Source: a virus
Direction: 5' to 3' (one strand)
Length of the DNA: 64,000 nt
IMG/VR virus record: IMGVR_UViG_3300040801_002290
Location: 62,001-126,000 of that record
The first letter of the stretch is position 1. Every line of letters begins with the position of its first letter. The position numbers and the translations under genes were made by a program. The notes beneath the pieces are model-generated. The model saw nothing but the letters and a program-made list of their open reading frames with translations, did not search any database and was not told the DNA's origin. Positions 1-64,000 of the stretch are shown here, in pieces.

Positions 1-240
1 CGAGAAGCCGCCGACCGCATCGACGCCCTGGAGGCCGAGGTCGAGCGGCTGGAAGACCTAGCCGACACCTACCTCGTCACGCTAATGCGGTGCGCGAAGG
101 ACGCCGAGCGGCTGCGGGTGCTTCTAGCCGATGCGAAGAACACCCTCTGGGATGCGGTGGACAGCGGGTACGCGGCACCCAAGAGCGTGCTAGCTGCCCT
201 GGCGGGGGAAGGAGACGAGGATGAGTCAATCACCGTATGA
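1..240 (+). CDS. Coiled-coil protein, 5'-truncated by window edge
   Basis: An open frame runs from the first base to a TGA at 238-240, giving 79 residues; the true start lies outside the window. The first ~50 residues form a heptad-like helix rich in Ala, Glu, Leu and Arg, so a coiled coil is likely; there is no catalytic motif. The coding DNA is about 68 % GC, far above the ~45 % of everything after it. Its start resembles residues 28-45 of the 843-1196 product (Arg-Asp/Glu-Ala-Ala-Asp followed by Leu-Glu-Ala-Glu), so the two may be diverged relatives. It overlaps the next gene by 20 bases. Function unknown. Confidence 0.6.
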   Translation, partial: REAADRIDALEAEVERLEDLADTYLVTLMRCAKDAERLRVLLADAKNTLWDAVDSGYAAPKSVLAALAGEGDEDESITV

Positions 241-640
241 CGCTAGTCAGTTGCCCAACAGAACCGAAACACAAATTGAAGTTCTTGAACGAAGGCGAAG
301 ACAGCTTATGTCTCGTAATGCAGCCCTGGAATCCGATATTAAGAGACTAAGAGAGCATCTTCGGGATTATGTTGAGACGGAAGATACCCTTACTGAGAAT
401 CTTGACGAGTCCAGAGGAGAGATTGAAAAACTGAAAAATAAAGTTGCTGAATTAGAAAACATAATAGGGGCACAAAACCATGTTAAGGAGTTAGAAAGGG
501 AAGTTAGAAGGCTCAGGGTAGCCTCAACTAATCTTCTCGCTCTACACCTACGAGCTTTAGAGGGTGACGTGGCAGAGCAAATCACTTGGGACGATGCTAT
601 TTTTCGGTTGCACACTTCCCTGGTTGGGCTGCCAGAATGA
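221..640 (+). CDS. Coiled-coil protein of unknown function
   Basis: The product has 139 residues. ATG 221 is preceded by AAGGAGACGAGG, a good ribosome site that lies inside the GC-rich end of the preceding gene. Residues ~18-105 are strongly charged with repeated Leu/Ile spacing and almost no Pro or Gly, typical of a long coiled coil; the last 30 residues are less regular. No enzyme motif is visible. It sits in a run of small coupled genes ahead of thyX, and the next gene starts in an ATGA overlap, so the two are probably co-translated. It could be a scaffold or regulator, but I cannot assign it. Confidence 0.65.
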   Translation: MSQSPYDASQLPNRTETQIEVLERRRRQLMSRNAALESDIKRLREHLRDYVETEDTLTENLDESRGEIEKLKNKVAELENIIGAQNHVKELEREVRRLRVASTNLLALHLRALEGDVAEQITWDDAIFRLHTSLVGLPE

Positions 641-831
641 CAAGAGCAGAGTGGCACGACCATTTAGAGGGCTCTATTCTTCTTGTAGACAGTGAGATTG
701 TTGCTGTAATAAGGTTAGTAGACCTTGATTTTGGATATAAAGCTTGGGATATTGATGGACATCTTTTTGGCGAGTTGCCCGCAGCTAAGAAATACGCCCA
801 GCAAAGATATGCCTGGGCGCAACATCCGTAA
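637..831 (+). CDS. Small hypothetical protein
   Basis: The product has 64 residues. I place the start at ATG 637, which overlaps the preceding stop as ATGA, rather than at the in-frame ATG 586 inside the preceding gene. No strong ribosome site precedes it, so translational coupling is likely. The protein is compact, with alternating hydrophobic strands (Ile-Leu-Leu-Val-Asp, Val-Ala-Val-Ile-Arg-Leu-Val) and a basic, aromatic C-terminus. I recognise no family. It lies between two coiled-coil genes in the pre-thyX cluster. Confidence 0.55.
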   Translation: MTRAEWHDHLEGSILLVDSEIVAVIRLVDLDFGYKAWDIDGHLFGELPAAKKYAQQRYAWAQHP

Positions 832-842
832 GGAGCTAGAAT

Positions 843-1196
843 ATGAAAGATGAGATAGTAGCGGGATTAAGATGGATTAGCAAATACGCTACTCCCCAAC
901 AAGAGTACGAGATGGTAGTTTGCAGAGATGCCGCAGATAAAATTGAAAAATTAGAGGCAGAACATGAAAGCCTCACGCTTTTACTGGAGAGGTTTAATAG
1001 CGCCGGGGAAAGAATTATTAGGATTGTCGGGGGAGACCCAGATAGACCTGATTACGTTGACACACTCAACGACCTTACGCTTGCCGTAATTGATGCCAGA
1101 AAAACCTTACACTCGTCTCCAAACTGTAGACTTTTGACAGAGAAAGTAAATGACAACTACTGTAGAAAATGTAGAGAGAGGCTTTTTAATGATTGA
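843..1196 (+). CDS. Coiled-coil protein with C-terminal Cys motif
   Basis: The product has 117 residues and ATG 843 follows AAGGAGCTAGAAT. A helical segment at residues ~28-60 resembles the partial GC-rich protein at the window start. The C-terminus has a Cys-x2-Cys pair (Tyr-Cys-Arg-Lys-Cys) plus an upstream Cys in Asn-Cys-Arg, so half of a zinc-binding site may be present, though a complete four-ligand knuckle is not obvious. It overlaps thyX by 8 bases, which indicates one transcript. Function unknown; such small coiled-coil proteins are common in phage early regions. Confidence 0.65.
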   Translation: MKDEIVAGLRWISKYATPQQEYEMVVCRDAADKIEKLEAEHESLTLLLERFNSAGERIIRIVGGDPDRPDYVDTLNDLTLAVIDARKTLHSSPNCRLLTEKVNDNYCRKCRERLFND

Positions 1197-2058
1197 AGAC
1201 CTAAGAGAAAAACTAGAGTTTGCGGAAAACAACCCGGTAATATTCAACCAGAGGAACGTTTTAAATAAGGGGTTCGTACGACTGGTTGATTGGATTGGTA
1301 GCGACTCAAGGGTGGTTCAAGCAGCTAGGGTGTCTTATGGCAAAGGAACTAAGACCATAAGAGAAGACTCTGGTCTCATCGACTATCTTATGAGACATCG
1401 ACACACCTCACCTTTTGAGATGGTGTCGTTTACCTTTCATATTAAGCTGCCTCTGTTTGTCTTTGCCCAGCTAGTCAGACACAGGACCGCCAGCCTTAAT
1501 GCTAAGTCTGCAAGGTACTCTGTCATGGAAGATGAGTTTTATATTCCCGAGGAATTTAGACTGCAAAGCATGGAGAATAAGCAAGGAAGCGATAGCGTCC
1601 TCTCTGAGGAAACAAACCAATTTGCTATCAATAGCCTGATAAACTTCTGTGACGAGACTTATGGGGATTATGAATACCTTATTCAAATGGGTGTAGCTAG
1701 AGAACAGGCTCGTATGATTCTTCCTCAAAACCTTTACACGGAGGTCTATTGGACCCAGAATCTGCACAATCTTCTGCACCTTCTAAAGTTACGTCTTGAC
1801 CCTCACGCCCAGCAGGAGATTCGTGAATACGCAGAGGCGATTCATGAAATCATCACACCTATAGTGCCAATGTCCTTAGACTCCTGGGAAAAGCACGTTC
1901 TAGACAGCGTTTCTCTCTCAAAAGATGAAGTAGATATACTTATCAGAGCCGCCAAGGGGGACTCCCTAGAGGATGCTATGGTCTCTCATGCAGAACACAT
2001 GTCAAAGGGGTATGCTAGAGAAGTGCGAGAGAAGATTAGTAAACTGATTGGAAAATAA
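1189..2058 (+). CDS. thyX: FAD-dependent thymidylate synthase ThyX
   Basis: ThyX converts dUMP to dTMP using methylene-tetrahydrofolate, FAD and NADPH. The family signature RHRx7S is present as RHRTASLNAKS at residues 97-107, and the surrounding order of helices fits ThyX. I start at ATG 1189 (289 residues), which follows AGAGAGG and overlaps the preceding stop by 8 bases; an upstream in-frame ATG at 1150 is internal to that gene and less likely. Together with the dNMP kinase and dUTPase at 4.3-5.8 kb it forms a dTTP-supplying set. The C-terminal ~50 residues (Lys-Asp-Glu-Val-Asp-Ile-Leu and on) extend beyond the usual core. Confidence 0.95.
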   Translation: MIEDLREKLEFAENNPVIFNQRNVLNKGFVRLVDWIGSDSRVVQAARVSYGKGTKTIREDSGLIDYLMRHRHTSPFEMVSFTFHIKLPLFVFAQLVRHRTASLNAKSARYSVMEDEFYIPEEFRLQSMENKQGSDSVLSEETNQFAINSLINFCDETYGDYEYLIQMGVAREQARMILPQNLYTEVYWTQNLHNLLHLLKLRLDPHAQQEIREYAEAIHEIITPIVPMSLDSWEKHVLDSVSLSKDEVDILIRAAKGDSLEDAMVSHAEHMSKGYAREVREKISKLIGK

Positions 2059-2059
2059 C

Positions 2060-3148
2060 ATGGCAACAGCAGAGCATGTCCTAGAAGGACTTAAAACCGC
2101 GCTAAAGATAACCAAAGAGGCACCCGTCATAGTGGAAGCTAGGTCGGGTAAACTCTTTATTGGTACACACAACGAGTATCACAGCGTTATTTTTGAATGC
2201 CCCACGATTTGGGAGGATTTCAAAGCAGTTCTCAGCTTCAACATAGCAAAGGAAATACCGAGGTCAATCTCTGGTGGCAAAGTAAGCTTTGAGGTTCTCG
2301 AAAATCACACGTTAAAATTCGTTTCTAAGGGCGTAAAGTTAAATCTAGCCCTCTTGGATAACTCGTCTCTTTCCTTAAGTACGTTGGTGAAGAAATATAT
2401 CAAAGAAACCATGTGGGAAGTTAATGGAAAAGGCTTTAATGACGCACTAGAAAGGGTTAGACACGCTGCGAATGATAAGTCAATCGGGGATGTAGTTTTG
2501 CGCGGTTACCACCTTAAAAAGAAGGGCGAAGCACTTGAGTTTATGGCCTCCAACGGAGCAACACTCTCGGTGTCTTCTGCCCAACTTCTAAATAAAGATG
2601 AGGCAGTAGAGGGAACCCTTCTTCTTAACCCGGAATTTTCTCAGGTAGCTAATCTTTTGTTTGAGAAAACCAGAATAGGCTTTTCGGAGGACTCAATTAG
2701 TCTTGAGTCTTCCTCAGAAGATAAGACTTTGCGTATGGTCAGCCTGTTGACAAAGGGAAAGCCTTTCGATTATGACACCGTGCTTAACAAAGTTAAAGGA
2801 AACCCTATTAGGGCCTCCTTTGACGCAAAAACTATGGCAGAAGCCATTAAAAGAACGGACTTCTTCACAGACGAAGCCAATAAGAACAAGATACGCTTTT
2901 TTATTAACAACAATGGTACCGCTTCCGTTCACTCCGGTAACCACTACGGTGAGTCCTCTATTCACCTGGAGACCATAGAGCATAATTTGGACAGCGACTT
3001 AGAGTTGGAGCTAAGCGGCACACACTTCCTTAATTACCTAACCAGTTTGAAGTCTAGCACGATTACCGTCTACATCAAGGACGACACCGTTCCCATAAGG
3101 ATTGAAGACGGCTTAACAACAGAAGTTATAGTATTGTTCCGTAAATAA
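2060..3148 (+). CDS. DnaN-like DNA polymerase sliding clamp
   Basis: The product has 362 residues, the length of bacterial beta clamps (~366). It shows three successive segments of alternating strands and helices, and the end (Asp-Asp-Thr-Val-Pro-Ile-Arg-Ile-Glu-Asp, then a hydrophobic strand) resembles the closing strands of DnaN, where a conserved region near the end also contacts clamp-binding peptides. It would encircle DNA and hold the polymerase. ATG 2060 is preferred to TTG 2048, which overlaps thyX. The assignment rests on fold pattern, length and neighbours (SSB, primase), not on an exact motif; a divergent processivity factor of another type is possible. Confidence 0.6.
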   Translation: MATAEHVLEGLKTALKITKEAPVIVEARSGKLFIGTHNEYHSVIFECPTIWEDFKAVLSFNIAKEIPRSISGGKVSFEVLENHTLKFVSKGVKLNLALLDNSSLSLSTLVKKYIKETMWEVNGKGFNDALERVRHAANDKSIGDVVLRGYHLKKKGEALEFMASNGATLSVSSAQLLNKDEAVEGTLLLNPEFSQVANLLFEKTRIGFSEDSISLESSSEDKTLRMVSLLTKGKPFDYDTVLNKVKGNPIRASFDAKTMAEAIKRTDFFTDEANKNKIRFFINNNGTASVHSGNHYGESSIHLETIEHNLDSDLELELSGTHFLNYLTSLKSSTITVYIKDDTVPIRIEDGLTTEVIVLFRK

Positions 3149-3157
3149 GGTTTTTTG

Positions 3158-3186
3158 TTGACAGCCTGCCAGTCTCCTGCTATAAT
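3158..3186 (+). promoter_or_regulatory. Consensus sigma-70 type promoter
   Basis: TTGACA at 3158-3163 and TATAAT at 3181-3186 are separated by exactly 17 bp, a perfect consensus. The -10 is also preceded by TGC, an extended -10 element. Predicted transcription start is near 3193, giving a leader of about 50 bases before ATG 3244. It should drive the 70-residue gene and ssb strongly and early by the host RNA polymerase. Confidence 0.85.
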
Positions 3187-3243
3187 TGTATTTGTAAGGG
3201 TTAAAAGTTAGATTCTTACGAGTACACAAAAAGGAGACTGTAT

Positions 3244-3456
3244 ATGCCAAGAGAAGTATCACAAGCAACCGTCGCCCTTGAAGAAGCCGTGGCTAGATTC
3301 ATGGAAGATTTTGAGGGAGAATTTAGAAAGCAAAGGACGAAGACAAACCATTCATCCGAAAGAAGGATGAGAAAGCTTCTACGCTCTTTCCAGGAAAGGG
3401 TTTACGTTCCATACAGAGACGCAACTTTGCCCTCTAGGGACTCCGAACCGTTCTAA
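3244..3456 (+). CDS. Small basic protein ahead of ssb
   Basis: The product has 70 residues. ATG 3244 follows AAGGAGACTGTAT. It is the first gene after the perfect promoter at 3158-3186 and so probably one of the most strongly expressed early genes. It is helical and basic in its middle (Arg-Lys-Gln-Arg-Thr-Lys, Arg-Arg-Met-Arg-Lys), with an acidic first half. It could bind DNA or RNA or a host protein, as many first early phage proteins do, but no family is recognisable. Confidence 0.65.
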   Translation: MPREVSQATVALEEAVARFMEDFEGEFRKQRTKTNHSSERRMRKLLRSFQERVYVPYRDATLPSRDSEPF

Positions 3457-3507
3457 CCATTCACATCTTTGAAAGCAGTACAATAAAGCAAGATGTAGAC
3501 CATTAAG

Positions 3508-3519
3508 TTGCATGTGCAA
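3508..3519. promoter_or_regulatory. Short inverted repeat upstream of ssb
   Basis: TTGCA-TG-TGCAA forms a 5-bp dyad 30 bases before ATG 3549 and ahead of its ribosome site (AAGGAG). The surrounding 92-base gap contains no gene. It could be a small operator or an mRNA hairpin at the ssb start; a chance occurrence is possible. Confidence 0.25.
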
Positions 3520-3548
3520 TAGAGCGGCTACAAAACTAAGGAGAAAAC

Positions 3549-4253
3549 ATGAATGAAGTCATAGTAAGTGGGATTATAAAAGGCGACTTCGAAGACGTTA
3601 GTAACGACGGAGTTAAGTTTCTGGCCCTAAATAAGGGTAGGAATGGTGAAAGTGAGGAGTTTATCTGCCTCGCATATGGTAACTCAGCCAGCTTCCTGCG
3701 CCAACACGCAGAGAGTGGCCGTCGAGTTGTACTTCAAGGCCGTCTAAGCAGCGAGAAGCTGGACACCGAGAACTATCATACTGCCATTACCGTAAGCAGG
3801 GTTCTGTCTATCACGGATAGCAGTCAGGGTATGGATTATACTCATGCTGTTATTAGCGGATTGGCCTCGTCCGATGGTCTTACCCGCCTAAACAACAAGA
3901 ATCAGACCCCCCTAATTAACCTGAACGTGGCTAATAAGAGGGAGTATAGAAACGCCGAAGGTGAGACTCAGGAGTACACTACTTACCTAGGTGGGACCAT
4001 CTGGGGCAGAACGGCAGAAGCGGTTGAAGAAGCCTATGAGTTCCCAATGAGCAACGTTCCCGTTGTGTTTGAAGGGATTCTAAAGCCCAGAACTTATGAA
4101 AACAAGGATGGAGACACCATTAACAAGATTGATGTGTGGGTCAACACCATTAACGTAAGCGGTCAAGCACCTACTTCCGCTGCCCCAGCGCCGAAGCGAG
4201 AAGAGAGACAAGCTCCTAGGAAGTCAAAGCCCCTTGAAGGCTCTCCCTTCTAA
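3549..4253 (+). CDS. ssb: Single-stranded DNA-binding protein with two OB folds
   Basis: The product has 234 residues. Two consecutive OB-fold segments are visible, residues ~1-95 and ~98-205. Each opens with a Val-Ile/Ile-Ser-Gly strand and has a strand ending in Val-x-Leu-Gln-Gly or Val-x-Phe-Glu-Gly, as in bacterial SSB. A Pro/Ala/Lys-rich linker follows and the chain ends in Gly-Ser-Pro-Phe, echoing the terminal Pro-Phe of SSB tails that recruits partner proteins, but without the usual acidic run. It coats single-stranded DNA during replication. It is preceded by AAGGAG and followed at once by a rho-independent terminator, so it belongs to a short strongly expressed unit. Confidence 0.85.
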   Translation: MNEVIVSGIIKGDFEDVSNDGVKFLALNKGRNGESEEFICLAYGNSASFLRQHAESGRRVVLQGRLSSEKLDTENYHTAITVSRVLSITDSSQGMDYTHAVISGLASSDGLTRLNNKNQTPLINLNVANKREYRNAEGETQEYTTYLGGTIWGRTAEAVEEAYEFPMSNVPVVFEGILKPRTYENKDGDTINKIDVWVNTINVSGQAPTSAAPAPKREERQAPRKSKPLEGSPF

Positions 4254-4272
4254 TAGACAGAGAAATTAATAG

Positions 4273-4302
4273 GTGGGAGGCTCAGTCCTCCCACTTTATT
4301 TT
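4273..4302 (+). terminator. Rho-independent terminator after ssb
   Basis: A perfect 8-bp stem, GTGGGAGG (4273-4280) with CCTCCCAC (4287-4294), has a 6-base loop and is followed by TTTATTTT. It lies 20 bases after the ssb stop and limits readthrough into the dNMP kinase and later genes. Confidence 0.9.
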
Positions 4303-4314
4303 AAGGGGTATTGT

Positions 4315-4860
4315 GTGATAGTAGCACTTTCAGGTAAAAAGAGAAGCGGCAAAGACGAATTCTATAGAGTAGCCAAAAGCTACCTTGAAGCATTTTACGG
4401 GATTCCGGTAACCAGATACGCTTTTGCGGATAAAGTAAAGGAATACGCTAACTTATATTTTAACGTAGACATAGCTAATGAAACGGACAAGGAAAAGACT
4501 CGCTTCGTGTTACAGGGAATTGGACAAATGCTACGTGAAGAAGTAGAAAAGGATTACTGGCTAAATGTCATCAGAGACGAAATAGCTATAGACAACGAAA
4601 AGTACGGAGAGTTTGGGTTCGTAGGCTTCATAACGGACACTAGGTATCGGAATGAAGCAGACTGGGTTGTAAACAACGGCTACCCACTTCTAAGAATTGT
4701 TAGAAAAGGAATCATAGCTGACGACCCCCATCCAAGCGAGATGGAATTGGATGACTTTGTTTTTGAAAACACGTTCCAAAACATGGGAACGTATGAAGAA
4801 TATAGGGAGAGCGTGAGACAATGGGTGAACCAAAACGTATTGACATCACTGTCCCTCTAG
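4315..4860 (+). CDS. Deoxynucleoside monophosphate kinase
   Basis: It phosphorylates dNMPs to dNDPs for replication. The P-loop Gly-Lys-Lys-Arg-Ser-Gly-Lys-Asp lies right at the N-terminus, and a later Asp-Thr-Arg-Tyr-Arg-Asn-Glu-Ala plus an acidic stretch around His-Pro-Ser-Glu fit the T4 gp1-like dNMP kinase family. I choose GTG 4315 (181 residues): it follows TAAGGGG at proper distance and puts the P-loop next to the start. The longer frame from 4273 would begin inside the ssb terminator hairpin. The first three genes of this run are coupled by overlaps. Confidence 0.8.
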   Translation: MIVALSGKKRSGKDEFYRVAKSYLEAFYGIPVTRYAFADKVKEYANLYFNVDIANETDKEKTRFVLQGIGQMLREEVEKDYWLNVIRDEIAIDNEKYGEFGFVGFITDTRYRNEADWVVNNGYPLLRIVRKGIIADDPHPSEMELDDFVFENTFQNMGTYEEYRESVRQWVNQNVLTSLSL

Positions 4861-5105
4861 TAAATGAGAATCTAGAGGAGAATGAAAACTCAAAAGACGT
4901 TATTAACGCCATGCTGGATGAGTCAAGTGAAGTTCACCTTCACATTCATATAAACGATAAGGAAATGATTCCCACGGCAATAGCATTGTCTATGAGCAAG
5001 AGGCATAATGTTCGTTATTACGCCACTATAGGGGACTTTCCGGGCAGAGAATATATTCACGGTTACCTTATGAGTGGTTACTTTGAAAAGGTGGAGATGA
5101 TATAA
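4821..5105 (+). CDS. Small hypothetical protein
   Basis: The product has 94 residues. It overlaps the dNMP kinase by 40 bases and its stop shares a base with the dUTPase ATG (TAATG), so the three are translationally linked. It has an acidic N-terminal third, then Val-His-Leu-His-Ile-His-Ile-Asn and Tyr-Tyr-Ala-Thr-Ile strands suggesting a small alpha/beta fold. The alternating His residues could bind metal. No family recognised; a role in nucleotide metabolism is suggested only by position. Confidence 0.55.
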   Translation: MGEPKRIDITVPLVNENLEENENSKDVINAMLDESSEVHLHIHINDKEMIPTAIALSMSKRHNVRYYATIGDFPGREYIHGYLMSGYFEKVEMI

Positions 5106-5776
5106 TGTACCATTACATGCCGACAACCGTCGTCTTTGAGAGACTTGAAAGACCACAGCACCTACACGAAAGTTTTCCTTGGACCCCGGTTATGCCAAGC
5201 TACGATAACGACCTAGGAAATGCTGGAATTGACCTGGCTTCGGCAGCTACTGTAGTAGCTGAGGAAGTGGGTGCCTCTTCCAGGCTTCCATACGGGTACT
5301 TTGAAATTACCGGCTCAGACATGAATCAGGACGATATGCAGACGCTAGCCAGAGCCCTGACTGATATGGATGCCTCCGTAGATGTCTCTTTTATGGGAGA
5401 TTTAGCCCGTAAGAATGTGAGAATGGAGTACAGTTCAAACTCTCCCAAGCCCTTAAGGATGTATCAAGCGGTTATTAGAACAGGGCTTAGAGTAGCCCTA
5501 CCGACAGGGTTTCACATGAAGATAGCCTCTCGTAGTGGTTTGGGGTTCAAAAGAAACATTCTCGCCTTCCCAGGAATCATAGATAACTCCTATAGGGGAG
5601 AATTAATGATTAAGCTTTACCAGTTGACCAGCGATGAATCCCCATTTATAATCGAGGCAGGAGAGAGAATCGCACAGGGTATCTTATTCTCTACCCCAGA
5701 AATCTTCATTAGAGAGGGAGAAGTCTCTACCTCCACTCTAAGAGGAGAAAATGGTTTTGGTAGCACCGGAGCGTGA
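5105..5776 (+). CDS. dut: dUTPase (trimeric type) with internal insertion
   Basis: It hydrolyses dUTP to dUMP, keeping uracil out of DNA and feeding ThyX. All five trimeric dUTPase motifs are present: 1 AGIDLAS (40-46), 2 ASRSGLG (141-147), 3 GIIDNSYRG (157-165), 4 GERIAQ (186-191), 5 RGENGFGSTG (213-222). The length is 223 residues against a usual ~140-150; the excess is a ~60-residue insertion at about 52-118, between motifs 1 and 2. All catalytic residues appear intact, so it should be active. The insert could be a separate regulatory or protein-binding element. Confidence 0.93.
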   Translation: MYHYMPTTVVFERLERPQHLHESFPWTPVMPSYDNDLGNAGIDLASAATVVAEEVGASSRLPYGYFEITGSDMNQDDMQTLARALTDMDASVDVSFMGDLARKNVRMEYSSNSPKPLRMYQAVIRTGLRVALPTGFHMKIASRSGLGFKRNILAFPGIIDNSYRGELMIKLYQLTSDESPFIIEAGERIAQGILFSTPEIFIREGEVSTSTLRGENGFGSTGA

Positions 5777-5779
5777 TAT

Positions 5780-6049
5780 ATGGTTTACAATTACAAGTGT
5801 AGAAAGTGCGAAAACGTCTTTGATATAGACCACTCCATGAAGGTCAAGGACGCCGTAGAAGAACTTGGAGCGTCGTGTCCGAAGTGTGGTTCCACAGATA
5901 TTTTCAAGTATCTTGGTAATATGAAGACGGCACACATTCATTTCAAGGGTGTAGGCTTTGCCACAAATGACCTAGCCCTAGATAAAATCGGGTTTCCCAA
6001 ACATTACAAGGACAACCCAGAAGTACGAGAAAAGCTAAAGAATATGTAA
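5780..6049 (+). CDS. Zinc-ribbon protein, FmdB-like
   Basis: The product has 89 residues. Two Cys pairs, Cys-Arg-Lys-Cys near residue 6 and Cys-Pro-Lys-Cys-Gly near 35, form a zinc ribbon of the FmdB type (Tyr-x-Tyr-x-Cys-x2-Cys at the start). The remaining part is helical and charged. FmdB-like proteins are common in phages and are presumed nucleic-acid or transcription factors; the precise role is unknown. It lies 3 bases after dut and 14 bases before the primase, so it is likely co-transcribed with both. Confidence 0.7.
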   Translation: MVYNYKCRKCENVFDIDHSMKVKDAVEELGASCPKCGSTDIFKYLGNMKTAHIHFKGVGFATNDLALDKIGFPKHYKDNPEVREKLKNM

Positions 6050-6063
6050 GATAGGAGGCCGAC

Positions 6064-7758
6064 ATGAGCAAAGTAGAAGAGATTATTGGGAAGCTAGATT
6101 TTTATGGCCTTGTTAGTAAAAAGACACAGTTAAAAAGGTTCAAGGGAGACCAATTCAGAGGTCTCTCTCCCTTTACAAACGAGAAAACTCCTAGCTTCTT
6201 TGTAAACACACACAACAAAACCTGGTACTGCTTCTCCTCCGGAGTTGGAGGGGGAGTGTTGGACTACGTGTCTAGAGTTGAGGGTGTGGGCAGAGATGAA
6301 GCCATACGCATTCTGGCCGACTACACGGGCATAGAATTAGAGGAAGAATCTGACCCTCACTATCACACCAAGAAGGCCCTGAAATTAGCCCTGAATTATT
6401 ACAGACAGAATACAGAGCCTTCTGTAGAATACATGGCGTCTCGTGGATTCAGCCTCGACACCGTAGAACACTATGAACTGGGGTATGCCGAGGATTCAAC
6501 TCACGGTTTATTCTCTTATCTACAAAAGAACGGAATTAAAGAAGAGCATATAGTCTCAGCGGGGCTTGGGTATAAAAGGGACGATGGAAAAGTAGTCCAC
6601 AGATACAAGAATAGAATGATGATACCAATCCGAGACGAGTATGGTAATCTCATCTCGTTTACTGGCAGGGATTTGACCGGGAATTCAAATGCAAAATATT
6701 TGCATGGACCGGTTAACGCATTGTTTCAAAAGAAAAAGGTTATCTGGGGGCTGAGAAACTCAAGAAACCTAATTTCCGAAAAGGACTATGTGATTGTCAC
6801 AGAGGGCCAACTAGACGCAATGGCCTTAGTGGACGTAGGAATTCCTGCTGTATCTATTCTAGGGGCGAATGTGTCAGAAGAACAAATGCTTCTTCTGTCC
6901 AAGCTCACTCAAAACATTTATTTTACCTTCGACAGTGACGATGCTGGAGACCGTGGTCTATTCAAGGCTTTCAAAATGGCAAAGGACCTGGATGTTGACT
7001 CCGTTATTTACGCCATTGTTCTTCCAAAAGGAAAAGACCCGGACGACTTCATTCACGAATTTGGAGCAGAGAAGTTCGACGCCCTTAGACAGGATGCTAC
7101 CTCTGATACCGCAGCAATAGTGCAGTCACTTATCAAGACACACTACAAAGATGGGGCTAGTAAAGCCTCCGTTGCAAAGAAGGTTCTTTCTGAGTTGAAG
7201 GATTCCTTTCAACAGACTTTTACATATAGAAGCATGGATTTGATTGAGCGTCTTTCTCAAGAATTCAGTATTAACCCTAAAGAGTTACAGGAGTGGATAA
7301 GAAAAGAGCCTTCTTTTAAGGGTGGAGGGGCTGTTGACAAGAAGATTGACGACATGTCCTTCCCAGCGCCGATTTATGAAAGAAGAATCCTTTACGCTGT
7401 ACTACAGGAACCTGGGCTAGTAAATAAGGTAGTTAACTCCCCGGTTTCCTTTGGTGATTTTACCTCACACCTGGTCTCTAAGACCCTATCCAATATAGAC
7501 CCCACCTGTTCACCGACCGAAGTTTTTGATATACTAAGAGACAAGCTAAATGAAGACGAGTATGATGCCGTCCTAAAGTTTTTCTCTACGGGCCTTTCCG
7601 GAGTTGACTTTGAGACTTCCTTTGACATTTTGAGGCTTAAGGTACTTCAAAGGGAGAAAGAAGCAAAGCTGGATTTTCTCGGAAGACCGGTAACGGCTAC
7701 AGAGAGCGAGCTAAGGAACGTGTTCAAAGAGATACTCGACTATAAGGAGCAGCAGTGA
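6064..7758 (+). CDS. dnaG: DnaG-type primase with degraded zinc site
   Basis: It makes RNA primers at the fork. The product has 564 residues, close to E. coli DnaG (581). The N-terminal CHC2-like domain (~1-90) keeps the fold signature but has Ser35, Thr38 and Ser59 where the zinc ligands Cys, His and Cys should be; only Cys56 remains. The catalytic TOPRIM core is intact: Glu247 in Thr-Glu-Gly-Gln-Leu-Asp and Asp290-x-Asp292, followed by Lys-Asp-Pro-Asp-Asp. A C-terminal ~120-residue region may bind helicase. AGGAGG lies 5 bases before the ATG. The next gene overlaps as GTGA. Confidence 0.9.
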   Translation: MSKVEEIIGKLDFYGLVSKKTQLKRFKGDQFRGLSPFTNEKTPSFFVNTHNKTWYCFSSGVGGGVLDYVSRVEGVGRDEAIRILADYTGIELEEESDPHYHTKKALKLALNYYRQNTEPSVEYMASRGFSLDTVEHYELGYAEDSTHGLFSYLQKNGIKEEHIVSAGLGYKRDDGKVVHRYKNRMMIPIRDEYGNLISFTGRDLTGNSNAKYLHGPVNALFQKKKVIWGLRNSRNLISEKDYVIVTEGQLDAMALVDVGIPAVSILGANVSEEQMLLLSKLTQNIYFTFDSDDAGDRGLFKAFKMAKDLDVDSVIYAIVLPKGKDPDDFIHEFGAEKFDALRQDATSDTAAIVQSLIKTHYKDGASKASVAKKVLSELKDSFQQTFTYRSMDLIERLSQEFSINPKELQEWIRKEPSFKGGGAVDKKIDDMSFPAPIYERRILYAVLQEPGLVNKVVNSPVSFGDFTSHLVSKTLSNIDPTCSPTEVFDILRDKLNEDEYDAVLKFFSTGLSGVDFETSFDILRLKVLQREKEAKLDFLGRPVTATESELRNVFKEILDYKEQQ

Positions 7759-8651
7759 ACACAAAAAACTTCATATTTTCCGCCAGCAGCGTGAAAGAGT
7801 ACATGCAATGCGGATTGAAATTTAAATTCAATAGGATAGATAAACTCGAAAAGACAGATGTTTCCTCCCACCACAGGTGGTTTGGAACTCTGGTACACAA
7901 TCTAATCTACGCTTCTCTATCAGAGCCAGCAGAAGACTTGAAGAAGATGGTGCTGACCAACAAGATAAACGAAAAGTACCCTATGAAAATCTTTGAAACG
8001 GTCTGGAAAGAAAAGGAAAGCGAAGACCTGATGGTTCAGACCATAAGAAAAGATTTGGGAGAAAAACCGGTAGGTCGATTTATGAGGGGCAAGATAGTTT
8101 CCCTTGGAATAAACGACCCCGACATTACTCAGGCTCAGCTTGAGAAGGGCTGGAAAGCCGAAGCCAAAAAGATGGTCAAAAACGGCATCTCTGTGGTCAA
8201 AGAGATTCCAGAGATTGTTGAGCTAGAAAGAAAACTCTTCTGGATTTTTCAGAACAGAAAGTTTTTGGGTTACGCAGACATTCTAGCCAAAGATGAGAGT
8301 GGAAGATATACCTTCTACGATTTTAAGACCACCTGGGACAAACCCGGAAAAAGACTTGACGACGATTTTCAGTTCTTTTCCTACTCTCACGCATTAAAAT
8401 CTTACTACAACCTAGATTATTATCCAGTAGGAAATTACGTACACCTAAGAAGTGGTGACGTTATACCTTACGAGGTTACACCAGAGATAATTTCCAATAT
8501 GAACAGAAAAGCCAAGAAAGCCTTTGATAACATGGAAGCAAATATCTTCTTCGATGATTACGGTGGCTCCCTCTGTCCCTATTGTGACTTTAGACATATA
8601 TGTTACGGGAAAGATTCTGACGTGTGGAAGAACTCTTCCTTTGGAGGCTGA
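7755..8651 (+). CDS. PD-(D/E)XK exonuclease with Fe-S cluster (Cas4/RecB-like)
   Basis: The product has 298 residues; start GTG 7755 follows AAGGAG and overlaps the primase stop. RecB/Cas4-type nuclease motifs in order: Ser-Ala-Ser-Ser-x4-Tyr-x2-Cys19, Gly-x3-His48, Gly-Tyr-Ala-Asp175, Asp189-Phe-Lys191 and Gln206 with a following Tyr. Cys19, Cys274, Cys277 and Cys283 can hold a 4Fe-4S cluster, as in Cas4 and AddB. It probably degrades or resects DNA ends in recombination or repair. With primase, clamp and SSB nearby it fits a replication-recombination operon; there is no CRISPR context. Confidence 0.88.
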   Translation: MNTKNFIFSASSVKEYMQCGLKFKFNRIDKLEKTDVSSHHRWFGTLVHNLIYASLSEPAEDLKKMVLTNKINEKYPMKIFETVWKEKESEDLMVQTIRKDLGEKPVGRFMRGKIVSLGINDPDITQAQLEKGWKAEAKKMVKNGISVVKEIPEIVELERKLFWIFQNRKFLGYADILAKDESGRYTFYDFKTTWDKPGKRLDDDFQFFSYSHALKSYYNLDYYPVGNYVHLRSGDVIPYEVTPEIISNMNRKAKKAFDNMEANIFFDDYGGSLCPYCDFRHICYGKDSDVWKNSSFGG

Positions 8652-9109
8652 TTAACATAGCAATCATCATACACTTACCAGACGAACAAAAGAGCGTTTC
8701 GGTACCGGATTGTAGCAATCTCCAGGAGTTGGGCTCTCACAAAAGCAAGTCCCTACAGCGGGTCGCTTTTAGCCACATATTTTTCCAAAAGATTTTTGGG
8801 TATATGGAGCTTATCAATACCGGAGAGTTAACTCACGAACAGGCTCAGGAACACATTAAAGACTTTGCACAGGCGTATAACGCTAACATACTAGACTTTG
8901 ACTCGGAGCCCGATGATGATATCTCAAACAGAGTTTTTGATATTATGAAGAGCGATGAGTTTAGCGAAAAGTACCAGACGTTTCTGCAAGTGGTCAGCGG
9001 AGAAATATTCAGGCTATTTGCTAGCGGTGCCATGTCTTACGAGGAAGGAGACACGGAGTTGGGGATTATGCCTTCATACATGACTTCCTTGATTCCTACA
9101 AAAGCATGA
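8624..9109 (+). CDS. Hypothetical protein, start uncertain
   Basis: The open frame reads from 8624. The sequence after 8651 looks protein-like (Ile-Ala-Ile-Ile-Ile-His-Leu-Pro-Asp and on), so a start well before ATG 8804 is likely. GTG 8624 has a poor ribosome site, whereas a strong GGAGG at 8643-8647 is followed only by CTG, ATT (8651) or ATA (8657). ATG 8804 would give a 101-residue acidic helical protein without a clear ribosome site. No domain recognised. It overlaps the next gene as ATGA, so the cluster is coupled. Confidence 0.5.
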   Translation: MEELFLWRLINIAIIIHLPDEQKSVSVPDCSNLQELGSHKSKSLQRVAFSHIFFQKIFGYMELINTGELTHEQAQEHIKDFAQAYNANILDFDSEPDDDISNRVFDIMKSDEFSEKYQTFLQVVSGEIFRLFASGAMSYEEGDTELGIMPSYMTSLIPTKA

Positions 9110-9534
9110 TAAAACTTAAAAGTGATTTAGTAAGCATAGAAGTAGACCCATCCAACCCTCTTTACAGCGTTTTGGCTAAGTTTGTTGGCGAGGTCTTCTT
9201 CGTACAGTCAACAGAAGAGAAAAAAGAGGAGAAGCCAGTAAGGGAAGCTCCTAAAAAGAAGAACACTATAAGTCACCCAACCGAGGGTGTCTCGGTCAAT
9301 ATAGCAGAGTACCTTTTTGAGCTAGACAAACTCTTTCCTGACGAGAAGAGCGTGACCAAGAGCATTCTAAAACAGCACGCTGTGAGATTCTTTGGGGTTT
9401 CAGAAGGAGTTAAAACAGGTAACTACGCGGCTATCTCACCATTCTCATCTGACCAGTATGTAACATGCGTTAGGATGTTGGACGACACGCCAGCCTATCT
9501 AACCGTACCTATGAAATGGATAACCACATTATGA
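9106..9534 (+). CDS. Hypothetical protein
   Basis: The product has 142 residues and starts in an ATGA overlap with the preceding stop. Residues 1-35 form a small beta domain, 36-55 a Lys/Glu-rich linker, and 60-142 a second domain with helices and strands. No catalytic motif is visible. The two-part layout with a charged linker suggests a tethered binding protein. It sits between the nuclease and the GroES-like gene. Confidence 0.6.
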   Translation: MIKLKSDLVSIEVDPSNPLYSVLAKFVGEVFFVQSTEEKKEEKPVREAPKKKNTISHPTEGVSVNIAEYLFELDKLFPDEKSVTKSILKQHAVRFFGVSEGVKTGNYAAISPFSSDQYVTCVRMLDDTPAYLTVPMKWITTL

Positions 9535-9749
9535 AAGCAATGGGAGTAGGAAGATATGTAGCAATAAAAATATCCTCTGTTAATGAGGATATAGGTGAGT
9601 CCATGCAGGATGTAGAAGAGTTGAGTATTTCTTCCGGAGACACAATCTTTTTTAGCCCGAGTGGAATAACTTTACAGGGGGACAACAAAGAAATCTTTAC
9701 TTTCGTAAGGCCAGAGGACATCTACGGGATAGTTACTGAATTATCATAA
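9531..9749 (+). CDS. Possible mini GroES-like co-chaperonin
   Basis: The product has 72 residues from ATG 9531, which overlaps the preceding stop as ATGA. The order of elements resembles GroES: an opening strand (Gly-Arg-Tyr-Val-Ala-Ile-Lys), then Gly-Asp-Thr-Ile-Phe-Phe, a short loop, and a closing Pro-Glu-Asp-Ile-Tyr-Gly-Ile-Val that matches the GroES ending (x-Asp-Ile-x-x-Val/Ile). It is shorter than GroES (~95): the region of the mobile loop that contacts GroEL is reduced to a few acidic residues. A phage co-chaperonin (T4 gp31 role) is possible; a small beta-barrel with another use is equally conceivable. Confidence 0.45.
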   Translation: MKAMGVGRYVAIKISSVNEDIGESMQDVEELSISSGDTIFFSPSGITLQGDNKEIFTFVRPEDIYGIVTELS

Positions 9750-9752
9750 TTC
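9738..9752. promoter_or_regulatory. Palindrome with downstream -10-like box
   Basis: GAATTATCATAATTC is a perfect 7-bp dyad around one base, overlapping the stop codon of the preceding gene. TATAGT at 9769-9774 could serve as a -10, which puts the palindrome at about -36 relative to a predicted start near 9781. No normal -35 is present, so an activator or repressor site is plausible. The downstream ATG 9784 has no ribosome site. Confidence 0.3.
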
Positions 9753-9783
9753 TCATTTAATAATATTGTATAGTGTTGTTACT

Positions 9784-10134
9784 ATGAAAAACACATACAT
9801 ATCAGAAGTCAGAACAGAATTAAAGGGAACTCCCGGCTCAAAAGATTTAGACCTCTCGTTCTCTGTAAATTATTACGATAGAGACGGGGAACTAGCTCTT
9901 TATATATTTAGTGACTACAGCGACGAAATAACAATCTTTTCTTTCAAGCCAGCGTTACGGTTAGAGTTAGCAATACCATTTCTTCACTCGTGGCATATTT
10001 ACGAAGATATAAACCAGACTATAATGACCTGTAAAGTACCCGCTGGTAAAAATTTCTTTGAGGAAGACTTTTCTGTTCTAAATTCACTATTAGGATTTGA
10101 ATACAATAGGGATTTTATATTCAATAGATGGTAG
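9784..10134 (+). CDS. Hypothetical protein
   Basis: The product has 116 residues from ATG 9784; TTG 9766 in the same frame is an alternative. Neither has a ribosome site, and a TATAGT box ends 9 bases before the ATG, so a nearly leaderless mRNA is possible. The protein is rich in aromatic and acidic residues (Tyr-Tyr-Asp-Arg-Asp-Gly and Tyr-Ile-Phe-Ser-Asp-Tyr) with alternating strands, probably a small beta-rich fold. No family recognised. Confidence 0.55.
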   Translation: MKNTYISEVRTELKGTPGSKDLDLSFSVNYYDRDGELALYIFSDYSDEITIFSFKPALRLELAIPFLHSWHIYEDINQTIMTCKVPAGKNFFEEDFSVLNSLLGFEYNRDFIFNRW

Positions 10135-10143
10135 GAGGATAGT

Positions 10144-10605
10144 ATGAACTACACAACTGAGCAAGTCATAGACTACATTAAAACAACTTCACCACAGACC
10201 AAAATCTACGTAGGTTGTGACTCAAGACAATCGGGCAAAAACACCATCTTCGTAACAGTAGTAGTAGTACACTTGGACGGAAATAAGGGAGCTAAGGTTT
10301 TTCCTTTCATTGAAACCGTCCCCAGGATTAAGTCACTAAAGTGGAGACTAATTCAGGAGACACACTACGCTACCTACAAGGCACTTGAGGTTAAGGAAGC
10401 GGTTGGAGACAGGGAGTTTTACGTACACCTAGACTATCACCCATCCGATAAGCACAAGTCCAACACAGTTGTGAAAGAAGCAATCGGTTTCGTTGTGGGT
10501 CAAGGTCTAGACTATGAGTTGAAGCCATACGCTCACGCAGCGTCATCAGCCGCAGATTATTTAGGAAGACACGGTGGTGTGTTCAGACACCCGCTAAACG
10601 CATAG
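10144..10605 (+). CDS. RNase H-fold protein, YkuK/DUF458-like
   Basis: The product has 153 residues and ATG 10144 follows AGGAGGATAGT. Key features are Tyr-Val-Gly-Cys-Asp-Ser-Arg at ~22-28 (first strand with acidic residue), a strand Phe-Tyr-Val-His-Leu-Asp-Tyr-His near residue 100, and Lys-Pro-Tyr-Ala-His-Ala-Ala-Ser-Ser-Ala-Ala-Asp near 127-138. This layout matches the DUF458/YkuK family, which has a predicted ribonuclease H-like fold and, in the family, an unproven nuclease role. It may process RNA or primers in replication. It is the last plus-strand gene before the bidirectional terminator. Confidence 0.72.
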   Translation: MNYTTEQVIDYIKTTSPQTKIYVGCDSRQSGKNTIFVTVVVVHLDGNKGAKVFPFIETVPRIKSLKWRLIQETHYATYKALEVKEAVGDREFYVHLDYHPSDKHKSNTVVKEAIGFVVGQGLDYELKPYAHAASSAADYLGRHGGVFRHPLNA

Positions 10606-10611
10606 AAAAAT

Positions 10612-10630
10612 CCCAGGGTTAATCCCTGGG
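10612..10630. terminator. Bidirectional terminator between converging arms
   Basis: CCCAGGG (10612-10618) and CCCTGGG (10624-10630) form a 7-bp stem with a 5-base loop. T-rich tracts follow on both strands (GTTTCTCTT on plus, ATTTTTCT on minus). It ends the plus-strand early transcript and the minus-strand late transcript; the minus gene's stop codon lies in its loop. Confidence 0.88.
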
Positions 10631-11092
10631 GTTTCTCTTATCATATTCTTCTTTGTCTTTCTTAAGAAGCTCCTCTAGTTCATCTAGTCGAGCTTCTCTT
10701 TCTTTGTCCTCGTCCGAAGGTACCCACACTTTTATCTTATCCTTATTCTCATTTACTATTCTGTTAACTTCCCTCTCAACCAATTCCTCTATAAGTTTTG
10801 CCAAGCTCTCCTGGTCTATCTCCACGTTAGTACCTGGGGCTGGTTTGAAGTTTGAGAAGAACTTACTAAGACCCCCCAAAAGACCAATGATGAGAGGCAG
10901 ATTCTTTAGTATAAGAGGCAGGGTTGTTAGGAGCAAGGAAAGAATGCTCGTAACTCCAATGGACTTTGGAATCTCTGGTACATTGGAGGAAACTATAATT
11001 TCCTCTGACTCGACCGGCTCTTCGTGTACTAGCTCTACTTCTTCCTTCATTTCTTCGAATAGAGCATCAAACTCTTCTCTATTATCTGACAT
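10619..11092 (-). CDS. Membrane-anchored coiled-coil protein, lysis region
   Basis: The product has 157 residues with an ideal AGGAGG ribosome site. An acidic N-terminal ~45 residues is followed by a hydrophobic segment (~47-80, Leu/Ile-rich with Gly-Leu-Leu-Gly-Gly) long enough for one or two membrane passes, then a charged helical C-terminus with coiled-coil character. It lies after the holin-like gene and a terminator. A role as second holin, antiholin or lysis regulator is possible from position and topology; no family match is evident. Confidence 0.6.
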   Translation of the reverse strand: MSDNREEFDALFEEMKEEVELVHEEPVESEEIIVSSNVPEIPKSIGVTSILSLLLTTLPLILKNLPLIIGLLGGLSKFFSNFKPAPGTNVEIDQESLAKLIEELVEREVNRIVNENKDKIKVWVPSDEDKEREARLDELEELLKKDKEEYDKRNPRD

Positions 11093-11106
11093 TGTTACCT
11101 CCTAAT

Positions 11107-11137
11107 AAAAAACGGGGCTGCTTTCACAACCCCGTTT
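11107..11137 (-). terminator. Rho-independent terminator after holin-like gene
   Basis: On the minus strand AAACGGGG and CCCCGTTT (plus 11110-11117 and 11130-11137) pair over 8 bp and continue into a T run. It lies between the holin-like gene and the last gene of the arm, so that gene depends on readthrough. Confidence 0.85.
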
Positions 11138-11154
11138 AAAACCTCATAGGTTTA

Positions 11155-11589
11155 TTACTCTTTTACTTCAAGCTCGTGTAGTCTCTTGGCAGCAGAGGCG
11201 GCAACCTGACGGTCAGCCTTGGCCATACCGTTAGAGCCTAGGAAAGCAACTGCTACTAGGAAAGCAGCCTGTAGTGCGCCCTGTAGACCGGAAACTCCTG
11301 CTAAATATCCTAGGGAGAAGTATCCACCCACACCGGCAATAATTACTGCCACACCTAGAGAGAGCCACTGAGTTGCCTGACCGTCGGTGTTAAACCAATC
11401 CTTACCAAGAGCGGTAAAGATTTTGGTAATCCACGGAACGATTAGGGAAGCGGCGATTAGAACACTCTCAGCACTGGTAAACCAGGTTGAGGGGTCAAAC
11501 ACGATAACATCCTGTGCAATTCCTACGCCTACTAGAGTAAACGCTAGAAGAGCGGAGAAGAAGGTAATCATTCTTAGTTTCATAGTCAT
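11155..11589 (-). CDS. Holin-like membrane protein
   Basis: The product has 144 residues and AGGAG precedes its ATG. Three hydrophobic segments are visible: ~7-26 (signal-like), ~45-60 and ~75-120 (perhaps two passes, rich in Gly and Ala). The C-terminus is charged and helical, a common holin arrangement. It would form pores in the cytoplasmic membrane to release the endolysin encoded 1.5 kb upstream. Codon use is rich in GC-ending codons, like the capsid and sheath genes, pointing to strong expression. A virion membrane-facing protein remains an alternative. Confidence 0.55.
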   Translation of the reverse strand: MTMKLRMITFFSALLAFTLVGVGIAQDVIVFDPSTWFTSAESVLIAASLIVPWITKIFTALGKDWFNTDGQATQWLSLGVAVIIAGVGGYFSLGYLAGVSGLQGALQAAFLVAVAFLGSNGMAKADRQVAASAAKRLHELEVKE

Positions 11590-11603
11590 ATTTAATCTCC
11601 TAC

Positions 11604-12524
11604 TTACTGACGCTTGTATCCAGTACCGTATGCGTCTGCGTTGGTGTAGCTCACTCCATCAATAGATACGGTGGGTGCCTGAGGTTCTGCCATATCGCCA
11701 GCATCGGTATCGTAGAAGTATCCATCCCTAAGAAGAGCATCGCCACTACGGTTGATTGGGGCCATTGCTTCGGAAGGAATTCCGCCGCGCCAGCGAAGTA
11801 GACGGCTAGGAATCTGCATAACGTTGCTATCCAAATCAGTTACGTCGGACTGCATGTAGATGAAATCGAATAGTGGACGGTCATTGTTAATGTACATGGG
11901 CTCAAAGTACACAACCCCGCTGACAACAGGTGCGTCATTTACATCGACCCAATCACCGGAGAGGCTGTGAAGTTCGCTCACCTTAGAGCGGGAAACTCCA
12001 CGAGGTAAAACGAACCCGTACCTGTTAAAGCCCTTTACAGGAAATGCCTGTACGTATTCAGAGAAGCTACGAACCTTTCTGGAAAGGTCTGGTGCCAACA
12101 TGTCTAGGCCCAACTGGCTTCCAATCCCAGTCAAATCTTCTCCTGGGTCAGAAAAGCCGACGGCAGAGGAAGGTACCTGAACAAGAATACGCTCTTCTTT
12201 AGTCCCGCTTACGCTGTAATAGTAAAGAAGGTGTACAGGAAGGACTTGAGGAACTACAATAGTACGCTCATGTACCTGTACGCCGATACCATAAGCACCA
12301 GGGTCGTATCCCTTGTCGGTAGTATCGGTTCCAGTTACAAAGGTTGCCCACTCGCGCTGGAAGGTCTCTGGGTAGGTAGCGGCAGAGGTACCAGCGGGGG
12401 TAATCTGAGCCGTACGTGGCATAGAGTGTTTGCCGGGTAGGTAGGTTTCCGTAACTTCGAATTTTCCGGTCTGGACGTATGCAGTAGTTAGATAGTCAAA
12501 CCAGACTTGTCCTTGGTCTGTCAT
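11604..12524 (-). CDS. Probable virion structural protein
   Basis: The product has 306 residues after GGAGG. No catalytic motif is seen. The protein is rich in Tyr, Val, Ser and Thr with many short strands, like phage surface or fibre-associated proteins. Codon choice resembles the capsid and sheath genes, suggesting high expression. A structured 140-base leader lies directly upstream and the holin-like gene 14 bases downstream. I do not recognise the family; a head fibre, decoration or other abundant late product is the best guess. Confidence 0.55.
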   Translation of the reverse strand: MTDQGQVWFDYLTTAYVQTGKFEVTETYLPGKHSMPRTAQITPAGTSAATYPETFQREWATFVTGTDTTDKGYDPGAYGIGVQVHERTIVVPQVLPVHLLYYYSVSGTKEERILVQVPSSAVGFSDPGEDLTGIGSQLGLDMLAPDLSRKVRSFSEYVQAFPVKGFNRYGFVLPRGVSRSKVSELHSLSGDWVDVNDAPVVSGVVYFEPMYINNDRPLFDFIYMQSDVTDLDSNVMQIPSRLLRWRGGIPSEAMAPINRSGDALLRDGYFYDTDAGDMAEPQAPTVSIDGVSYTNADAYGTGYKRQ

Positions 12525-12533
12525 AATTTGTTT

Positions 12534-12620
12534 CCTCCGTTAAGTCTTTTTGATGGCTTAACCATCGCACAGACCGTATTTTTACCCCGACCAACACTTC
12601 TGACGGGTATGGGTGCGATG
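12534..12620 (-). promoter_or_regulatory. Structured mRNA leader with possible pseudoknot at the ribosome site
   Basis: On the minus strand an 8-bp pair, CATCGCAC/GTGCGATG (plus 12613-12620 and 12563-12570), encloses ~42 bases that hold a further TACCC/GGGTA pair. Immediately after it, GATGG-TTAAG-CCATC forms a 5-bp hairpin (plus 12552-12566) whose loop TTAAG is complementary to CTTAA (plus 12540-12544), just before GGAGG (12534-12538). That is an H-type pseudoknot layout with an A-rich linker. It could control translation of the 306-residue protein. It does not match a riboswitch consensus I can name. Confidence 0.5.
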
Positions 12621-12663
12621 TCACTTATAAAGTCAGCATAGCATATTTTTTTTGAAAACTCCA

Positions 12664-13083
12664 CTAATTCTCGACAATGAATCTTTTTTCCAAATCCATG
12701 CAAATAATTAGTTTTATGTAGCGCCAGAATGAGTATACTGCCAACATGGTATAGATTGGCACAGCGGTGTTTTCTGGAGACGCAAAAGCGAACATAACAG
12801 CAACAAAAACCCAAAATGCTATGTGAAAGAACACCATTAACTTTCTTAAAAAATAAGATTGAGTTCCAGCAGCTATTATAGTAGTCAATCCCAGGAATAA
12901 AGCCCAAAGACCCCAAATGCATTCAGGAGCTACTGACAAAAAAGCAGAAAAAACGGGTAATGAAAATGTGTCCCAAAATGGCAAGAGAAGCCAGAATCCC
13001 CAAGAAGCAGCGAAGAGTCCTAGTATAAATTCACCTATCTCAGCGTGTTTTTTAATTATAAAAAGAGTAGCAGCTTCTAACAT
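12664..13083 (-). CDS. Four-pass membrane protein
   Basis: The product has 139 residues from ATG 13083, which follows AAGGAAGGGTGAAG. The in-frame GTG 13116 overlaps the amidase stop but lies upstream of the promoter start point predicted here. Four hydrophobic segments are visible (~17-37, ~43-61, ~72-93 and ~97-115), with short polar ends. Sitting next to the endolysin it may be a holin or superinfection-exclusion protein. No family recognised. Confidence 0.6.
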   Translation of the reverse strand: MLEAATLFIIKKHAEIGEFILGLFAASWGFWLLLPFWDTFSLPVFSAFLSVAPECIWGLWALFLGLTTIIAAGTQSYFLRKLMVFFHIAFWVFVAVMFAFASPENTAVPIYTMLAVYSFWRYIKLIICMDLEKRFIVEN

Positions 13084-13105
13084 TTCTTCACCCTTCCTTA
13101 ATTTT

Positions 13106-13135
13106 ATTATACTCACTTCTTCACGGCTATGTAAA
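13106..13135 (-). promoter_or_regulatory. Promoter for membrane protein and late virion/lysis genes
   Basis: On the minus strand TTTACA (plus 13130-13135) and TATAAT (plus 13106-13111) are 18 bp apart: 5/6 and 6/6 consensus. The start would fall near 13099, just before the ribosome site of the membrane-protein gene. The promoter lies in the 3' end of the amidase gene. Confidence 0.6.
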
Positions 13136-13811
13136 GTTTATCGCCTACAATGCTCATTCTCTCTATGGAAAGTTGTGTTTGTACCCCGTCTTCTATAATA
13201 AATACGCGCTGAAATGGGGTACTAAATGCTGGAAGCTCGTCGTTGTCTATGGCTCCACCGGCATCACCGGTTATACCCAAGTACTCTTTTACTCCCAAAA
13301 GAAGTAGGTTAGCAAACTCAAGTCTAGCTTCTACCGAGGAGTCTGCTCTGTCAATTCTATCTACCTCTACTAGAATAGAGGGACATTTGTTGTCGTCAAT
13401 ATAGAGTCTGCCAAACCTACTAGAGGTGGAGGGTCTTAAATCCCCGGTCTTCAAATGCTTGTCCACTGCCTCCGCTAATTTGATACTATCTGCACGAATC
13501 TTTTGGTTTTGACCGGCAAAATAAATCATTCTTCTTCCGCCGATATAACTATCAAAGTGAATTGATATGAACAAGTCACCCTCTTTAGCAAACTTAGTTC
13601 TCTCAGTAAGGGGGACAGTGTATTCGTCATGCTCTCTAGTTAGAACTACATCAAACCCGGACTTCTCAAAAATCTCTTTAACCGCCTTAGAATAAATCCA
13701 TGTGTAATAAGACTCAATCTTTTTCCCATCAGCAGTGACTACGCCTGGGTCTCCCTTAGGAGGCTCTGGACGCCAAACTCCACCGTGTCCTGGGTCAATG
13801 ATTATTCTCAT
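13113..13811 (-). CDS. N-acetylmuramoyl-L-alanine amidase (endolysin)
   Basis: It cleaves the amide bond between muramic acid and the stem peptide to release progeny. The Amidase_3 layout is clear: Asp-Pro-Gly-His9-Gly-Gly, Glu33 in Lys-Ile-Glu-Ser, Ser-Ile-His85-Phe-Asp, and Leu-Val-Glu149 as catalytic Glu; His9, Glu33 and His85 are the expected zinc ligands. The catalytic part covers ~1-175; the remaining ~55 residues form a separate strand-rich C-terminal piece that may bind the wall. There is no signal peptide, so it needs a holin. It overlaps the fibre-chaperone gene by 4 bases. Confidence 0.9.
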   Translation of the reverse strand: MRIIIDPGHGGVWRPEPPKGDPGVVTADGKKIESYYTWIYSKAVKEIFEKSGFDVVLTREHDEYTVPLTERTKFAKEGDLFISIHFDSYIGGRRMIYFAGQNQKIRADSIKLAEAVDKHLKTGDLRPSTSSRFGRLYIDDNKCPSILVEVDRIDRADSSVEARLEFANLLLLGVKEYLGITGDAGGAIDNDELPAFSTPFQRVFIIEDGVQTQLSIERMSIVGDKLYIAVKK

Positions 13812-14206
13812 AAATCAGGCTCCTTTGGCCAAGCCACATCACAGGGGAAACCTGGTTGCTTTGTTATGTCCCTAAGTGACTGCCTGTATTCTTTCCAAGC
13901 AGATTTAAGTTTTTCTGGTACGTCAGAGGTTTGAGTCCAATCAGAACTGAGAAGAAGTCTGTTTCTATGATACCTAATTTCCTCTGATAGCTCCTCTTCC
14001 GATGGTGCTGAGTATGGTTCTACTATTATTTTTCCAGACTCTGCAAGTGATTTTAGATTAAAAAATAACTCTTTTCCATACTCAACATCGTCATAAGGAG
14101 TTGCATGAAACGGAATCCAGCCATATTCTTCGTGCAAAACATCACAGGAGATAGTACCTAAGTCAGTGTATTTAAAGTTTTTTGCTTCAAGTATAGGACT
14201 ATGCAT
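13808..14206 (-). CDS. Tail fibre assembly chaperone
   Basis: The product has 132 residues. The C-terminal half carries the hallmark of the phage tail-fibre assembly chaperone family (Phage_tail_APC): Arg-Asn-Arg-Leu-Leu-x3-Asp-Trp-Thr-Gln, then Trp-x2-Tyr-Arg-Gln-x-Leu-Arg-Asp-Ile and Phe-Pro-x-Asp-Val-x-Trp-Pro. It probably helps the preceding 878-residue fibre fold and trimerise. It shares a base with the fibre gene's end at 14206, as expected for a dedicated chaperone. Confidence 0.85.
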   Translation of the reverse strand: MHSPILEAKNFKYTDLGTISCDVLHEEYGWIPFHATPYDDVEYGKELFFNLKSLAESGKIIVEPYSAPSEEELSEEIRYHRNRLLLSSDWTQTSDVPEKLKSAWKEYRQSLRDITKQPGFPCDVAWPKEPDL

Positions 14207-16842
14207 TAACTTACCCTAACCCACAAAGTGTGTACATCATTTCCCCAAGTACCGCTAAGGTTCCGTGTCCACCCCTGGCATCTCCAAGAGCCACTTGACA
14301 AGGAACTACTCCTTACAGTAGTAGCACCAGCATTTTGATAAAACCCCGCTGGATAAAGAAGTGCGCCAGAAATTATTCTCCCTAACCAAAACTCCTCACT
14401 TACGTTTGCCCCCTTCCTGGTAGCCCAAACATACGCACCAATTCCCGTGGTAGAAGCTACTCCAGCAGAAGAGTCATCCACGTAGCCCTTTGTTGCGACA
14501 GTATCACTTGAGTCACCGCTAGAGGTGGCCGCTGCCCTAAACTTACCAGAGGAATCTCTTCTGACAAGAGTATTAGCTGTAGAAGCATTTGTGCTGTTGG
14601 TTCTAATCCAATTAACATTAACTATTTGAGTTGAAGTAGATGTAGGACCGTTAACAGAAGTACCAACATTTGAATTTGCAGCCCCATCCCTAGCCATAAT
14701 TGTACTTAGTGAGGCAGAAGAGGTGGCACCGTGAACAGCAGTTCCTGTGCCATTTACGTGTGTATCAAACTGGGACTTTGGTACAGCATCATTGGGGTCA
14801 GAAGCTGTAGCAACCCTAAGCCTTCCACTGCTGTCTCTTCTTGCTAAGGTATTGGCAGTTTGAACGTTTGTAGAGTTTGCTCTAATCCAGTCAACATTTA
14901 CAATATCCTGAGAAGTGCTTGTTGGGTTATTGGTAGAGGTGCCTACTTGGGCACGAGCATTTGTGTCTCTAATTATAATTCTGCTGGCCGTAGCGGTGCT
15001 TCTGGCGTCGTGAACATCTGTGGCATTTACGTGGAAAGAGATGTCCCCGCCAACTCCACCAGCTACTGAATCCACATAACCCTTAGAAACCAAAACATTT
15101 GCTGGGGTGCTTGGACCTAAGGCGCTGGAGATTACAGAAGAATAAGTTATATTACCTTCTATATCTTGTAAGGCTATCGGTCTTGTGCTGTTAATCCACG
15201 AGCCCCCAGAGTACCTTAGAAAATTATTTTCCGATGGGGCTACAATATTAGTGTCTAGAAGAGCAGAAAGTGTATAATCAGAACCAATAAAGTCAGTCCC
15301 CAGTGCGTTTCTCAGTAGTATCTGGTTTGGGCCTACAGAGCCAATATCATTTAGGTCTGCAAGTCCAATGGTATCAACAATCTTAAATGCTTGGTTCGGG
15401 TCAAAGGTGCCAACAAAACCAACGTTTCCTGCTTCGTTTGCAGTTAGGAATGTGTGGTATGTTTCGTTTGTTCTGTTAACGGGGAAATACTCAGAATCCA
15501 AAACGTCTCTGTTATACCAGGAAGATGGGTTCTGCTCAAGGAAACACCTTACTTCTGTGTTTGGAACTGCGGCAGACTTAACTAGACCCAAATGAAAATA
15601 GAACTGGAACGTGTCTGGCTTATATCTGTTTCTTTGAACCTTTTCTAGTTCCTCAGAGTTTGGAACCGCATAGTACTTTATACCCAAGACTACCCCGTCT
15701 GTATACCTACCGTTAACATCCTGGAGAAGTAAGTCTCCAATGCCGCTAAAGTAGTCACTTTGAGGAATTTCTCTTACAATGTTGTTATTTCCATCAAAGA
15801 TGTATTCCGCCAAAATTGCATCTTGAGATTCCCCATTGTAGACATTACCATATCTTGTGTAGTAGTACTGAACTCCACCTACATTTTCTTCCCGTAATTG
15901 CTCAGCAGAAATTACTGTAAAATTCAACTCTGTGTCTAAGTCGGTGAAGGTTTCTCCGTCAAATACAAGAGTTTGAAGCTGAGCATTGGTGATGTTCAAC
16001 TTAATAATTCCTTTACTGTAATCTAGAACTTTGAAAGTGCCGGAAGCTACGTCCTCTGAGCTACTTAAATCCTGAGGTATGTAAGAGAATTTATTAGACC
16101 CAGAAACACTTCTCCAAAGAATAACGTGGGCTCCAAAATCTAGAGAAAAATTAGTGTGTTCAAAGGTAAGAGTGCTATCATAATTGTTTCGAAAATAAGC
16201 TCTAGTAATCGTACTATTTTGAGGGTCTATGAAGTTACCATCGTATCTACCGTCTTTTATTGGCAATGGACTCTCTGCCCCCAGTCTTAGCAAAGAGAAA
16301 GTTACGCTCTGACCTGAAAAGTTCAAACCGTCATAGGGATAAACAATCGAGTATTTATCTGGCTCTTGAAAAATCCCGTTAAGTCTAATATCCAAATACC
16401 CATAGGCGTAGTCATCAAAAAAATCTTTGTAAATCGGCCTGTAAGGGAGTTGTCTTTCCGCTGCACTAAGATTTTCAAAAACTATTGTCTGTGTATTTCC
16501 ACTTGAGTTCTCGGTAGCAAGCGTGGTCCACTTATACACCTGGGGCTCTACCGCTCCGTCATTAGTTAAGACGTTAAACCTAAAGTACTCGGTGTCTAAG
16601 CGGCCAAAGAAGTTACCCTCCTCCTTTCCAACCGGAGTGAAAAAGACCGACTCGTTTCCACCGGCACCTGTTCTAGTGTCGTAAAGGAAGTTATCGGCGT
16701 CAAAGAACCCACCTTCATTAGTGAGGGCGTTGGTGGAGAATCCAAAGTTGGCCCCCAGGAACCCACGAATATAATCCATGAAGTCACTGAAATTGCTTCC
16801 ACCAATAGGTACACCCTCATAGGTGTTAAGTTTAGTTATCAT
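14206..16842 (-). CDS. Long tail fibre protein with tandem C-terminal repeats
   Basis: The product has 878 residues. The first ~600 are strand-rich, probably the baseplate-attached shaft. Two repeats of ~93 residues follow (about 606-698 and 699-791), each with Gln/Asp-Ile-Val-Asn-Val-Asn/Asp-Trp-Ile-Arg, Asn-Ser-Thr-Asn, and Arg-Arg-Asp-Ser-Ser-Gly. A Lys-Gly-Tyr-Val-Asp segment, common in fibre shafts, precedes a ~75-residue C-terminal tip rich in Trp, Ser and Gly that may contact the host. It is followed by its chaperone and overlaps the baseplate gene by 11 bases. Confidence 0.8.
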   Translation of the reverse strand: MITKLNTYEGVPIGGSNFSDFMDYIRGFLGANFGFSTNALTNEGGFFDADNFLYDTRTGAGGNESVFFTPVGKEEGNFFGRLDTEYFRFNVLTNDGAVEPQVYKWTTLATENSSGNTQTIVFENLSAAERQLPYRPIYKDFFDDYAYGYLDIRLNGIFQEPDKYSIVYPYDGLNFSGQSVTFSLLRLGAESPLPIKDGRYDGNFIDPQNSTITRAYFRNNYDSTLTFEHTNFSLDFGAHVILWRSVSGSNKFSYIPQDLSSSEDVASGTFKVLDYSKGIIKLNITNAQLQTLVFDGETFTDLDTELNFTVISAEQLREENVGGVQYYYTRYGNVYNGESQDAILAEYIFDGNNNIVREIPQSDYFSGIGDLLLQDVNGRYTDGVVLGIKYYAVPNSEELEKVQRNRYKPDTFQFYFHLGLVKSAAVPNTEVRCFLEQNPSSWYNRDVLDSEYFPVNRTNETYHTFLTANEAGNVGFVGTFDPNQAFKIVDTIGLADLNDIGSVGPNQILLRNALGTDFIGSDYTLSALLDTNIVAPSENNFLRYSGGSWINSTRPIALQDIEGNITYSSVISSALGPSTPANVLVSKGYVDSVAGGVGGDISFHVNATDVHDARSTATASRIIIRDTNARAQVGTSTNNPTSTSQDIVNVDWIRANSTNVQTANTLARRDSSGRLRVATASDPNDAVPKSQFDTHVNGTGTAVHGATSSASLSTIMARDGAANSNVGTSVNGPTSTSTQIVNVNWIRTNSTNASTANTLVRRDSSGKFRAAATSSGDSSDTVATKGYVDDSSAGVASTTGIGAYVWATRKGANVSEEFWLGRIISGALLYPAGFYQNAGATTVRSSSLSSGSWRCQGWTRNLSGTWGNDVHTLWVRVS

Positions 16843-17587
16843 AGTAAATCTCTCCCTTACTTCCTCCCGCTCCGGGCTCCCTAATTATAACCCGGTCAAC
16901 ACGAATACCGGCAGCGGAAATATCATTTATTAATGAGCGGAAACTATCTGCCCTAAAAGCCTCTAAAAGTCTATCAAAATATAAGTTTTTAACTCTTCTC
17001 CACTCAACATTTGGTGGGTAAATAAACTCCTCCATTGAGAATGTATCAAAGTTAAATATATCAACTTTTCGGTAAAGAACATTTCCATCAGAATCTAAAA
17101 CCGGAACAGAGGCATCGTAACTTTTTGGAGAAATGACAATAGAAAGTCCGTATAGAAGAGTACCTTCCGGTTCTCTTATGGGAACATCGAAGGTAGAAGA
17201 AGTACCATCAAAAGCAGTGCTAAAGCTCTCTCTGATTTCAACATCGGCTTCTATTCCATAGGTGTCCATCAATCTAGCAATGCTTCTTGAAATACCGCCG
17301 CGAGTAGCACTCTGTCCGATTGAGAAAAGAATTCTTCTTCTATACTCCTTGTCATTTTCCCCGACATTTCTTAGAACCCCAAACATGTCTCCAAGTAGGT
17401 CTAGGTAACTTCCAGAGGATTCTGGATTTATATTTGGAAAGTCCCCGTCATAGATAAGCGGAGTTTTACTACTACTTTTCTCCTCATTTATTAGATATAG
17501 ATTTGGAAGGAGGTTTCTTACCGCTGTTTTTAAAAGAGTAATACCGGAAGAAAATCCCCTGGTGAAAAAATAGAGTATTTCTCCCAT
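16832..17587 (-). CDS. Baseplate wedge / tail protein I-like
   Basis: The product has 251 residues. A helical segment at ~80-110 (Glu-Tyr-Arg-Arg-Arg-Ile-Leu-Phe-Ser-Ile-Gly, then Arg-Gly-Gly-Ile-Ser-Arg-Ser-Ile) resembles the region of P2 gpI-like and DUF2313-like baseplate proteins that follows baseplate J in many myophages. Here it lies downstream of baseplate J and directly before the fibre gene, the expected place for the protein that attaches fibres. Assignment rests on context and a weak pattern. Confidence 0.5.
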   Translation of the reverse strand: MGEILYFFTRGFSSGITLLKTAVRNLLPNLYLINEEKSSSKTPLIYDGDFPNINPESSGSYLDLLGDMFGVLRNVGENDKEYRRRILFSIGQSATRGGISRSIARLMDTYGIEADVEIRESFSTAFDGTSSTFDVPIREPEGTLLYGLSIVISPKSYDASVPVLDSDGNVLYRKVDIFNFDTFSMEEFIYPPNVEWRRVKNLYFDRLLEAFRADSFRSLINDISAAGIRVDRVIIREPGAGGSKGEIYYDN

Positions 17588-17588
17588 A

Positions 17589-19091
17589 TTACTTAGACCT
17601 TCCTATGTCTTCAAGAGAGAGAAAGTATGGTGGATATTTAGAATAAATGAACTCCACATCCTCTTCTAGATACTTCTTTAGTGCTTCATAGTCTGTAGTA
17701 ACTCTCATATAGACAGATGGAAGGAGTTGATTTACAGGGACGTTATTCTTTTTTAGTTGTCCTGGGTATGTCTCTCTAAATTCGCTAGACACCGTTGTGT
17801 AGCTTAGGTGGAAAAAAGAGTAGTCAGATTTTATAGGAAAGTCTGGTAGAAAGTTTGTGTTTATTTTTAGATAAACCCCAACATAATCCCCAGGAGCCAA
17901 AACAGGAATTCTTGTTACTGTATTTCCAGGAGTAAATGTTTGAGAGCGGAGGTCAATACCCACACCAGACCCATCTGAGTTAAAGTTTGAAACGTTCCTT
18001 ACGGGGGAAAATAGGTAGCTTACTGAAATTTGATTGAACATGGAGGTTTTTGAACGGCCATCAGTAATTATTTCATCTCGGTTATCTAACAAAACACCGT
18101 ACCTAGACTCCTCATCTTCAAGAAAGAACCTATTCTCAAATATTTTTTTATCATCTATCGTGTATGTAGAGCCACCGTCAACCCAAAAATCTATGTTTCT
18201 TCTTTCTAGAAAAGTAGAGTCATTGCTTATGTAAAAAGCTCTATAGAATGTTTTTGAAAACAAAGCATCGCTAGACGGGATATACCTGTCCATAAGGCCA
18301 ACAACAGGGGAGTAGGAAAAATCGGCTCTTGATTCGTAGGTAGAGGAGGGCAGTCTTGGATAATAGTTCTGTGAGGAGGCTAAGTAATCTTTAGTTATGT
18401 CTCCACCATAGATAGTGTCTGCCCTTTTAAACCTAATAGGGTCTATTATGTCTCCTCTGACTCTTAGGGGGTATATGTATAGGTTGTCTATAAACCCAGA
18501 AACATTAATATCTACATTTCCTGGGGAAACTTCCGGGTCATAAAACTCACCCTCTAAAACCTCTGTAATTATCTCGTTTCGAAAGTCTGTTGATGACGGA
18601 AAAAATGAAAAATCGGAGAACTCCAACAGACGTATATCAACCCTCGGTATTATTGGGTAAACCTCAAATGAGTTAATAATGTTAGGCGATATTTGTCTTC
18701 CGGTTATAGTTGGGTTGAATATTTCAAAAGAGTCAAGCAAGTCCAAACTAGCCGCTCTACCAAAAACAGAGGAAATGTCATAAAAATTAGCAGAGTCAAT
18801 AAGGTTTGGAGAAAACGAAAGCTCAGTTCTTATTACATCGTATACTTCTGACTGGTCGATTATCTGAGTTTCAATCTCTTGTGGGTATGAAACTAGGGGA
18901 AGAAATACAACTCCACTCGGTAGGTATTCAATAAGGACAGGGTGTCCAGAAACACTACCATTTGCGGTAATGTAGTTTTCAAAAAAAGTAAATTCCTCTT
19001 CAAAAAAAGCAACAGAAACTATCTCCCCACCCGTGACAGAGGGGGCAAAAAAGCTTTCTGAATCTAGTAATTGAAGAGAAATATCAGCCAT
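17589..19091 (-). CDS. Virion protein with repeated Leu-Asp-Ser-x-Phe-Phe units
   Basis: The product has 500 residues. The first ~170 contain at least six units spaced about 20 residues apart, with a core of hydrophobic pair, Asp/Asn-Ser, two residues and aromatic-aromatic-x-Pro (starts near 8, 56, 97, 118, 138 and 155). Similar degenerate aromatic-Pro repeats occur in other phage structural proteins. The remainder is strand-rich with no enzyme motif. Position between the gpI-like gene and a conserved structural gene suggests a baseplate or fibre-network component. Confidence 0.6.
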   Translation of the reverse strand: MADISLQLLDSESFFAPSVTGGEIVSVAFFEEEFTFFENYITANGSVSGHPVLIEYLPSGVVFLPLVSYPQEIETQIIDQSEVYDVIRTELSFSPNLIDSANFYDISSVFGRAASLDLLDSFEIFNPTITGRQISPNIINSFEVYPIIPRVDIRLLEFSDFSFFPSSTDFRNEIITEVLEGEFYDPEVSPGNVDINVSGFIDNLYIYPLRVRGDIIDPIRFKRADTIYGGDITKDYLASSQNYYPRLPSSTYESRADFSYSPVVGLMDRYIPSSDALFSKTFYRAFYISNDSTFLERRNIDFWVDGGSTYTIDDKKIFENRFFLEDEESRYGVLLDNRDEIITDGRSKTSMFNQISVSYLFSPVRNVSNFNSDGSGVGIDLRSQTFTPGNTVTRIPVLAPGDYVGVYLKINTNFLPDFPIKSDYSFFHLSYTTVSSEFRETYPGQLKKNNVPVNQLLPSVYMRVTTDYEALKKYLEEDVEFIYSKYPPYFLSLEDIGRSK

Positions 19092-19094
19092 TCA

Positions 19095-19535
19095 TTACAG
19101 CCTAAAGATGTAACCGTTCCCACCATTCCAAAGAATAGTTATGTCCCCTCCGTTTGGAGTCACTGGCAATCCAGAAATTGCAGAGTCAATATAAGCCACA
19201 AGCACGTTATCATCTTCGTTTGCAGTACCGTTATCTCGATAAATTACTACAGCAGAAACTTCGGCTCCGGTAACAGTAGAGAAAACAGTGTTAGTTGCCT
19301 GGGCGATTCCCTCGGTGGTAGAAGAGTTTCCAACCAGCGGAGTGACATCAACCCGAGCCCCAACCGGAATATCAGCCAGGGAAAGATGGGTCACATCGTG
19401 TGTGTAAAGCGTAGTGTCGATAAGAACGACTCCAAAGCTGTCGGCCTCCCAGTCTATCTGGCCCGTGAATGGCGTCGTTCCCTGGGTTATGGAGGTTAGG
19501 AACCCTCTTCTTCCAATATCATAAAGTGAAGACAT
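19095..19535 (-). CDS. Conserved phage structural protein
   Basis: The product has 146 residues. It follows a pattern I know from many phages: an N-terminal Tyr-Asp-x-Gly-Arg-x2-Phe-Leu, a Trp, then Val-Val-Leu-Ile-Asp-Thr-x2-Tyr, His-Leu-Ser-Leu-Ala-Asp-Ile, Gly-Ala-Arg-Val, and a C-terminal Gly-Leu-Pro-Val-Thr-Pro-Asn-Gly-Gly-Asp-Ile. This family is usually annotated only as a structural protein. Here it lies in the baseplate cluster. The exact site in the particle is unknown. Confidence 0.7.
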   Translation of the reverse strand: MSSLYDIGRRGFLTSITQGTTPFTGQIDWEADSFGVVLIDTTLYTHDVTHLSLADIPVGARVDVTPLVGNSSTTEGIAQATNTVFSTVTGAEVSAVVIYRDNGTANEDDNVLVAYIDSAISGLPVTPNGGDITILWNGGNGYIFRL

Positions 19536-19547
19536 TTTTTCTCCTTA

Positions 19548-21782
19548 TTAAATAAACTTGATTCCAACTATTGTAGTTGGTTGAGTACTTAGACTAATTG
19601 TTGATGGCCTGAAAATTTCTACTTCGGAGGATTCGTAGTCTCTAATAACATTGTAGTTAATAAAGTCTGGTTTTAGCGGGTAATTTTCCGGAGCTAGAGT
19701 TTCAATTGGCTCTCCGAGAATGTAGGAGAGAAAGTACAACTGGTCATTAAACGTAGTTCCAAAAGAGTCTAGATAGGAAGAAATAACAGAGCTAAAATAA
19801 TCTACCGTAATAGCATCTTCATACCTCTCAATCAGTGCTTCATAAAGATTATACAACACTTCTGCATTTCCCTCAAGAACTTCAAAATTACTACCATCTA
19901 TAACGTTGTAAAGAATACCTGTGGCGTCTCCTACCCCAGAGGCGGTAATGTAGGTAATATCGTCTATATCCTTTTTAATATAAACAGCCTGGCCTCCTGG
20001 TGCGTAAGGAGTGAATGAGTGTGCTTGGTTTATCTCTAACACTCCTGAGGTTGACGCCTTAGAAAGAACTTCCTCATCATAAGAAGCCTTATATTCAACG
20101 TATGTTTCATCCGTAAGATACTTAGACAAAACCATGTTGAAAACGTTGGAAATTCCAGTTATGTCACTAAGCGCCCTCAGTAATTCTGAGTACCTTACAG
20201 AGTCACCGGGGTTAATCAACTTTAAGTATTCCTCTACGGTTACTGCGGATTGCTGATAGATTGAATTCTTTGAAGTGCCAGCATCTAGACGCATAGTAAG
20301 AGTAGTGTTTAGTCTTATAAGTTCTGGCTCTCTGACAATTAGGTTTATTCCAGCGGCTTTCCACTCGTCGTTTAGAAACTGCCTAATAGTTCCTCGTAAA
20401 CCACCTGGCAAAGTACCATTCTCGTCTGACGCAAGCACCACAGCAGAGCCACGAGGAGTCAAGGTTGAAGGTAGAGTTTTTGCAAAAGACACACCAGGAA
20501 TTTGTAGAGTACCAGCCTCCAGGGAGGTGCTGGTAGCCCTCGCCAGACTTCCAAGATACTTTCTCAGAGACTCTCGATACTGAGCATCAGTATCCTCATC
20601 CGACGCCCCTCCTACCGCAGCAGAGTCAATGATTCTATAGTCCGAAGTTAAAACACTATCCGGGTCAAAAATCAACTCGTTGCTGATTTGGTCTGGTCTC
20701 TGCTGGACTCTTAGACCGTCAACAAGGTTTGTCTCTATAAAGCTTCTAAGAGAAGCAACAGTCGGAGAGGGGTAGACGGTGTCTTTGTAATTGAATGACG
20801 TGAGAGTTAGTTCAACAACCGTATTATTGTCCAAAACCTTAATTGAAGGAAGCTTATTTAGGGAGTTTTCTATGGGCAAGGCCAAAGTTATATTTGAAGT
20901 ACTGGCGTCAATATATTCAAAGATAAGACCAGCAGTTCTATTTATTGTTCCACCATCTGTATAAGTTGCAACGATAGAATTTTCTTTCGTAACATCCCCA
21001 GTTATTTCCACAAAGCCCGTTTTAGAAAAGTTAAATGCATTCAATGTGGAAAGAGAGCTAGTAGCATTATCGTAATCTAAAATCTCTGTAAATCGACTAT
21101 AGAACGGGGCTCCAGAAACCGCCTGCTGAGAGGAGAAGAAAATAAGTCCTGGATTCTTTGTGTTAAGAACACCAGTCAGACCGGGTGGAGGGGAAGGGAA
21201 GGAATAAATGCCGCCCTCACGAATGTTTGTCTTGCTCCCCTTATTTACAGAAGCTACAGGTAAAATCAAAAACTGAACAGCCCTATCTATGTAGATAAGC
21301 CTGTCTGTGTTTCCGGGGTCCACAAAAGGAAGAAGGACATCTGTGTTTCTTGGAGCTATTAGAGAAAATACTGTACCCTCTTCTCCCTGTAGGTTATACC
21401 CAACAAACTTGGTAGAACTTTGTACACCGCCGGTAAATTCTCCGGTTTCGTGATTATAGTCGGCATATCTCAGTTCAATACCCTCTGGGTTTGTCAAGGG
21501 AGAGTTACCGTATACCACAACGTACCCGGTAGCCCTAGTGGACGGACTTCTCTCTAGCTGAAAGGTTCCCTCAATTAACTTATCCAGATACTCTCCGGTC
21601 GCCGTTGCTACGTATGCCTGTCTACGAATTTCCTCAAGCTCGCTGTACACCCTCTCAAGAGAGGAGGAAAAGGCGTAAAAAATACCACCAATTACCGAGC
21701 CTATGGAGAAATCTGTAATTCTATTCTGAATAGCAGAATAAAATGAAATTATATTTCTTCTAATTTCGCTAAGAGTTTTCAT
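19548..21782 (-). CDS. Baseplate J-like protein
   Basis: The product has 744 residues. The N-terminal helices, the Gly-Glu-Tyr-Leu-Asp-Lys-Leu segment, and the central block around residue ~400 (Tyr-Arg-Glu-Ser-Leu-Arg-Lys-Tyr-Leu, then Ala-Thr-Ser-Thr-Ser-Leu-Glu-Ala with Ile-Pro-Gly-Val) are typical of the baseplate J / T4 gp6-like family that builds the wedges joining the baseplate ring. It starts 1 codon inside the gp25-like gene, the usual partner. The C-terminal ~200 residues are an extension with no recognised fold. Confidence 0.85.
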   Translation of the reverse strand: MKTLSEIRRNIISFYSAIQNRITDFSIGSVIGGIFYAFSSSLERVYSELEEIRRQAYVATATGEYLDKLIEGTFQLERSPSTRATGYVVVYGNSPLTNPEGIELRYADYNHETGEFTGGVQSSTKFVGYNLQGEEGTVFSLIAPRNTDVLLPFVDPGNTDRLIYIDRAVQFLILPVASVNKGSKTNIREGGIYSFPSPPPGLTGVLNTKNPGLIFFSSQQAVSGAPFYSRFTEILDYDNATSSLSTLNAFNFSKTGFVEITGDVTKENSIVATYTDGGTINRTAGLIFEYIDASTSNITLALPIENSLNKLPSIKVLDNNTVVELTLTSFNYKDTVYPSPTVASLRSFIETNLVDGLRVQQRPDQISNELIFDPDSVLTSDYRIIDSAAVGGASDEDTDAQYRESLRKYLGSLARATSTSLEAGTLQIPGVSFAKTLPSTLTPRGSAVVLASDENGTLPGGLRGTIRQFLNDEWKAAGINLIVREPELIRLNTTLTMRLDAGTSKNSIYQQSAVTVEEYLKLINPGDSVRYSELLRALSDITGISNVFNMVLSKYLTDETYVEYKASYDEEVLSKASTSGVLEINQAHSFTPYAPGGQAVYIKKDIDDITYITASGVGDATGILYNVIDGSNFEVLEGNAEVLYNLYEALIERYEDAITVDYFSSVISSYLDSFGTTFNDQLYFLSYILGEPIETLAPENYPLKPDFINYNVIRDYESSEVEIFRPSTISLSTQPTTIVGIKFI

Positions 21783-22315
21783 TGTCTGTCCTCAACGGCA
21801 AGAGAAATACTGATTACTTCTCTTTGTGCAGTAATTGGTATAACCGAGCATGTAACTTCAACCGAGGTGGGTGTAGAAAAAACTGCTCTCACTTCCGCTA
21901 CTTCTTTTGTTCTCCTATCTTTATACAACTCTTCTGTTATGTCAGCAACAAGTCTAGATGTTATTACGCTTTTCGAAGCATAACTTTGTCCTAAGTAGTT
22001 TCTCCACGGAACACCAAAAAACCTGTCCTCAGGGTGAGTACCCCTATCGGTCACAAGCCTGTGGGTTATAGCTTGAGCATAATTTAGAAGTCCACTTACT
22101 TCGCGCAAATCACCGGAGGAGAAAAACTGCCTCTCGTTAATAAATAAGTCTCCTTCGGCAAACATAAGTAAATCTGTGCCATAAAGCCTTATATTTTCCT
22201 GGCTTCTGGCATAAAGGGCTTCTTTTTCCACGCCATCAGCAGTAAGAAAATCCTCTCTTGAGGAATTTAATATAGCCCCGTTAATAGAAATAGTTGCCTT
22301 GGTCGTCGTTAACAT
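21779..22315 (-). CDS. Baseplate wedge protein, gp25/gpW-like
   Basis: The product has 178 residues. The central block (Leu-Asn-Tyr-Ala-Gln-Ala-Ile-x-His-Arg-Leu, Thr-Asp-Arg-Gly, Phe-Gly-Val-Pro-Trp) followed by a helix and a beta hairpin matches the gp25-like wedge family, extended at the N-terminus. It pairs with baseplate J immediately downstream. There is no ribosome site before the ATG; instead a -10 element lies 6 bases upstream, so a leaderless mRNA is likely (see the promoter at 22322-22350). Confidence 0.7.
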   Translation of the reverse strand: MLTTTKATISINGAILNSSREDFLTADGVEKEALYARSQENIRLYGTDLLMFAEGDLFINERQFFSSGDLREVSGLLNYAQAITHRLVTDRGTHPEDRFFGVPWRNYLGQSYASKSVITSRLVADITEELYKDRRTKEVAEVRAVFSTPTSVEVTCSVIPITAQREVISISLAVEDRQ

Positions 22316-22321
22316 AAAAGT

Positions 22322-22350
22322 ATTCTACCACAGTTAAAAATCATTCTCAA
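22322..22350 (-). promoter_or_regulatory. Promoter giving a leaderless baseplate transcript
   Basis: On the minus strand TTGAGA (plus 22345-22350) and TAGAAT (plus 22322-22327) are 17 bp apart, 5/6 matches each, with a TGG extended -10. TAGAAT is followed by exactly six bases and then ATG 22315, the spacing of leaderless transcripts. The segment before -10 (CTGTGG) is shared with the promoters near 54.6 and 57.9 kb. Confidence 0.65.
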
Positions 22351-22872
22351 TCAACTATACCTGTCAATAATTTCCTGAGCATTTCCACCTATCTGACCGA
22401 AGAGCTTCCCAATTCTGTCTATAGTGGCAGCAGTACCGCCATCCCCACCAACGATGAGAATAATTGCAGCGACAGACTCGTCTCCACCCCCTGGACTTCT
22501 ATCTGGTAACCCAGAACCTAGCTCACTCGATATTTCTCCGCTCATTCCGTCTATTCTTCCTACGTAGTTAAAATGATAAATTCCAGAAGCACTAAGAGCA
22601 TCAGCTAGTTGACTCGTTAAACCCTTAGCCTCGTCAAGGATAGCGTTAGCTTGAGTTAATACATTCTGAGCATTATTAGCGGTTGCTTGGGCCTTGGTAA
22701 GCTCTTGTTGAACACGAAGAGCCTTTTGTTGTAGAGCCTCAACACCCTTTTGCTTATCTTCCAAGAAGGACTCTACCTCAGCAGACTTTTCTTGCAATGT
22801 AGCTGCCGCTTCATTAAGACCAGGAGCTAAATCAGAAAAAGAAATTTTACCCTGATAAATTAATTCGGCCAT
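22351..22872 (-). CDS. Coiled-coil virion-associated protein
   Basis: The product has 173 residues and AGGAG precedes the ATG. Residues ~15-95 are Ala/Gln/Glu-rich and form a long coiled coil; then come a short strand region and a Gly-rich C-terminal part with a hydrophobic stretch (Val-Ala-Ala-Ile-Ile-Leu-Ile-Val-Gly-Gly). It lies between the PAAR spike tip and the gp25-like wedge gene, so it is probably a baseplate component. No family recognised. Confidence 0.6.
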   Translation of the reverse strand: MAELIYQGKISFSDLAPGLNEAAATLQEKSAEVESFLEDKQKGVEALQQKALRVQQELTKAQATANNAQNVLTQANAILDEAKGLTSQLADALSASGIYHFNYVGRIDGMSGEISSELGSGLPDRSPGGGDESVAAIILIVGGDGGTAATIDRIGKLFGQIGGNAQEIIDRYS

Positions 22873-22881
22873 AAATTCTCC

Positions 22882-23178
22882 TTAAACAATATTTACATTC
22901 CCGCTGTTTGCAACAACGGTGTGAGTAGCATCGCAACTAGCCCTGTCTCCGTTTACAATGACACCCTGCCCGTTAACTCTAATTGTGCCCTGACTAGCTA
23001 TCATGGTTGGGGAAGTATGAGTTGGAAATAAAAATCTCGTATGCGTTGGTATAACATCCCCGTGGACAACAACTGTTCTTCCATTAATTCTAACATTCCC
23101 TGTTTTAGAAATAATAGCAGGGCTAGGGGACCAGGGGGAGGTTATAACACCGTCGCCAGAAAGGGCAATTGCAGGCAT
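22882..23178 (-). CDS. PAAR-repeat spike tip protein
   Basis: The product has 98 residues. It has the PAAR layout: repeated short strands with Gly-Asp turns (Val-Val-Val-His-Gly-Asp, Ile-Val-Asn-Gly-Asp), paired His and Pro residues (Thr-His-Thr, His-Thr-Ser-Pro) and Ser-Cys-Asp-Ala-Thr-His that can bind a metal at the apex. PAAR proteins cap the central spike and pierce the cell envelope. It follows the spike gene by 8 bases, which fits. Confidence 0.8.
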   Translation of the reverse strand: MPAIALSGDGVITSPWSPSPAIISKTGNVRINGRTVVVHGDVIPTHTRFLFPTHTSPTMIASQGTIRVNGQGVIVNGDRASCDATHTVVANSGNVNIV

Positions 23179-23186
23179 ATTTTCTC

Positions 23187-25421
23187 CTAAGCGTCGAAGT
23201 CGATTGAAGCGCCAGAAACTGTTACTGCTCCGGTTGCCGTTAGACCAAATGTAGACCCGCTTGTCAAATCAGCAGCGCCGACACTCTCCATTAACAAAGT
23301 TGACCCATTAATAATTACAGGTGAGGTACTGTTACCCAACGTTATCGCTCCGGTTCCAACATCGTTTCCAACGTTAATCGTGAAGCCAGCCCCCGCCGCC
23401 TCCCTCATTACATCTACGGTGGATTCATTCTGTAAAATCCTTGAGGCTGGAGCCCCGCCCAAATACTTAATCGTCTCTATCTCTGTTCCAGTTACATTCA
23501 AATCAGATGCTGGAACTCCACCAATTAGGACATTTACAGTGGCAGAAGGGGTCAAGGCATTCTCTGTGTGAACTACCGAAGGAACACCAGCATTATACAT
23601 GGTGGTTGTAGTTGTAAAAACAGAACCGTCTTCTACTCTATCTATAGCTGGTACACCGGCTGTAAGAATGTTTGTTGTTATGGAAGGAGTGGAACCATCT
23701 TCCGTTACAATAATCTGATTAAGGTTGGGTAGAGTGGTGGTCTTTCTAGACATCGCGGTGTTCGTTCCGGTTATGGTTTCTAGAGTCTCAATAGTATCCT
23801 CTCCAACCCTTTCCAGAAGAGTTGTTTTGGTTACCTCGGAACTAGACACAGTTACGGTTTCAGTGTATTCATGTGGTACAGCGGGGTTATCGTGCTTAAG
23901 TATGTTGGTTTGCGTTACGGCTGTCCCATCCATTTCTTGTCTAATTGAGGAGGACTGTACAGCCCCGTCAAAACCAAGATTTTCCTGGGCCGTCTCAACA
24001 ACCAAGTTAGTACCGCTTCTGTACATAGAGTATGACTGAGCAGCAGTGTCAGGGTCTGTATTACTCCTCATGTAAATTCCTGGGGAGCCAGCACTATTCA
24101 CCAACGAGTTCATTCCAGAAGAAAGCCTGCTATTAATTTCCCCTATGATTCCTGCTGTACTAACCATGAGAAATTCCTGATTAGGAACATCATCTTTAGT
24201 TAACCCGGTTTTAGTTCCAAACTCCGTTTGAGAGTCTCCGAAGTTAGAGCCGTTGCGAATGTAGGTAAATTCTCCCACATCTTTTACTCCACCCTGCTCA
24301 ATCACCTGTCTGTTAGCAGTCCAGGAGATAACCCTAGGAGCCTCTGGATTAGCTTCTAATAAGACTCCTTGACCTAGGTGGTCTCTTACTCGCACCTGAC
24401 TCTTATCTGCATTATGCACAACGGTGAACCCAGAGTCATACTGGTTCTTAAGGGTTATCAGAAGTTGCTCACCGTCACCATACTGGTCCTGAATCAGAAG
24501 CTTGTTGTTTCCCCTTAAGGCCACCTGGTACTCTTCTGCCGCTGGTAATTCTCGTTCAAACTCAGCTTTATCTAGGTAATCCTTGTCTAGAACGGGTTGA
24601 TAGGAAACGTAGTTTTTGTTTTTCAGTACTAATTTCTCTTTTTTGGGCTTCCAGCCCGAAACCTTTTCTTCAAGGTCATAGTGGTCTGCTGTAAACCTAG
24701 TATCCATAGGCTCATTTAAAACATTTATATATGTGTAATTCTCGTCCTCTTCTATTTCAGACGGAACATTAAGAGGGTTGGGGTATAGACCTTGGTCAGC
24801 CTCTAGGTCCCCACCGTACCCAACATAAGCACCAGATTCTACAAGGTATTCATCGCTTACGTTTCCGCCAATGTCGAAAACTGAGTCCCCACGAACAGCA
24901 AATCTTCCTTTAGAAAGATTACTCCTGTAAAAACTTCTAAACCTATACCCAGTAATAGACCTTACATACTTCTTTACAAAGTTGGAATTAATAGTGGCGA
25001 AAAACTGCTTATTGTGGTCTCTATGTGTTCTAAGATGACCGTAGTCGCCCGAGAATGACCCCCACTGAGGCACTGGGGATTGACCAACAATGTTTTTAGG
25101 GTCAGGAGTACTGTTGTAGGTAGAATACTTGTATATAGGATTAGCTCCGTACTCTCTCCTGCTCTCTTCAATCCAAACAACATCCCCAACCTGGGGAACC
25201 TTGAATGAACCAAGTACATCCTGTGGAACAACGACATTTAACGCTATTCCACCGCCACCCCCACCGCCAAGTTTAAAAACACCGAGGTGAAAGTTCCTTC
25301 CGGTCTGAGGGGACATTTTTTCAATGACGCCCTCTTCCTGCAAGTCATTAAGACTTCCATTGTGGTCAACCCATGCAACATAAGCCTGAAAATGAGAGCT
25401 ATAAATTCCGAACTCATTCAT
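23187..25421 (-). CDS. Baseplate central spike (gp5/VgrG/gpV-like)
   Basis: The product has 744 residues. The N-terminal part contains an OB-fold-like segment with Val-Pro-Gln-Val-Gly-Asp-Val-Val-Trp-Ile, as in gp5/gpV spikes, and a run of seven glycines near residue 52. The middle (~310-420) is strand-rich with Asp-x-Tyr-Gly-Asp-Gly. The last ~250 residues are Thr/Val/Gly-rich short repeats (x-Gly-Val-Pro at regular spacing), consistent with a triple-stranded beta-helix needle. No lysozyme domain was seen. The PAAR tip follows and the hub gene precedes. Confidence 0.75.
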   Translation of the reverse strand: MNEFGIYSSHFQAYVAWVDHNGSLNDLQEEGVIEKMSPQTGRNFHLGVFKLGGGGGGGIALNVVVPQDVLGSFKVPQVGDVVWIEESRREYGANPIYKYSTYNSTPDPKNIVGQSPVPQWGSFSGDYGHLRTHRDHNKQFFATINSNFVKKYVRSITGYRFRSFYRSNLSKGRFAVRGDSVFDIGGNVSDEYLVESGAYVGYGGDLEADQGLYPNPLNVPSEIEEDENYTYINVLNEPMDTRFTADHYDLEEKVSGWKPKKEKLVLKNKNYVSYQPVLDKDYLDKAEFERELPAAEEYQVALRGNNKLLIQDQYGDGEQLLITLKNQYDSGFTVVHNADKSQVRVRDHLGQGVLLEANPEAPRVISWTANRQVIEQGGVKDVGEFTYIRNGSNFGDSQTEFGTKTGLTKDDVPNQEFLMVSTAGIIGEINSRLSSGMNSLVNSAGSPGIYMRSNTDPDTAAQSYSMYRSGTNLVVETAQENLGFDGAVQSSSIRQEMDGTAVTQTNILKHDNPAVPHEYTETVTVSSSEVTKTTLLERVGEDTIETLETITGTNTAMSRKTTTLPNLNQIIVTEDGSTPSITTNILTAGVPAIDRVEDGSVFTTTTTMYNAGVPSVVHTENALTPSATVNVLIGGVPASDLNVTGTEIETIKYLGGAPASRILQNESTVDVMREAAGAGFTINVGNDVGTGAITLGNSTSPVIINGSTLLMESVGAADLTSGSTFGLTATGAVTVSGASIDFDA

Positions 25422-28400
25422 TTTCTACTCTCCCAAAAGTTTCAAAATTTCCGCTTCTTAAAAACGCTTTTTGCTCCCCGTTAAGACCGAGGACATCATC
25501 TGGAATACTTCTAAAGTTGTCTCTTATGTACTCAGATACCTCAGGTATGGTTGGCTTTTCTGGAGAAACAAAACGCCTATAATTTTCCAGAAGAGCGACA
25601 ACTTCAAGATAAGCATTTCTGCTATTAGGAGTTTCTAAGTCTGAGTCGATGGCCATGGTTGTTCTTACATTGCCCAAAAATCCATCTCTCCATACTATAT
25701 AAGCATCGCTAAGCGGGGGAACTATAATTTCTGTCCCCACAACACCTCTGCCTAACTCCCTAGCTGACCTTTCGGTTGTCTGTAACGTCTCAGACTCGCT
25801 TACGTCTGGGGGCTCGTAAGACAAACCAGTATCAATTGGGTCATAGAAGTTAGCCAACTCATACATGTAATTCGAAGAATTTCTAAAGTACTGAGAATTG
25901 TGTAGGAAAGAAGCTTCTTTATACTTTTTATCCTCTTGAAACTGGTTTATGTACATGTTCTGCATAGCAGACCTCTCGGAGAGGTATTCTTCCCATAAAT
26001 CCTGCTGAAAAGTGTCGTCGTAACCAATTTTCATCTTCTTTTCGATTGATATGAATCCTATTGGTAAAAAGCTCTTAGGCTCTAGAAGAACAAGATTGTC
26101 CTGACCGTAGTTAAGATTTAGTACCGTTTCAGCGGCAGCAGCATAGCTAAACCTGTGAGCTACCCCCTCTATGTAGTAGGAGGAGGCCCTAAAGTTCTGA
26201 AACTTTACAGCATTAATGATGCCTTGGTTTCTATCAAGAGAAAGTAGTTGATTAATAACCTCTTTTGATGAAGCATACCCATAGGTAGCAGACTTAATCA
26301 GGGTACTGTACACGTCTATTATTTCCTGGTCTTTTATATTCCCCTGGTCCCAGTTTTTAAATCCTCCAGGAAGTTTTTGGTGATACCAGTAGGTGGTAGG
26401 AAAATACTCTGGAGTAAATACATTTATATTGGGTATGGAGTCTCTCAGAAATTCAAATGTTCTTAAAAATGCATTGGCTACAAATTCGTGTGGATTTCTA
26501 TTATATAAATCGTACATGTCTGTGTTGGGAATAGGCAAAATACTTTCACCGGTAGTATAAAAATATGAGTCTTTTCCGGGCTGTAAGAATCTTTTCTCCA
26601 CTCCAATGTACATTTCTAGAAGCTCTTGGTCTGTCAGTATATAGTTCAACCACTCAATCATCTTGTTTACATCAAAGACTGTTCTAGAACGCTTCTTATT
26701 CTTCTGCAAAGAAAGAAGCACTGTCTCCCCCGCTCTAAACGAGGTATTGTTTCTCAACCTTACGGTAGCCTTCTTTAGGGGCTTGCCATAAAACATTCTG
26801 TAAAGGTGAGCCTTTCTCTTGGCCCCGCCCCTCTCTGACTGATACAAATCCTGAATTTGCATGGTTCTAAGACCATATTTGAACAATTCAGGGGCAAGAC
26901 TTTCCGGTGGAATGTCCTCCTCTATGCTGTCAATAGGCATTTTTCCAGAAGGAGGAACACTTCTTCCAATAAAAGCTAGACCACCAAAGGTAGTTACCTG
27001 TCTAGTGAGGATGGGAGACACGTCTACAATGGTGGACAACTGAGAGTCATCAACGGAGAAGGAAGTACCACTGGCCATTATCTCATAGTCCTGAATAATA
27101 GGGGTAACTCCCGTGTCCGGAGTTCTTTCTATAGCCTCAAATTTTAGGCGATACCTAAACCTACCAGACTCATCAACAAACATTTCGTAAAAGTCAGCAA
27201 CCCCTCCTACGCGACGTAGGTTATTCATAATGCTTTCTCTTCCGTTTATGTTTTGAGCAGTATTGATAGCCCCTTCTACTGTAGGGTCTCTATAAGACTT
27301 GTCCAGAGTTGTTGACATCTCTCTAATTCTAGTTATATCTAGATAATTAATAGGAGAAAACACCCTAAGAAACTCTGGTTGTTCTGACTCCGCTGAATTA
27401 ACGTAATCTGAATACACAAATGTTCCGCGAATTGGAACGTTACCGTCTTCCTGGCCGGGAAACTTGGGGTTAAAGACGTTTTGTTCTGATTCATCTGTGT
27501 CTACCGGGTCTTCGTCTCCGTACGCCTTCCTTAACCATAGACTTCTATTAAACGCCAAAATTGAATAGGAGGTTGGTTTACCGAAAACAACCTGTCTAGC
27601 AGCCCACCTTGAGATAATCTGTTGAATAGCTCTGGGTGGGGACATGTTCATATAGACGGTGTTGTAGTCTGTTAGTGGAGCATAGGTGGCTTCCGGGTAG
27701 AGTAAGTCCTCATAAAAAACCTCATTCGACGTGAGAACCTTTTCATAGCCCGAGCCAGAAAGAGTAACCAAATAGGTCCCGTCCGTTGTTCCTATAGACG
27801 TAGAAATGCTAGAGACAACTCCCTTTAGGGCTAGGTACGGAGTTTCTCCGTGGGCTCCATTAAGTAGAACCTTTCTTCCGTTACTGAACACCTGGGAAAC
27901 AGTTGTCTGTCCCCTTCTGGCGAGGTAGTTATTAGCGTACGCTCTGGCTTTGTCATTTACGCTATTTTTTAAAATGTTTAGAGAAAGTATTGCCTTATTT
28001 GGGTCTTCAAAACCAAGTTCACGGAGTTTAACTAGCTGAGTGTTTAGAACATCGGCTTCGTCTGTAGAGTCCAGAAGTAAAAAATCTCCAGTAGACTGGT
28101 CAACCTCTAGATTCTGTATTACAGAATTTAAAGTATTTATTCTCCCCTGAAAAGCAGGAGCTTCTGGGGATAGTACGCCAACTGGAATATAGGTGGCTGG
28201 GTCAATTCTTCTTAGAGTAGCCAGAATATCCACTATGTACTGTCTCTGTGTTTCGTCCGCTTCCGGGAAGGAAGCCGCTACATAGTCCTGAATCTTTACA
28301 TAAGCAGTCTCAGGCAAGACTCCGGTGCCAGCTTCTTGAGACATAACCAAAAGAACATCGGATAGGTTTTCCTGAGACACAGTATTTATTTGGTCTATAG

Positions 28401-29250
28401 GATTAACATCTTCTTCCTCTGATGCCCCTAAGTTTACCGACTCTAGCTCAACAGCCTCTTTAACAATATCGTTAACAAGTCCTAGGTTAAAAAGCATCGT
28501 TTCATCGAAGTCTCTTTCGCCAGTAGAAAACTGGTTCTGTCTGTCTCCAGAACCTATAATACCCTTTATTTCATTACTTTCATTTTGAAGAAAATCGTCG
28601 TTATCAAAAGAAGGAACATCGTCCTTTAGATAGAAGTCCTGGGGGTCATGATAAATCCAGATGGTGACAGTATCATTAACATCTACCAAATCTTCCACAT
28701 TGAAGGCAGACTGAGAGCCAGAGATTCTATATCTACTTAATCCCAAGTCGTCATCTTTTACATATTTCCAGTCAGCTTCATTACTACCATCTGGACTTAT
28801 TGGGTCCAGTAGTTGTGGAAGTGCATTTTCAAAATCAGATTCAATTAAGTCGTTTCTTGAAATAGGAAGACCGGTGGCATATCTAAAAGCAGACTCGCTG
28901 CCCTTGGGAAGAACCAAAAGCAAGTCGTCCAAAGTAAACGCTACAGAAAAACCAGAGCCTCCATTTACAGAAGTAGAGGTTTCAACTCTAACAACGTTTA
29001 GAGGAAGGATTTTATAATAGCCCTGTTTTTCCTGGTAATCCTCTTCGCTAGCAACCCCAACGGTGTCGTTAACTCCTGGCCTAATGGTGGATTTATACGG
29101 TTTGGATTCTGCCCCGATAAGAGACATGTCTGCATCATTGGGGGATAACTCCGTGCCTTCCGGGTTTGGCCACACAGATTCTATCGCTACTATAGCGAAA
29201 GCTGAGTATTGAGGTGCGTTTCCTTCATATCTCATTACAAAGAGCCCCAA
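25414..29250 (-). CDS. Large baseplate hub protein
   Basis: The product has 1278 residues, among the longest here. Its place between the gene for a small tail protein and the central spike, with an 8-base overlap to the spike, is that of the gp27/gpD-like hub. A central region (~470-540: Tyr-Leu-Val-Thr-Leu-Ser-Gly-Ser-Gly-Tyr, then Arg-Ala-Ile-Gln-Gln-Ile-Ile-Ser-Arg-Trp) resembles hub segments of Gram-positive phages. It is about three times the usual hub length, so other domains must be present; I saw no peptidase or glycosidase motif. Confidence 0.55.
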   Translation of the reverse strand: MGLFVMRYEGNAPQYSAFAIVAIESVWPNPEGTELSPNDADMSLIGAESKPYKSTIRPGVNDTVGVASEEDYQEKQGYYKILPLNVVRVETSTSVNGGSGFSVAFTLDDLLLVLPKGSESAFRYATGLPISRNDLIESDFENALPQLLDPISPDGSNEADWKYVKDDDLGLSRYRISGSQSAFNVEDLVDVNDTVTIWIYHDPQDFYLKDDVPSFDNDDFLQNESNEIKGIIGSGDRQNQFSTGERDFDETMLFNLGLVNDIVKEAVELESVNLGASEEEDVNPIDQINTVSQENLSDVLLVMSQEAGTGVLPETAYVKIQDYVAASFPEADETQRQYIVDILATLRRIDPATYIPVGVLSPEAPAFQGRINTLNSVIQNLEVDQSTGDFLLLDSTDEADVLNTQLVKLRELGFEDPNKAILSLNILKNSVNDKARAYANNYLARRGQTTVSQVFSNGRKVLLNGAHGETPYLALKGVVSSISTSIGTTDGTYLVTLSGSGYEKVLTSNEVFYEDLLYPEATYAPLTDYNTVYMNMSPPRAIQQIISRWAARQVVFGKPTSYSILAFNRSLWLRKAYGDEDPVDTDESEQNVFNPKFPGQEDGNVPIRGTFVYSDYVNSAESEQPEFLRVFSPINYLDITRIREMSTTLDKSYRDPTVEGAINTAQNINGRESIMNNLRRVGGVADFYEMFVDESGRFRYRLKFEAIERTPDTGVTPIIQDYEIMASGTSFSVDDSQLSTIVDVSPILTRQVTTFGGLAFIGRSVPPSGKMPIDSIEEDIPPESLAPELFKYGLRTMQIQDLYQSERGGAKRKAHLYRMFYGKPLKKATVRLRNNTSFRAGETVLLSLQKNKKRSRTVFDVNKMIEWLNYILTDQELLEMYIGVEKRFLQPGKDSYFYTTGESILPIPNTDMYDLYNRNPHEFVANAFLRTFEFLRDSIPNINVFTPEYFPTTYWYHQKLPGGFKNWDQGNIKDQEIIDVYSTLIKSATYGYASSKEVINQLLSLDRNQGIINAVKFQNFRASSYYIEGVAHRFSYAAAAETVLNLNYGQDNLVLLEPKSFLPIGFISIEKKMKIGYDDTFQQDLWEEYLSERSAMQNMYINQFQEDKKYKEASFLHNSQYFRNSSNYMYELANFYDPIDTGLSYEPPDVSESETLQTTERSARELGRGVVGTEIIVPPLSDAYIVWRDGFLGNVRTTMAIDSDLETPNSRNAYLEVVALLENYRRFVSPEKPTIPEVSEYIRDNFRSIPDDVLGLNGEQKAFLRSGNFETFGRVENE

Positions 29251-29891
29251 ATTCTGGCCTTATTACTGGCCCTGTGAGAGTAGTCCTGTAGAACTATCAT
29301 TCTTAAATCTGCGCTTAAGGTCGTGTTCGAATCTGACCTTTGCTGCATATCTAAGCTTTCGATAGTTACCTTATACTTACCTAGGTATTTTTCTGTACCG
29401 TCGGAAAAGTTGTCGTATCCCAACAAATAAAGCGAGCCAAAATACCTACCTTGATTAGCAGAAAGGTAAGATATTGCTTCTAATCCATTAACATAAGACT
29501 CCCAAAGCCTCCCGGCCTTGATAATCTTTATATTTAGGCCAACCTTTTTGATTCCAGCACCAAACGTGGTCACAGAGTTGCCACCCAAAGTGTGATATTG
29601 AACAATTTTATTCTTTATCTGTGGGGTGTACTCTTGGGCAAGGGCCACATTGGTATTAAATGGAAGAATTAGGGTTGAATTATAGCCAACCCTCACAATC
29701 TCTTCTGTACTAAAGTCATTTGGGTCATAGGAGGATGTCTCAAGAGTAAGATTAGCCTTGTCTTTTTCGTCCCCTACGTACTTCTTCTTCTCACCAATGA
29801 CATAGATTCTAATCTTCCCGTTTATGGTAGCCGGGAAGGAAGGTTGCCACATTAATTGATATCTTTTTAACTCTCTACCACTTGTAGCCAT
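29235..29891 (-). CDS. Baseplate/tail protein between lysin and hub
   Basis: The product has 218 residues. Alternating strands at ~85-190 (Gln-Tyr-His-Thr-Leu-Gly-Gly, then Tyr-Leu-Gly-Lys-Tyr-Lys-Val-Thr-Ile) resemble the small tail proteins that sit between tape measure and hub in Gram-positive myophages (XkdP or gp53-like position). There is no LysM signature that I can see. It overlaps the hub by 16 bases. It probably joins the tail tube to the baseplate. Confidence 0.5.
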   Translation of the reverse strand: MATSGRELKRYQLMWQPSFPATINGKIRIYVIGEKKKYVGDEKDKANLTLETSSYDPNDFSTEEIVRVGYNSTLILPFNTNVALAQEYTPQIKNKIVQYHTLGGNSVTTFGAGIKKVGLNIKIIKAGRLWESYVNGLEAISYLSANQGRYFGSLYLLGYDNFSDGTEKYLGKYKVTIESLDMQQRSDSNTTLSADLRMIVLQDYSHRASNKARIWGSL

Positions 29892-29895
29892 AAAG

Positions 29896-32301
29896 TCAAG
29901 CCCTCACGAAAGACGATTGAAAATGTCTAGCAAAATCCCCTGTTCTTATACCGTTGATTTCAAGGTCTATATTAACATAGTTCGGGATTATTTGCGAGCT
30001 TCTTCTACCTATAGGTGAGTACGTTCCACCGGAGATTTGCCCACCAACAGAATTGAGCCTTCCTAGAATCAAACGAACATAGTCTTTAGTTTCCTTTGGA
30101 GCATACTCCAACCAGTCTTCCCCGTAATTCTCTATGGCCCGGTTTACATTCCCAGGCCCCCAGTTGTAAGCAGCCAACGCTTTCTTTATATCATTATCAT
30201 ACTCTTCTAACATTGCCTGTAAATAGTCCTGACCAAACCTAATGTACTCTGCCTCAGATTGGTCTTTTAGTGGAGCAACACCGTAACCAGGGGATTCGCC
30301 GGTAGCTACCATAACCTGTGTAATACCGCGAGCCCCAACCGGGGATTCCAACAAAGCTCCAGAAGAAGTTCTGTGTACCCCTCCAGACTCCTGCTGAATA
30401 AGAGAATTAAACAATCTAGTAAATTCGTCACTGGAGGGCTCAGATGTAACTACCCCTGGGTCCAACCTAGCTTCATTGGTAGAGCTAGCCCTTCCACCAG
30501 AAGAGCCATCTCTTTGCAGCCCTAAGGCATATCTAGAAGTTCTTTGGCTGGTAGAGGTAATTGTCCTTTGCATTTCAGGCAGCATGATTGGAGCTAATTC
30601 CTTGGCTAACTTAAGAATCGCCCTATCCATCTTAACCATGACATCAGTATAGGAAAATAGTACATCTGTCAATACCCTTGAGCCCTTAGTCCATGACTTT
30701 GCAAGACTAGTTATTGAGTACTCAGGGTAATCCTCTGCGGCGTACTCTTCAAAAGCATCAGCGTAAGCCCTACTTACATCCTCTCCTCTAGCCCCCTGCA
30801 CAAATCCACGATAGGCAACATAGGTCGCCCTTTGAGTTGCTTGGTCCATACCCAGACCGTGCTGAGAATAAGCCATGAATCTCTCCATGTCTTCATCGCC
30901 CAATTCTCCTTCGCTATTAAAATCTGTGTTTCCTATGCCTAACTCTAGATACATACCATACAAGAATTTCTCTAGGGTCTCAGGCTGTGAGGTGACACCA
31001 CCAAGGGCTTCTCCACGAGTAATACCAGTTCTCGCCATAATCATTGACATGTGAGGACTTGTTCCCAAAGCCCCCTCTTGAAGCACGGCATCAAGACCTG
31101 TAACAAGAGTCTGAGTTGCTTGAGTCGTCTGCCTATCCCCTAACATTGGGTTAACGAACGCATGAGTTCTAGCTAGATTGCTAGCACCATCTTCTAGGTT
31201 AAGCCTTCCACCAACTACATAAGATTCTGCGAAAGAGGACATTTCATCTACAAGGGCAAGCTGTGACAGGTGAAGTCTTCCGTCGGAAACCATAGAGGAG
31301 AAGAACTTTTGAAATAATCCGCTTGCTTCGTCTACATCTCCACCTAGGTTAACCCTACTCATTGTGGCTAGAGTTCCGGTCATGTCTCGCCCATACAACC
31401 CGCTCATCTGTAGAGACCTTTCGGTGTAACCAAGATAGGTATTTCTGTCTATGATGGCAGAGGTGTTTATCTGTGCGGTTGTGTTTATAGCGTCGGAGTA
31501 ATTTCTTCCAAACATTTCGGGAGAAACACCTCTGTACTCAGATGTTAAAATATTCTCCATGGTTGGGTAAACATTATACCCTCCCTCTTGCATAAGATAA
31601 GTTCCTTGGTAAGCAGAGTAGTCTTGCAAAAGAGTGTCGGGCTTCATAATCTGAGGCGCAGCAGACTGAATTGCCAATCTAGTGGCACGCCCTTCCATCA
31701 GGGCTTCTCCAGCTTTTTGTGCAGCAAGACCTATGGCCTCCCCAATGGCAAATTGAACAACGGCCCACAGAAGTCCAACACCGGTCATGGCCGCACCGGA
31801 GGACACTGCTCTAGAAATTCTAGTAAAGGTTGAGACGTTCTTCAACGCTTTAGCAACACGAAATGCCCTTATTAAAGCGTTAGACGTTAAGGCGAGATAG
31901 TACACACTTTGAGCCGCCTGCCTAGCCATCGTCCCATACTCATACTGTAGCTCTTCCTTGGTAGACAGTATGGAGCCTATGACTTGACCATACCCGTCAA
32001 CTGTTTTTGCTGCCGTTTCTATTGCTGGGGAGCGAAAGAATTTATACTCTTCCGAAATCTTTAGCTGGGCACTAAAAGTACCAAGAGCATAACCAGTAGT
32101 AGGAAGAGTTTCTCTTTGTAAATCTTTTAATTTGTCTTCTAACTGGCTTTCGGTTAACCCGCTGCCGCCGCCCAAGTCTTTCCAAGAGGACTCAATAGAG
32201 TTTTTTGCTCTGTCGAAATAATCATCTCCAAGACCGAAGATAATGACTCGCATATCATCGGTAAGCCCCTTTTCTACTAGTTGCTTAAGTGAAAAAGACA
32301 T
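29896..32301 (-). CDS. Tail lysin with lytic transglycosylase domain
   Basis: The product has 801 residues. Residues ~130-215 contain hydrophobic helices (Ala/Gly-rich, possible membrane insertion). The C-terminal ~626-755 is a soluble lytic transglycosylase (SLT) domain: Ile-Gln-Gln-Glu638-Ser-Gly-Gly, Gly-Ala-Arg-Gly-Ile-Thr-Gln-Val-Met, Ala-Leu-Ala-Ala-Tyr-Asn-Trp-Gly-Pro-Gly and Ala-Pro-x-Glu-Thr-x2-Tyr-Val. It would open peptidoglycan during DNA entry. Its start overlaps the tape-measure stop, and it may be a second tape-measure-like protein carried in the tube. Confidence 0.82.
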   Translation of the reverse strand: MSFSLKQLVEKGLTDDMRVIIFGLGDDYFDRAKNSIESSWKDLGGGSGLTESQLEDKLKDLQRETLPTTGYALGTFSAQLKISEEYKFFRSPAIETAAKTVDGYGQVIGSILSTKEELQYEYGTMARQAAQSVYYLALTSNALIRAFRVAKALKNVSTFTRISRAVSSGAAMTGVGLLWAVVQFAIGEAIGLAAQKAGEALMEGRATRLAIQSAAPQIMKPDTLLQDYSAYQGTYLMQEGGYNVYPTMENILTSEYRGVSPEMFGRNYSDAINTTAQINTSAIIDRNTYLGYTERSLQMSGLYGRDMTGTLATMSRVNLGGDVDEASGLFQKFFSSMVSDGRLHLSQLALVDEMSSFAESYVVGGRLNLEDGASNLARTHAFVNPMLGDRQTTQATQTLVTGLDAVLQEGALGTSPHMSMIMARTGITRGEALGGVTSQPETLEKFLYGMYLELGIGNTDFNSEGELGDEDMERFMAYSQHGLGMDQATQRATYVAYRGFVQGARGEDVSRAYADAFEEYAAEDYPEYSITSLAKSWTKGSRVLTDVLFSYTDVMVKMDRAILKLAKELAPIMLPEMQRTITSTSQRTSRYALGLQRDGSSGGRASSTNEARLDPGVVTSEPSSDEFTRLFNSLIQQESGGVHRTSSGALLESPVGARGITQVMVATGESPGYGVAPLKDQSEAEYIRFGQDYLQAMLEEYDNDIKKALAAYNWGPGNVNRAIENYGEDWLEYAPKETKDYVRLILGRLNSVGGQISGGTYSPIGRRSSQIIPNYVNIDLEINGIRTGDFARHFQSSFVRA

Positions 32302-35273
32302 TATACGTAATTAAGCCTATTTCTGACTATATAATCTTCCGTTACCCTTCTAGCGGTATCCTGAATATCTTCTGGGGACATCCCATGAATTTTCATGGTC
32401 AAATAAGTTACATTGCCCTGTCCAGAAGACACGGAAGACTCAGAAACGGTTTCTCCAGATTGAATTCTGTTTAACACATCTATATTGTTTGATACATTAT
32501 TGGAACTAATAACATACTCACCCGCGTGTACCATCCCCGCGACTTGATGTCTTCCCCCCATACCCGTAAATCCACCAGAGGAAAAACCCTCACCTTCCGT
32601 GTCTCCAAAGCCAGGCACAGAAAGACCATGAGTCCCAAATAACTCTCTCAAAGACTCGTTCATTGTGTCCCTGTTTGAGATAGCCGCTGTTAGACCCTCT
32701 CTAAAATTCTCATCTTCTATTCCCTTGGACATGATATCCCAGTATGCCGCAGTATCAGTTCCACCTAGAGCATCAACAAATTGGTTATAATTTCTAGTTT
32801 CGTGAAGGCCGCTTCTTAGCTCAGCAAACTCCCCTGGGTTCATTTCTCGGGAAGCTTGGTGTCTCATGTGAGCGTCCTCTACGGCCCTTCTCTCTGCCGC
32901 TTCTGCCCCCCTCTCGGCAAGACCCTCAGAAAGCCCAGAGACTCTATCCGAGCTTTGTGCAAGGAAATCACTCATTATAGTAGCAATATGTGAGTTCCCT
33001 AAAAATCCAGTTAGAGACTCTTGTAAGGTTTTTAACTCATCAATTAAACCACTTGATGTAGTCATAAACTCGTCTACCTGTTCAGACATGGTAGAAGAAA
33101 TTTCGGCAAGCGGACTGCCTCCCAGGGCATTGATTCTTTTGGCCATGTCTTCGTCCATGGCTCCCATGTCAATGGCTCCCTTTTCGTCAAACAGGGTTCC
33201 CTCCATGGCTAATTCGGTTAAAGCAAGCAAATCCTGAGGAGAAATTCCAGTGAATAGTCCCTGTAGAACCCTCATGGTTCCTATTCCCTGCATACTGCCT
33301 AAAAATTCATCCGGAGAGCCAAACTCTTGACCCGCTAATCCAGATTGGTTTAAAACAAACTGCATTCTTCTGTCCGCAACAGAAGCTCTGCCCATGAAAA
33401 TGTCCGCAAAGGAACTGCCGAGGGACATGTCCAAAGCTGCCATAGCAGGGTCTTCCATACCCATTGAGGCGCTAGCCTGCAAGCCTGTCAATAGCCTTCC
33501 GAGTACTTCCGGGTTTGCTTTTGCCAACTCCCCAAGCCTTGTTTCGCTCTGAATTACTGTTCTACCGAAGGTGGTAACCTCACCAGTCAACTCTTCAGTT
33601 GTCCTGGCAAGGTTTCTCATCGCCATGCTCTCGGTTACTTTCAACAATGCTGGTACTAGAACAGACATTGAATAGCTGCTGATATCTCCATCTTCTTCGG
33701 CAAAAACACCAGCATATTCTTTATATGTTCCTACGGCGTCTTGACTTCCAAATCTCTGAGCCGTTTGCATAGCAGAAATCGCGGCCTCGTCACCTATACC
33801 GTATAGGCCCCCAACTTCTCCAGCAAATGCCCCCATTGATGCGAGCCCAGGACCAGTATCACGGAGGGACAATGCGGACTGGGAAAGAAGTGCGCCTAGG
33901 GATTCACGGTTGTATCCCAGTGCCCTGAGAGTGCTTACGCTTCTTGCGTTTCCACCCTCGTCAAGAAGTGCTTCTCCCTGTGGGCCATAAAGATTGGTCC
34001 TGCTAGTTAACATTTGGTCTAGATATGTATTCCCGGTTAGCCCTTCGCCACGAGTACCCTCGGTTTGATACCCCATGTTGTAGGAGGAACCGGCACCCAC
34101 AGCCAAAAGACCAGCCCTTGAGACCTGGAATTCATTTAGAAGTCTACTTGGGTCTGAGAATTGTTTTGCTAGAGCCTGACCTAGAATCTCATCTTCCGGA
34201 GTACTGAACCCTGCTCTTCTCAGCGCATCATCCCCCACCCCGGCGACTCCCATTGCACCTAAAGATAAGCCGCCAGCAAGAAGCGCACCCCCCGCAGCCT
34301 TTTGCCAGACATTCGCCCCGCCAACCAACATAGAAGCACCAGCAAAGGTACTACCTACACCAGCACCAAACATCATTTGGTTTAATTCAACGTTATAGGC
34401 TTCCAACTCACCGAAAGCAGAGCCCATAGCAGCACCCATCTGACCTTGCTGCCCCATAATCTGTAGCTGTGGCTGAGTCTCAAACCTGTACGGCTCACTA
34501 ATCGCAAATCTGCTAATAGCCTGAGAAACACCAAGAGAAGTAAAAATCGTACTGATTGTTCCTAAGGCTGTGTTCCAAGCACTACGCTGTTGCTGTGCGT
34601 TTAACTCAAATAGATTAACTATTTCGGCTTTTAATCTGTCTGTGGTTACAATTCTGCGAGAGAAATCTTCAAGCTTTCGGATATCTGCTGCATCGCCCTT
34701 GGAACGCTCTTCCTCATACCCTTTTCTCAGGGTTTCAGAATGCTCGGCAAGCTGCTCTCTAACATCAGTTTTTAATCCACCGTAATCTTCTGGTAGTTGA
34801 CCAGAGCCTTGTAGGCTTCTACCTACACGAACGTCTGCCCGCACTCTTTGAATATCATAATCAGGTCTAGGGACTCCATATCTCTCATAGAAATCCCTGG
34901 GACCAGTTTCTCTTTTTGGCTGACCAGATGCCGCTGCCGCATTTCCAAGTCGTGCAATAGCTCCAGCGTCTTTAGTTGGCATATCAGAAGCGTCTGCAAG
35001 AATCTGTTTTACCACCTGAACTACTTCATTACTTAACTCAGTTTCTAATGTGGTTAAAACTGCCTGCTTAGCTTCATCTAAGCCACCCATAAACTTAGAC
35101 ATTTCTCTCAGAGACTCGACCTGAACCTTATGCTCTTGCACGAATTTAGTTAGTTCTGCAACTGTGCTACTAGCATCCTTTGTTACAGTGCTATAAATCT
35201 GTGCAGCCCTATCGGACTCCAGATATCTTCTGCTGGTATCTGCTGCATTTACTACAGGTCTATCTTCTGGCAT
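32301..35273 (-). CDS. Tape measure protein
   Basis: The product has 990 residues, follows the frameshifted chaperone pair, and is preceded by GAGGTGA. It is largely helical with an Ala/Gly-rich hydrophobic part at ~290-350. The C-terminal motif Gly-Gly-Phe-Thr-Gly-Met-Gly-Gly, then Gly-Met-Val-His-Ala-Gly-Glu-Tyr-Val-Ile-Ser near residue ~910-935 is a frequent tape-measure feature. It sets tail length and lies in the tube until DNA ejection. By the usual ~1.5 angstrom per residue it alone would give a tail near 150 nm (inference). Confidence 0.85.
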   Translation of the reverse strand: MPEDRPVVNAADTSRRYLESDRAAQIYSTVTKDASSTVAELTKFVQEHKVQVESLREMSKFMGGLDEAKQAVLTTLETELSNEVVQVVKQILADASDMPTKDAGAIARLGNAAAASGQPKRETGPRDFYERYGVPRPDYDIQRVRADVRVGRSLQGSGQLPEDYGGLKTDVREQLAEHSETLRKGYEEERSKGDAADIRKLEDFSRRIVTTDRLKAEIVNLFELNAQQQRSAWNTALGTISTIFTSLGVSQAISRFAISEPYRFETQPQLQIMGQQGQMGAAMGSAFGELEAYNVELNQMMFGAGVGSTFAGASMLVGGANVWQKAAGGALLAGGLSLGAMGVAGVGDDALRRAGFSTPEDEILGQALAKQFSDPSRLLNEFQVSRAGLLAVGAGSSYNMGYQTEGTRGEGLTGNTYLDQMLTSRTNLYGPQGEALLDEGGNARSVSTLRALGYNRESLGALLSQSALSLRDTGPGLASMGAFAGEVGGLYGIGDEAAISAMQTAQRFGSQDAVGTYKEYAGVFAEEDGDISSYSMSVLVPALLKVTESMAMRNLARTTEELTGEVTTFGRTVIQSETRLGELAKANPEVLGRLLTGLQASASMGMEDPAMAALDMSLGSSFADIFMGRASVADRRMQFVLNQSGLAGQEFGSPDEFLGSMQGIGTMRVLQGLFTGISPQDLLALTELAMEGTLFDEKGAIDMGAMDEDMAKRINALGGSPLAEISSTMSEQVDEFMTTSSGLIDELKTLQESLTGFLGNSHIATIMSDFLAQSSDRVSGLSEGLAERGAEAAERRAVEDAHMRHQASREMNPGEFAELRSGLHETRNYNQFVDALGGTDTAAYWDIMSKGIEDENFREGLTAAISNRDTMNESLRELFGTHGLSVPGFGDTEGEGFSSGGFTGMGGRHQVAGMVHAGEYVISSNNVSNNIDVLNRIQSGETVSESSVSSGQGNVTYLTMKIHGMSPEDIQDTARRVTEDYIVRNRLNYV

Positions 35274-35275
35274 CT

Positions 35276-36153
35276 TTATTCACCTCGGAGGAATTGTTCC
35301 TCGTTTATTTCTTCAAACAAATCCTCTTTAATATTTAAGTCTCCAAAACCTTCCCCTTCCATAAGCTCCTGAATCTTACTCAACCAGTTCGGGTCGCCGC
35401 TGTCAACAAGTTCCTCGGCCTGACGAGCAATATCCATTTCCTTAACCTCTTCTTTGCTAAGCTCTTTTCTGTTTCCAAGTGCAAGCTCTACAAGACCGTA
35501 GAGTGAGTAATGGTCATCCGTCCACCTATCAATGGGAGGGGCAAACGGAAGAACACCTTTCTTACGCTTTCCTAACAAAGAATCCCCCTCTTCGTTACCA
35601 GAATATTTAACCCAAGCGTCTAATATATTCTGCCACCGATAGGTTTTTAGGAGTTTTTTATATCATCCTCCGAAACCTTTGTGCTTTCATTTATCCAGTT
35701 AGCGTGAAGAAGGATAACTTCTGAAACGAAAGTTTCTTCTGAAATTCCCTTATCGTAGATTTCTTGCATAACATACTTTTCGAACAGGCTCTTGTAATCA
35801 AGCTCCTTCTCACGGTCAAAGGTATATTCGGAATACTTCTTACCGGCGAGTTTTATAGCCCCGGAAGAATCTTCGATGTAAATCTTATTTACAAAAGCGT
35901 TTAGTGTACCCCAGTATCTAAAGAAAAATAAAAGCTGCGGGTCGTCATCCTCTGTTAGCTCAAGTTCCTTTAGTTTTCTAGAGGCCCATCCCCTTTGTCT
36001 GAACTTATCGACCATCGACGGGCGCTTAAACACTAATTTTACCTTGTATTTATCCACCTCAAAAGGCTCGCTAGGCTCATTGGTCAATGCAGCCATCACA
36101 AAATCTTCTGTGGCTTCTACTTGTTCTGGAGTTAGTTTCTCGTTATCTGGCAT
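35276..36153 (-). CDS. Tail assembly chaperone, -1 frameshift fusion (gpGT-like)
   Basis: Ribosomes reading the 168-residue chaperone can slip -1 on A-AAA-AAC (plus 35653-35659) and continue in a frame that stays open to 35276. The fusion would have 167 + 125 = 292 residues. The second half (TTG 35578 onward) has no own ribosome site, and the 70 bases before it are open only in this frame. Programmed frameshifting between two chaperones just before the tape measure is a conserved feature of long-tailed phages (lambda G-GT). The pair guards the tape measure during tube assembly. Confidence 0.88.
35647..36153 (-). CDS. Tail assembly chaperone (gpG-like, unshifted product)
   Basis: The product has 168 residues and GAAAGGGG precedes the ATG. 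It is an acidic alpha-helical protein with a Tyr-Lys-Val-Lys-Leu-Val-Phe-Lys-Arg-Pro strand at ~31-40. The gene ends with ATA AAA AAC TCC TAA, so most ribosomes stop here and a minority shift to make the longer fusion. Position between tail tube and tape measure is standard for gpG. A promoter (36177-36205) and terminator (36207-36232) just upstream let it be expressed separately from the tube. Confidence 0.82.
   Translation of the reverse strand: MPDNEKLTPEQVEATEDFVMAALTNEPSEPFEVDKYKVKLVFKRPSMVDKFRQRGWASRKLKELELTEDDDPQLLFFFRYWGTLNAFVNKIYIEDSSGAIKLAGKKYSEYTFDREKELDYKSLFEKYVMQEIYDKGISEETFVSEVILLHANWINESTKVSEDDIKNS
35653..35659 (-). other. Programmed -1 frameshift site A-AAA-AAC with upstream SD
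   Basis: The heptamer AAAAAAC sits in the zero frame as x-xxA AAA AAC, the canonical X-XXY-YYZ form. GGAGG lies 7 bases before it on the minus strand (within TCGGAGGATGATAT), like the stimulatory Shine-Dalgarno element of the dnaX shift site. A zero-frame stop follows two codons later. Confidence 0.88.
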
Positions 36154-36176
36154 ATAATACCCCTTTCATGTTCTTC

Positions 36177-36205
36177 ATTATACACTACTCTGAAAATATC
36201 CACAA
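36177..36205 (-). promoter_or_regulatory. Promoter for tail chaperone / tape measure unit
   Basis: On the minus strand TTGTGG (plus 36200-36205) and TATAAT (plus 36177-36182) are 17 bp apart. The -35 is identical to the one at 57955-57960. The start would be near 36170, about 17 bases before ATG 36153. It lies directly after the terminator of the tube genes. Confidence 0.6.
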
Positions 36206-36206
36206 T

Positions 36207-36232
36207 AAAATGGCCCCGGTTTCCCGAGGCCA
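36207..36232 (-). terminator. Rho-independent terminator after tail tube genes
   Basis: On the minus strand TGGCCTCGG and CCGGGGCCA (plus 36224-36232 and 36211-36219) form a 9-bp stem with one G-U pair and a GAAA tetraloop, followed by ATTTTATT. It separates the abundant sheath/tube messages from the tail chaperones. Confidence 0.9.
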
Positions 36233-36252
36233 GATGTTTTTGATTAAAAACT

Positions 36253-36960
36253 TTAGTATCTGTATCCGAAGAGTACGCTGTTAACGATATCCCTCATGCC
36301 GTTCGTGGAATCTCCGTTGCGGGCGTATGCCTGACGAACTGCCTTGGTAAACCAAGTTCCAGTTAGTGGTCTGGCGATTGCCTGTACAGAGTCCATGATA
36401 ATGGCCTGCTGAGAGGACATGCTAATGCTGGCGCTTTGTAGAACACAAGCGTAGATTCCGAAGCTGTTACTTCTTGCCTCTCCACCAGAAACCGCTACTG
36501 GCTGGTTTTCGGTGTTGATATTAGACTGGCTGTAGCTGTTTGACACTCTGTTCTTAACCGCGAGAACAAACATGAATGGGTACATACCCTCGTTACCGCC
36601 GCTCTCAGCTAGTGCGGGCTCATTCATAGCCCCGGTTGCTGTTCCTAGAGTTACCAGGTTAGAGTCCAAGTAGGTACGCCCTACGTGAGCCCATAGAGGG
36701 TTAAACGCCCCGAGGTTTCGGAAATCGGCACCATCAATGGTCGCCTTGTCAATACTGATATTGGTTACTTGATATCCTGGGGCAAGAACTGGAAGCGGAG
36801 TTCCAATTACATTCTCTGCCCTGGTTCCGAAGTTATCATCTACCCTAAGGTTCTGAGCCATACCTACGGTTTTTAGGCGAGCGGTCTTATTGCCCGCCAA
36901 AACCTCGTAATCACTTGGAGGAACAATTACTTGTAGTGTAGCAAAATGTGAAACTCTCAT
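36253..36960 (-). CDS. Tail tube protein paralogue 2
   Basis: The product has 235 residues. It shares a diagnostic block with the upstream gene: Thr-Val-Gly-x-Ala-x-Asn-x-Arg-x-Asp-x2-Phe-Gly-Thr near residue 30-45, followed by Gly-x-Pro and a Val-x-Asn-x-Ser/Thr strand. The strand-rich fold and place two genes after the sheath fit the tail tube. It carries GC-ending codons and is followed by a strong terminator. Which of the two paralogues forms the main tube cannot be decided here. Confidence 0.65.
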   Translation of the reverse strand: MRVSHFATLQVIVPPSDYEVLAGNKTARLKTVGMAQNLRVDDNFGTRAENVIGTPLPVLAPGYQVTNISIDKATIDGADFRNLGAFNPLWAHVGRTYLDSNLVTLGTATGAMNEPALAESGGNEGMYPFMFVLAVKNRVSNSYSQSNINTENQPVAVSGGEARSNSFGIYACVLQSASISMSSQQAIIMDSVQAIARPLTGTWFTKAVRQAYARNGDSTNGMRDIVNSVLFGYRY

Positions 36961-36962
36961 GA

Positions 36963-37616
36963 TTACACCACCCTATCCGTTATTGTTTCGTTGATTAGGT
37001 TGGTGGTATCGAAATAAGCTTCTTCATAGCTGTACTTGAACCCGGTTAGGCTAACGTTGTGAGCAATCATAACGTCATTGTTGGAAATTGCACGCTGAGA
37101 AGTTCTTGGCATCAAGGCGTAAATATCAGTCCTTAGACTATCCGTCCTGACTTCTTTACTCTTTACAAATAGGAAGGTGTAAAGAAGAACATCATCAATT
37201 CCAATTTCCCTCTGAACACCGTCAGAGTACCAGTACTCCGGACGAGTAATGTAGTGGTTCAAATCCCTTGTATCTAGCTGAATTCTTTCCACAGTTACGT
37301 TAGCAGAGAAGTTGTTAGGGACGATTCTGGGACGTGTTGGGGCTCCGATTCCGTAGATGTTCTGAGTACCAAAGTCCTCGTCAATTCTAACGTTTCTAGC
37401 GATTCCTACTGTCCTGAAAAGGGGCTCGCCATTAAAACTGTCTGTATTTTTTAAAGACTGCAACTCCGCAGGAGAGTTAATCTTTTCTCTCATAGACTCA
37501 AGTGCCTGTGATACAGTGCTAGAGGTTATTTGGGAGGTTGTTCCAGCCGTTTCATAAAGAACAGTAGCCAGAGAAAGCACCTTAATTTCAGCTAGTGTGC
37601 TTAGACGAATTGCCAT
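36963..37616 (-). CDS. Tail tube protein paralogue 1
   Basis: The product has 217 residues and the ribosome site is AGGGGAGGTGAGTAAGTA. An N-terminal helical ~60 residues is absent from the paralogue; then comes the shared block Thr-Val-Gly-Ile-Ala-Arg-Asn-Val-Arg-Ile-Asp-Glu-Asp-Phe-Gly-Thr at about 67-85. The rest is alternating strands. It follows the sheath. It could be the tube subunit, or a tube initiator or terminator built on the same fold as its neighbour. Confidence 0.6.
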   Translation of the reverse strand: MAIRLSTLAEIKVLSLATVLYETAGTTSQITSSTVSQALESMREKINSPAELQSLKNTDSFNGEPLFRTVGIARNVRIDEDFGTQNIYGIGAPTRPRIVPNNFSANVTVERIQLDTRDLNHYITRPEYWYSDGVQREIGIDDVLLYTFLFVKSKEVRTDSLRTDIYALMPRTSQRAISNNDVMIAHNVSLTGFKYSYEEAYFDTTNLINETITDRVV

Positions 37617-37663
37617 TACTTACTCACCTCCCCTTTAGTATTATGTTGATTATTTTTGGTCAT
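37616..37663 (-). CDS. Possible 15-residue leader peptide
   Basis: ATG 37663 follows AAGGAAATAGAAG and opens 15 codons (Met-Thr-Lys-Asn-Asn-Gln-His-Asn and on) ending in a TAA that shares its last base with the ATG of the next gene (TAATG). It covers that gene's ribosome site, so it could couple translation between sheath and tube. It is short enough to be chance. Confidence 0.25.
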   Translation of the reverse strand: MTKNNQHNTKGEVSK

Positions 37664-37674
37664 CTTCTATTTCC

Positions 37675-39597
37675 TTATGCTAGGTTGTAAAGAAGCTTGT
37701 TGGTTACAGGGATGAAGTCGATTTCTGTGATTGGCTGGAAGTCGTACTCGACGTAGTAAATGGTCTTGTCGTTATCGTCAGCGTACGCTCTTACATTTGC
37801 GTAAGTAACCAGAACCTCTTCTCTTACAAGTCTGTCTAGAAGCGCACTTACAAATTCAGAAATTCCTGCTGCTGTTTCTGCACCGCGTGACTTGCGACCA
37901 ATGAAGTTCTCTTCAAGGTTCTTGTACACGAAGGTGTTCATGTAATCAACTATACGACGAGTGATAAACAATTGCAAGCCACGGCTTGAGGCACCAGTGA
38001 AGCTGGTGTAGTTGTGAGCAGCTACGTACTCGATTGCTCCAACAGAGTTACGACGCTTCATTACGAAGGCTAGGCTACGAGTGTACAACTCGTCTTTCTG
38101 AGCCTGGTTAAAGGCAAACTCTAGACCGTCGGTGAAGATACCGGCAATCTGGGCAAAGGTTAGGGAAGTAGCAACCTGTCTGGAGGCATGTGCGCCCACT
38201 GCGAAGCTGGCGAGCATGTCCGCTCCGTAATTTTCTAGTCGGCTGCTAAATGCTCGGCTCTGGAACCCACCGGCCCATAGCTGAATCCTGTCGTTGTTAA
38301 TCAATCCGCTAATCTCTTCGACTGCATCCAAGAAATCCTGAGCAGTTCCATTAACCGTGCTTCCAGTCTTGTAGTAAGGAAGTCCAGCAATCATGGTGCG
38401 GAACTTTCTGTTCGCAATATTAGACATGGTGTTAATGTGTGCAAGGAACTTGGGCATCAAAGCCTTGAAGAATCCGTACCTATTTGCCCACTCAAATGTG
38501 GTTGATAGGCTTCCGTCAGAGTTCTTCTTGTAGTTGAATAGATAAGCAGGCTGAATGAAGTTTACATCCTCGTCTTCCATCACGGCTAGAGAGGTGTCCC
38601 AGACATCAGTAACGCCTGCGGTTCCGTAGGTGATGTTGTAGTCCATGTCGCCACTAACATCGTCTAGAATCCCGTAGAAGTTGGTTCCATCGTCACCATT
38701 GTTTCCACCGGACATCTGAACAAACGGGTGAGTTAGAAGCTCGTCTGCGGTGGCCGGGTCGTAGGTGTATCCTTCAACTAGAAGGTCTTCTACAGCCGGG
38801 TCCAAATCAGTTAGCTGCACTAGGGAGGAAGGAGCCTGTCCCAAACCACCGTTATTAAGAACAGATGCGATTAGAGCAATAGGATAAGGGTTGGTTCCTG
38901 CTCCGTAAGGGAAGGGTCCAAGCAAATCCTCTGTGGTGGACTTCAAATCCTCTACCTTCTCAAGGAAAGCATCCTCATCGGCATTTCCGAAAGTCCAAGT
39001 GTTAGGAATTTCTCTAATTACCCCGTTTTCCCTATCACGTAGGACGTAGTAGTCCCCCGTGTTTGCGGCCCAATAAAGACCAGTTCTATCAGGGACGTAT
39101 CTAGGAACAACAAAGGTTTCTCTAATATCATTTCCACGGGAATCTACGTACTTGATTCTGATAGCGTAGTTGTCGTCCCCAGTAGCTGGGGTACCCTGGT
39201 CCTGCTCTTCTACAGCAATGAAAATGTTGTTACCCAACGTTCCCTTTTCTCTTGCGACGAAGGTGTAATCCTTTGTTGGGTCTGCACCAGCAGCTTCGAT
39301 AGCAGTTAGGCTTGCTCCTGAGGGGTCACCGGTACGAACACATACTAGTTGGCTAGCTCCACCTACGTAAGCGGCTAGACCATGACGAACAAGAGGTCCG
39401 TCTCCGAAAGTTTCTACAAGTTGAGTGTAACCGTTGATTGTTACAGCTTTGTTAACCGGACCTTTTTCAGCTAGACCGATAACTCCGATGACGCCGCTGG
39501 CTACACCATTGATATCTACTAAGCCGGTAAGGTCAGTTCTGATGTAAGCCCCAAACTGCTTAAGCAGGGCACCACCAAAATTGATTTGCTTTGCCAT
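37675..39597 (-). CDS. Tail sheath protein
   Basis: The product has 640 residues. The N-terminal Gly-Val-Ile-Gly-Val-Ile-Gly-Leu-Ala-Glu-Lys-Gly-Pro with Phe-Gly-Asp-Gly-Pro-Leu, and the C-terminal block (Phe-Ile-Gly-Arg-x3-Arg-Gly, Val-Arg-Glu-Glu-Val-Leu, Tyr-Tyr-Val-Glu-Tyr-Asp-Phe-Gln-Pro-Ile-Thr-Glu-Ile) are standard for contractile sheaths. It polymerises around the tube and contracts to drive it into the cell. AGGAGGAATAATA precedes the ATG. Codons are GC-rich relative to neighbours, fitting an abundant product. Confidence 0.93.
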   Translation of the reverse strand: MAKQINFGGALLKQFGAYIRTDLTGLVDINGVASGVIGVIGLAEKGPVNKAVTINGYTQLVETFGDGPLVRHGLAAYVGGASQLVCVRTGDPSGASLTAIEAAGADPTKDYTFVAREKGTLGNNIFIAVEEQDQGTPATGDDNYAIRIKYVDSRGNDIRETFVVPRYVPDRTGLYWAANTGDYYVLRDRENGVIREIPNTWTFGNADEDAFLEKVEDLKSTTEDLLGPFPYGAGTNPYPIALIASVLNNGGLGQAPSSLVQLTDLDPAVEDLLVEGYTYDPATADELLTHPFVQMSGGNNGDDGTNFYGILDDVSGDMDYNITYGTAGVTDVWDTSLAVMEDEDVNFIQPAYLFNYKKNSDGSLSTTFEWANRYGFFKALMPKFLAHINTMSNIANRKFRTMIAGLPYYKTGSTVNGTAQDFLDAVEEISGLINNDRIQLWAGGFQSRAFSSRLENYGADMLASFAVGAHASRQVATSLTFAQIAGIFTDGLEFAFNQAQKDELYTRSLAFVMKRRNSVGAIEYVAAHNYTSFTGASSRGLQLFITRRIVDYMNTFVYKNLEENFIGRKSRGAETAAGISEFVSALLDRLVREEVLVTYANVRAYADDNDKTIYYVEYDFQPITEIDFIPVTNKLLYNLA

Positions 39598-39600
39598 TTA

Positions 39601-40266
39601 TTATTCCTCCTGATTAGCCTGTACGTCAACCCTTTCTATGCAATCAACGATTTGTCCTATTAGGTGTATTTTATAGCGTTCGTAATCGTTATCGCTCGTA
39701 GAGTGATAGAATGGGGCTATTAGGTTGTAAACTAGACTGCCAATATAGATAGGCCCGTTTCGATATATTTGGGAATTCACACCTTCGTAAGCTCGGATGA
39801 ACCTAATGGCAAAAATATCTTTGTCAAAAAAGAAAGGAAGTCCCAGTTCTATGCTCCCAGATTTGATATCCTGCTCCAATTCTAGCATCCAAAGCTTGAT
39901 TAATTCCACTATATTGTCTCTGTCTTTAGAATCTGGTGACCAGATAGAGATTTCCATGTTGTACAAATCAGCCCAACCAAAAACCTCGTGAAGTTCTAAG
40001 TCGTCGTCGTCAAACTCTCCACTCACCAATTGACCAAGGGCATACCTCTCTACGGTGTTACTCATTTGTCGAACGACGATGCGTCTTTTTATTCTTCTTG
40101 ACTCAGCGTCGTGGTCGTATGTTTCTCTGGACGGGTAATCTGTTGTAATGTCAAACCCTTGCCTAAGATTACCCTGTTCGGCAATCTTCTGCTCTAGCCC
40201 CCGAATCAAAATCTCCTTCGGGTTTCGTATTCCTAGTACATCTAATTCTTTACCTATGTTGGCCAT
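39601..40266 (-). CDS. Tail terminator / neck protein candidate
   Basis: The product has 221 residues from ATG 40266; TTG 40272 is an in-frame alternative. No ribosome site is seen, and a -10-like TAAAAT lies 9 bases upstream. A long helical segment (Asp-Ser-Lys-Asp-Arg-Asp-Asn-Ile-Val-Glu-Leu-Ile-Lys-Leu-Trp) followed by strands resembles tail-completion and sheath-terminator proteins (T4 gp15 place). It sits directly before the sheath gene. The function is inferred mainly from order. Confidence 0.5.
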   Translation of the reverse strand: MANIGKELDVLGIRNPKEILIRGLEQKIAEQGNLRQGFDITTDYPSRETYDHDAESRRIKRRIVVRQMSNTVERYALGQLVSGEFDDDDLELHEVFGWADLYNMEISIWSPDSKDRDNIVELIKLWMLELEQDIKSGSIELGLPFFFDKDIFAIRFIRAYEGVNSQIYRNGPIYIGSLVYNLIAPFYHSTSDNDYERYKIHLIGQIVDCIERVDVQANQEE

Positions 40267-40275
40267 AAACAAATT

Positions 40276-40304
40276 ATTTTATCAGCAAAAGCTGGACTAA
40301 GCAA
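40276..40304 (-). promoter_or_regulatory. Candidate promoter before neck-sheath genes
   Basis: On the minus strand TTGCTT (plus 40299-40304) and TAAAAT (plus 40276-40281), 17 bp apart, with a TGA extended -10. The start would be near 40269, only a few bases before ATG 40266, which has no ribosome site. The -35 is weak (3/6). Confidence 0.4.
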
Positions 40305-40725
40305 ATCTTCTAAAGGTTTCTCGGAACTTAGTCAAGTAAAGTTTCATTAGATTAATGATTCTATTTGACGAATACCTATCCAAAAGGCTCTGGTCTACGG
40401 CTTCTTCTTCATGCACCTGTACTAGGTTCGCCTCAGCTATCGCGCTGTCTATCATCATGTGCATGTCTAAGTAGTCAGGGGGTCTATGCTTCCAAATAGT
40501 TTCGTTGGATATAGGAACGAGACTGCATCTGCAATTCTCGTGAAAAACCTTAGTGTGGTATTCACCGTATGTTTCAAGCCCAGCATTTAAGGTGTTAGAA
40601 TCGTAGTAATTTCCCTCAAAGGAAAAGGGGAACTCAAGTCCCCCCTCTTCCATAGCATAAGCTTCTATTGCTTTGCAAAGCTCGCTAGACCTCTCGTCGT
40701 CTATTCTCAACACCATATACTTCAT
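40297..40725 (-). CDS. Small head-tail region protein with MuF-like Cys motif
   Basis: The product has 142 residues. Near residue 60-70 it has Val-Phe-His-Glu-Asn-Cys-Arg-Cys-Ser-Leu-Val-Pro, close to the His-x-Asn-Cys-Arg-Cys motif typical of Mu gpF-like minor head proteins, but the rest of that domain is too short. The N-terminus has a strand then a helix, and the C-terminus is a basic helix. It shares a base with the upstream neck gene. It may be a neck component that borrowed the motif. Confidence 0.5.
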   Translation of the reverse strand: MKYMVLRIDDERSSELCKAIEAYAMEEGGLEFPFSFEGNYYDSNTLNAGLETYGEYHTKVFHENCRCSLVPISNETIWKHRPPDYLDMHMMIDSAIAEANLVQVHEEEAVDQSLLDRYSSNRIINLMKLYLTKFRETFRRFA

Positions 40726-41225
40726 TAGTAGTTGTTCCTTACTCTAATTATCTGATAAATGCTTCCGGAGTTAATGAACGGTTGCACGGTATCGTCGTCA
40801 AGGTAAAGGGTCTCAATAATTTCCCTGGAACCATCAGGCTGACAACATCTACCCAAAAGCTGGAACTTATCCCTAAGAATCCTTCGTGCCGAGTCATTGT
40901 TCCTGGGCTTCATTAATTTAATATCTAGGTTGCGGGGTACCGAGAGCGTCTTATCTCCTCTGATAAATCCCCCAGACCCATCTGGTACAAACTCGTTGGA
41001 CTTATCTGAGTAAACTCCCTTGATAAATCTGGGGGAAGCGTAGACTACGCCCTCTCCACCACAGATGGGACACTCAATCCAGGAAGAGCCGCGAGACTCG
41101 TCGTAACATGGGTTACCGTCGTCACGTACATAAGGACAGAAAATAGCTTTATGCCAAGCTATGTCTGAACCCCCAAGCCTAAGTGCTGAGTCGGCTATTA
41201 GTTTGCTAATTGGAAATAAGTCCAT
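40725..41225 (-). CDS. Zinc-finger head-tail joining protein
   Basis: The product has 166 residues. A Cys-Pro-Tyr ... Asn-Pro-Cys ... Cys-Pro-Ile-Cys-Gly-Gly-Glu-Gly pattern at ~30-60 can bind zinc; Cys-Pro-x-Cys-Gly-Gly-x-Gly is common in phage head-closure or joining proteins. The rest is strand-rich, with a Cys-Cys pair near 127. It lies between connector and tail terminator, supporting a neck role. Confidence 0.6.
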   Translation of the reverse strand: MDLFPISKLIADSALRLGGSDIAWHKAIFCPYVRDDGNPCYDESRGSSWIECPICGGEGVVYASPRFIKGVYSDKSNEFVPDGSGGFIRGDKTLSVPRNLDIKLMKPRNNDSARRILRDKFQLLGRCCQPDGSREIIETLYLDDDTVQPFINSGSIYQIIRVRNNY

Positions 41226-41226
41226 G

Positions 41227-42264
41227 TTAATATCCAGTCATAACAAGCTGGTAATACGGGTGTAGCAACTCGTCTGCTTCGTCCTTATAACGCTGCATAA
41301 CGTCTGCGTAAAGTCCCTTACCAAATGCGGCAGAGAATCCCTGCACGGAATAGCTCATCATACCCTTTGTGAAGGCGATGTTTACCAGTTCAAAGGTTTT
41401 AATCGCGGAATAAAGAGCAACTGCGTCTTGCAAATCCTGAGGAATTTCCTTTAACCCGAATTCATAATCCACAGCAATAATTTGAGGCATGTTTGGAACT
41501 ACCAACCCATACCCAGATGAGGCAATCATGTTGCTAGCACCAGTGGCACTAATCTTTGCCTGTGCTGGGAAGAGAATAACAGCCCCTTCCTTTTGGTAGA
41601 GAAAGTACTCGTTAGGGGCGTAAGTACGGTTCAGGTAAGGAATTCCAAGTCCCTGCGGGTCCTGAATTTCAAGAGCAAGCTTGTGAATCTTTGTTACGTA
41701 TCTTTCATAAAGCTTAATATAGCTTCTTCCCTTACCGTCGATTCTTTCCTCATTCTCTATTTTATTAGGCACAAAAATTACTTCTCTGGCGAACTCTTCC
41801 TTTTGTTCCTGAGTAAGCAAATCCCAAGGCAGGGTTCCTGGCGAGTAAAGCGTGGAGTCGTTATTGTACTGAGCCTGTTGGTCAGAAGATAAGTCGCTCC
41901 AAGTAGGATATTCTTTGGAAGAAGGGGTAATGAAGGAATCCAGTCCACCAAAACCGTACTTTACCCTGTCCTCATAAACCTCTTTCGGGGTCTGAGCAAA
42001 GTTGGTTTTTCTTCTTGGGTAAAGGGATAGCTTAATCTTATTTTCTACTCTAGCGACACTTCTCTGAATAGCTCTAAGCATGATTGCCTTAAAGCCAGGA
42101 AGGGATGAGGAGCCATCACTACACCTGGCTTCGTCTGGAAGACAGTCGTCGCTAGTGAGGTTTCCAAGGCCAAGTTGTTGAAGCCCAAAGATTCTATCTT
42201 CGGTGGCCTCAATCATTAGTTGGAGTTCTTTTCCTCGTAGTCCTAAACCCCTACTGAATTCCAT
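41227..42264 (-). CDS. Head-tail connector / adaptor candidate
   Basis: The product has 345 residues. The last ~90 are helical (Pro-Gln-Asp-Leu-Gln-Asp-Ala-Val-Ala-Leu-Tyr-Ser-Ala-Ile-Lys and on), as in adaptor proteins that dock under the portal. The N-terminal third carries paired Cys (Asp-Asp-Cys-Leu, Ala-Arg-Cys-Ser) and basic helices. It directly follows the capsid genes and precedes neck genes. No strict signature; the role is from order and helix pattern. Confidence 0.5.
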   Translation of the reverse strand: MEFSRGLGLRGKELQLMIEATEDRIFGLQQLGLGNLTSDDCLPDEARCSDGSSSLPGFKAIMLRAIQRSVARVENKIKLSLYPRRKTNFAQTPKEVYEDRVKYGFGGLDSFITPSSKEYPTWSDLSSDQQAQYNNDSTLYSPGTLPWDLLTQEQKEEFAREVIFVPNKIENEERIDGKGRSYIKLYERYVTKIHKLALEIQDPQGLGIPYLNRTYAPNEYFLYQKEGAVILFPAQAKISATGASNMIASSGYGLVVPNMPQIIAVDYEFGLKEIPQDLQDAVALYSAIKTFELVNIAFTKGMMSYSVQGFSAAFGKGLYADVMQRYKDEADELLHPYYQLVMTGY

Positions 42265-42274
42265 TTAATCCGCC

Positions 42275-42736
42275 TTAGAGAAGACCAGTTTCTTCTCGAT
42301 ACTTTCTTAATGTAGTAGTAGTAATTTTTAGATGATTAGCCACAGCAGACCAAGTACCGAGAGAGTCATACAAATCCTGAATTTCCTGAGCCGTTAAAAC
42401 CCCATCCTCAGTTTCCTCAACATCTGCTACAACATTGACGTGAGCCACTACTGCTTCTTCTGGCTCTTCCTCAGGTTCCTCCGCAACAGCCTCTTCCTCA
42501 ACAACAACTTCCGGAGCTTCTTCTGCAACAGGAAGCACTGTTTCTACAACTACAGGGACCTCAGCGGGAATTTCCTCTACTGACGCGATAAACCTTAATT
42601 TCTTAGCATTATCAGCGGTTTCTTTACTGGACACGTAAGCAACACCGTCCTGAAAGAGGACGAGCTTGCCTTTTATGTTTACGGGGTATCTACCCGAAAC
42701 CTTATACCTTTTATCAAAAACGAGTCTATATCTCAT
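42275..42736 (-). CDS. Capsid-region protein with C-terminal helix-turn-helix
   Basis: The product has 153 residues after AGGAGGAG. Residues 1-50 form a small strand-rich domain, ~55-112 a Glu/Val/Pro/Ala-rich flexible acidic linker, and ~114-153 a helix-turn-helix-like segment (Gln-Glu-Ile-Gln-Asp-Leu-Tyr, Trp-Ser-Ala-Val-Ala-Asn-His-Leu, Thr-Leu-Arg-Lys-Tyr-Arg). It is its own unit, with a terminator and promoter just upstream. It might be a DNA-binding head protein or a late regulator. Confidence 0.6.
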   Translation of the reverse strand: MRYRLVFDKRYKVSGRYPVNIKGKLVLFQDGVAYVSSKETADNAKKLRFIASVEEIPAEVPVVVETVLPVAEEAPEVVVEEEAVAEEPEEEPEEAVVAHVNVVADVEETEDGVLTAQEIQDLYDSLGTWSAVANHLKITTTTLRKYREETGLL

Positions 42737-42757
42737 GACTCCTCCTATCGAAATCTT

Positions 42758-42787
42758 AGTATATCATATCTAAGAAGTTAAACACAA
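42758..42787 (-). promoter_or_regulatory. Promoter for connector genes
   Basis: On the minus strand TTGTGT (plus 42782-42787) and TATACT (plus 42758-42763) are 18 bp apart, with a TGA extended -10. The start would be near 42751, 15 bases before ATG 42736. It lies immediately after the capsid-unit terminator. Confidence 0.5.
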
Positions 42788-42788
42788 T

Positions 42789-42814
42789 AAAAAAGGCGGG
42801 GAATTAACCCCGCC
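42789..42814 (-). terminator. Rho-independent terminator after capsid genes
   Basis: On the minus strand GGCGGGG and CCCCGCC (plus 42808-42814 and 42795-42801) form a perfect 7-bp GC stem around TTAATT, followed by six T. It ends the protease-capsid-decoration transcript. Confidence 0.92.
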
Positions 42815-42834
42815 CTTACTTTAGTTAACTAATT

Positions 42835-43251
42835 TTAGTCAACGTTAATTACGGTGAAGGTAATGCTTCCGGAGACAGAAGGTGAGTAATCACTGGTTGC
42901 AGTGATAACCGTAGTTCCTACTCCAACGGCAGTTACAGTTCCAGCAGCAACGGTGGCAACTCCTTCGTCAGAAGAAGACCAGGTAACGTCCTCTGCGGCT
43001 CCACCCTGAGCAACGACAGTTGCGGTAACCACCTCGTCAGCATCTGTAGCGCCAGTACCTACTTCTAGCTCTGTGTCAGCGGCTTCTAGGGAGACGCTAA
43101 GCACGCGGGGTACTTCTCCATCAAGCTGGTTTACGACTCCAACCAACTCTTCAAAAAGTGCAAGAATAGGGCTGGAAGGAAGGTCGGTACCGGCGTACGG
43201 TACCTGATTCCTTAGGAGTTCCTTTGCTCTTTCGCTAATTGTGATAGCCAT
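42835..43251 (-). CDS. Capsid decoration protein with Big2 Ig-like domain
   Basis: The product has 138 residues and AGAGGAGAT precedes the ATG. The N-terminal ~45 residues are helical and probably bind the capsid. Residues ~50-138 form a bacterial Ig-like group 2 domain: Val-Thr-Trp-Ser-Ser-Ser-Asp-x2-Val-Ala-Thr-Val, then Gly-x-Val-Thr-Ala-Val-Gly-x-Gly-Thr-Thr-Val-Ile-Thr-Ala. Such domains on capsids are thought to attach weakly to glycans. It directly follows the major capsid gene. Confidence 0.8.
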   Translation of the reverse strand: MAITISERAKELLRNQVPYAGTDLPSSPILALFEELVGVVNQLDGEVPRVLSVSLEAADTELEVGTGATDADEVVTATVVAQGGAAEDVTWSSSDEGVATVAAGTVTAVGVGTTVITATSDYSPSVSGSITFTVINVD

Positions 43252-43269
43252 GTTATCTCCTCTGTAGAG

Positions 43270-43294
43270 GAGGGGGGAGGGTTACTCCCCCCTC
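43270..43294 (-). other. Strong GC hairpin between capsid and decoration genes
   Basis: GAGGGGGGAG (43270-43279) and CTCCCCCCTC (43285-43294) form a perfect 10-bp stem around five bases. No T tract follows on either strand, so it is not a normal terminator. It may stabilise the capsid mRNA 3' end or reduce expression of the next gene. Confidence 0.6.
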
Positions 43295-43298
43295 TTCA

Positions 43299-44714
43299 TT
43301 AGATTACGTTTTCCTGCGCTACGTTAACGATTAGGAAGTTAAATTCCGGGGCGCGTGAGAACAAGGAGGATACGTGGCGGATAGCGAAGTCGCGGTTTAG
43401 GGTCTGGGGTAGCGGAACCTGCTCAAGCGGAATCCACTGTGCAAGCATGGTGGTCATAAGGTCTACACCAACTACGAATCCAGTTCCGGGGACCTTGCGG
43501 TAAGTAAAGGTACCGTAAGCTGAAACAAGGGTCTCGTGTCCGTCGTCAACTACGTTGACAGTTCCACCAGCGTATACAGGAACCTTCTTGAGGAACTTGA
43601 AGTCGCCGCCAGCGTCGGAACGGTAAACAATTAGCCACTTGGCACCGGCAGGAACAGTTGCTACAGCAAGCTGAATCTGCTGTCCAGCAGTTGGGGTTAC
43701 GGGTGCGCCAGCTTCTACGGCTTCGGACTCTCCGTTGAAGTTAGCTGCCTTTACCATGTAGTTATACTCGATTGCCTCAAGACCGGCGTTTCCAGCAGCG
43801 TTGGCCTGAGCGGTCAAGGTTACTGCGGAAGGTGCGGCTGGACGTGCGAATTCTCCACCAGTGTTACCGAAGCCCTGGTCAGTGAACTTGTGCCAGTCAC
43901 CAAGGAAACGGTCGGTTACTAGCTCGGTCTCACCGTAAGCAGAGATGTAGGTCTGGGCATCGGTTCCGAGTACGCCAGCTACGCGGTCTGCCTGGGTGGT
44001 ACGAGCAATCTGGTAGAAGCTCTGCTGTAGGTTAATCTTGTCAACAGGTGACATCATAACTACGTTCGGGCGAGCAAGTCCCTGGGTTAGGTAGACCTTG
44101 TTCTCTGCGGCCCATAGAGCGTTTAGAGAAAGCGGGCGTCCACCCAAGTCAGTTACGTTCTGCGGGGCACCGCGCTTGACGATGTTCTCAAGGCCGTCGA
44201 ACTGTAGGTTCTGCGGGCTGGAGAAATCGGTTGAACCGAAGCGGCGGTCTCCGTGGAAGAGTAGGTACTCGGTTTCTTCCATGACGGCAACCATCTTTTC
44301 GGTGCGGGCGGTCTGCTCGGCGGTCTGAACACCGGCACGGGTGGTGGCAACAGCCAATTCCGTGATGGTGATGCGGTGTCCGAGTAGGGTAGGTAGGGTG
44401 CGCCTACGGGCTACTTCTACTTCGACGGTACGAGGAACGCCACCGTCGCGGTATGCGGCGTAACCAATCTTGTCCTGACGGCTGGTTACGACGTTGTACT
44501 CATGCTCGTAAGCAGTGGCCTGAATCTTCTGGAGCCTGTCGTAGAACGGGGTTTCCAAAATGTTTAGACGCTCTAGTTCACCTTCTAGGTCCTGACGCTC
44601 CAAGCTCTGGGCAACCTGGCTGGTTCCGTCAATGGCCTTAAGAACATCTAGGGGCAGATGCTCTAGGTAATCTAGGTGGTCTGCGTAATTTCTCTGAACG
44701 ACTTCTTTAGACAT
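43299..44714 (-). CDS. Major capsid protein with inserted Ig-like domain
   Basis: The product has 471 residues. An HK97-type plan is likely: an N-terminal helical arm, a middle part with Thr-Ile-Thr-Glu-Leu-Ala, and a C-terminal part (Gly-Val-Asp-Leu-Met-Thr-Thr-Met, then Asn-Arg-Asp-Phe-Ala-Ile-Arg-His). Residues ~291-392 (Pro-Ala-Ala-Pro-Ser-Ala-Val-Thr-Leu onward) form a separate fibronectin/Ig-like domain, probably displayed outside. It follows the protease-scaffold gene with AGGAGG 12 bases before ATG. Codon use is clearly biased, as expected for the most abundant protein. Confidence 0.88.
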   Translation of the reverse strand: MSKEVVQRNYADHLDYLEHLPLDVLKAIDGTSQVAQSLERQDLEGELERLNILETPFYDRLQKIQATAYEHEYNVVTSRQDKIGYAAYRDGGVPRTVEVEVARRRTLPTLLGHRITITELAVATTRAGVQTAEQTARTEKMVAVMEETEYLLFHGDRRFGSTDFSSPQNLQFDGLENIVKRGAPQNVTDLGGRPLSLNALWAAENKVYLTQGLARPNVVMMSPVDKINLQQSFYQIARTTQADRVAGVLGTDAQTYISAYGETELVTDRFLGDWHKFTDQGFGNTGGEFARPAAPSAVTLTAQANAAGNAGLEAIEYNYMVKAANFNGESEAVEAGAPVTPTAGQQIQLAVATVPAGAKWLIVYRSDAGGDFKFLKKVPVYAGGTVNVVDDGHETLVSAYGTFTYRKVPGTGFVVGVDLMTTMLAQWIPLEQVPLPQTLNRDFAIRHVSSLFSRAPEFNFLIVNVAQENVI

Positions 44715-44736
44715 AATCTTCTATATCCTCCTGGAA

Positions 44737-46395
44737 TTATAACTTGCCTTTATCAGCCATCTTGACGAAGTGCTTGAATTCTGGCTCTGAAAGGTTTAGG
44801 GTTTTTTGGGCCTCTTCCACAATGCGGGCGCGTTGCTGAGCATGTGCCCCAGTGTGTCCAATGATTGAGCGGTACTTTTCAGTGAATGACTTAAGTACCG
44901 TCTTGTCGTACTGTCTCTCTTCCCCGTCCTCAGTCACAGCCTTGATAACATCAAGCTTGGCTACCTCTGCGGCTTCTTCACCAGTTACAGAAGCACCTGG
45001 ATGTACTATTCTAGGCGATTCTTTTGAAGATGTCACGCTTTTGGTAACGATAGTGCTTTCTTCGGACAGCTTAGTGACAATACTTGCTGCGATTCTCTCT
45101 TCCATGTCGGCAAAGCCGCTCTGGAAAATAGACTTTAGGGCCTCGCCAAACTGAGTTGCAGAGTCTTCTGAAAGACTTACGGTTAGAGAGTCGAGGGATT
45201 CCTTAATGACCGACTTGATTATATCGGTTGGGGGTTCCGTAGTTACTTGCTCTTCGACAGGAGCTTCTTCCATCATTTCAGTAGCCTGAGAGGAGTCCGT
45301 TAGCTGCATGACCAAATCAATAAGGGTATCAACCTTATCCAATAGCATCTGAACGGAGGCATCCCCGTCTCCTGCCATTGCGTCAACTTCCTGACCTTCC
45401 TCAGAAGTTACTAGGCTGTCTAGCAAACCGCCAGCATCCTCTTCTCCTGCCTCAGCAGCACCTAGTTCTGCCATTTCCTCGGCTCCACCCTCTTCCATAG
45501 CGCCTTCTTCCTCACCAGCGAATGGTGCCTCAGCAGGGGCTTCTTCCATGGGTGCGCCTTCGGCTTCTGGAGCGGCTCCCTGAGCCTCTTCCTCTTCCAC
45601 CGGAGGGGCAGCTTTTAGTACAACTTTAACATCTTCTGCCATAGCGTTTCTAATTTCCTCCTTAACGTTTACATACGATTCGAAAACGTGAGTGGTTCCG
45701 TCCCCACCCTGAACGGTTGATTTTATAACCAACCTATCGTTTTCTTGGTCAAACAGCACGGAATCTGGTGCGATTGTGTGGTACTGAACTTCTTTTGTCT
45801 CCTCTTCATCGACCAGCATACTCTTTAGCACAGACGCCCAAGTCTTTGTGAATGGGTTTACGGGCTCCGGGGTCATAGACACTTCGTAAAGAAGAAGCTC
45901 TGGCAAATAGGTAACGTACTTACCCTTTTTGACATCGTACTCCCTACGAGGACTACCAAGATATTTAGCACCGATGGAGAGGCCGATTTGGTCGGCAAAG
46001 CTTGTGTCCTTGTTAGTAAGGAACTCCTCCCACATCTTTCTTGCCATCGGGTGAGACTTATTGAGAATTCCCTTGATGTATAAACCTTCTGGTCTAATCT
46101 GTGCATCAAGGGGCTTTCCAATTGGGGTCTTTAGACTTAGAATTTCGTCCTTGGAAAATCCGTACTTGCCCAACCAGTCATCATTCTTCTTAGCGTAATC
46201 GTGGTCGAAGTATATCTTTCCGTTGGACTTGAAAAACTCTATGGTCTGGGAGAAACTTTCTGGGTATACAACCTCACCGAATAAATCTACATCGGCGGTA
46301 GAAGCAATGCCTTCAAAGACCCAAGGCTCTTCTTCATTAGCTGAAAAAGATTTGGTAATGTCTACGGGCATGTAAAAATGAAAATTTCTATCCAT
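44737..46395 (-). CDS. Prohead protease fused to acidic scaffold
   Basis: The product has 552 residues. The HK97-like serine protease domain covers ~1-200: Ala-Asp-Val-Asp-x2-Gly-Glu-Val-Val, Tyr-Phe-Asp-His65 and Gly-Leu-Ser140-Ile-Gly-Ala-Lys supply the His and Ser. A Glu/Ala/Gly-rich acidic segment (~260-345) and a helical C-terminus follow, typical of a scaffold that is removed after assembly. A ribosome site GGTGA precedes the ATG. Its motif Val-Leu-Lys-Ser-Met also recurs in several proteins encoded upstream. Confidence 0.85.
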   Translation of the reverse strand: MDRNFHFYMPVDITKSFSANEEEPWVFEGIASTADVDLFGEVVYPESFSQTIEFFKSNGKIYFDHDYAKKNDDWLGKYGFSKDEILSLKTPIGKPLDAQIRPEGLYIKGILNKSHPMARKMWEEFLTNKDTSFADQIGLSIGAKYLGSPRREYDVKKGKYVTYLPELLLYEVSMTPEPVNPFTKTWASVLKSMLVDEEETKEVQYHTIAPDSVLFDQENDRLVIKSTVQGGDGTTHVFESYVNVKEEIRNAMAEDVKVVLKAAPPVEEEEAQGAAPEAEGAPMEEAPAEAPFAGEEEGAMEEGGAEEMAELGAAEAGEEDAGGLLDSLVTSEEGQEVDAMAGDGDASVQMLLDKVDTLIDLVMQLTDSSQATEMMEEAPVEEQVTTEPPTDIIKSVIKESLDSLTVSLSEDSATQFGEALKSIFQSGFADMEERIAASIVTKLSEESTIVTKSVTSSKESPRIVHPGASVTGEEAAEVAKLDVIKAVTEDGEERQYDKTVLKSFTEKYRSIIGHTGAHAQQRARIVEEAQKTLNLSEPEFKHFVKMADKGKL

Positions 46396-46411
46396 ATATT
46401 CACCAGAGTGT

Positions 46412-46441
46412 ATAGTATCATAAAAAAAGAGGAAAAATCAA
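46412..46441 (-). promoter_or_regulatory. Candidate promoter for protease-capsid unit
   Basis: On the minus strand TTGATT (plus 46436-46441) and TACTAT (plus 46412-46417) are 18 bp apart, with a TGA extended -10 (4/6 matches each). The start would be near 46405, 10 bases before ATG 46395. Confidence 0.4.
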
Positions 46442-46464
46442 TGTATTTCGTCTGTGTTTATATT

Positions 46465-48558
46465 TTACTTCTGTGGCTGTGAAAAACTCAACCCAGGGAT
46501 AAAATTAGAGGACTTTTGTGCGTTCCCGAAAAACTTTAGAACCTCAACCATGTCTGCTTGTTGTGGTCTGCCGCCTTTTTCTGCCATAAAAAGCCTACCG
46601 TTGTCTTTTCCGCGAAGAAGAGTGATAGACTTAGCTCCGTCTGAGACCTGGAATGCAGAGCCTGGAACAACAGTGTTTACCTGTAGCCCCCTTTCTTTTA
46701 CAAAGTCTGTGAAGTCTGTTAGGAAAGGAGTATCATCCTTATGAATAAAATCCTTAAACCCAAATACTCCTATTTCAGGAGTGGGCTCCTCTGACTCTTC
46801 AAGATTATTTTCGATAACCTTTCTGGCCTCGCGCAAAGCCTTCATTCTAGCCTTTACCGCACTTTCTCTGTCACTCGTCTTCTGAACGAAAACCTCTCCA
46901 ACCTTAGCTCCCTCTGGAGAGAATACCGGCCAGGTTCCACTTGGGTCTGGAGTAAGCTTCCACCCTTCGGGTGAAATGAAGGAGTCTCCAACCTTCTCAA
47001 AACCATGCATTGCTACGGGCTTCTTTATCTCGCTTGGGACCTCTAATTCCTTCTTCGGCTTTTCCTCTGGTCCCTTGGGCTTATGATACAGTTTAAGAGT
47101 TCTGTTCTTGTACATAGCCCGCTGTCTAGACTCATCATCAATGATGTTTCCTATTAGGTCTGGACCTTCACCCTTTTGTCTACCGGTGTTAAGAGAGGCG
47201 TCCTTCCACTTATTCTGAAAAGACCTAGCAGATGGATTTTCTTCATTAAGTAGGGAAAATGCGTGAATACCGTCGATTCTTCCCAGTCTGGCAGCTATCT
47301 CTTTCATGGCCTGGACTTTAGCCTGGGTAGTTCCGTTACTGGCTTTTGCCGCAAAGCGAAGGATTTCTTCCATTTCTTGTTCTATATCAACAGACATTCC
47401 GAGAGTTACTTTTCTCTGGTACACAGAGGAAAACTCAGACTTATGAATGGCATGAAGACCCTTAGACCCGTCACTCAATTCGGAAGCAACCATAGCTCTA
47501 TCCTTCTCTGGAATAGAGTCGTATAGTCTGGCTAGGGTGTGAAGAGCAACTCTGTTTGCACCGGCAGCAGGGGAGTTTTTAAAAGCCTTAAATACACCAT
47601 AAAGAGCGGTGGACTCTTCCCTCGTATATTCATCAGGAAGTTCCTGTGGAATACTTTCTCTGCTCATAGTGCTTTCTGCCATAGGCTTCATCGGAACAAA
47701 GGTTTCTTTGCCGGTGGTAAAGTCTTGATACATCATAGAATACTTAGAGTCCAACATCTCAGATAGCTGAGAAAATGACTCGGTGTTATTCCTCATATTT
47801 TCTCGTAAATTCTTAAGACCCAATATGATGTTCGCATCGAAGAAATATTCTCTTCCATCCGGTCTGTATTCTTTATACCGGTCGTTTAGATGCTTTTTGA
47901 GGGTCGGGTAATTCTCTTCAAGTTCTTTTTCGAGAATTCCCTTTAGGCTGATTTTAGAAGGACTCGCCCCGTCCCTTGCCAACTCCGATGCACGGACCAT
48001 AAGAACATCAAAAGCCTGAATTAGAAACCACTCGACAGAGTTTGGTTTAATGTCATTCTCCTTAATTATTCTCTCTGTGTATCCTTTAAGGTAAGACTCC
48101 CACCCCCTGTCGGGTAAATTCTTTCTGGGTACAGTTGACTCCTTATTGGCTTCGTAAGTTTGCTTTCTTTTTTCATGTAAAACGTGTGAAGGTACACCCT
48201 GCTGCTGGGCTTGATTCTCAAGAGCCTGCTGGTAATACTGCTGGGCGTGCTGATAATATTGTTGCCTTTGCTGGTTGAAGGCTTCTTCATATTGCTTTTG
48301 CAATTCTGGGCTTATTTCTGCCGCCCGCTCAAGCACATCTAGCTGGTCCTCAATCTGGTTAAGTTGGGTCTGGTCAGCAGGGTCAATCTCTACCCCCTGC
48401 TCTAAAAGCCATTCGGCATATTCCTCGGCGGTAACCTGAATAGGGGTTACTTTTCCGTTGATATTTCTGAATATGACGTGCTTACCGGAATCATCTAAAT
48501 AAAACTCATCCGTTGCACGAACAGATTTTAGTATTCTAAGTGACTCTATAATGTTCAT
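46465..48558 (-). CDS. Large head-region protein of unknown function
   Basis: The product has 697 residues. Residues ~1-60 are a small alpha/beta part that contains Arg-Ile-Leu-Lys-Ser-Val. A Gln/Tyr-rich coiled segment (~85-120) is followed by a large helical middle. The C-terminal ~70 residues form a strand-rich piece ending Asn-Phe-Ile-Pro-Gly-Leu. It is not recognisable as a portal. It starts in an overlap with a 90-residue gene and lies just before the protease gene, so a head-associated or ejected protein is plausible. Confidence 0.6.
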   Translation of the reverse strand: MNIIESLRILKSVRATDEFYLDDSGKHVIFRNINGKVTPIQVTAEEYAEWLLEQGVEIDPADQTQLNQIEDQLDVLERAAEISPELQKQYEEAFNQQRQQYYQHAQQYYQQALENQAQQQGVPSHVLHEKRKQTYEANKESTVPRKNLPDRGWESYLKGYTERIIKENDIKPNSVEWFLIQAFDVLMVRASELARDGASPSKISLKGILEKELEENYPTLKKHLNDRYKEYRPDGREYFFDANIILGLKNLRENMRNNTESFSQLSEMLDSKYSMMYQDFTTGKETFVPMKPMAESTMSRESIPQELPDEYTREESTALYGVFKAFKNSPAAGANRVALHTLARLYDSIPEKDRAMVASELSDGSKGLHAIHKSEFSSVYQRKVTLGMSVDIEQEMEEILRFAAKASNGTTQAKVQAMKEIAARLGRIDGIHAFSLLNEENPSARSFQNKWKDASLNTGRQKGEGPDLIGNIIDDESRQRAMYKNRTLKLYHKPKGPEEKPKKELEVPSEIKKPVAMHGFEKVGDSFISPEGWKLTPDPSGTWPVFSPEGAKVGEVFVQKTSDRESAVKARMKALREARKVIENNLEESEEPTPEIGVFGFKDFIHKDDTPFLTDFTDFVKERGLQVNTVVPGSAFQVSDGAKSITLLRGKDNGRLFMAEKGGRPQQADMVEVLKFFGNAQKSSNFIPGLSFSQPQK

Positions 48559-48827
48559 AGATAATCCAAGTTAGTTGCTGGGAATCCAAACCTCTGTGCC
48601 TCTACTTTCAACTCTTCAATCCATTCGATTAGCTCTGCTTCTTCTAGGGTGGGATATTCTCCCTTTAAGGCATAGAAGGATTGTAGGAAGTCAAAATACT
48701 CGTTGAATAGGGTGCCTTCCGGGTCAGAGATTTCTTTGGGCATGTGATGAGTAACTACGTCAAAGTCTCTTTGCGCGTACAACTCAGTAAGTGTTCTTAA
48801 CGCGAAGCGTCTCTCTTCATCTATCAT
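48555..48827 (-). CDS. Small acidic helical protein
   Basis: The product has 90 residues. Its ATG overlaps the helicase stop (ATGA) and its own stop overlaps the next start, so it is tightly coupled in both directions. It is rich in Glu, Leu and Phe with two or three predicted helices (Glu-Tyr-Phe-Asp-Phe-Leu-Gln-Ser-Phe-Tyr). It could be a small partner of the helicase or the 697-residue protein. No family recognised. Confidence 0.55.
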   Translation of the reverse strand: MIDEERRFALRTLTELYAQRDFDVVTHHMPKEISDPEGTLFNEYFDFLQSFYALKGEYPTLEEAELIEWIEELKVEAQRFGFPATNLDYL

Positions 48828-51800
48828 AGTCGTCCCGCCTCTTCCTCTCTAATCCTCGGTCTGTATTGAGACATTCTCTTCAAGAAGGACATTGCTTCCT
48901 TCTCGTCAATATCATCTTCTTCCTCAGAAGCACCAGTAAGAACAGCGCCCCTGGTCTCAAGCTCCATCTTGCGCTTCTTCTGTTCTACTTCCCTCATATA
49001 TTGACATATACCATCTGGAACTACAACTGTTACCAGATTTTCTTGGCTGGGACTTCTATGGAATCTGCCCTCATACTGACCAGCCTTGGCTGAATTCCAT
49101 GTAGCAAGCCTAAAGCTTCTGGTAGAAGGAAGAGAAAGTCCGTAAAGTCCAGCGGAGGTAACGATAGTAATTACTGGTCTACCAGTTTCTGTCTGGTGCC
49201 TCTTCTGCTTCACGCTAACTTCTTCCGCTGGAGTGTCACCGTCAATAATCTGAATGACTGCCTTATCCCCGTATTTTTCTAGAAGCTTTCTATACACAGC
49301 GTTCATGGCAACCTTTGAGAACCCGGCCACACCAATTTTCGGAGGCTCTCCGGGAACTTGGTTAACAATCTCTGTCTCAATTCCATCTACAATAGAATCA
49401 AGAATTGGAGCATCCCACGAAAATACCGCTCTGTCCATAGCCGCTCTGGATGTTTCACTGAAAACAGCATTGTAGACAGCATTTCTTTCATTTACATCGC
49501 CCGACTTAGGCAAAATTCCTACACCAAATGACTCTTCGGTAACCTGGTTTCTGAATTCAAGCAATTCTTCACGGAATTTTACGTAGTCCTCTGGCTTTAG
49601 AATCTTAGACACTGAGTCCATCAATTCTCTCGCGCCCAAATCGTACTCTATAATTCTGGCTGGGCTCACAGCACCAAGCGAGGCTTGAGTTAGAACACTC
49701 ATTAGACCTAGAGCTTTTCTCATCTTCTTAGCTTCCGCTAGAGCCTGTAGCTTTCTTTCAGCGGCGAGATAAACTTTACCCCAGGTAGAACCCAACTCTG
49801 AGCCTATGTCAGTAGTTCTAGCAAGACCGTACTTATCTCCAGCGATTGTTTGTCCATCCAGAGTATAGATTTGCGGTCTAAACGTAGAAGTAAAGTCATT
49901 CATTCTTCTGACATCCTTCCAGATTCTTCGCCCCAAATCCTTAGATGCTCTAGTTTGCTGAGCATCGTGGTCCTTTTTAGTGTATTCATGCACCACAGTG
50001 TTGTAGTTATCCCTAACCAACTTATTTATAAAGGAAACCTCGGACACCGTATCACTAGCTGAGTTACCAGAAATATCACCGTTAAGGCTCCAGGTCAATC
50101 CTCCACCCTGATAAGTGGACTCAATAATCTCATGCAAAGCAGTATGTCTGGAGGAGCCTGGGTTTACGTATTGGCCCGACTCATCTATTACTATAGCGGA
50201 GACATGTCCCCCAGCTACGGGCTTTTCTCTATAAGAGCCCCCCAAGGCAAGAAGCTTCATGTACTGAGCATCTAACCCTAGCAAGTCTTCTTCCTCACCG
50301 GAGGTGTATCTGAACTTGGAGCTACCCAAAACAATCATGTTGGGTAGGTTACCAGTCTGGGCTCTGCTAATCAAATCTTCCCACTGGGCGGTGCGGGTCT
50401 CTCTGTCTCCATCAATGACAATAGCGTCTTCGTTTCTGAATTTAGCAATTTCGGACTGCCAAACATAAACATTCTTGTTTGGAGCAGTAACAATGGTTAC
50501 TTGCTCTCCAACCTTGAATCTACCTCTGTTTCTCATAATGGCGTCAGCGGCAGTTACGATAGCTGTCTTTCCAAGTCCGTAGGTAAAGTTTAGAAACTGA
50601 CCATGCCAACCCTGTGGTCCACCATAAATCTCATACTGAGACTCTTCGGTAAGTGCAAGTATTCCTGGACGCTGATAGTCAAACGGCTCCATAACGAAGT
50701 TTGCATAAAGTCCGTGCAAGTCATCCAGGGGAATCTTACCGGCCTCTTTTGAGATTTCATGTCGCCCGGTAACTTCGTTATACTCAGCCGTCATTGCCTT
50801 TATCTTCTTCATGTTCTCAGCGGCTAGTTTATACTTCTCTACGTACTCGGCACTTCTAGCCAGGTCCAGAGTCAGGCGTGTAGATGACATCTGATTAATC
50901 TCCATGTTGCCCTGGCCCGGAAGTGAAAACTTAAATCCGGAGGAAACATCTAAATTCTTTTCCGTCTGAACTACTCCACTCTCAAGACCTGTGATTAACT
51001 GAGGTGTCAACCCCGTGATAGAGGCATACATTTCTCTATCTGATTCATCAATGCCTAGGGTATCAAAAACATACCAAGAAAGTTTCTCGTACCCCTCGAT
51101 GGGCGGTGGCCAGTTCTCTGAGAGTAGTGCATACCCCGTAGTTGGAGAATACATAATTCTTCCGGGGGAAAGCGAGGTAGGTGTTGGGGCTTCTGGAACA
51201 ATTTCTTCTTCCCGTGGTTTCATTACCTCAGAAAGACGCTTACCAGATTGAGGCTTGAAATCAGTGTAATAGTACTCGCCTTCTTTTCTCTCTTCGTAAA
51301 CCTTCTCGTCTGCTCCGGGGTGGTATTCCTGAACATACATGTCCATATTTTCTTTGTCGGATTGGCGTTCTTCCGGAGACATATTTTCATAGGGGTTTTC
51401 TACTAAAGTCCAATCGGCATCTTCTTTGTCGATATTAGCGTTTATCCAACCACCAGCGGCGATAGTCCTTCCGTCTGTATGGACGGCTATATACCCTGTA
51501 GGCACACGCCTCACGATTCTTTCGCCCTGAGCATTATTATAAATATCACTAGCGGACTTGGTTACAAGAAAACCTAAGTCTAAAAGATTAATGGATTTAT
51601 GGGTTTCGTTGACAAAGCGGCAGTTATACCCCTTCCAAGAAAGAATCTCTGGCAATGCCTCTAAAAACTCTATTGTGTTCGGATAGACAACCAAAACACC
51701 ATCAGCAAAGAAGTTGGGACCAAAGCGGCCCGGAGCAAGAATGTACGCTTCGGTTGACATTAACCGCTCTATATGCTGCTTCATCTTTACATTGTCGCTA

Positions 51801-51901
51801 TAGACAGAGGTAGTAACAGTACCATCCATCTGATTGTATGGAACAATCTCGGCGGTACTCTTATCCATTGAATCGTTTATTAGGCTGACTTTATAGTACA
51901 T
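48824..51901 (-). CDS. SNF2-type superfamily 2 helicase in head gene region
   Basis: The product has 1025 residues. Residues ~1-400 are an unfamiliar N-terminal region with strand-rich parts and a Pro/Glu linker. The helicase core has Asp-Tyr-Gln-Arg-Pro (Q-like motif, ~408-412), Gly-Leu-Gly-Lys-Thr (442-446, Walker A), Ile-Asp-Glu-Ser (572-575, Walker B), and near the end Gly-Leu-x-Leu-Pro, then Gln-x-Glu-Gly-Arg-Phe-His-Arg-Ser-Pro-Ser-Gln, a motif V/VI block typical of SNF2. It would be a DNA translocase. Overlaps with neighbours place it in a head-region operon, so it may be packaged and injected, like P1 DarB. Confidence 0.78.
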   Translation of the reverse strand: MYYKVSLINDSMDKSTAEIVPYNQMDGTVTTSVYSDNVKMKQHIERLMSTEAYILAPGRFGPNFFADGVLVVYPNTIEFLEALPEILSWKGYNCRFVNETHKSINLLDLGFLVTKSASDIYNNAQGERIVRRVPTGYIAVHTDGRTIAAGGWINANIDKEDADWTLVENPYENMSPEERQSDKENMDMYVQEYHPGADEKVYEERKEGEYYYTDFKPQSGKRLSEVMKPREEEIVPEAPTPTSLSPGRIMYSPTTGYALLSENWPPPIEGYEKLSWYVFDTLGIDESDREMYASITGLTPQLITGLESGVVQTEKNLDVSSGFKFSLPGQGNMEINQMSSTRLTLDLARSAEYVEKYKLAAENMKKIKAMTAEYNEVTGRHEISKEAGKIPLDDLHGLYANFVMEPFDYQRPGILALTEESQYEIYGGPQGWHGQFLNFTYGLGKTAIVTAADAIMRNRGRFKVGEQVTIVTAPNKNVYVWQSEIAKFRNEDAIVIDGDRETRTAQWEDLISRAQTGNLPNMIVLGSSKFRYTSGEEEDLLGLDAQYMKLLALGGSYREKPVAGGHVSAIVIDESGQYVNPGSSRHTALHEIIESTYQGGGLTWSLNGDISGNSASDTVSEVSFINKLVRDNYNTVVHEYTKKDHDAQQTRASKDLGRRIWKDVRRMNDFTSTFRPQIYTLDGQTIAGDKYGLARTTDIGSELGSTWGKVYLAAERKLQALAEAKKMRKALGLMSVLTQASLGAVSPARIIEYDLGARELMDSVSKILKPEDYVKFREELLEFRNQVTEESFGVGILPKSGDVNERNAVYNAVFSETSRAAMDRAVFSWDAPILDSIVDGIETEIVNQVPGEPPKIGVAGFSKVAMNAVYRKLLEKYGDKAVIQIIDGDTPAEEVSVKQKRHQTETGRPVITIVTSAGLYGLSLPSTRSFRLATWNSAKAGQYEGRFHRSPSQENLVTVVVPDGICQYMREVEQKKRKMELETRGAVLTGASEEEDDIDEKEAMSFLKRMSQYRPRIREEEAGRL

Positions 51902-52784
51902 GTCCGTAGTCCTTAAGTATACCTTCGATTAGGTCCAACTTCTCAGGAAAAGCTCTTTCAAGATACTTTTGATTGGTGAAGTAAAGAGCGAATAACTCAG
52001 CGAAGTCATCCATTGGTGTGAACTTACTAGCCTCGGTCTTTACCCTTTTCCCCAGACCGCGCTTCCAAACAGTCTCTTCGTTTACGTACTCAAGATAACC
52101 AGCCTGAGTGTTCTCATTAGATTCATGCTTAGACCAACCACTGAATTCTAGTAAAGAGCCTAACTGCTTTATCTTACCATCATGCATGAGTCTTGCAAAC
52201 ATTAGGTGTCCAAGGGAATGAAAAACAGAGTAAGCTGCAACACTAAGTCCCTGGTCTAGCCCTGGAATTTTCCCTATTAGAGGGGCAGAGACATACTTAT
52301 AAAAACTAGGGTAGACTATCAGCTTTCCGGTAAATCCGTTTCCGGAGGTGTACTGAGCCTTGATTACGGTTTCTCCGTAAATAGACAAAGCATCCTGTTC
52401 TTCCCTAGTACCAGCATCCACATAAGATAGACCCAAAGACTTTATGAAACTATCTCTTCCATCAAGAACATCTACCAAGACGGCTGATGAATATTTAGGA
52501 ACATTGGAGTTGATGTGAACCCCGGAAATTTCTGGAGTCCAAGCTTCCAGCCTCTTCTCGTCAACATTTCCTGCATCATCATAAATAGGTAGTTTTTTAG
52601 ACACAAGTCCAGCATTGTCAGCCTGAGCCAAAGAAAGGCTTGACAATTCGTCCATTGTAGGGGCGAACTGACCACCACGGTACACACCGCCGCCCGGTGT
52701 GGGGTCTCCAGGCATAATAGGAGAACCTGGTTCTCCAATTCTGGTTCTAAGAAGCCTTTTGTCAATTTTACCAGTTTCAGGCAT
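51891..52784 (-). CDS. Zincin-like protein lacking the catalytic Glu
   Basis: The product has 297 residues from ATG 52784 (ribosome site GGAG); the longer frame starts with TTG. The C-terminal ~120 residues resemble the lethal-factor-like metallopeptidase fold: His189-Ser-Leu-Gly-His193 in a helix, then Asp-Asp-Phe-Ala-Glu263-Leu-Phe-Ala-Leu-Tyr supplying a third ligand, and a Phe-Pro-Glu tail. The usual HExxH has Ser in place of Glu, so metal binding is possible but proteolysis is not expected. The N-terminal ~60 residues are Pro/Gly-rich and extended. It is coupled to the helicase gene. Confidence 0.6.
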   Translation of the reverse strand: MPETGKIDKRLLRTRIGEPGSPIMPGDPTPGGGVYRGGQFAPTMDELSSLSLAQADNAGLVSKKLPIYDDAGNVDEKRLEAWTPEISGVHINSNVPKYSSAVLVDVLDGRDSFIKSLGLSYVDAGTREEQDALSIYGETVIKAQYTSGNGFTGKLIVYPSFYKYVSAPLIGKIPGLDQGLSVAAYSVFHSLGHLMFARLMHDGKIKQLGSLLEFSGWSKHESNENTQAGYLEYVNEETVWKRGLGKRVKTEASKFTPMDDFAELFALYFTNQKYLERAFPEKLDLIEGILKDYGHVL

Positions 52785-53115
52785 CTTTATCTCCAAAGCT
52801 GGAAAGAACGTCGTATAGAGTTTTCTCTGCGTTTGGAATCTTCATATTCACAGAGGAAATCTTTTCCTGAAAGTATTTAGCTAAGGACTTTGCGTCGTTG
52901 TCATTGTACACCCTGACATCTCCAAGCCCTAGGTTAGAAAATAATAAATTCTTAGAACCGTCGATTATATCGTCCAGAGAAAAGTTATGAAGAATAGGAG
53001 TGTACCCATCGCTCTTTCTGAGTACATAGGTAACCTCTCCGTCTGAAACGTAAATTTCCTTAAGCTCAAACTTATTGTCTTGATTATACATAACACGAGA
53101 AGATATCTTTAGCAT
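52777..53115 (-). CDS. Small hypothetical protein
   Basis: The product has 112 residues from ATG 53115, which follows GGGGTGA; GTG 53124 overlaps the preceding stop and is the alternative. The first ~60 residues alternate strands (Glu-Leu-Lys-Glu-Ile-Tyr-Val, Val-Thr-Tyr-Val-Leu), then helices follow. It is not recognised. It lies in a chain of overlapping genes, 53121 to 46465, that appear to be made together. Confidence 0.55.
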   Translation of the reverse strand: MLKISSRVMYNQDNKFELKEIYVSDGEVTYVLRKSDGYTPILHNFSLDDIIDGSKNLLFSNLGLGDVRVYNDNDAKSLAKYFQEKISSVNMKIPNAEKTLYDVLSSFGDKDA

Positions 53116-53120
53116 TTCAT

Positions 53121-54605
53121 TCACCCCACGATAATCTTTCTGGCTTTTTCAAAATACCGCTTGATACCTTCAAACTGGTATGGGTAAGAGGACAGGTCCA
53201 AGTTGTAAGAAGCTATCTTAGTTTTAACATTCTCTGGGACAGAGTTTATCATTGAGGAGAGAACCTCTGGATTAGTCACAGAAAAGAAGGTTTGAAAGGA
53301 CTCGGGCGAAAGCTCTCCAAATTCTCCTAGAGAAAGTGTGTCCAATACACCTTCATCCATCGTAAAGTAATCTAGAGAGTGGTTACTGAAAACCTTTCCG
53401 GAAACACTATCCACAGAGAATGAGGACGGGCTGAACCACATGTTTCCAAGAAGAAGTCCGTCTATAACAACCAATGTTGAGATACTAGCCATCAGGTTGG
53501 AAGAAAAACCAGAGGAACGCTTTGATGAAAACACTCTATTAATAATGTCAAGAGTTTCACTAAACGTAGCATCTGAAAATTCAGCCGGGTAAAGTTCTGT
53601 CATCAATGCAATTGTGTTCCTAAAGTCCTTTATTTCTACGACCTCAGGGAAAACTACTTTGGTGCCTTGCAATAAGTCCATCTTTACTTTAGCGGCTATA
53701 GAGGAAAGTAAGTACTTGTTAACCATGTAAGGCTTGTTTACATCATCCTCTACAGCCTTCATGCTATAGCGAGTTTCGCCCTTCTCAAAAATTGCTTTTT
53801 CTGAGAATGGGAAGGTTAGCTGGCTGGAAAGTCTATAGCCCTCTTTGTAAATATCTACCATAGAAACACCGTCAATTATGGTGTTATACCGGGAGGACTT
53901 TTTAAGTATTCTTCTTAGGGCGTTGTAATTGATTACATAACCCGCAAATTTATCATCAGAAACTCTGGCCAAAAGAACGTCTAGGTTTCCAGTTGCAGCT
54001 AAAGAGTCTGCATCGTGACCAAGTGTTTTTGCAAGGGCGGAAATCTTAGAAGCAACTCCGTCTTCTAAGAAAACATGGGCAGAAGATTCATCAAATGAGA
54101 GGGTGGCAACCTCTTTAAATAAAGGAGCCCTACCCGTCATCTCAATAATTCTCTGTAAGTCTCCGTTTACCAACCAGTACTGGTTTGCTTCCTTCCTTAT
54201 TTGCCATCCCTTTAGAATCATCTGCTCTGAGTAAAGAACAATTTCCTTATCTGTCTTGCCATCTAAGTCCTTGTCCTTAAGGTAGTGAAAAATTCCCATA
54301 TGATTCTCAGAACCGAAAATGTTTTCTAAAAGAGCTTGTCTATATCTACTAGCATACCCTAGAGTAAGTAATTTGGAAGCAACATAGGGCTGTAGTATCT
54401 CTTCCAAACTGTCGCTATACAAAGCTACAAACTCCTCTGTAACTATATCTGGTAGAGGAGCTAGCCTATTGGGGTCTCCAAGAGTAGCATAGACAATCTG
54501 CTTCTTTTGGGCCTTTTTGGGTTTGGAGTTTTTAGCCCTCGGTGAACTCTTCGTCACAGTTGGCTTAATGTTATCAAGTATTTTGGAAAAGTCTAACTTT
54601 AGCAT
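53121..54605 (-). CDS. Large protein with weak kinase-like C-terminal pattern
   Basis: The product has 494 residues from ATG 54605 after GAGGACAACAC. The longer frame from 54653 would start upstream of the promoter's transcription start. A basic Lys/Pro-rich N-terminus (~13-36) precedes a helical body. Near residue 390-420, Val-Val-Ile-Asp-Gly-Leu-Leu-Leu-Gly-Asn and then Ser-Gly-Lys-Val-Phe-x-Asn-His-Ser-Leu-Asp-Tyr vaguely recall the catalytic loop and metal site of HipA/PI-kinase-like folds, but key Asp and Arg residues are missing. Treat it as unknown. Confidence 0.55.
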   Translation of the reverse strand: MLKLDFSKILDNIKPTVTKSSPRAKNSKPKKAQKKQIVYATLGDPNRLAPLPDIVTEEFVALYSDSLEEILQPYVASKLLTLGYASRYRQALLENIFGSENHMGIFHYLKDKDLDGKTDKEIVLYSEQMILKGWQIRKEANQYWLVNGDLQRIIEMTGRAPLFKEVATLSFDESSAHVFLEDGVASKISALAKTLGHDADSLAATGNLDVLLARVSDDKFAGYVINYNALRRILKKSSRYNTIIDGVSMVDIYKEGYRLSSQLTFPFSEKAIFEKGETRYSMKAVEDDVNKPYMVNKYLLSSIAAKVKMDLLQGTKVVFPEVVEIKDFRNTIALMTELYPAEFSDATFSETLDIINRVFSSKRSSGFSSNLMASISTLVVIDGLLLGNMWFSPSSFSVDSVSGKVFSNHSLDYFTMDEGVLDTLSLGEFGELSPESFQTFFSVTNPEVLSSMINSVPENVKTKIASYNLDLSSYPYQFEGIKRYFEKARKIIVG

Positions 54606-54623
54606 GTGTTGTCCTCTTTGAGG

Positions 54624-54653
54624 ATTATACCACAGAACTTTAGCGGAGTCCAA
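54624..54653 (-). promoter_or_regulatory. Promoter for accessory head-region operon
   Basis: On the minus strand TTGGAC (plus 54648-54653) and TATAAT (plus 54624-54629) are 18 bp apart, preceded by TGG (extended -10). The start is near 54617, 12 bases before ATG 54605. The block TGGACTCCGCTAAA recurs almost unchanged at the 57.9 kb promoter and may be an operator. Confidence 0.6.
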
Positions 54654-54655
54654 AG

Positions 54656-54681
54656 AAAAAGCGGGATTGAAGCCCCGCTTT
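54656..54681 (-). terminator. Rho-independent terminator
   Basis: On the minus strand AAAGCGGG and CCCGCTTT (plus 54674-54681 and 54658-54665) pair over 8 bp and lead into a T5 run. It follows the 661-residue gene and precedes the next promoter. Confidence 0.88.
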
Positions 54682-54702
54682 TATTATAGACTTTAATTTA
54701 TT

Positions 54703-56688
54703 TTATGCCTTATCAGCATCTACAAACTTGCCCTCAGCAGTGACCGTGGTTCCCCTCTTCGGGTGACCTGGTTCGTTTGCGTATTCTTTAGAAGTAAGAA
54801 TTGTATGGGGTGCCTTTTCCTTCATAGCCTTGCCCTGGGCATCAAGAGAATCCTTTCTCTTTTTGTCATCAGGCCAACTGCCAACGTCCGGGTTGTAGCC
54901 TTTTAGAACATCCTCTACAATTTCTGAAACAGACTTCTTGCTATCGTCAAGTGTGGAAAGTACGCCAGAAACGATGTCAAGCATAACGGACTTTAGACTT
55001 TCTCCCGAAAGAATCGCCGCTCTTACCTTGCTGCTAGACTTCTCTTCCTTAGGCTTTGCTTCCTTCTTTTCCTTACTAGCCAGGTACTTATCCTCTCGGT
55101 TAATTACCTTATCTTCCCAGAACTTGGACTTCAATACTTCCTGAACAATGTCTGAGACAATGGACTTAGCTACCTTCTTTACCTTTGGAGTTTGTGGAGA
55201 GTCGTCGGAGTAATCATCGTCGTCGTTATCGTCATCGTCCTTTCCTCCCCAATGGCTGTCGAAGTATGCTCTACCATAAATTCCGCTATCCCCAGGAATT
55301 CCACCACCGGAATTCTTATCATACGCTTTTCGTAATTCCTTCTGGCTCTCTTCTGAGTCTGCAAAACCAGAGCCATCAGAGCCGTGAGAGTGAGGTGGTT
55401 GAACCATAGATTCGCCCTTTGGACCCTTGTATCTGTGGGCTAGTACTGTGGCTGGGTTTTTTCCTGCTGCATCAAGTTGCTCATCCATGTGCTTGGTTGG
55501 GTTCTTAACATCGTGAACAACCGTGTCCTTGGGCATTAGTTTCTTGTCCCCACGAAGAGTGTCCTTCTTGGGGTTGTACTTAGCTCCCTTCACAACACGG
55601 TTTCCGAAAGCACCAACAGCCTCTCGCTGAGGAATTTCGTCAACGATAAAGCGCATTCTAGGACCAAACTCTCTTCTCTCTGAGGTTGTGGTGGGACGAA
55701 CCTTATAAAGACTAGGGTCTGGGTTGTTCCAAGCGCGTGCCTCACTTAGGGACTTAAAAACAATTCCCTTCTTAGTGCCGTGCTTCTTGTCCCAGTTTCT
55801 TGCTGCTTCTGCATCAGTTTTTCCATAATCTAAAGCCGCATCACTCATGCCACCAACCTGTCTCTTTGGCTTCTTGGCATTGAATTCAGCATCGCTCATT
55901 TCTTCTAGCTCTCTGTCCTTTGCGGCGTGGTAATCATAATCCGCTTTCTCGTAGTCAGCGTCTGAAAAAGCCTTTTTAGCGTCTTCCTCCTTAAGGTCTT
56001 CTTTCAGGGGCTTGTTTGTAGCTACTGCATTGTCAATTTCGGCTGCTCTTGCGCCCTGAGGAGCAAACTCACCAAACTTATCGTAATGGTCCTGATAGGG
56101 GTTGGTCTTTGGCATTTTAATGCGAGCCTTCATAGTGTCTGGCTCTTCTGCGGACTTCTTGGTGTCCTTACCCTTACCCTTCATCTTCTTTGCTTTTTCA
56201 TCTACCATTTTTCCAGCGGCGTCATCGTCACCCTTTTCTGGTTTTGATGTGCCCTGAACATCGTCATCCATCTTTGTTTCTTTCGGGGAGAGGTTCTTCT
56301 TGATAGTCTCTCTGACTGACTTGGACACAAGCTCATTGATAGGCAAGTCACTTCCAGAGGACAATTCTTCAATAACCTGTTGAACAATAATGGAAGCTAA
56401 TTTTCTGCCGTGCTTCTTGTCATCCCAGTCCTTAGGGTCAATACCATCAGCGTTTTCAAGCTTTTCTTTCATTGGGGCATTTTTCCCGCTGTGCCCTGGG
56501 TGAGTTCTGGATGGGATTGAATAAGGCTCCTTGGGAACAGTAGATACTGGACGGCCCTCTGAAATAGCTTCATGGGTGGCGTCCATATCCCCCTTTTCAT
56601 AGTCAGGTTTGGCGACGTAACCAGCCAGCTTTACGTCTTCTGACTGTAGAGCCTCTAATAGACTAGTTTTAAGAGCTTCGTAGTCCAT
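54703..56688 (-). CDS. Long charged low-complexity protein with shared module
   Basis: The product has 661 residues, very rich in Lys, Asp and Glu. Residues ~295-345 form a module (Phe-Lys-Ser-Leu-x-Glu-Ala-Arg-Ala-Trp-Asn-Asn-Pro-Asp, Tyr-Lys-Val, Ser-Glu-Arg-Arg-x-Phe-Gly) that also occurs in the upstream gene's product. A poly-Asp stretch lies near 475-490. Several amphipathic helices share the pattern Ser-Ile-Val-x-Asp-Ile-Val-x-Glu-Val-Leu-Lys. No enzyme motif is seen. It shares a base with the preceding gene's end and ends at a terminator. A capsid-internal or scaffold-like role is possible. Confidence 0.6.
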   Translation of the reverse strand: MDYEALKTSLLEALQSEDVKLAGYVAKPDYEKGDMDATHEAISEGRPVSTVPKEPYSIPSRTHPGHSGKNAPMKEKLENADGIDPKDWDDKKHGRKLASIIVQQVIEELSSGSDLPINELVSKSVRETIKKNLSPKETKMDDDVQGTSKPEKGDDDAAGKMVDEKAKKMKGKGKDTKKSAEEPDTMKARIKMPKTNPYQDHYDKFGEFAPQGARAAEIDNAVATNKPLKEDLKEEDAKKAFSDADYEKADYDYHAAKDRELEEMSDAEFNAKKPKRQVGGMSDAALDYGKTDAEAARNWDKKHGTKKGIVFKSLSEARAWNNPDPSLYKVRPTTTSERREFGPRMRFIVDEIPQREAVGAFGNRVVKGAKYNPKKDTLRGDKKLMPKDTVVHDVKNPTKHMDEQLDAAGKNPATVLAHRYKGPKGESMVQPPHSHGSDGSGFADSEESQKELRKAYDKNSGGGIPGDSGIYGRAYFDSHWGGKDDDDNDDDDYSDDSPQTPKVKKVAKSIVSDIVQEVLKSKFWEDKVINREDKYLASKEKKEAKPKEEKSSSKVRAAILSGESLKSVMLDIVSGVLSTLDDSKKSVSEIVEDVLKGYNPDVGSWPDDKKRKDSLDAQGKAMKEKAPHTILTSKEYANEPGHPKRGTTVTAEGKFVDADKA

Positions 56689-57914
56689 TATTCCTCCCTT
56701 GCAGGAAGTAAGTCTTCTACTACCTCGTCAATGATGGACTTTAGAATCTGCTCGTCGTCCAACATGCTCTTTAGTGCGTCTACTTTCTTAGCCCTGGCTT
56801 CTACGGCATCGGTGCCACCGTCATCGGACACAGACTCTGGAGCGGTAAGCCCCTGAGTCCTCTTATCGGCTTCGGTGGAAGTAGCAGACTTTAGAGAGTG
56901 TTCGTACCACTCAAAGCGTCCACGAACTACGTACTTAGCGTCTTCACCAAAAAGCTTTCTTTCGCTTTCTGAAACAGGAGCCACCTGGTAAACACCGATA
57001 TCTGGGTTCTTCCAAGCACGGGCTTCATCTACTGACTTGAAGGTCATGTACATGTAATCATCGGCGTCTTCAACGCTCTTACGGGCAGTATTTCCGGGCT
57101 GGGCTAGAACTTCCTTACCTGAGTTATGGTCAGCTTCGTGAGTTGCAGAGTCAACTGCCTCGTCACTTACTGCCTCGCCGTCCATTTCTGGGTCGCGTAC
57201 ATCTGCGGCGGGGGCGTCATGCTCAAACCCGGCCTTAGCTTCTGCGTCAGAAATTGCCTCGTTGTCCCTTAGGGCATGTCCAAAGTCAGCGTTTTCAGTA
57301 GCTTCACCCATTGAGGCGAGAGCTTCTGAATCCTCAAGAGCCTTCATTACCGTCTCTAGGGACTTGATAACCATTTCCGCGTCGGTACTTACTTCACCAT
57401 CGAAATCGTAGGTGTATTCTCCAGCGGACTTTAGGGCGTCCTTCAAAGCTGAGGAAATGTAGTCCTTAACCATCTTATGCCACTTCTCAGTTAGGCACGG
57501 TCCAAAGGAGTCTACTTCCATGTAACCCTTGTCCATCATTACCTTGATAATTTCTCCAACGTCGCTCTTCTTTAGAACATTAACAACGGGGGACAAATCT
57601 TCTTCCATGATAACGTGGCTAGCACTTGGCATTGGGTTAACCGGTGGCAACCCAAGCGGGTCCATGAGGCTACCGTAGGACTTTAGTGTTTCAGTATCTA
57701 CAACCTTGGCATTTGGGTACTTAGAACGCATGAGACGAGCCCAGTCTTCCGCACCAGCAGAAGTCCTCATGCTCTTTAGGACTATAGCTTTCTTCGTCAT
57801 TTTAACTCCTTTTTTGGCCTTTTTGATGGAAGCCTGACAAATAGCCCAAGCGGAGGATTCATCGTGACCCTCGTCCATGAGCTTCTTGACGCATCTGTCT
57901 AGTTTTTCTGGCAT
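56688..57914 (-). CDS. Acidic head-region protein with Cys-containing N-terminal motif
   Basis: The product has 408 residues from ATG 57914 (ribosome site AGGTG); GTG 57923 lies at the predicted transcription start. The N-terminus, Leu-Asp-Arg-Cys-Val-Lys-Lys-Leu-Met ... Ser-Ala-Trp-Ala-Ile-Cys, is a motif often seen in phage head-region proteins. The middle is acidic with helices; residues ~285-330 carry the same Glu-Ala-Arg-Ala-Trp-Lys-Asn-Pro-Asp module as the next gene's product. The C-terminus has Ala-Leu-Lys-Ser-Met and Leu-Lys-Ser-Ile-Ile. It is probably a virion or assembly protein. Confidence 0.6.
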   Translation of the reverse strand: MPEKLDRCVKKLMDEGHDESSAWAICQASIKKAKKGVKMTKKAIVLKSMRTSAGAEDWARLMRSKYPNAKVVDTETLKSYGSLMDPLGLPPVNPMPSASHVIMEEDLSPVVNVLKKSDVGEIIKVMMDKGYMEVDSFGPCLTEKWHKMVKDYISSALKDALKSAGEYTYDFDGEVSTDAEMVIKSLETVMKALEDSEALASMGEATENADFGHALRDNEAISDAEAKAGFEHDAPAADVRDPEMDGEAVSDEAVDSATHEADHNSGKEVLAQPGNTARKSVEDADDYMYMTFKSVDEARAWKNPDIGVYQVAPVSESERKLFGEDAKYVVRGRFEWYEHSLKSATSTEADKRTQGLTAPESVSDDGGTDAVEARAKKVDALKSMLDDEQILKSIIDEVVEDLLPAREE

Positions 57915-57931
57915 ATTTAACACCTGTGGAC

Positions 57932-57960
57932 ATTATGCCACATTTTAGTGGAGTCCACAA
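57932..57960 (-). promoter_or_regulatory. Promoter for the two module-sharing genes
   Basis: On the minus strand TTGTGG (plus 57955-57960) and CATAAT (plus 57932-57937) are 17 bp apart, with a TGG extended -10. The start is near 57925, 11 bases before ATG 57914. It shares TGGACTCC(A/G)CTAAA and TGTGG(C/T)ATAAT with the promoter at 54624-54653. Confidence 0.65.
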
Positions 57961-57961
57961 A

Positions 57962-58363
57962 TTAAGACTCAAGAAACCTTTTGAATCTTTCTACCTCGGA
58001 TTTAGAGGGAACATACTCCTTCATATCCGGTGAAGATAAAAATGCCGCGCTTCTTCCGCTTATTTGCATAAGTTCCTTCTTTCCTAGGTATTTCAGTTTA
58101 TGAGTTCTAGTAAAGATGGACAATAGAAGCTTGTCTTTCTTTGAGAGGCTTCCCTTTACTTCTACATATGTTCCGTATGAGGGAAGATAAAAATCCGGTA
58201 GATAGCTTAGACTCTTAGAGAAGAAGAACCTTCTGGGCTCATACATGAAGTATATGTCTCCGTATAGTAGTAGCTTGGCTACGTATACTTCCCATCTACT
58301 TCTGTATTTTATTCCTCTATAGGTAGTTTCAGAACCCTTTTTAAATACTCGTTTTAAAGGCAT
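57962..58363 (-). CDS. PD-(D/E)XK endonuclease
   Basis: The product has 133 residues from ATG 58363. Small nuclease layout: Arg-Ser-Arg-Trp-Glu-Val-Tyr helix (~20-30), Tyr-Glu-Pro-Arg-Arg-Phe, Tyr-Leu-Pro-Asp-Phe-Tyr-Leu-Pro, then Tyr-Val-Glu-Val-Lys-Gly. The Asp, Glu and Lys form the metal site of the PD-(D/E)XK superfamily, with similarity in plan to phage endonucleases of the T7 endo I or Vsr-like groups. It could nick or resolve DNA in packaging, or cut host or competitor DNA. Its place in the head region is unusual. Confidence 0.78.
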   Translation of the reverse strand: MPLKRVFKKGSETTYRGIKYRSRWEVYVAKLLLYGDIYFMYEPRRFFFSKSLSYLPDFYLPSYGTYVEVKGSLSKKDKLLLSIFTRTHKLKYLGKKELMQISGRSAAFLSSPDMKEYVPSKSEVERFKRFLES

Positions 58364-58402
58364 ATTCACCAGAATAACAAATCCTGATGAATATTTCTAT
58401 GA

Positions 58403-59071
58403 TTAGTATGTATTTTTTCCCGTTGCGTACGGACCAAAGTGGTCGTACTCAGATTTCGGAGTAGCTCTGCTAATCTCATATTCAAGCATAGCAAGCTGCT
58501 CTGTTGAATACATATCAGATAGTTGAGGCTTGTCTACGATTCTGTCGGACACAGCCCTAACCCCATCAGCAACAGCAAGGGGTAGGGGGTCTACACCATT
58601 GTTGGTAACTCGGTCATAAACTTCTTGGTTATAGAAGGCGTCTGGATTTTCATACGTGCCGCCGCTTTCACTCATGTATGGTGAAACTCTCGGAGCATCA
58701 ATACGAATTTCTTCTCCATCACTAATAATTCCACTAATGTAGGCAGAGTCCTCTACATTAATAGTTTCGCTTTCGGTGCTGTACAGGTAGAACTTAATAG
58801 CCTCCTGTAAGCGTACCGCGTCTTCTGGAGAATATGCAGGAGCAGAACCAGCAAAATCGGTTCCCTCGTAATATAGGTCCCAAGCGGTTGGGTAAAGAGT
58901 AACCATTTCATCGTAGGCTTCTTCACTGCTTAGGTCGAACTCTACTACCTTCCTGTACCTCTCGCCAAGAGAGTCTACAGGGGTATCCAAAGTGATTTTT
59001 GCAGCCGGTACTGGCTGATAAGTGTTTAGGGTATCTAAATCGGTGACACCACCGTATTCATCTCTTGCCAT
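58403..59071 (-). CDS. Hypothetical virion-region protein
   Basis: The product has 222 residues and GGAGGAGG precedes the ATG. It is acidic and Tyr-rich, with many short Ser/Asp/Pro turns and a helical C-terminus (Ser-Thr-Glu-Gln-Leu-Ala-Met-Leu-Glu-Tyr). No catalytic motif or signal peptide. It has its own promoter (59096-59125) and lies between the fibre cluster and the nuclease gene. A structural or adaptor role is only a guess. Confidence 0.55.
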   Translation of the reverse strand: MARDEYGGVTDLDTLNTYQPVPAAKITLDTPVDSLGERYRKVVEFDLSSEEAYDEMVTLYPTAWDLYYEGTDFAGSAPAYSPEDAVRLQEAIKFYLYSTESETINVEDSAYISGIISDGEEIRIDAPRVSPYMSESGGTYENPDAFYNQEVYDRVTNNGVDPLPLAVADGVRAVSDRIVDKPQLSDMYSTEQLAMLEYEISRATPKSEYDHFGPYATGKNTY

Positions 59072-59095
59072 AGGAATACCTCCTCCTAAAGTTTA

Positions 59096-59125
59096 ATTAT
59101 AGCGCAAAAAAACTGGTAATGCGAA
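59096..59125 (-). promoter_or_regulatory. Candidate promoter
   Basis: On the minus strand TTCGCA (plus 59120-59125, 4/6) and TATAAT (plus 59096-59101, 6/6) are 18 bp apart, upstream of a gene with a strong ribosome site. It separates fibre genes from the accessory block; no terminator is visible before it. Confidence 0.5.
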
Positions 59126-59139
59126 CTCTTTAGAGATAT

Positions 59140-59439
59140 TTAATACTCTCTCCAGGGGTCTACGTCTCCACGTCTTTCAACAGCCCTGGCGTTTAGGTAT
59201 TCCACAAGAGCGTTAATTGCCCTAAGGGACTCCGCTAAAACCATTTTATGAACAGAGTCTTTGGGGTTTACCAGTCGTTTTTGTATCGCTCGGCTTATCT
59301 CTGTCCATCTCCTAGCTTCTTGCTCTAGTTTTAGAGTTTCGTCTTCCTCGCAGTTGCAGGGGGAAGAAACAACCGGTAGTCTCCAAATTTTTTGCACTTC
59401 AACAGGAATTTCCTTAGTTCTCTCCTTTATTTTTATCAT
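59140..59439 (-). CDS. Small helical protein after fibre cluster
   Basis: The product has 99 residues and AAGGAATTAAA precedes the ATG. Early Cys-Asn-Cys (residues ~28-30) follows a short basic strand; the rest is helical and rich in Arg, Glu and Ala (Trp-Thr-Glu-Ile-Ser-Arg-Ala-Ile-Gln-Lys-Arg-Leu). It could be a fibre chaperone or adaptor. No family recognised. Confidence 0.55.
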   Translation of the reverse strand: MIKIKERTKEIPVEVQKIWRLPVVSSPCNCEEDETLKLEQEARRWTEISRAIQKRLVNPKDSVHKMVLAESLRAINALVEYLNARAVERRGDVDPWREY

Positions 59440-59452
59440 TTTAATTCCTTTC

Positions 59453-59839
59453 TTAATTTATTGTTGTACATGTAGCCCCTGCTGACGTACCAAAGTACCT
59501 TGGGGCAACGTTCCCTGGGTCAAGTTGAATGTGAAGTTGACTACCAGAAACCCAAATGGAGCCCTGAGTTGTAGCAGAAAAAGAGGATAGATTACTTGGT
59601 CTAGCGTCGGCGTAGTAACCGTTAGCCGGTGAGAATCCACAAAATTGCCATAAATTGGAAATGTAGTCAACAAACACTTCACCAGCAACCACTGTTGTGG
59701 GCCAATCCGCCGGTTTGGTGGTAGTAAGGGCGGGCTGAGCTTCTGTTGCCGTGCCTGTAGAACTATCAAACATTATATGCCACCTACATTGTGATAATAT
59801 ATATATTCTTTTCTGCCAATATATCTCTCCTGCTGCCAT
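59453..59839 (-). CDS. Fibre-associated strand-rich protein
   Basis: The product has 128 residues with AAGGAG. It has a long Thr/Ser/Gly/Ala-rich chain with scattered aromatics (Trp-Gln-Phe-Cys-Gly-Phe, Ile-Trp-Val-Ser-Gly-Ser), typical of fibre tips or small head-domain proteins. Three Cys are present. It lies last in the fibre cluster. It may be a receptor-binding or fibre-tip component. Confidence 0.55.
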   Translation of the reverse strand: MAAGEIYWQKRIYILSQCRWHIMFDSSTGTATEAQPALTTTKPADWPTTVVAGEVFVDYISNLWQFCGFSPANGYYADARPSNLSSFSATTQGSIWVSGSQLHIQLDPGNVAPRYFGTSAGATCTTIN

Positions 59840-59852
59840 AATAAAAACTCCT

Positions 59853-60575
59853 TTACTTAACAGGTATAACTAAAGTTCCACTAACATTAAGCCCAGCCTG
59901 TGCATATACCAACCCGTTTGTATCTATTTTTATACCCTTGCTAGCGGTTCCACCGCGAGCGCCGAAATAAGCATCATTTCCATCAGCATAAATTCTGGTG
60001 GTACCCCCGGTTGCCCCGTTAAAGGTTATTCCCCCGTTGGCTCCGGTGGTGCCAATGCTGAGAAATCCGTTTGAAAGACTAGTAGTACCTAGACCCATAC
60101 CCTCACTAGTAATCCTAGCTCTTTCTGTTCCTCCGTTAACGAAAAGAGTTTCTCCACCGCGATATATTCTAATTTCTCCGGAGATTGTAGCTGCATCAGC
60201 GTTTCTATGAAGAAAGCGGGCGGACCCGTTTCCACTCATAACATCTACAAGAGCCTGGTCATTTTGGCCAGCGGCGGACTGGTCCGACCTCTTTACCGAA
60301 ATTGAGGTATAGTTTGACCCATTATCTGTAGTTAAAGACCCCGTTAAAGTTCCTCCGGTAAGGGGTAGAAAATCTCCTCCCCCGGAAATCTCTTCCCACG
60401 CGGAACCACTCCAAACCTCAAGGTAGGGAGAGGTGCTGTTGAATCTGATGTACTCAGAGGAGCCAGAGCCCAACCGCATAGTTCCGTCAGCAACGGTAGG
60501 CTGCTGCAAAAAGAAATTATTCGTTGCAGTTGCACTGTCGCCTATTTGTATTTTTTTGGTTTTAACTAGACTCAT
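59853..60575 (-). CDS. Tail fibre shaft protein
   Basis: The product has 240 residues and AAGGAAAACC precedes the ATG. A familiar fibre N-terminal pattern (Tyr-Ile-Arg-Phe-Asn-Ser, Tyr-Leu-Glu-Val-Trp-Ser-Gly-Ser-Ala-Trp-Glu) is followed by Phe-Leu-Pro-Leu-Thr-Gly-Gly-Thr-Leu-Thr-Gly, a very common phage fibre shaft motif, and Gly-rich repeats. It resembles the fibre gene at the right edge in its Tyr-x-Glu-x-Trp-x-Gly-x-x-Trp block. Probably part of a multi-protein fibre. Confidence 0.75.
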   Translation of the reverse strand: MSLVKTKKIQIGDSATATNNFFLQQPTVADGTMRLGSGSSEYIRFNSTSPYLEVWSGSAWEEISGGGDFLPLTGGTLTGSLTTDNGSNYTSISVKRSDQSAAGQNDQALVDVMSGNGSARFLHRNADAATISGEIRIYRGGETLFVNGGTERARITSEGMGLGTTSLSNGFLSIGTTGANGGITFNGATGGTTRIYADGNDAYFGARGGTASKGIKIDTNGLVYAQAGLNVSGTLVIPVK

Positions 60576-60583
60576 GGTTTTCC

Positions 60584-60793
60584 TTATTCGATATAGGGGT
60601 ATCTAGCTTTTATTTCTTCTACTTTTATGACCCACTCTTCTTTCTCTATCTCTCCCCTTTGATATTTAAAAAACAGCGGGTCTGCTTCAAGCTTATACGC
60701 ATCCATTCTAGCATATTTCTGATTCTGATTGTAATTGGCCAGTTTTTCGGCCTCAATGTCTTCCTTTTTCTTTAGCTTGGTCCAATCAATCAT
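60584..60793 (-). CDS. Small fibre chaperone-like protein
   Basis: The product has 69 residues from ATG 60793. It is helical and Lys/Glu-rich, with Asp-Pro-Leu-Phe-Phe-Lys-Tyr-Gln-Arg-Gly-Glu, Glu-Trp and Ile-Lys-Ala-Arg-Tyr-Pro-Tyr near the end, a pattern I associate with small phage proteins encoded beside fibres. It overlaps the upstream gene by 8 bases. A chaperone role is an inference from position. Confidence 0.55.
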   Translation of the reverse strand: MIDWTKLKKKEDIEAEKLANYNQNQKYARMDAYKLEADPLFFKYQRGEIEKEEWVIKVEEIKARYPYIE

Positions 60794-61094
60794 CTTGTAT
60801 TCCACCTTCCGGTAGTCTGATTATACCATCTTTTGGGTTTTCTATTGGGGTTGGAAACCTAGCTTCATAGGGTGCGTCTTTTCCATGGGGGAAAATCAGA
60901 TGTATCTGTAAAGCCCCGTTTTTTCTTGTAACATCATGCTCCAAGAATTCACACCCAACAGCCTCTCTCGGAAGGATGTCACCCTCCTCTACGGGGGAGA
61001 AATCATACTCTTCTCCGTTTACTGTCAACACTTCTCCTGACTTCTCAAGCGAGAGTTTTCCTTTTCTTCTTTGGGGCGAAAGATATATTATCAT
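60786..61094 (-). CDS. Conserved fibre-cluster protein
   Basis: The product has 102 residues from ATG 61094 (AAGGTGG ribosome site). It reads Leu-Thr-Val-Asn-Gly-Glu-x-Tyr-Asp-Phe-Ser, Gly-x-Ile-Leu-Pro-x-x-Ala-Val, and Pro-x-Pro-Ile ... Asp-Gly-Ile-Ile-Arg-Leu-Pro, a conserved pattern in phage genomes next to fibre or collar genes. Small beta-rich fold. Function unknown. Confidence 0.65.
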   Translation of the reverse strand: MIIYLSPQRRKGKLSLEKSGEVLTVNGEEYDFSPVEEGDILPREAVGCEFLEHDVTRKNGALQIHLIFPHGKDAPYEARFPTPIENPKDGIIRLPEGGIQDD

Positions 61095-61576
61095 TGTTCG
61101 TACCACCTTCCTATGGCTATTAATGAGTATGTCATGGAGTTTATTGTGCCCCCGTAGGAGTACCCGGCGCGAAGCGCAAAGCTCCAGTGAGTTAAATTGT
61201 CGGTATCAACCCTGACACCCGCAACTGGCCACGAGTCATACCCGGCAGCACCAGTTGTGGAAGAGGTGTTTCCTCCATCAACCCCTATGGGAGTGCTAGA
61301 AAAAGAAGCTGGAAAGGGGACGGGAACTCCTGCACTGGTTCTGTAGACTACAGAGTCATTGCTAAATACGTTGCCAACACTCCAGTGTGTCCCGGACCCG
61401 TTAACAGTAACGGAAGAGGCATCGCTGGGAGAAACTGTCCTCCAACATATCTGAACACCATTTCCAAACCTAACATACTTGCCGTTAGAGTTTTCTCCGT
61501 ATTCAATTACTTTATAGCCTCCCTCAGTAGCATCTGGAGCATAGATTTTACCATCACCAGTAATTGTAATAGGCAT
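61091..61576 (-). CDS. Fibre tip protein, one receptor-binding-like module
   Basis: The product has 161 residues from ATG 61576 (AGGTGG site). After a short start, residues ~20-161 form a module of about 125-130 residues: Asn-Gly-Lys-Tyr-Val-Arg-Phe-Gly-Asn-Gly-x-Gln-Ile-Cys-Trp-Arg, Val-Ser-Pro-Ser-Asp, Asn-Gly-Ser-Gly-Thr-x-Trp, Val-Tyr-Arg-Thr-Ser, Gly-Tyr-Asp-x-Trp, Arg-x-Gly-Tyr-Ser and Gly-Arg-Trp. The same module occurs twice in the upstream gene. Gly/Ser/aromatic-rich tips like this often bind host surface sugars. Confidence 0.7.
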   Translation of the reverse strand: MPITITGDGKIYAPDATEGGYKVIEYGENSNGKYVRFGNGVQICWRTVSPSDASSVTVNGSGTHWSVGNVFSNDSVVYRTSAGVPVPFPASFSSTPIGVDGGNTSSTTGAAGYDSWPVAGVRVDTDNLTHWSFALRAGYSYGGTINSMTYSLIAIGRWYEQ

Positions 61577-62529
61577 TATTTCCACCTGCCCATAGCAAAC
61601 AGGTTAAAACTGGCGGCACTTACATTAGACTGGGAATACCCGCACCTAACGGCAAAGCCCCAATTGCTTGCGTCCCCAGTTACACTACCCCAAACATCGT
61701 TCCCAGCGGCGTTTCCTGAAATTCCAACAAAAGTAACTGGGTCCTCAATAAATGCGGCGGGATAGGATACTGCTACACCACTTGATGTTCTATAAACAGA
61801 AGATTCTGACGAATACCTGTTGGTTATTTCCCAATTTGTACCGGAACCATTGGTAGTTATTGAAGTTAAATCACTGGGGGAAACCTGTCTCCAACAAATC
61901 TGAGTTCCGTCCCCAAATCTAACATAGTTACCAGTAGCACTAGTAACATCTTCTTCAATAATCTCTATTCTATCATCCCCGAGATAAAGGTTGTTGAATA
62001 TAACCCCGCTGTCACCAATTTCTATCGGGTCAGTGTATGTGAGGGGGGTTCCAGAGTCGCGCCAACCAACAACCACTAGGGAGTAGTCGTTATTATCCTC
62101 ACCACTATGGCTTCTTCCTGAGCGTATGGAGTAGCTTGCAGCGGAGGTGCTAGAAATTCCGGTAGAAATCCAGTCATCATACCCGGCAGGAGAGCCCCGT
62201 CTACCGCCTGAGCTTACCATATAACTGGTAGAAAAATAAGTTAGCGGTAGGGTTATACTAGCCCCTACGGAAGTCCTGTAAACAGCAGAGTTTGTGCTGG
62301 CTCGGTTGGTAACTATCCAAAAAGTATCTGTATTAAGAAACTCTGCAATACCGCTAGTAATACCATTACCCCGAGTAATTGGTTTCCAACTAATAGTAAG
62401 CCCAACAGATGTGATGATATACTCCCCGTTTAGATTACTTCCATACTCTATAATAGATACACCCCTATCCAGAAATGCTCCTAGTAGAGTTGAGTGTATT
62501 CCACTTGACGGGTCTAGAGTTATGGCCAT
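61576..62529 (-). CDS. Fibre protein with two copies of the tip module
   Basis: The product has 317 residues. It contains two copies of the module of the next gene: residues ~25-160 (diverged, without Cys; ends Val-Gly-Trp-Arg) and ~185-317 (close match, ends Gly-Arg-Trp-Lys). A linker around 160-185 has Tyr-Thr-Asp-Pro-Ile-Glu. The tandem arrangement suggests repeated duplication of a receptor-binding or fibre-head unit. It overlaps both neighbours by short stretches. No chaperone or self-cleavage motif seen. Confidence 0.72.
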   Translation of the reverse strand: MAITLDPSSGIHSTLLGAFLDRGVSIIEYGSNLNGEYIITSVGLTISWKPITRGNGITSGIAEFLNTDTFWIVTNRASTNSAVYRTSVGASITLPLTYFSTSYMVSSGGRRGSPAGYDDWISTGISSTSAASYSIRSGRSHSGEDNNDYSLVVVGWRDSGTPLTYTDPIEIGDSGVIFNNLYLGDDRIEIIEEDVTSATGNYVRFGDGTQICWRQVSPSDLTSITTNGSGTNWEITNRYSSESSVYRTSSGVAVSYPAAFIEDPVTFVGISGNAAGNDVWGSVTGDASNWGFAVRCGYSQSNVSAASFNLFAMGRWK

Positions 62530-62774
62530 TGGGGAGTTCTTTCTTTAGCCGCCGCTAATTTAGCTGGTGTTCTAGCGGCCATGACTATTGCTATACTATC
62601 CTCGTCCAGACGACTCAAGTCGGGGGAGTCGTCTTCGATGTTTATAACATATCTGTGATAAGTTCTAGCTATGACCTCTTCACCCTTAACCACTTCTTTT
62701 GCCTCTCTAACCTGTACAGTTCCGTCTCGTAAAACTTCTAATTGGTCGATAACAATTCTTTCTGTAATTTCCAT
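62520..62774 (-). CDS. Small conserved fibre-cluster protein
   Basis: The product has 84 residues. It has a strand-rich N-terminal half (Ile-Val-Ile-Asp-Gln-Leu-Glu-Val-Leu-Arg-Asp-Gly-Thr-Val-Gln-Val-Arg, then Tyr-His-Arg-Tyr-Val) and Asp-Ser-Pro-Asp-Leu with an Ala-rich helix at the end. Small proteins of this type are frequent between fibre genes in phages. It overlaps the two-module fibre gene by 10 bases. Function unknown, perhaps a chaperone. Confidence 0.6.
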   Translation of the reverse strand: MEITERIVIDQLEVLRDGTVQVREAKEVVKGEEVIARTYHRYVINIEDDSPDLSRLDEDSIAIVMAARTPAKLAAAKERTPQWP

Positions 62775-62776
62775 AG

Positions 62777-63220
62777 TTATAACCTCACTACAGCGTTAAG
62801 GATTATATCAAAATAAGTGGTTCCTTGCATAGTTCCAGTTACTACGTCCCAACCAGCAGCGGGACCGCTCTGATAAAGTGCTAGAGAAGTGGTATTTGTA
62901 CACCAAAGACCCAAAACAGGCTTAGAGGAAGTTAATTGAACTCCCAAATACATCTCAACAGAACCAGCTACCTGACTCTGGGCGAAGGCAAATGGAAAAC
63001 CAGTTATAGTTATAGATGAACTACCTCCGCTAGGTGTTCCAGGTATGCGAGCCCACAAGTGCAAAATCTTACCTATTCTTATGTACTGCCCAGCCCTATT
63101 TCCGCCATATGAAATAGTCCCACACCCATTTAAAGAGGGGGTCCATGTTCCCTCTTCATAGTCCTTAAAAGAGTCTCCACCAAAACTAATTCCATCTGTA
63201 CCACTTAATGTAATAGGCAT
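62777..63220 (-). CDS. Fibre protein of YEEGTWTP type
   Basis: The product has 147 residues from ATG 63220, which touches the preceding stop. Near the start it has Phe-Lys-Asp-Tyr-Glu-Glu-Gly-Thr-Trp-Thr-Pro, then Gly-Gln-Tyr-Ile-Arg-Ile-Gly-Lys and Ile-Thr-Gly-Phe-Pro-Phe, a widely seen phage fibre C-terminal segment. It is strand-rich and aromatic. It is likely a trimeric fibre tip. It follows the edge-truncated shaft gene. Confidence 0.72.
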   Translation of the reverse strand: MPITLSGTDGISFGGDSFKDYEEGTWTPSLNGCGTISYGGNRAGQYIRIGKILHLWARIPGTPSGGSSSITITGFPFAFAQSQVAGSVEMYLGVQLTSSKPVLGLWCTNTTSLALYQSGPAAGWDVVTGTMQGTTYFDIILNAVVRL

Positions 63221-64000
63221 CAAACCACCGTCCAAGTAGAGCCAGAAGGTACCGTAACAGTAACGCCGTTGGCCACAGTTACCGGACCCGCTGTCATAGC
63301 GTTTTTATTTGTAGTAATTGTGTAGTCAGTAGTTATAGCAACATCATTTTCCCAGAAAATTTGGTCAGACCCACCACCCGTAGCTCCGAGGTCTTCCAGT
63401 CTAGCAAAGGTTCCGGTAGCATCGGGTAGTGTTAAGGTTCTGTCTGCTGTCAAAGTAGCAGGAACTAAAAACACTGTGCTGCCGTTAGACGCAACATCAT
63501 TACCTTGGATATTAATAGCATCTCCAGCGGCATTTTTTCTAACGGTCAAACCACCGTTAAGACCTATTAAAGCTCCTGCTGTTGTGCTTTGAATTAATTG
63601 GCCGACTGTAAATATATTTGCACTAGTTGATAAGGCAACGGTGCCAGAGTCGTTTGGTAGAGTCAAAGTTTGCGGACCAGTTAATGAGCCAGGAGTAATT
63701 GTAACCGCATAACCGTTAGTCCCCCCAGCCCTACCGGAAATAGTTACGCCATCCTGACTAGCAGAAGCTCTAACAGTTTGAGCGGCTAAAAATGTTTGTG
63801 AATTGTTTACACTAACCCAATTTTCCCAACTGGTTCCATTAAAAAGTTCAACGTAGGGGAATGTATCCTTAACTCTAAGCCTTTCAACCGGGGAGGTGGG
63901 ATTGTTTGTGTAAAATTGAAATCTACTTCCATAAAGGCGCATATCTTCTTCTGCCAGGATAAAAAGCCTACCAAGAGTAGACCCAACGTCATATGCAGCA
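63220..64000 (-). CDS. Tail fibre shaft protein, 5'-truncated by window edge
   Basis: The frame is open from 63999 to 63220 (259 residues visible) with no stop, so the true start probably lies outside; ATG 63942 is internal, with protein-like sequence before it. The start carries Pro-Val-Glu-Arg-Leu-Arg-Val and Tyr-Val-Glu-Leu-Phe-Asn-Gly-Thr-Ser-Trp-Glu, as in the 59853-60575 product. Two Thr-Leu-Thr-Leu-Pro-Asp/Asn segments (Asp-Arg-Thr-Leu-Thr-Leu-Pro and Pro-Gln-Thr-Leu-Thr-Leu-Pro) are fibre repeats. It is the first gene of the visible fibre cluster. Confidence 0.72.
   Translation of the reverse strand, partial: AAYDVGSTLGRLFILAEEDMRLYGSRFQFYTNNPTSPVERLRVKDTFPYVELFNGTSWENWVSVNNSQTFLAAQTVRASASQDGVTISGRAGGTNGYAVTITPGSLTGPQTLTLPNDSGTVALSTSANIFTVGQLIQSTTAGALIGLNGGLTVRKNAAGDAINIQGNDVASNGSTVFLVPATLTADRTLTLPDATGTFARLEDLGATGGGSDQIFWENDVAITTDYTITTNKNAMTAGPVTVANGVTVTVPSGSTWTVV

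What the first reader, a model, noticed from the sequence alone, without database searches (positions are those of the whole stretch)
46465..59071. Unusual head-region block of enzymes and charged proteins
Between the prohead protease and the fibre cluster lie about ten mostly overlapping genes that are not standard structural proteins: an SNF2 helicase, a zincin-like protein, a PD-(D/E)XK nuclease, two charged proteins with a shared module, and several large unknowns. In most myophages terminase and portal would sit here. Their own promoters and terminators and their position suggest proteins packaged in the head and ejected with DNA, perhaps against host defences.
Basis: inference. Interest (0 to 1): 0.65.

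Follow-up and report, generated by a model that had tools for sequence, protein, structure and literature searches.

The report
Late enzyme-like cassette beside phage head genes
Next to the capsid genes of a large tailed phage related to the Thermus phages phiYS40/TMA sits a ten-gene cassette, conserved in close relatives, whose core is a DNA-translocase-like protein and a protease-like protein that has lost its catalytic residue; it probably supplies proteins that travel in the head with the DNA, but no experiment available here shows that.

Summary
The block is real: ten minus-strand genes between the fibre cluster and the prohead protease, six of nine junctions overlapping. The phage is a distant relative of Thermus phages phiYS40/TMA (capsid protein 51% identical). 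The full gene order recurs in one IMG/VR contig; a second keeps the first six genes before it ends. In phiYS40 only the SNF2-zincin pair and the flanking protease/capsid genes are recognisable. Portal and large terminase lie elsewhere in the same genome, as in phiYS40.

The PD-(D/E)XK protein is closest to T7-endonuclease-I/Holliday-resolvase-type phage nucleases. The outermost gene looks like a fibre-side structural protein in relatives. Consensus promoters and terminators are no more frequent than chance; one intrinsic terminator is convincing.

New: a ~60-residue module in the SNF2 protein is shared with other giant phiYS40 proteins beside portal or protease, suggesting a common destination. 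Packaging and ejection remain the best inference (about 0.5), unproven; the anti-defence role is weaker.

The parts
58403..59071 (-). 222-aa acidic protein (pI 4.1); relatives have a 406-aa version with beta-rich, fibre-like stretches; probably a structural protein next to the fibre cluster
   Evidence: ortholog 38% in G001; 406-aa orthologs in G001 and G002; no family match; beta-rich reading is by eye
57962..58369 (-). 135-aa PD-(D/E)XK nuclease, T7-endonuclease-I / Holliday-junction-resolvase-like; PD..EVK motif intact
   Evidence: PHROG 9019 2.2e-20; tblastn to phage 'endonuclease I'/'Holliday junction resolvase'; three-way alignment
56688..57923 (-). 411-aa acidic protein (net -30), shares a module with the 661-aa neighbour; one protein (508-590 aa) in relatives
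54703..56688 (-). 661-aa highly charged, probably largely disordered protein carrying the same module
   Evidence: BLAST 411 vs 661 E about 1e-8; composition; disorder is a reading of the composition, not computed
56874..57068 (-). shared module in the 411-aa protein (aa 286-350)
55585..55788 (-). shared module in the 661-aa protein (aa 301-368)
54657..54682 (-). intrinsic terminator hairpin between the 661-aa and 510-aa genes
   Evidence: RNA fold -14.1 kcal/mol, z -3.2; sequence
53121..54653 (-). 510-aa conserved protein, no known family
   Evidence: orthologs about 40% in G001 and G002; AF2 model unusable, pLDDT 43.7
52777..53124 (-). 115-aa conserved protein, no known family
   Evidence: 48-49% orthologs in G001/G002
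51891..52796 (-). 301-aa M34-like zincin-fold protein, probable pseudo-protease; homolog of phiYS40 gp80
   Evidence: Foldseek to anthrax LF/PPEP-1 and phage M34-like/MuF proteins; tblastn to phiYS40/TMA E about 1e-17
52206..52220 (-). degenerate zinc site HSLGH (HExxH expected; catalytic Glu missing)
   Evidence: alignments
48824..51901 (-). 1025-aa SNF2-type ATPase/translocase, positional counterpart of phiYS40 gp79; motifs GLGKT, DESG, QYEGRFHR present
51362..51568 (-). ~60-aa module in the SNF2 protein (aa 112-180) shared with phiYS40 gp2, gp76, gp77 and gp79
50564..50578 (-). Walker A motif GLGKT; the relative G001 carries an intein between its K and T
48555..48827 (-). 90-aa acidic protein, no known family
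   Evidence: 36% ortholog in G001
46465..48558 (-). 697-aa protein upstream of the protease, no known family; 1069 aa in G001
   Evidence: 37% ortholog in G001, E 9e-125
44737..46395 (-). prohead (head maturation) protease flanking the block; long and acidic
   Evidence: PHROG 32465 2.7e-21; charge
43299..44714 (-). major head protein flanking the block
   Evidence: PHROG 752 1.7e-64; 51% identity to phiYS40/TMA major head protein

Best explanation
The block is a late cassette of phiYS40-like phages, transcribed with the head genes, whose core products are virion-internal (head) proteins. Its conserved heart is a SNF2-type dsDNA translocase together with a zincin-fold partner that has lost protease activity and probably acts as a structural or docking protein; a ~60-residue module in the SNF2 protein, shared with other giant proteins encoded beside portal and protease, would direct these proteins into the prohead. 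The charged 411/661-aa proteins would be internal head (core or DNA-contacting) proteins. After adsorption the cargo would enter the cell with the DNA, where the translocase would act on incoming DNA, for example clearing host proteins such as restriction complexes. Shown: gene content, order, conservation, homologies, the module, loss of the zincin glutamate, displacement of portal and terminase. Inferred: late expression, packaging, ejection and any anti-defence role.
For: Block conserved in order upstream of protease and capsid gene in G001, and its first six genes in G002 until that contig ends. The helicase-zincin pair sits in the same place in phiYS40 and TMA. Module shared by the SNF2 protein, gp2 (beside portal), gp76 and gp77: profiles built without the target find it among the best non-members, E 0.006 to 2e-5. 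M34-like zincins recur in large phages and match MuF-type minor capsid proteins. SNF2 and zincin domains are the commonest shared domains of ejected phage polyvalent proteins, which lie beside late virion genes (PMC5512222); P1 DarB, encoded beside the portal gene, is a head protein with a homologous ATPase core.
Against: No proteomic, expression or genetic data for this phage; the published virion proteomes of phiYS40 and phiTMA could not be read. No DNA methylase domain found in the SNF2 protein, unlike DarB. The resolvase-like nuclease and SNF2 protein could serve replication or packaging in the producing cell. Several of the ten genes (510, 115, 90, 697 aa) match nothing known. The module is securely found in only one window protein.
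Confidence: 0.5

Rival explanations
1. Late DNA-maturation functions that act in the producing cell and are not packaged: the PD-(D/E)XK resolvase removes branches and the SNF2 translocase remodels or clears DNA so that concatemers can be packaged, as the T4 late resolvase gp49 does (own knowledge).
For: The nuclease is closest to T7-endonuclease-I/Holliday-resolvase-type phage proteins; the SNF2 protein has an intact ATPase core but no methylase found.
Against: The SNF2 protein shares a module with non-helicase giants beside portal and protease; the zincin partner, not the nuclease, is the conserved neighbour of the helicase in phiYS40; no counterpart of this nuclease was found in the phiYS40 block.
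Confidence: 0.25
2. Mostly structural and assembly proteins: the block supplies scaffold or core, neck and fibre-attachment proteins, and the enzyme-like folds are reused as structural parts (pseudo-enzymes).
For: Zincin catalytic motif lost in all lineages seen; the 222/406-aa protein looks fibre-like in relatives; several proteins strongly acidic; position between fibre genes and protease.
Against: The SNF2 ATPase motifs and the PD..EVK motif are intact, which structural reuse alone would not maintain.
Confidence: 0.2
3. Early-expressed host-takeover or anti-defence genes that merely lie next to head genes.
For: Enzyme-like content; separate transcription possible (terminator at 54657-54682; promoter-like site upstream of 59071).
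Against: Same strand and tightly packed with the protease and capsid genes; order conserved in relatives.
Confidence: 0.05

Closest known systems
Thermus phages phiYS40 / TMA / YS40_Isch, block gp75-gp82
   Same: Same position upstream of prohead protease and major head protein; adjacent SNF2-type helicase (gp79) and zincin-like homolog (gp80); giant late proteins; portal elsewhere in the genome
   Different: phiYS40 has two 1.5-1.7 kaa giants (gp76, gp77) and gp81/gp82 where the window has the 697, 510, 411 and 661-aa proteins; no recognisable homology there; no counterpart of the nuclease found in this block
IMG/VR contigs IMGVR_UViG_3300009702_000014 (G001) and IMGVR_UViG_3300003886_000001 (G002)
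   Same: G001: whole block, same order. G002: 406 aa, nuclease, charged protein, 510, 115 and zincin, same order until the contig ends
   Different: One charged protein instead of the 411/661 pair; longer 406-aa first protein; G001 helicase carries an intein and its 697-aa ortholog has about 370 extra residues
P1 antirestriction head proteins DarB/Ulx and DdrB, DarA, Hdf
   Same: SNF2-type ATPase with a homologous core (28% over 141 aa), encoded beside the portal gene, packaged in the head; P1 DdrB has a zincin domain according to PMC5512222
   Different: DarB is fused to an N6-adenine methylase, none found here; different architecture; no DarA/Hdf/Ulx/DdrA homolog was identified (family scans only)
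Phage polyvalent proteins (Iyer et al. 2017, PMC5512222)
   Same: SNF2 and zincin domains encoded beside late virion genes
   Different: Here they are separate polypeptides and the zincin lacks its catalytic residue

Membership tests
phiYS40-like Thermus myophage lineage | Homologous major head protein, protease, sheath, terminase and portal | tested here: met
   51% MHP, 49% portal, 42% terminase, 31% sheath, 33% protease
phiYS40-like Thermus myophage lineage | Helicase plus gp80-like gene upstream of the protease | tested here: met
phiYS40-like Thermus myophage lineage | Infects Thermus | not testable with these tools
   host unknown; the record is a virus contig without a named host
DarB-type antirestriction protein | SNF2/SF2 ATPase core | tested here: met
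   28% over 141 aa, E 5e-5 for the single comparison
DarB-type antirestriction protein | N6-adenine methylase domain in the same protein | tested here: not met
   no methylase match while the P1 DarB control shows N6_Mtase
DarB-type antirestriction protein | Packaged in the head and protects DNA in cis | not testable with these tools
   no virion data
Polyvalent protein | Several unrelated enzymatic domains in one polypeptide | tested here: not met
   SNF2 and zincin are separate ORFs
Polyvalent protein | Encoded beside late virion genes | tested here: met
M34/PPEP-like zincin metalloprotease | Fold | tested here: met
   Foldseek prob 0.99 to anthrax LF, E 1.9e-3; moderate-confidence model
M34/PPEP-like zincin metalloprotease | HExxH catalytic motif | tested here: not met
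   HSLGH here; HAVGH, HSIGH, REIAN in relatives
T7 endonuclease I / Holliday-resolvase-type PD-(D/E)XK | Sequence family and PD..ExK motif | tested here: met
T7 endonuclease I / Holliday-resolvase-type PD-(D/E)XK | Cleaves branched DNA | not testable with these tools
   needs biochemistry

The most novel reading that the evidence does not exclude
The ~60-residue 'VPxGY...W.L' module on the SNF2 protein and on phiYS40 gp2, gp76, gp77 and gp79 is a folded head-targeting tag that sorts several giant proteins into the prohead for ejection, and the catalytically dead zincin is a dedicated partner of the SNF2 translocase.
Probability: 0.22. Interest if true: 0.7.

Novelty: new variant of a known kind. 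Interest (0 to 1): 0.47.

Why it matters
If these proteins are packaged, the phiYS40-like lineage has its own ejected-protein arsenal, built from separate genes at the place where an annotated Herelleviridae relative keeps the portal. A common module across unrelated giant proteins would give a simple, testable signal for predicting which phage proteins ride in the head, and the dead zincin would show a protease fold reused as a structural partner.

Tried and rejected
Portal hidden among the unknowns: rejected, portal is at G000:143705-145981. Nucleotide search in phages and protein searches with the window SNF2 in phages and viral contigs: nothing. Homology of the 510, 697, 411, 661, 222, 115 or 90-aa proteins to phiYS40 gp75-78/gp81/gp82 by hhalign: none convincing (best P 0.02). 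Family libraries incl. PADLOC: no convincing hit for those proteins. AF2 of the 510-aa protein: pLDDT 43.7, not used. N-terminal 'DRCVKKLM..AWAICQAS' motif of the 411-aa protein: no phage match. PDB sequence searches with zincin, module and helicase profiles: nothing significant. Capsid-protein scan of bacterial genomes for prophage relatives: none. Module in the 1112-aa protein after the portal: only weak (hhalign P 0.011). One tape-measure family query was irrelevant here. The phiYS40 and phiTMA papers are not held.

Full report
1. What is there. The window is bases 62001-126000 of a 194,021-bp virus record. Between 46465 and 59071 ten minus-strand genes encode proteins of 222, 135, 411, 661, 510, 115, 301, 1025, 90 and 697 aa in order of transcription. 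Six of nine junctions overlap, and the other gaps are 33, 38 and 49 bases. Downstream follow a head maturation protease (PHROG 32465, 2.7e-21) and the major head protein (PHROG 752, 1.7e-64), then tail genes including the sheath.

2. Which phage this is. The major head protein is 51% identical to that of Thermus phages phiYS40, TMA and YS40_Isch, and only 23-25% identical to Herelleviridae and Bacteroides phages. A 202-kb IMG/VR contig (G001, IMGVR_UViG_3300009702_000014) is closer, with 78% identity. The portal (49% to phiYS40 gp3) is at G000:143705-145981 and the large terminase (42% to gp62) at G000:40953-42884, both outside the window. In phiYS40 the portal is likewise far from the capsid gene. 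In the Herelleviridae relative AVP, annotated as such, portal directly precedes the protease.

3. Conservation. All ten genes have counterparts in the same order in G001, except that the 411/661 pair corresponds to one 590-aa protein. A third contig (G002, IMGVR_UViG_3300003886_000001) has 406-aa, nuclease, 508-aa charged, 504-aa, 113-aa and zincin genes in the same order until it ends. In phiYS40 only the zincin (E about 1e-17 to 1e-22) and the helicase (E about 1e-6 in the ATPase core) are recognisable, as adjacent genes in the same place. Profile comparison of the other block proteins with gp75-gp78, gp81 and gp82 found nothing convincing.

4. The individual proteins. The 1025-aa protein has SNF2-type motifs (GLGKT, DESG, QYEGRFHR), matches a phage DNA-helicase PHROG at 3.5e-9, and its ATPase core aligns with P1 DarB at 28% over 141 aa (single-comparison E 5e-5). 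phiYS40 gp79 passes the Pfam cut-off for Helicase_C and comes near that for SNF2. The 301-aa protein gave an AF2 model of moderate confidence (pLDDT 65.7); Foldseek's best solved matches are anthrax lethal factor and PPEP-1 (prob 0.99, E 1.9e-3), and its best viral matches are M34-like phage peptidases and MuF-type minor capsid proteins. The expected HExxH reads HSLGH here, HAVGH in G001, HSIGH in G002 and REIAN in phiYS40. The general base is missing in the first three and both histidines in the fourth, so this is probably a pseudo-protease. The 135-aa nuclease has PD..EVK intact and matches phage proteins annotated endonuclease I or Holliday junction resolvase. The 222-aa protein corresponds to a 406-aa protein in relatives whose extra parts look beta-rich and fibre-like by eye. 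The 411- and 661-aa proteins share a ~60-aa module (1e-8).

5. A module shared by giant late proteins. Residues 112-180 of the SNF2 protein resemble the N-termini of phiYS40 gp76 and gp77 (just upstream of the protease), gp2 (directly after the portal gene gp3) and a stretch of gp79. Profiles were rebuilt without the target: the gp76/gp77 profile finds gp2 as the best non-member (6.6e-4) but the SNF2 proteins only at 0.6-1.8; the SNF2/gp79 profile finds gp2 (0.004) and gp76 (0.006) as the next best; the SNF2/gp79/gp2 profile finds the gp76 group at 2e-5 to 2e-4; the combined gp76/77/79/SNF2 profile finds gp2 at 8e-7. The very small E-values include training sequences and are not evidence. No solved structure matches the module. 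The window genome's own post-portal giant (1112 aa) shows only a weak match (P 0.011). The link between the SNF2 protein and gp76 is therefore good but not overwhelming.

6. Regulation. Consensus promoters and terminators in 44001-64000 are not above shuffled expectation. The gap before the 510-aa gene holds a clear intrinsic terminator (54657-54682, z -3.2), and a stable hairpin overlies the start region of the 411-aa gene (z -3.4). A 10/12 promoter match lies upstream of the first gene. This permits sub-operons but does not prove them.

7. How it most likely works. The best reading is a late cassette whose core products are put into the head: an SNF2 dsDNA translocase with a structural zincin partner, plus charged internal proteins, entering the cell with the DNA. 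The precedents are phage polyvalent proteins, where SNF2 and zincin domains are the commonest shared ones and genes lie beside late virion genes (PMC5512222), and P1, where DarB is a head protein encoded beside the portal gene. Here no methylase domain was found in the SNF2 protein (the DarB control shows one), so DarB-type cis-methylation by this protein is unlikely, and an anti-defence role would have to act by translocation or displacement. Expression timing, packaging, ejection and function in the cell are inferred. The main rival is late DNA debranching or remodelling in the producing cell, using the resolvase-like nuclease; another is that much of the block is plain structure. The phiYS40 and phiTMA virion proteomes, which bear directly on this, are not in the paper library.

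8. Verdict. It is a new variant of a known kind: ejected or late head-associated proteins in a little-studied lineage, with a probable pseudo-zincin and a shared module as the new elements.

Noticed in passing
L023:6766-10983 (G001 helicase); window equivalent 50564-50578: The G001 ortholog of the SNF2 protein carries a ~340-aa intein with a LAGLIDADG_3 domain (Pfam 2.3e-7) inserted exactly at Walker A, between K and T of GLGKT; its first residue appears to be Gly instead of the usual Cys/Ser. The window copy has no intein.
   Followed up: partly
G000:139637-140410 (outside the window) and window 43299-44714: A 257-aa protein of the portal cluster, and its 269-aa G001 ortholog, carries near its C-terminus the same ~27-aa segment (AGGVAQALERQDLEG) as the N-terminal arm of the major head protein; possibly a capsid-binding or scaffold-related peptide. 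The G002 265-aa frame that matches the capsid protein at residues 19-54 may be the same gene.
   Followed up: partly
G000:140407-143745 (L011): A 1112-aa protein directly after the portal gene, positional counterpart of phiYS40 gp2, with no family match and only a weak match to the shared module.
   Followed up: partly
57920-57965: Stable hairpin (z -3.4) whose 3' arm ends just before the GTG start of the 411-aa gene; possible translational control.
   Followed up: no
43248-43300: Strong hairpin (z -2.9) directly after the major head protein gene and before the next gene.
   Followed up: no
13113-13811: Likely endolysin (PHROG 435, 2.1e-20).
   Followed up: no
G000:137840-139573: tRNA nucleotidyltransferase-like gene (PHROG 2244, 1.9e-72) in the portal cluster.
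   Followed up: no
44737-46395: The prohead protease is long (552 aa) and strongly acidic (net -54), and there is no separate gene between protease and capsid, unlike in the AVP comparator; its C-terminal half may serve as scaffold.
   Followed up: no
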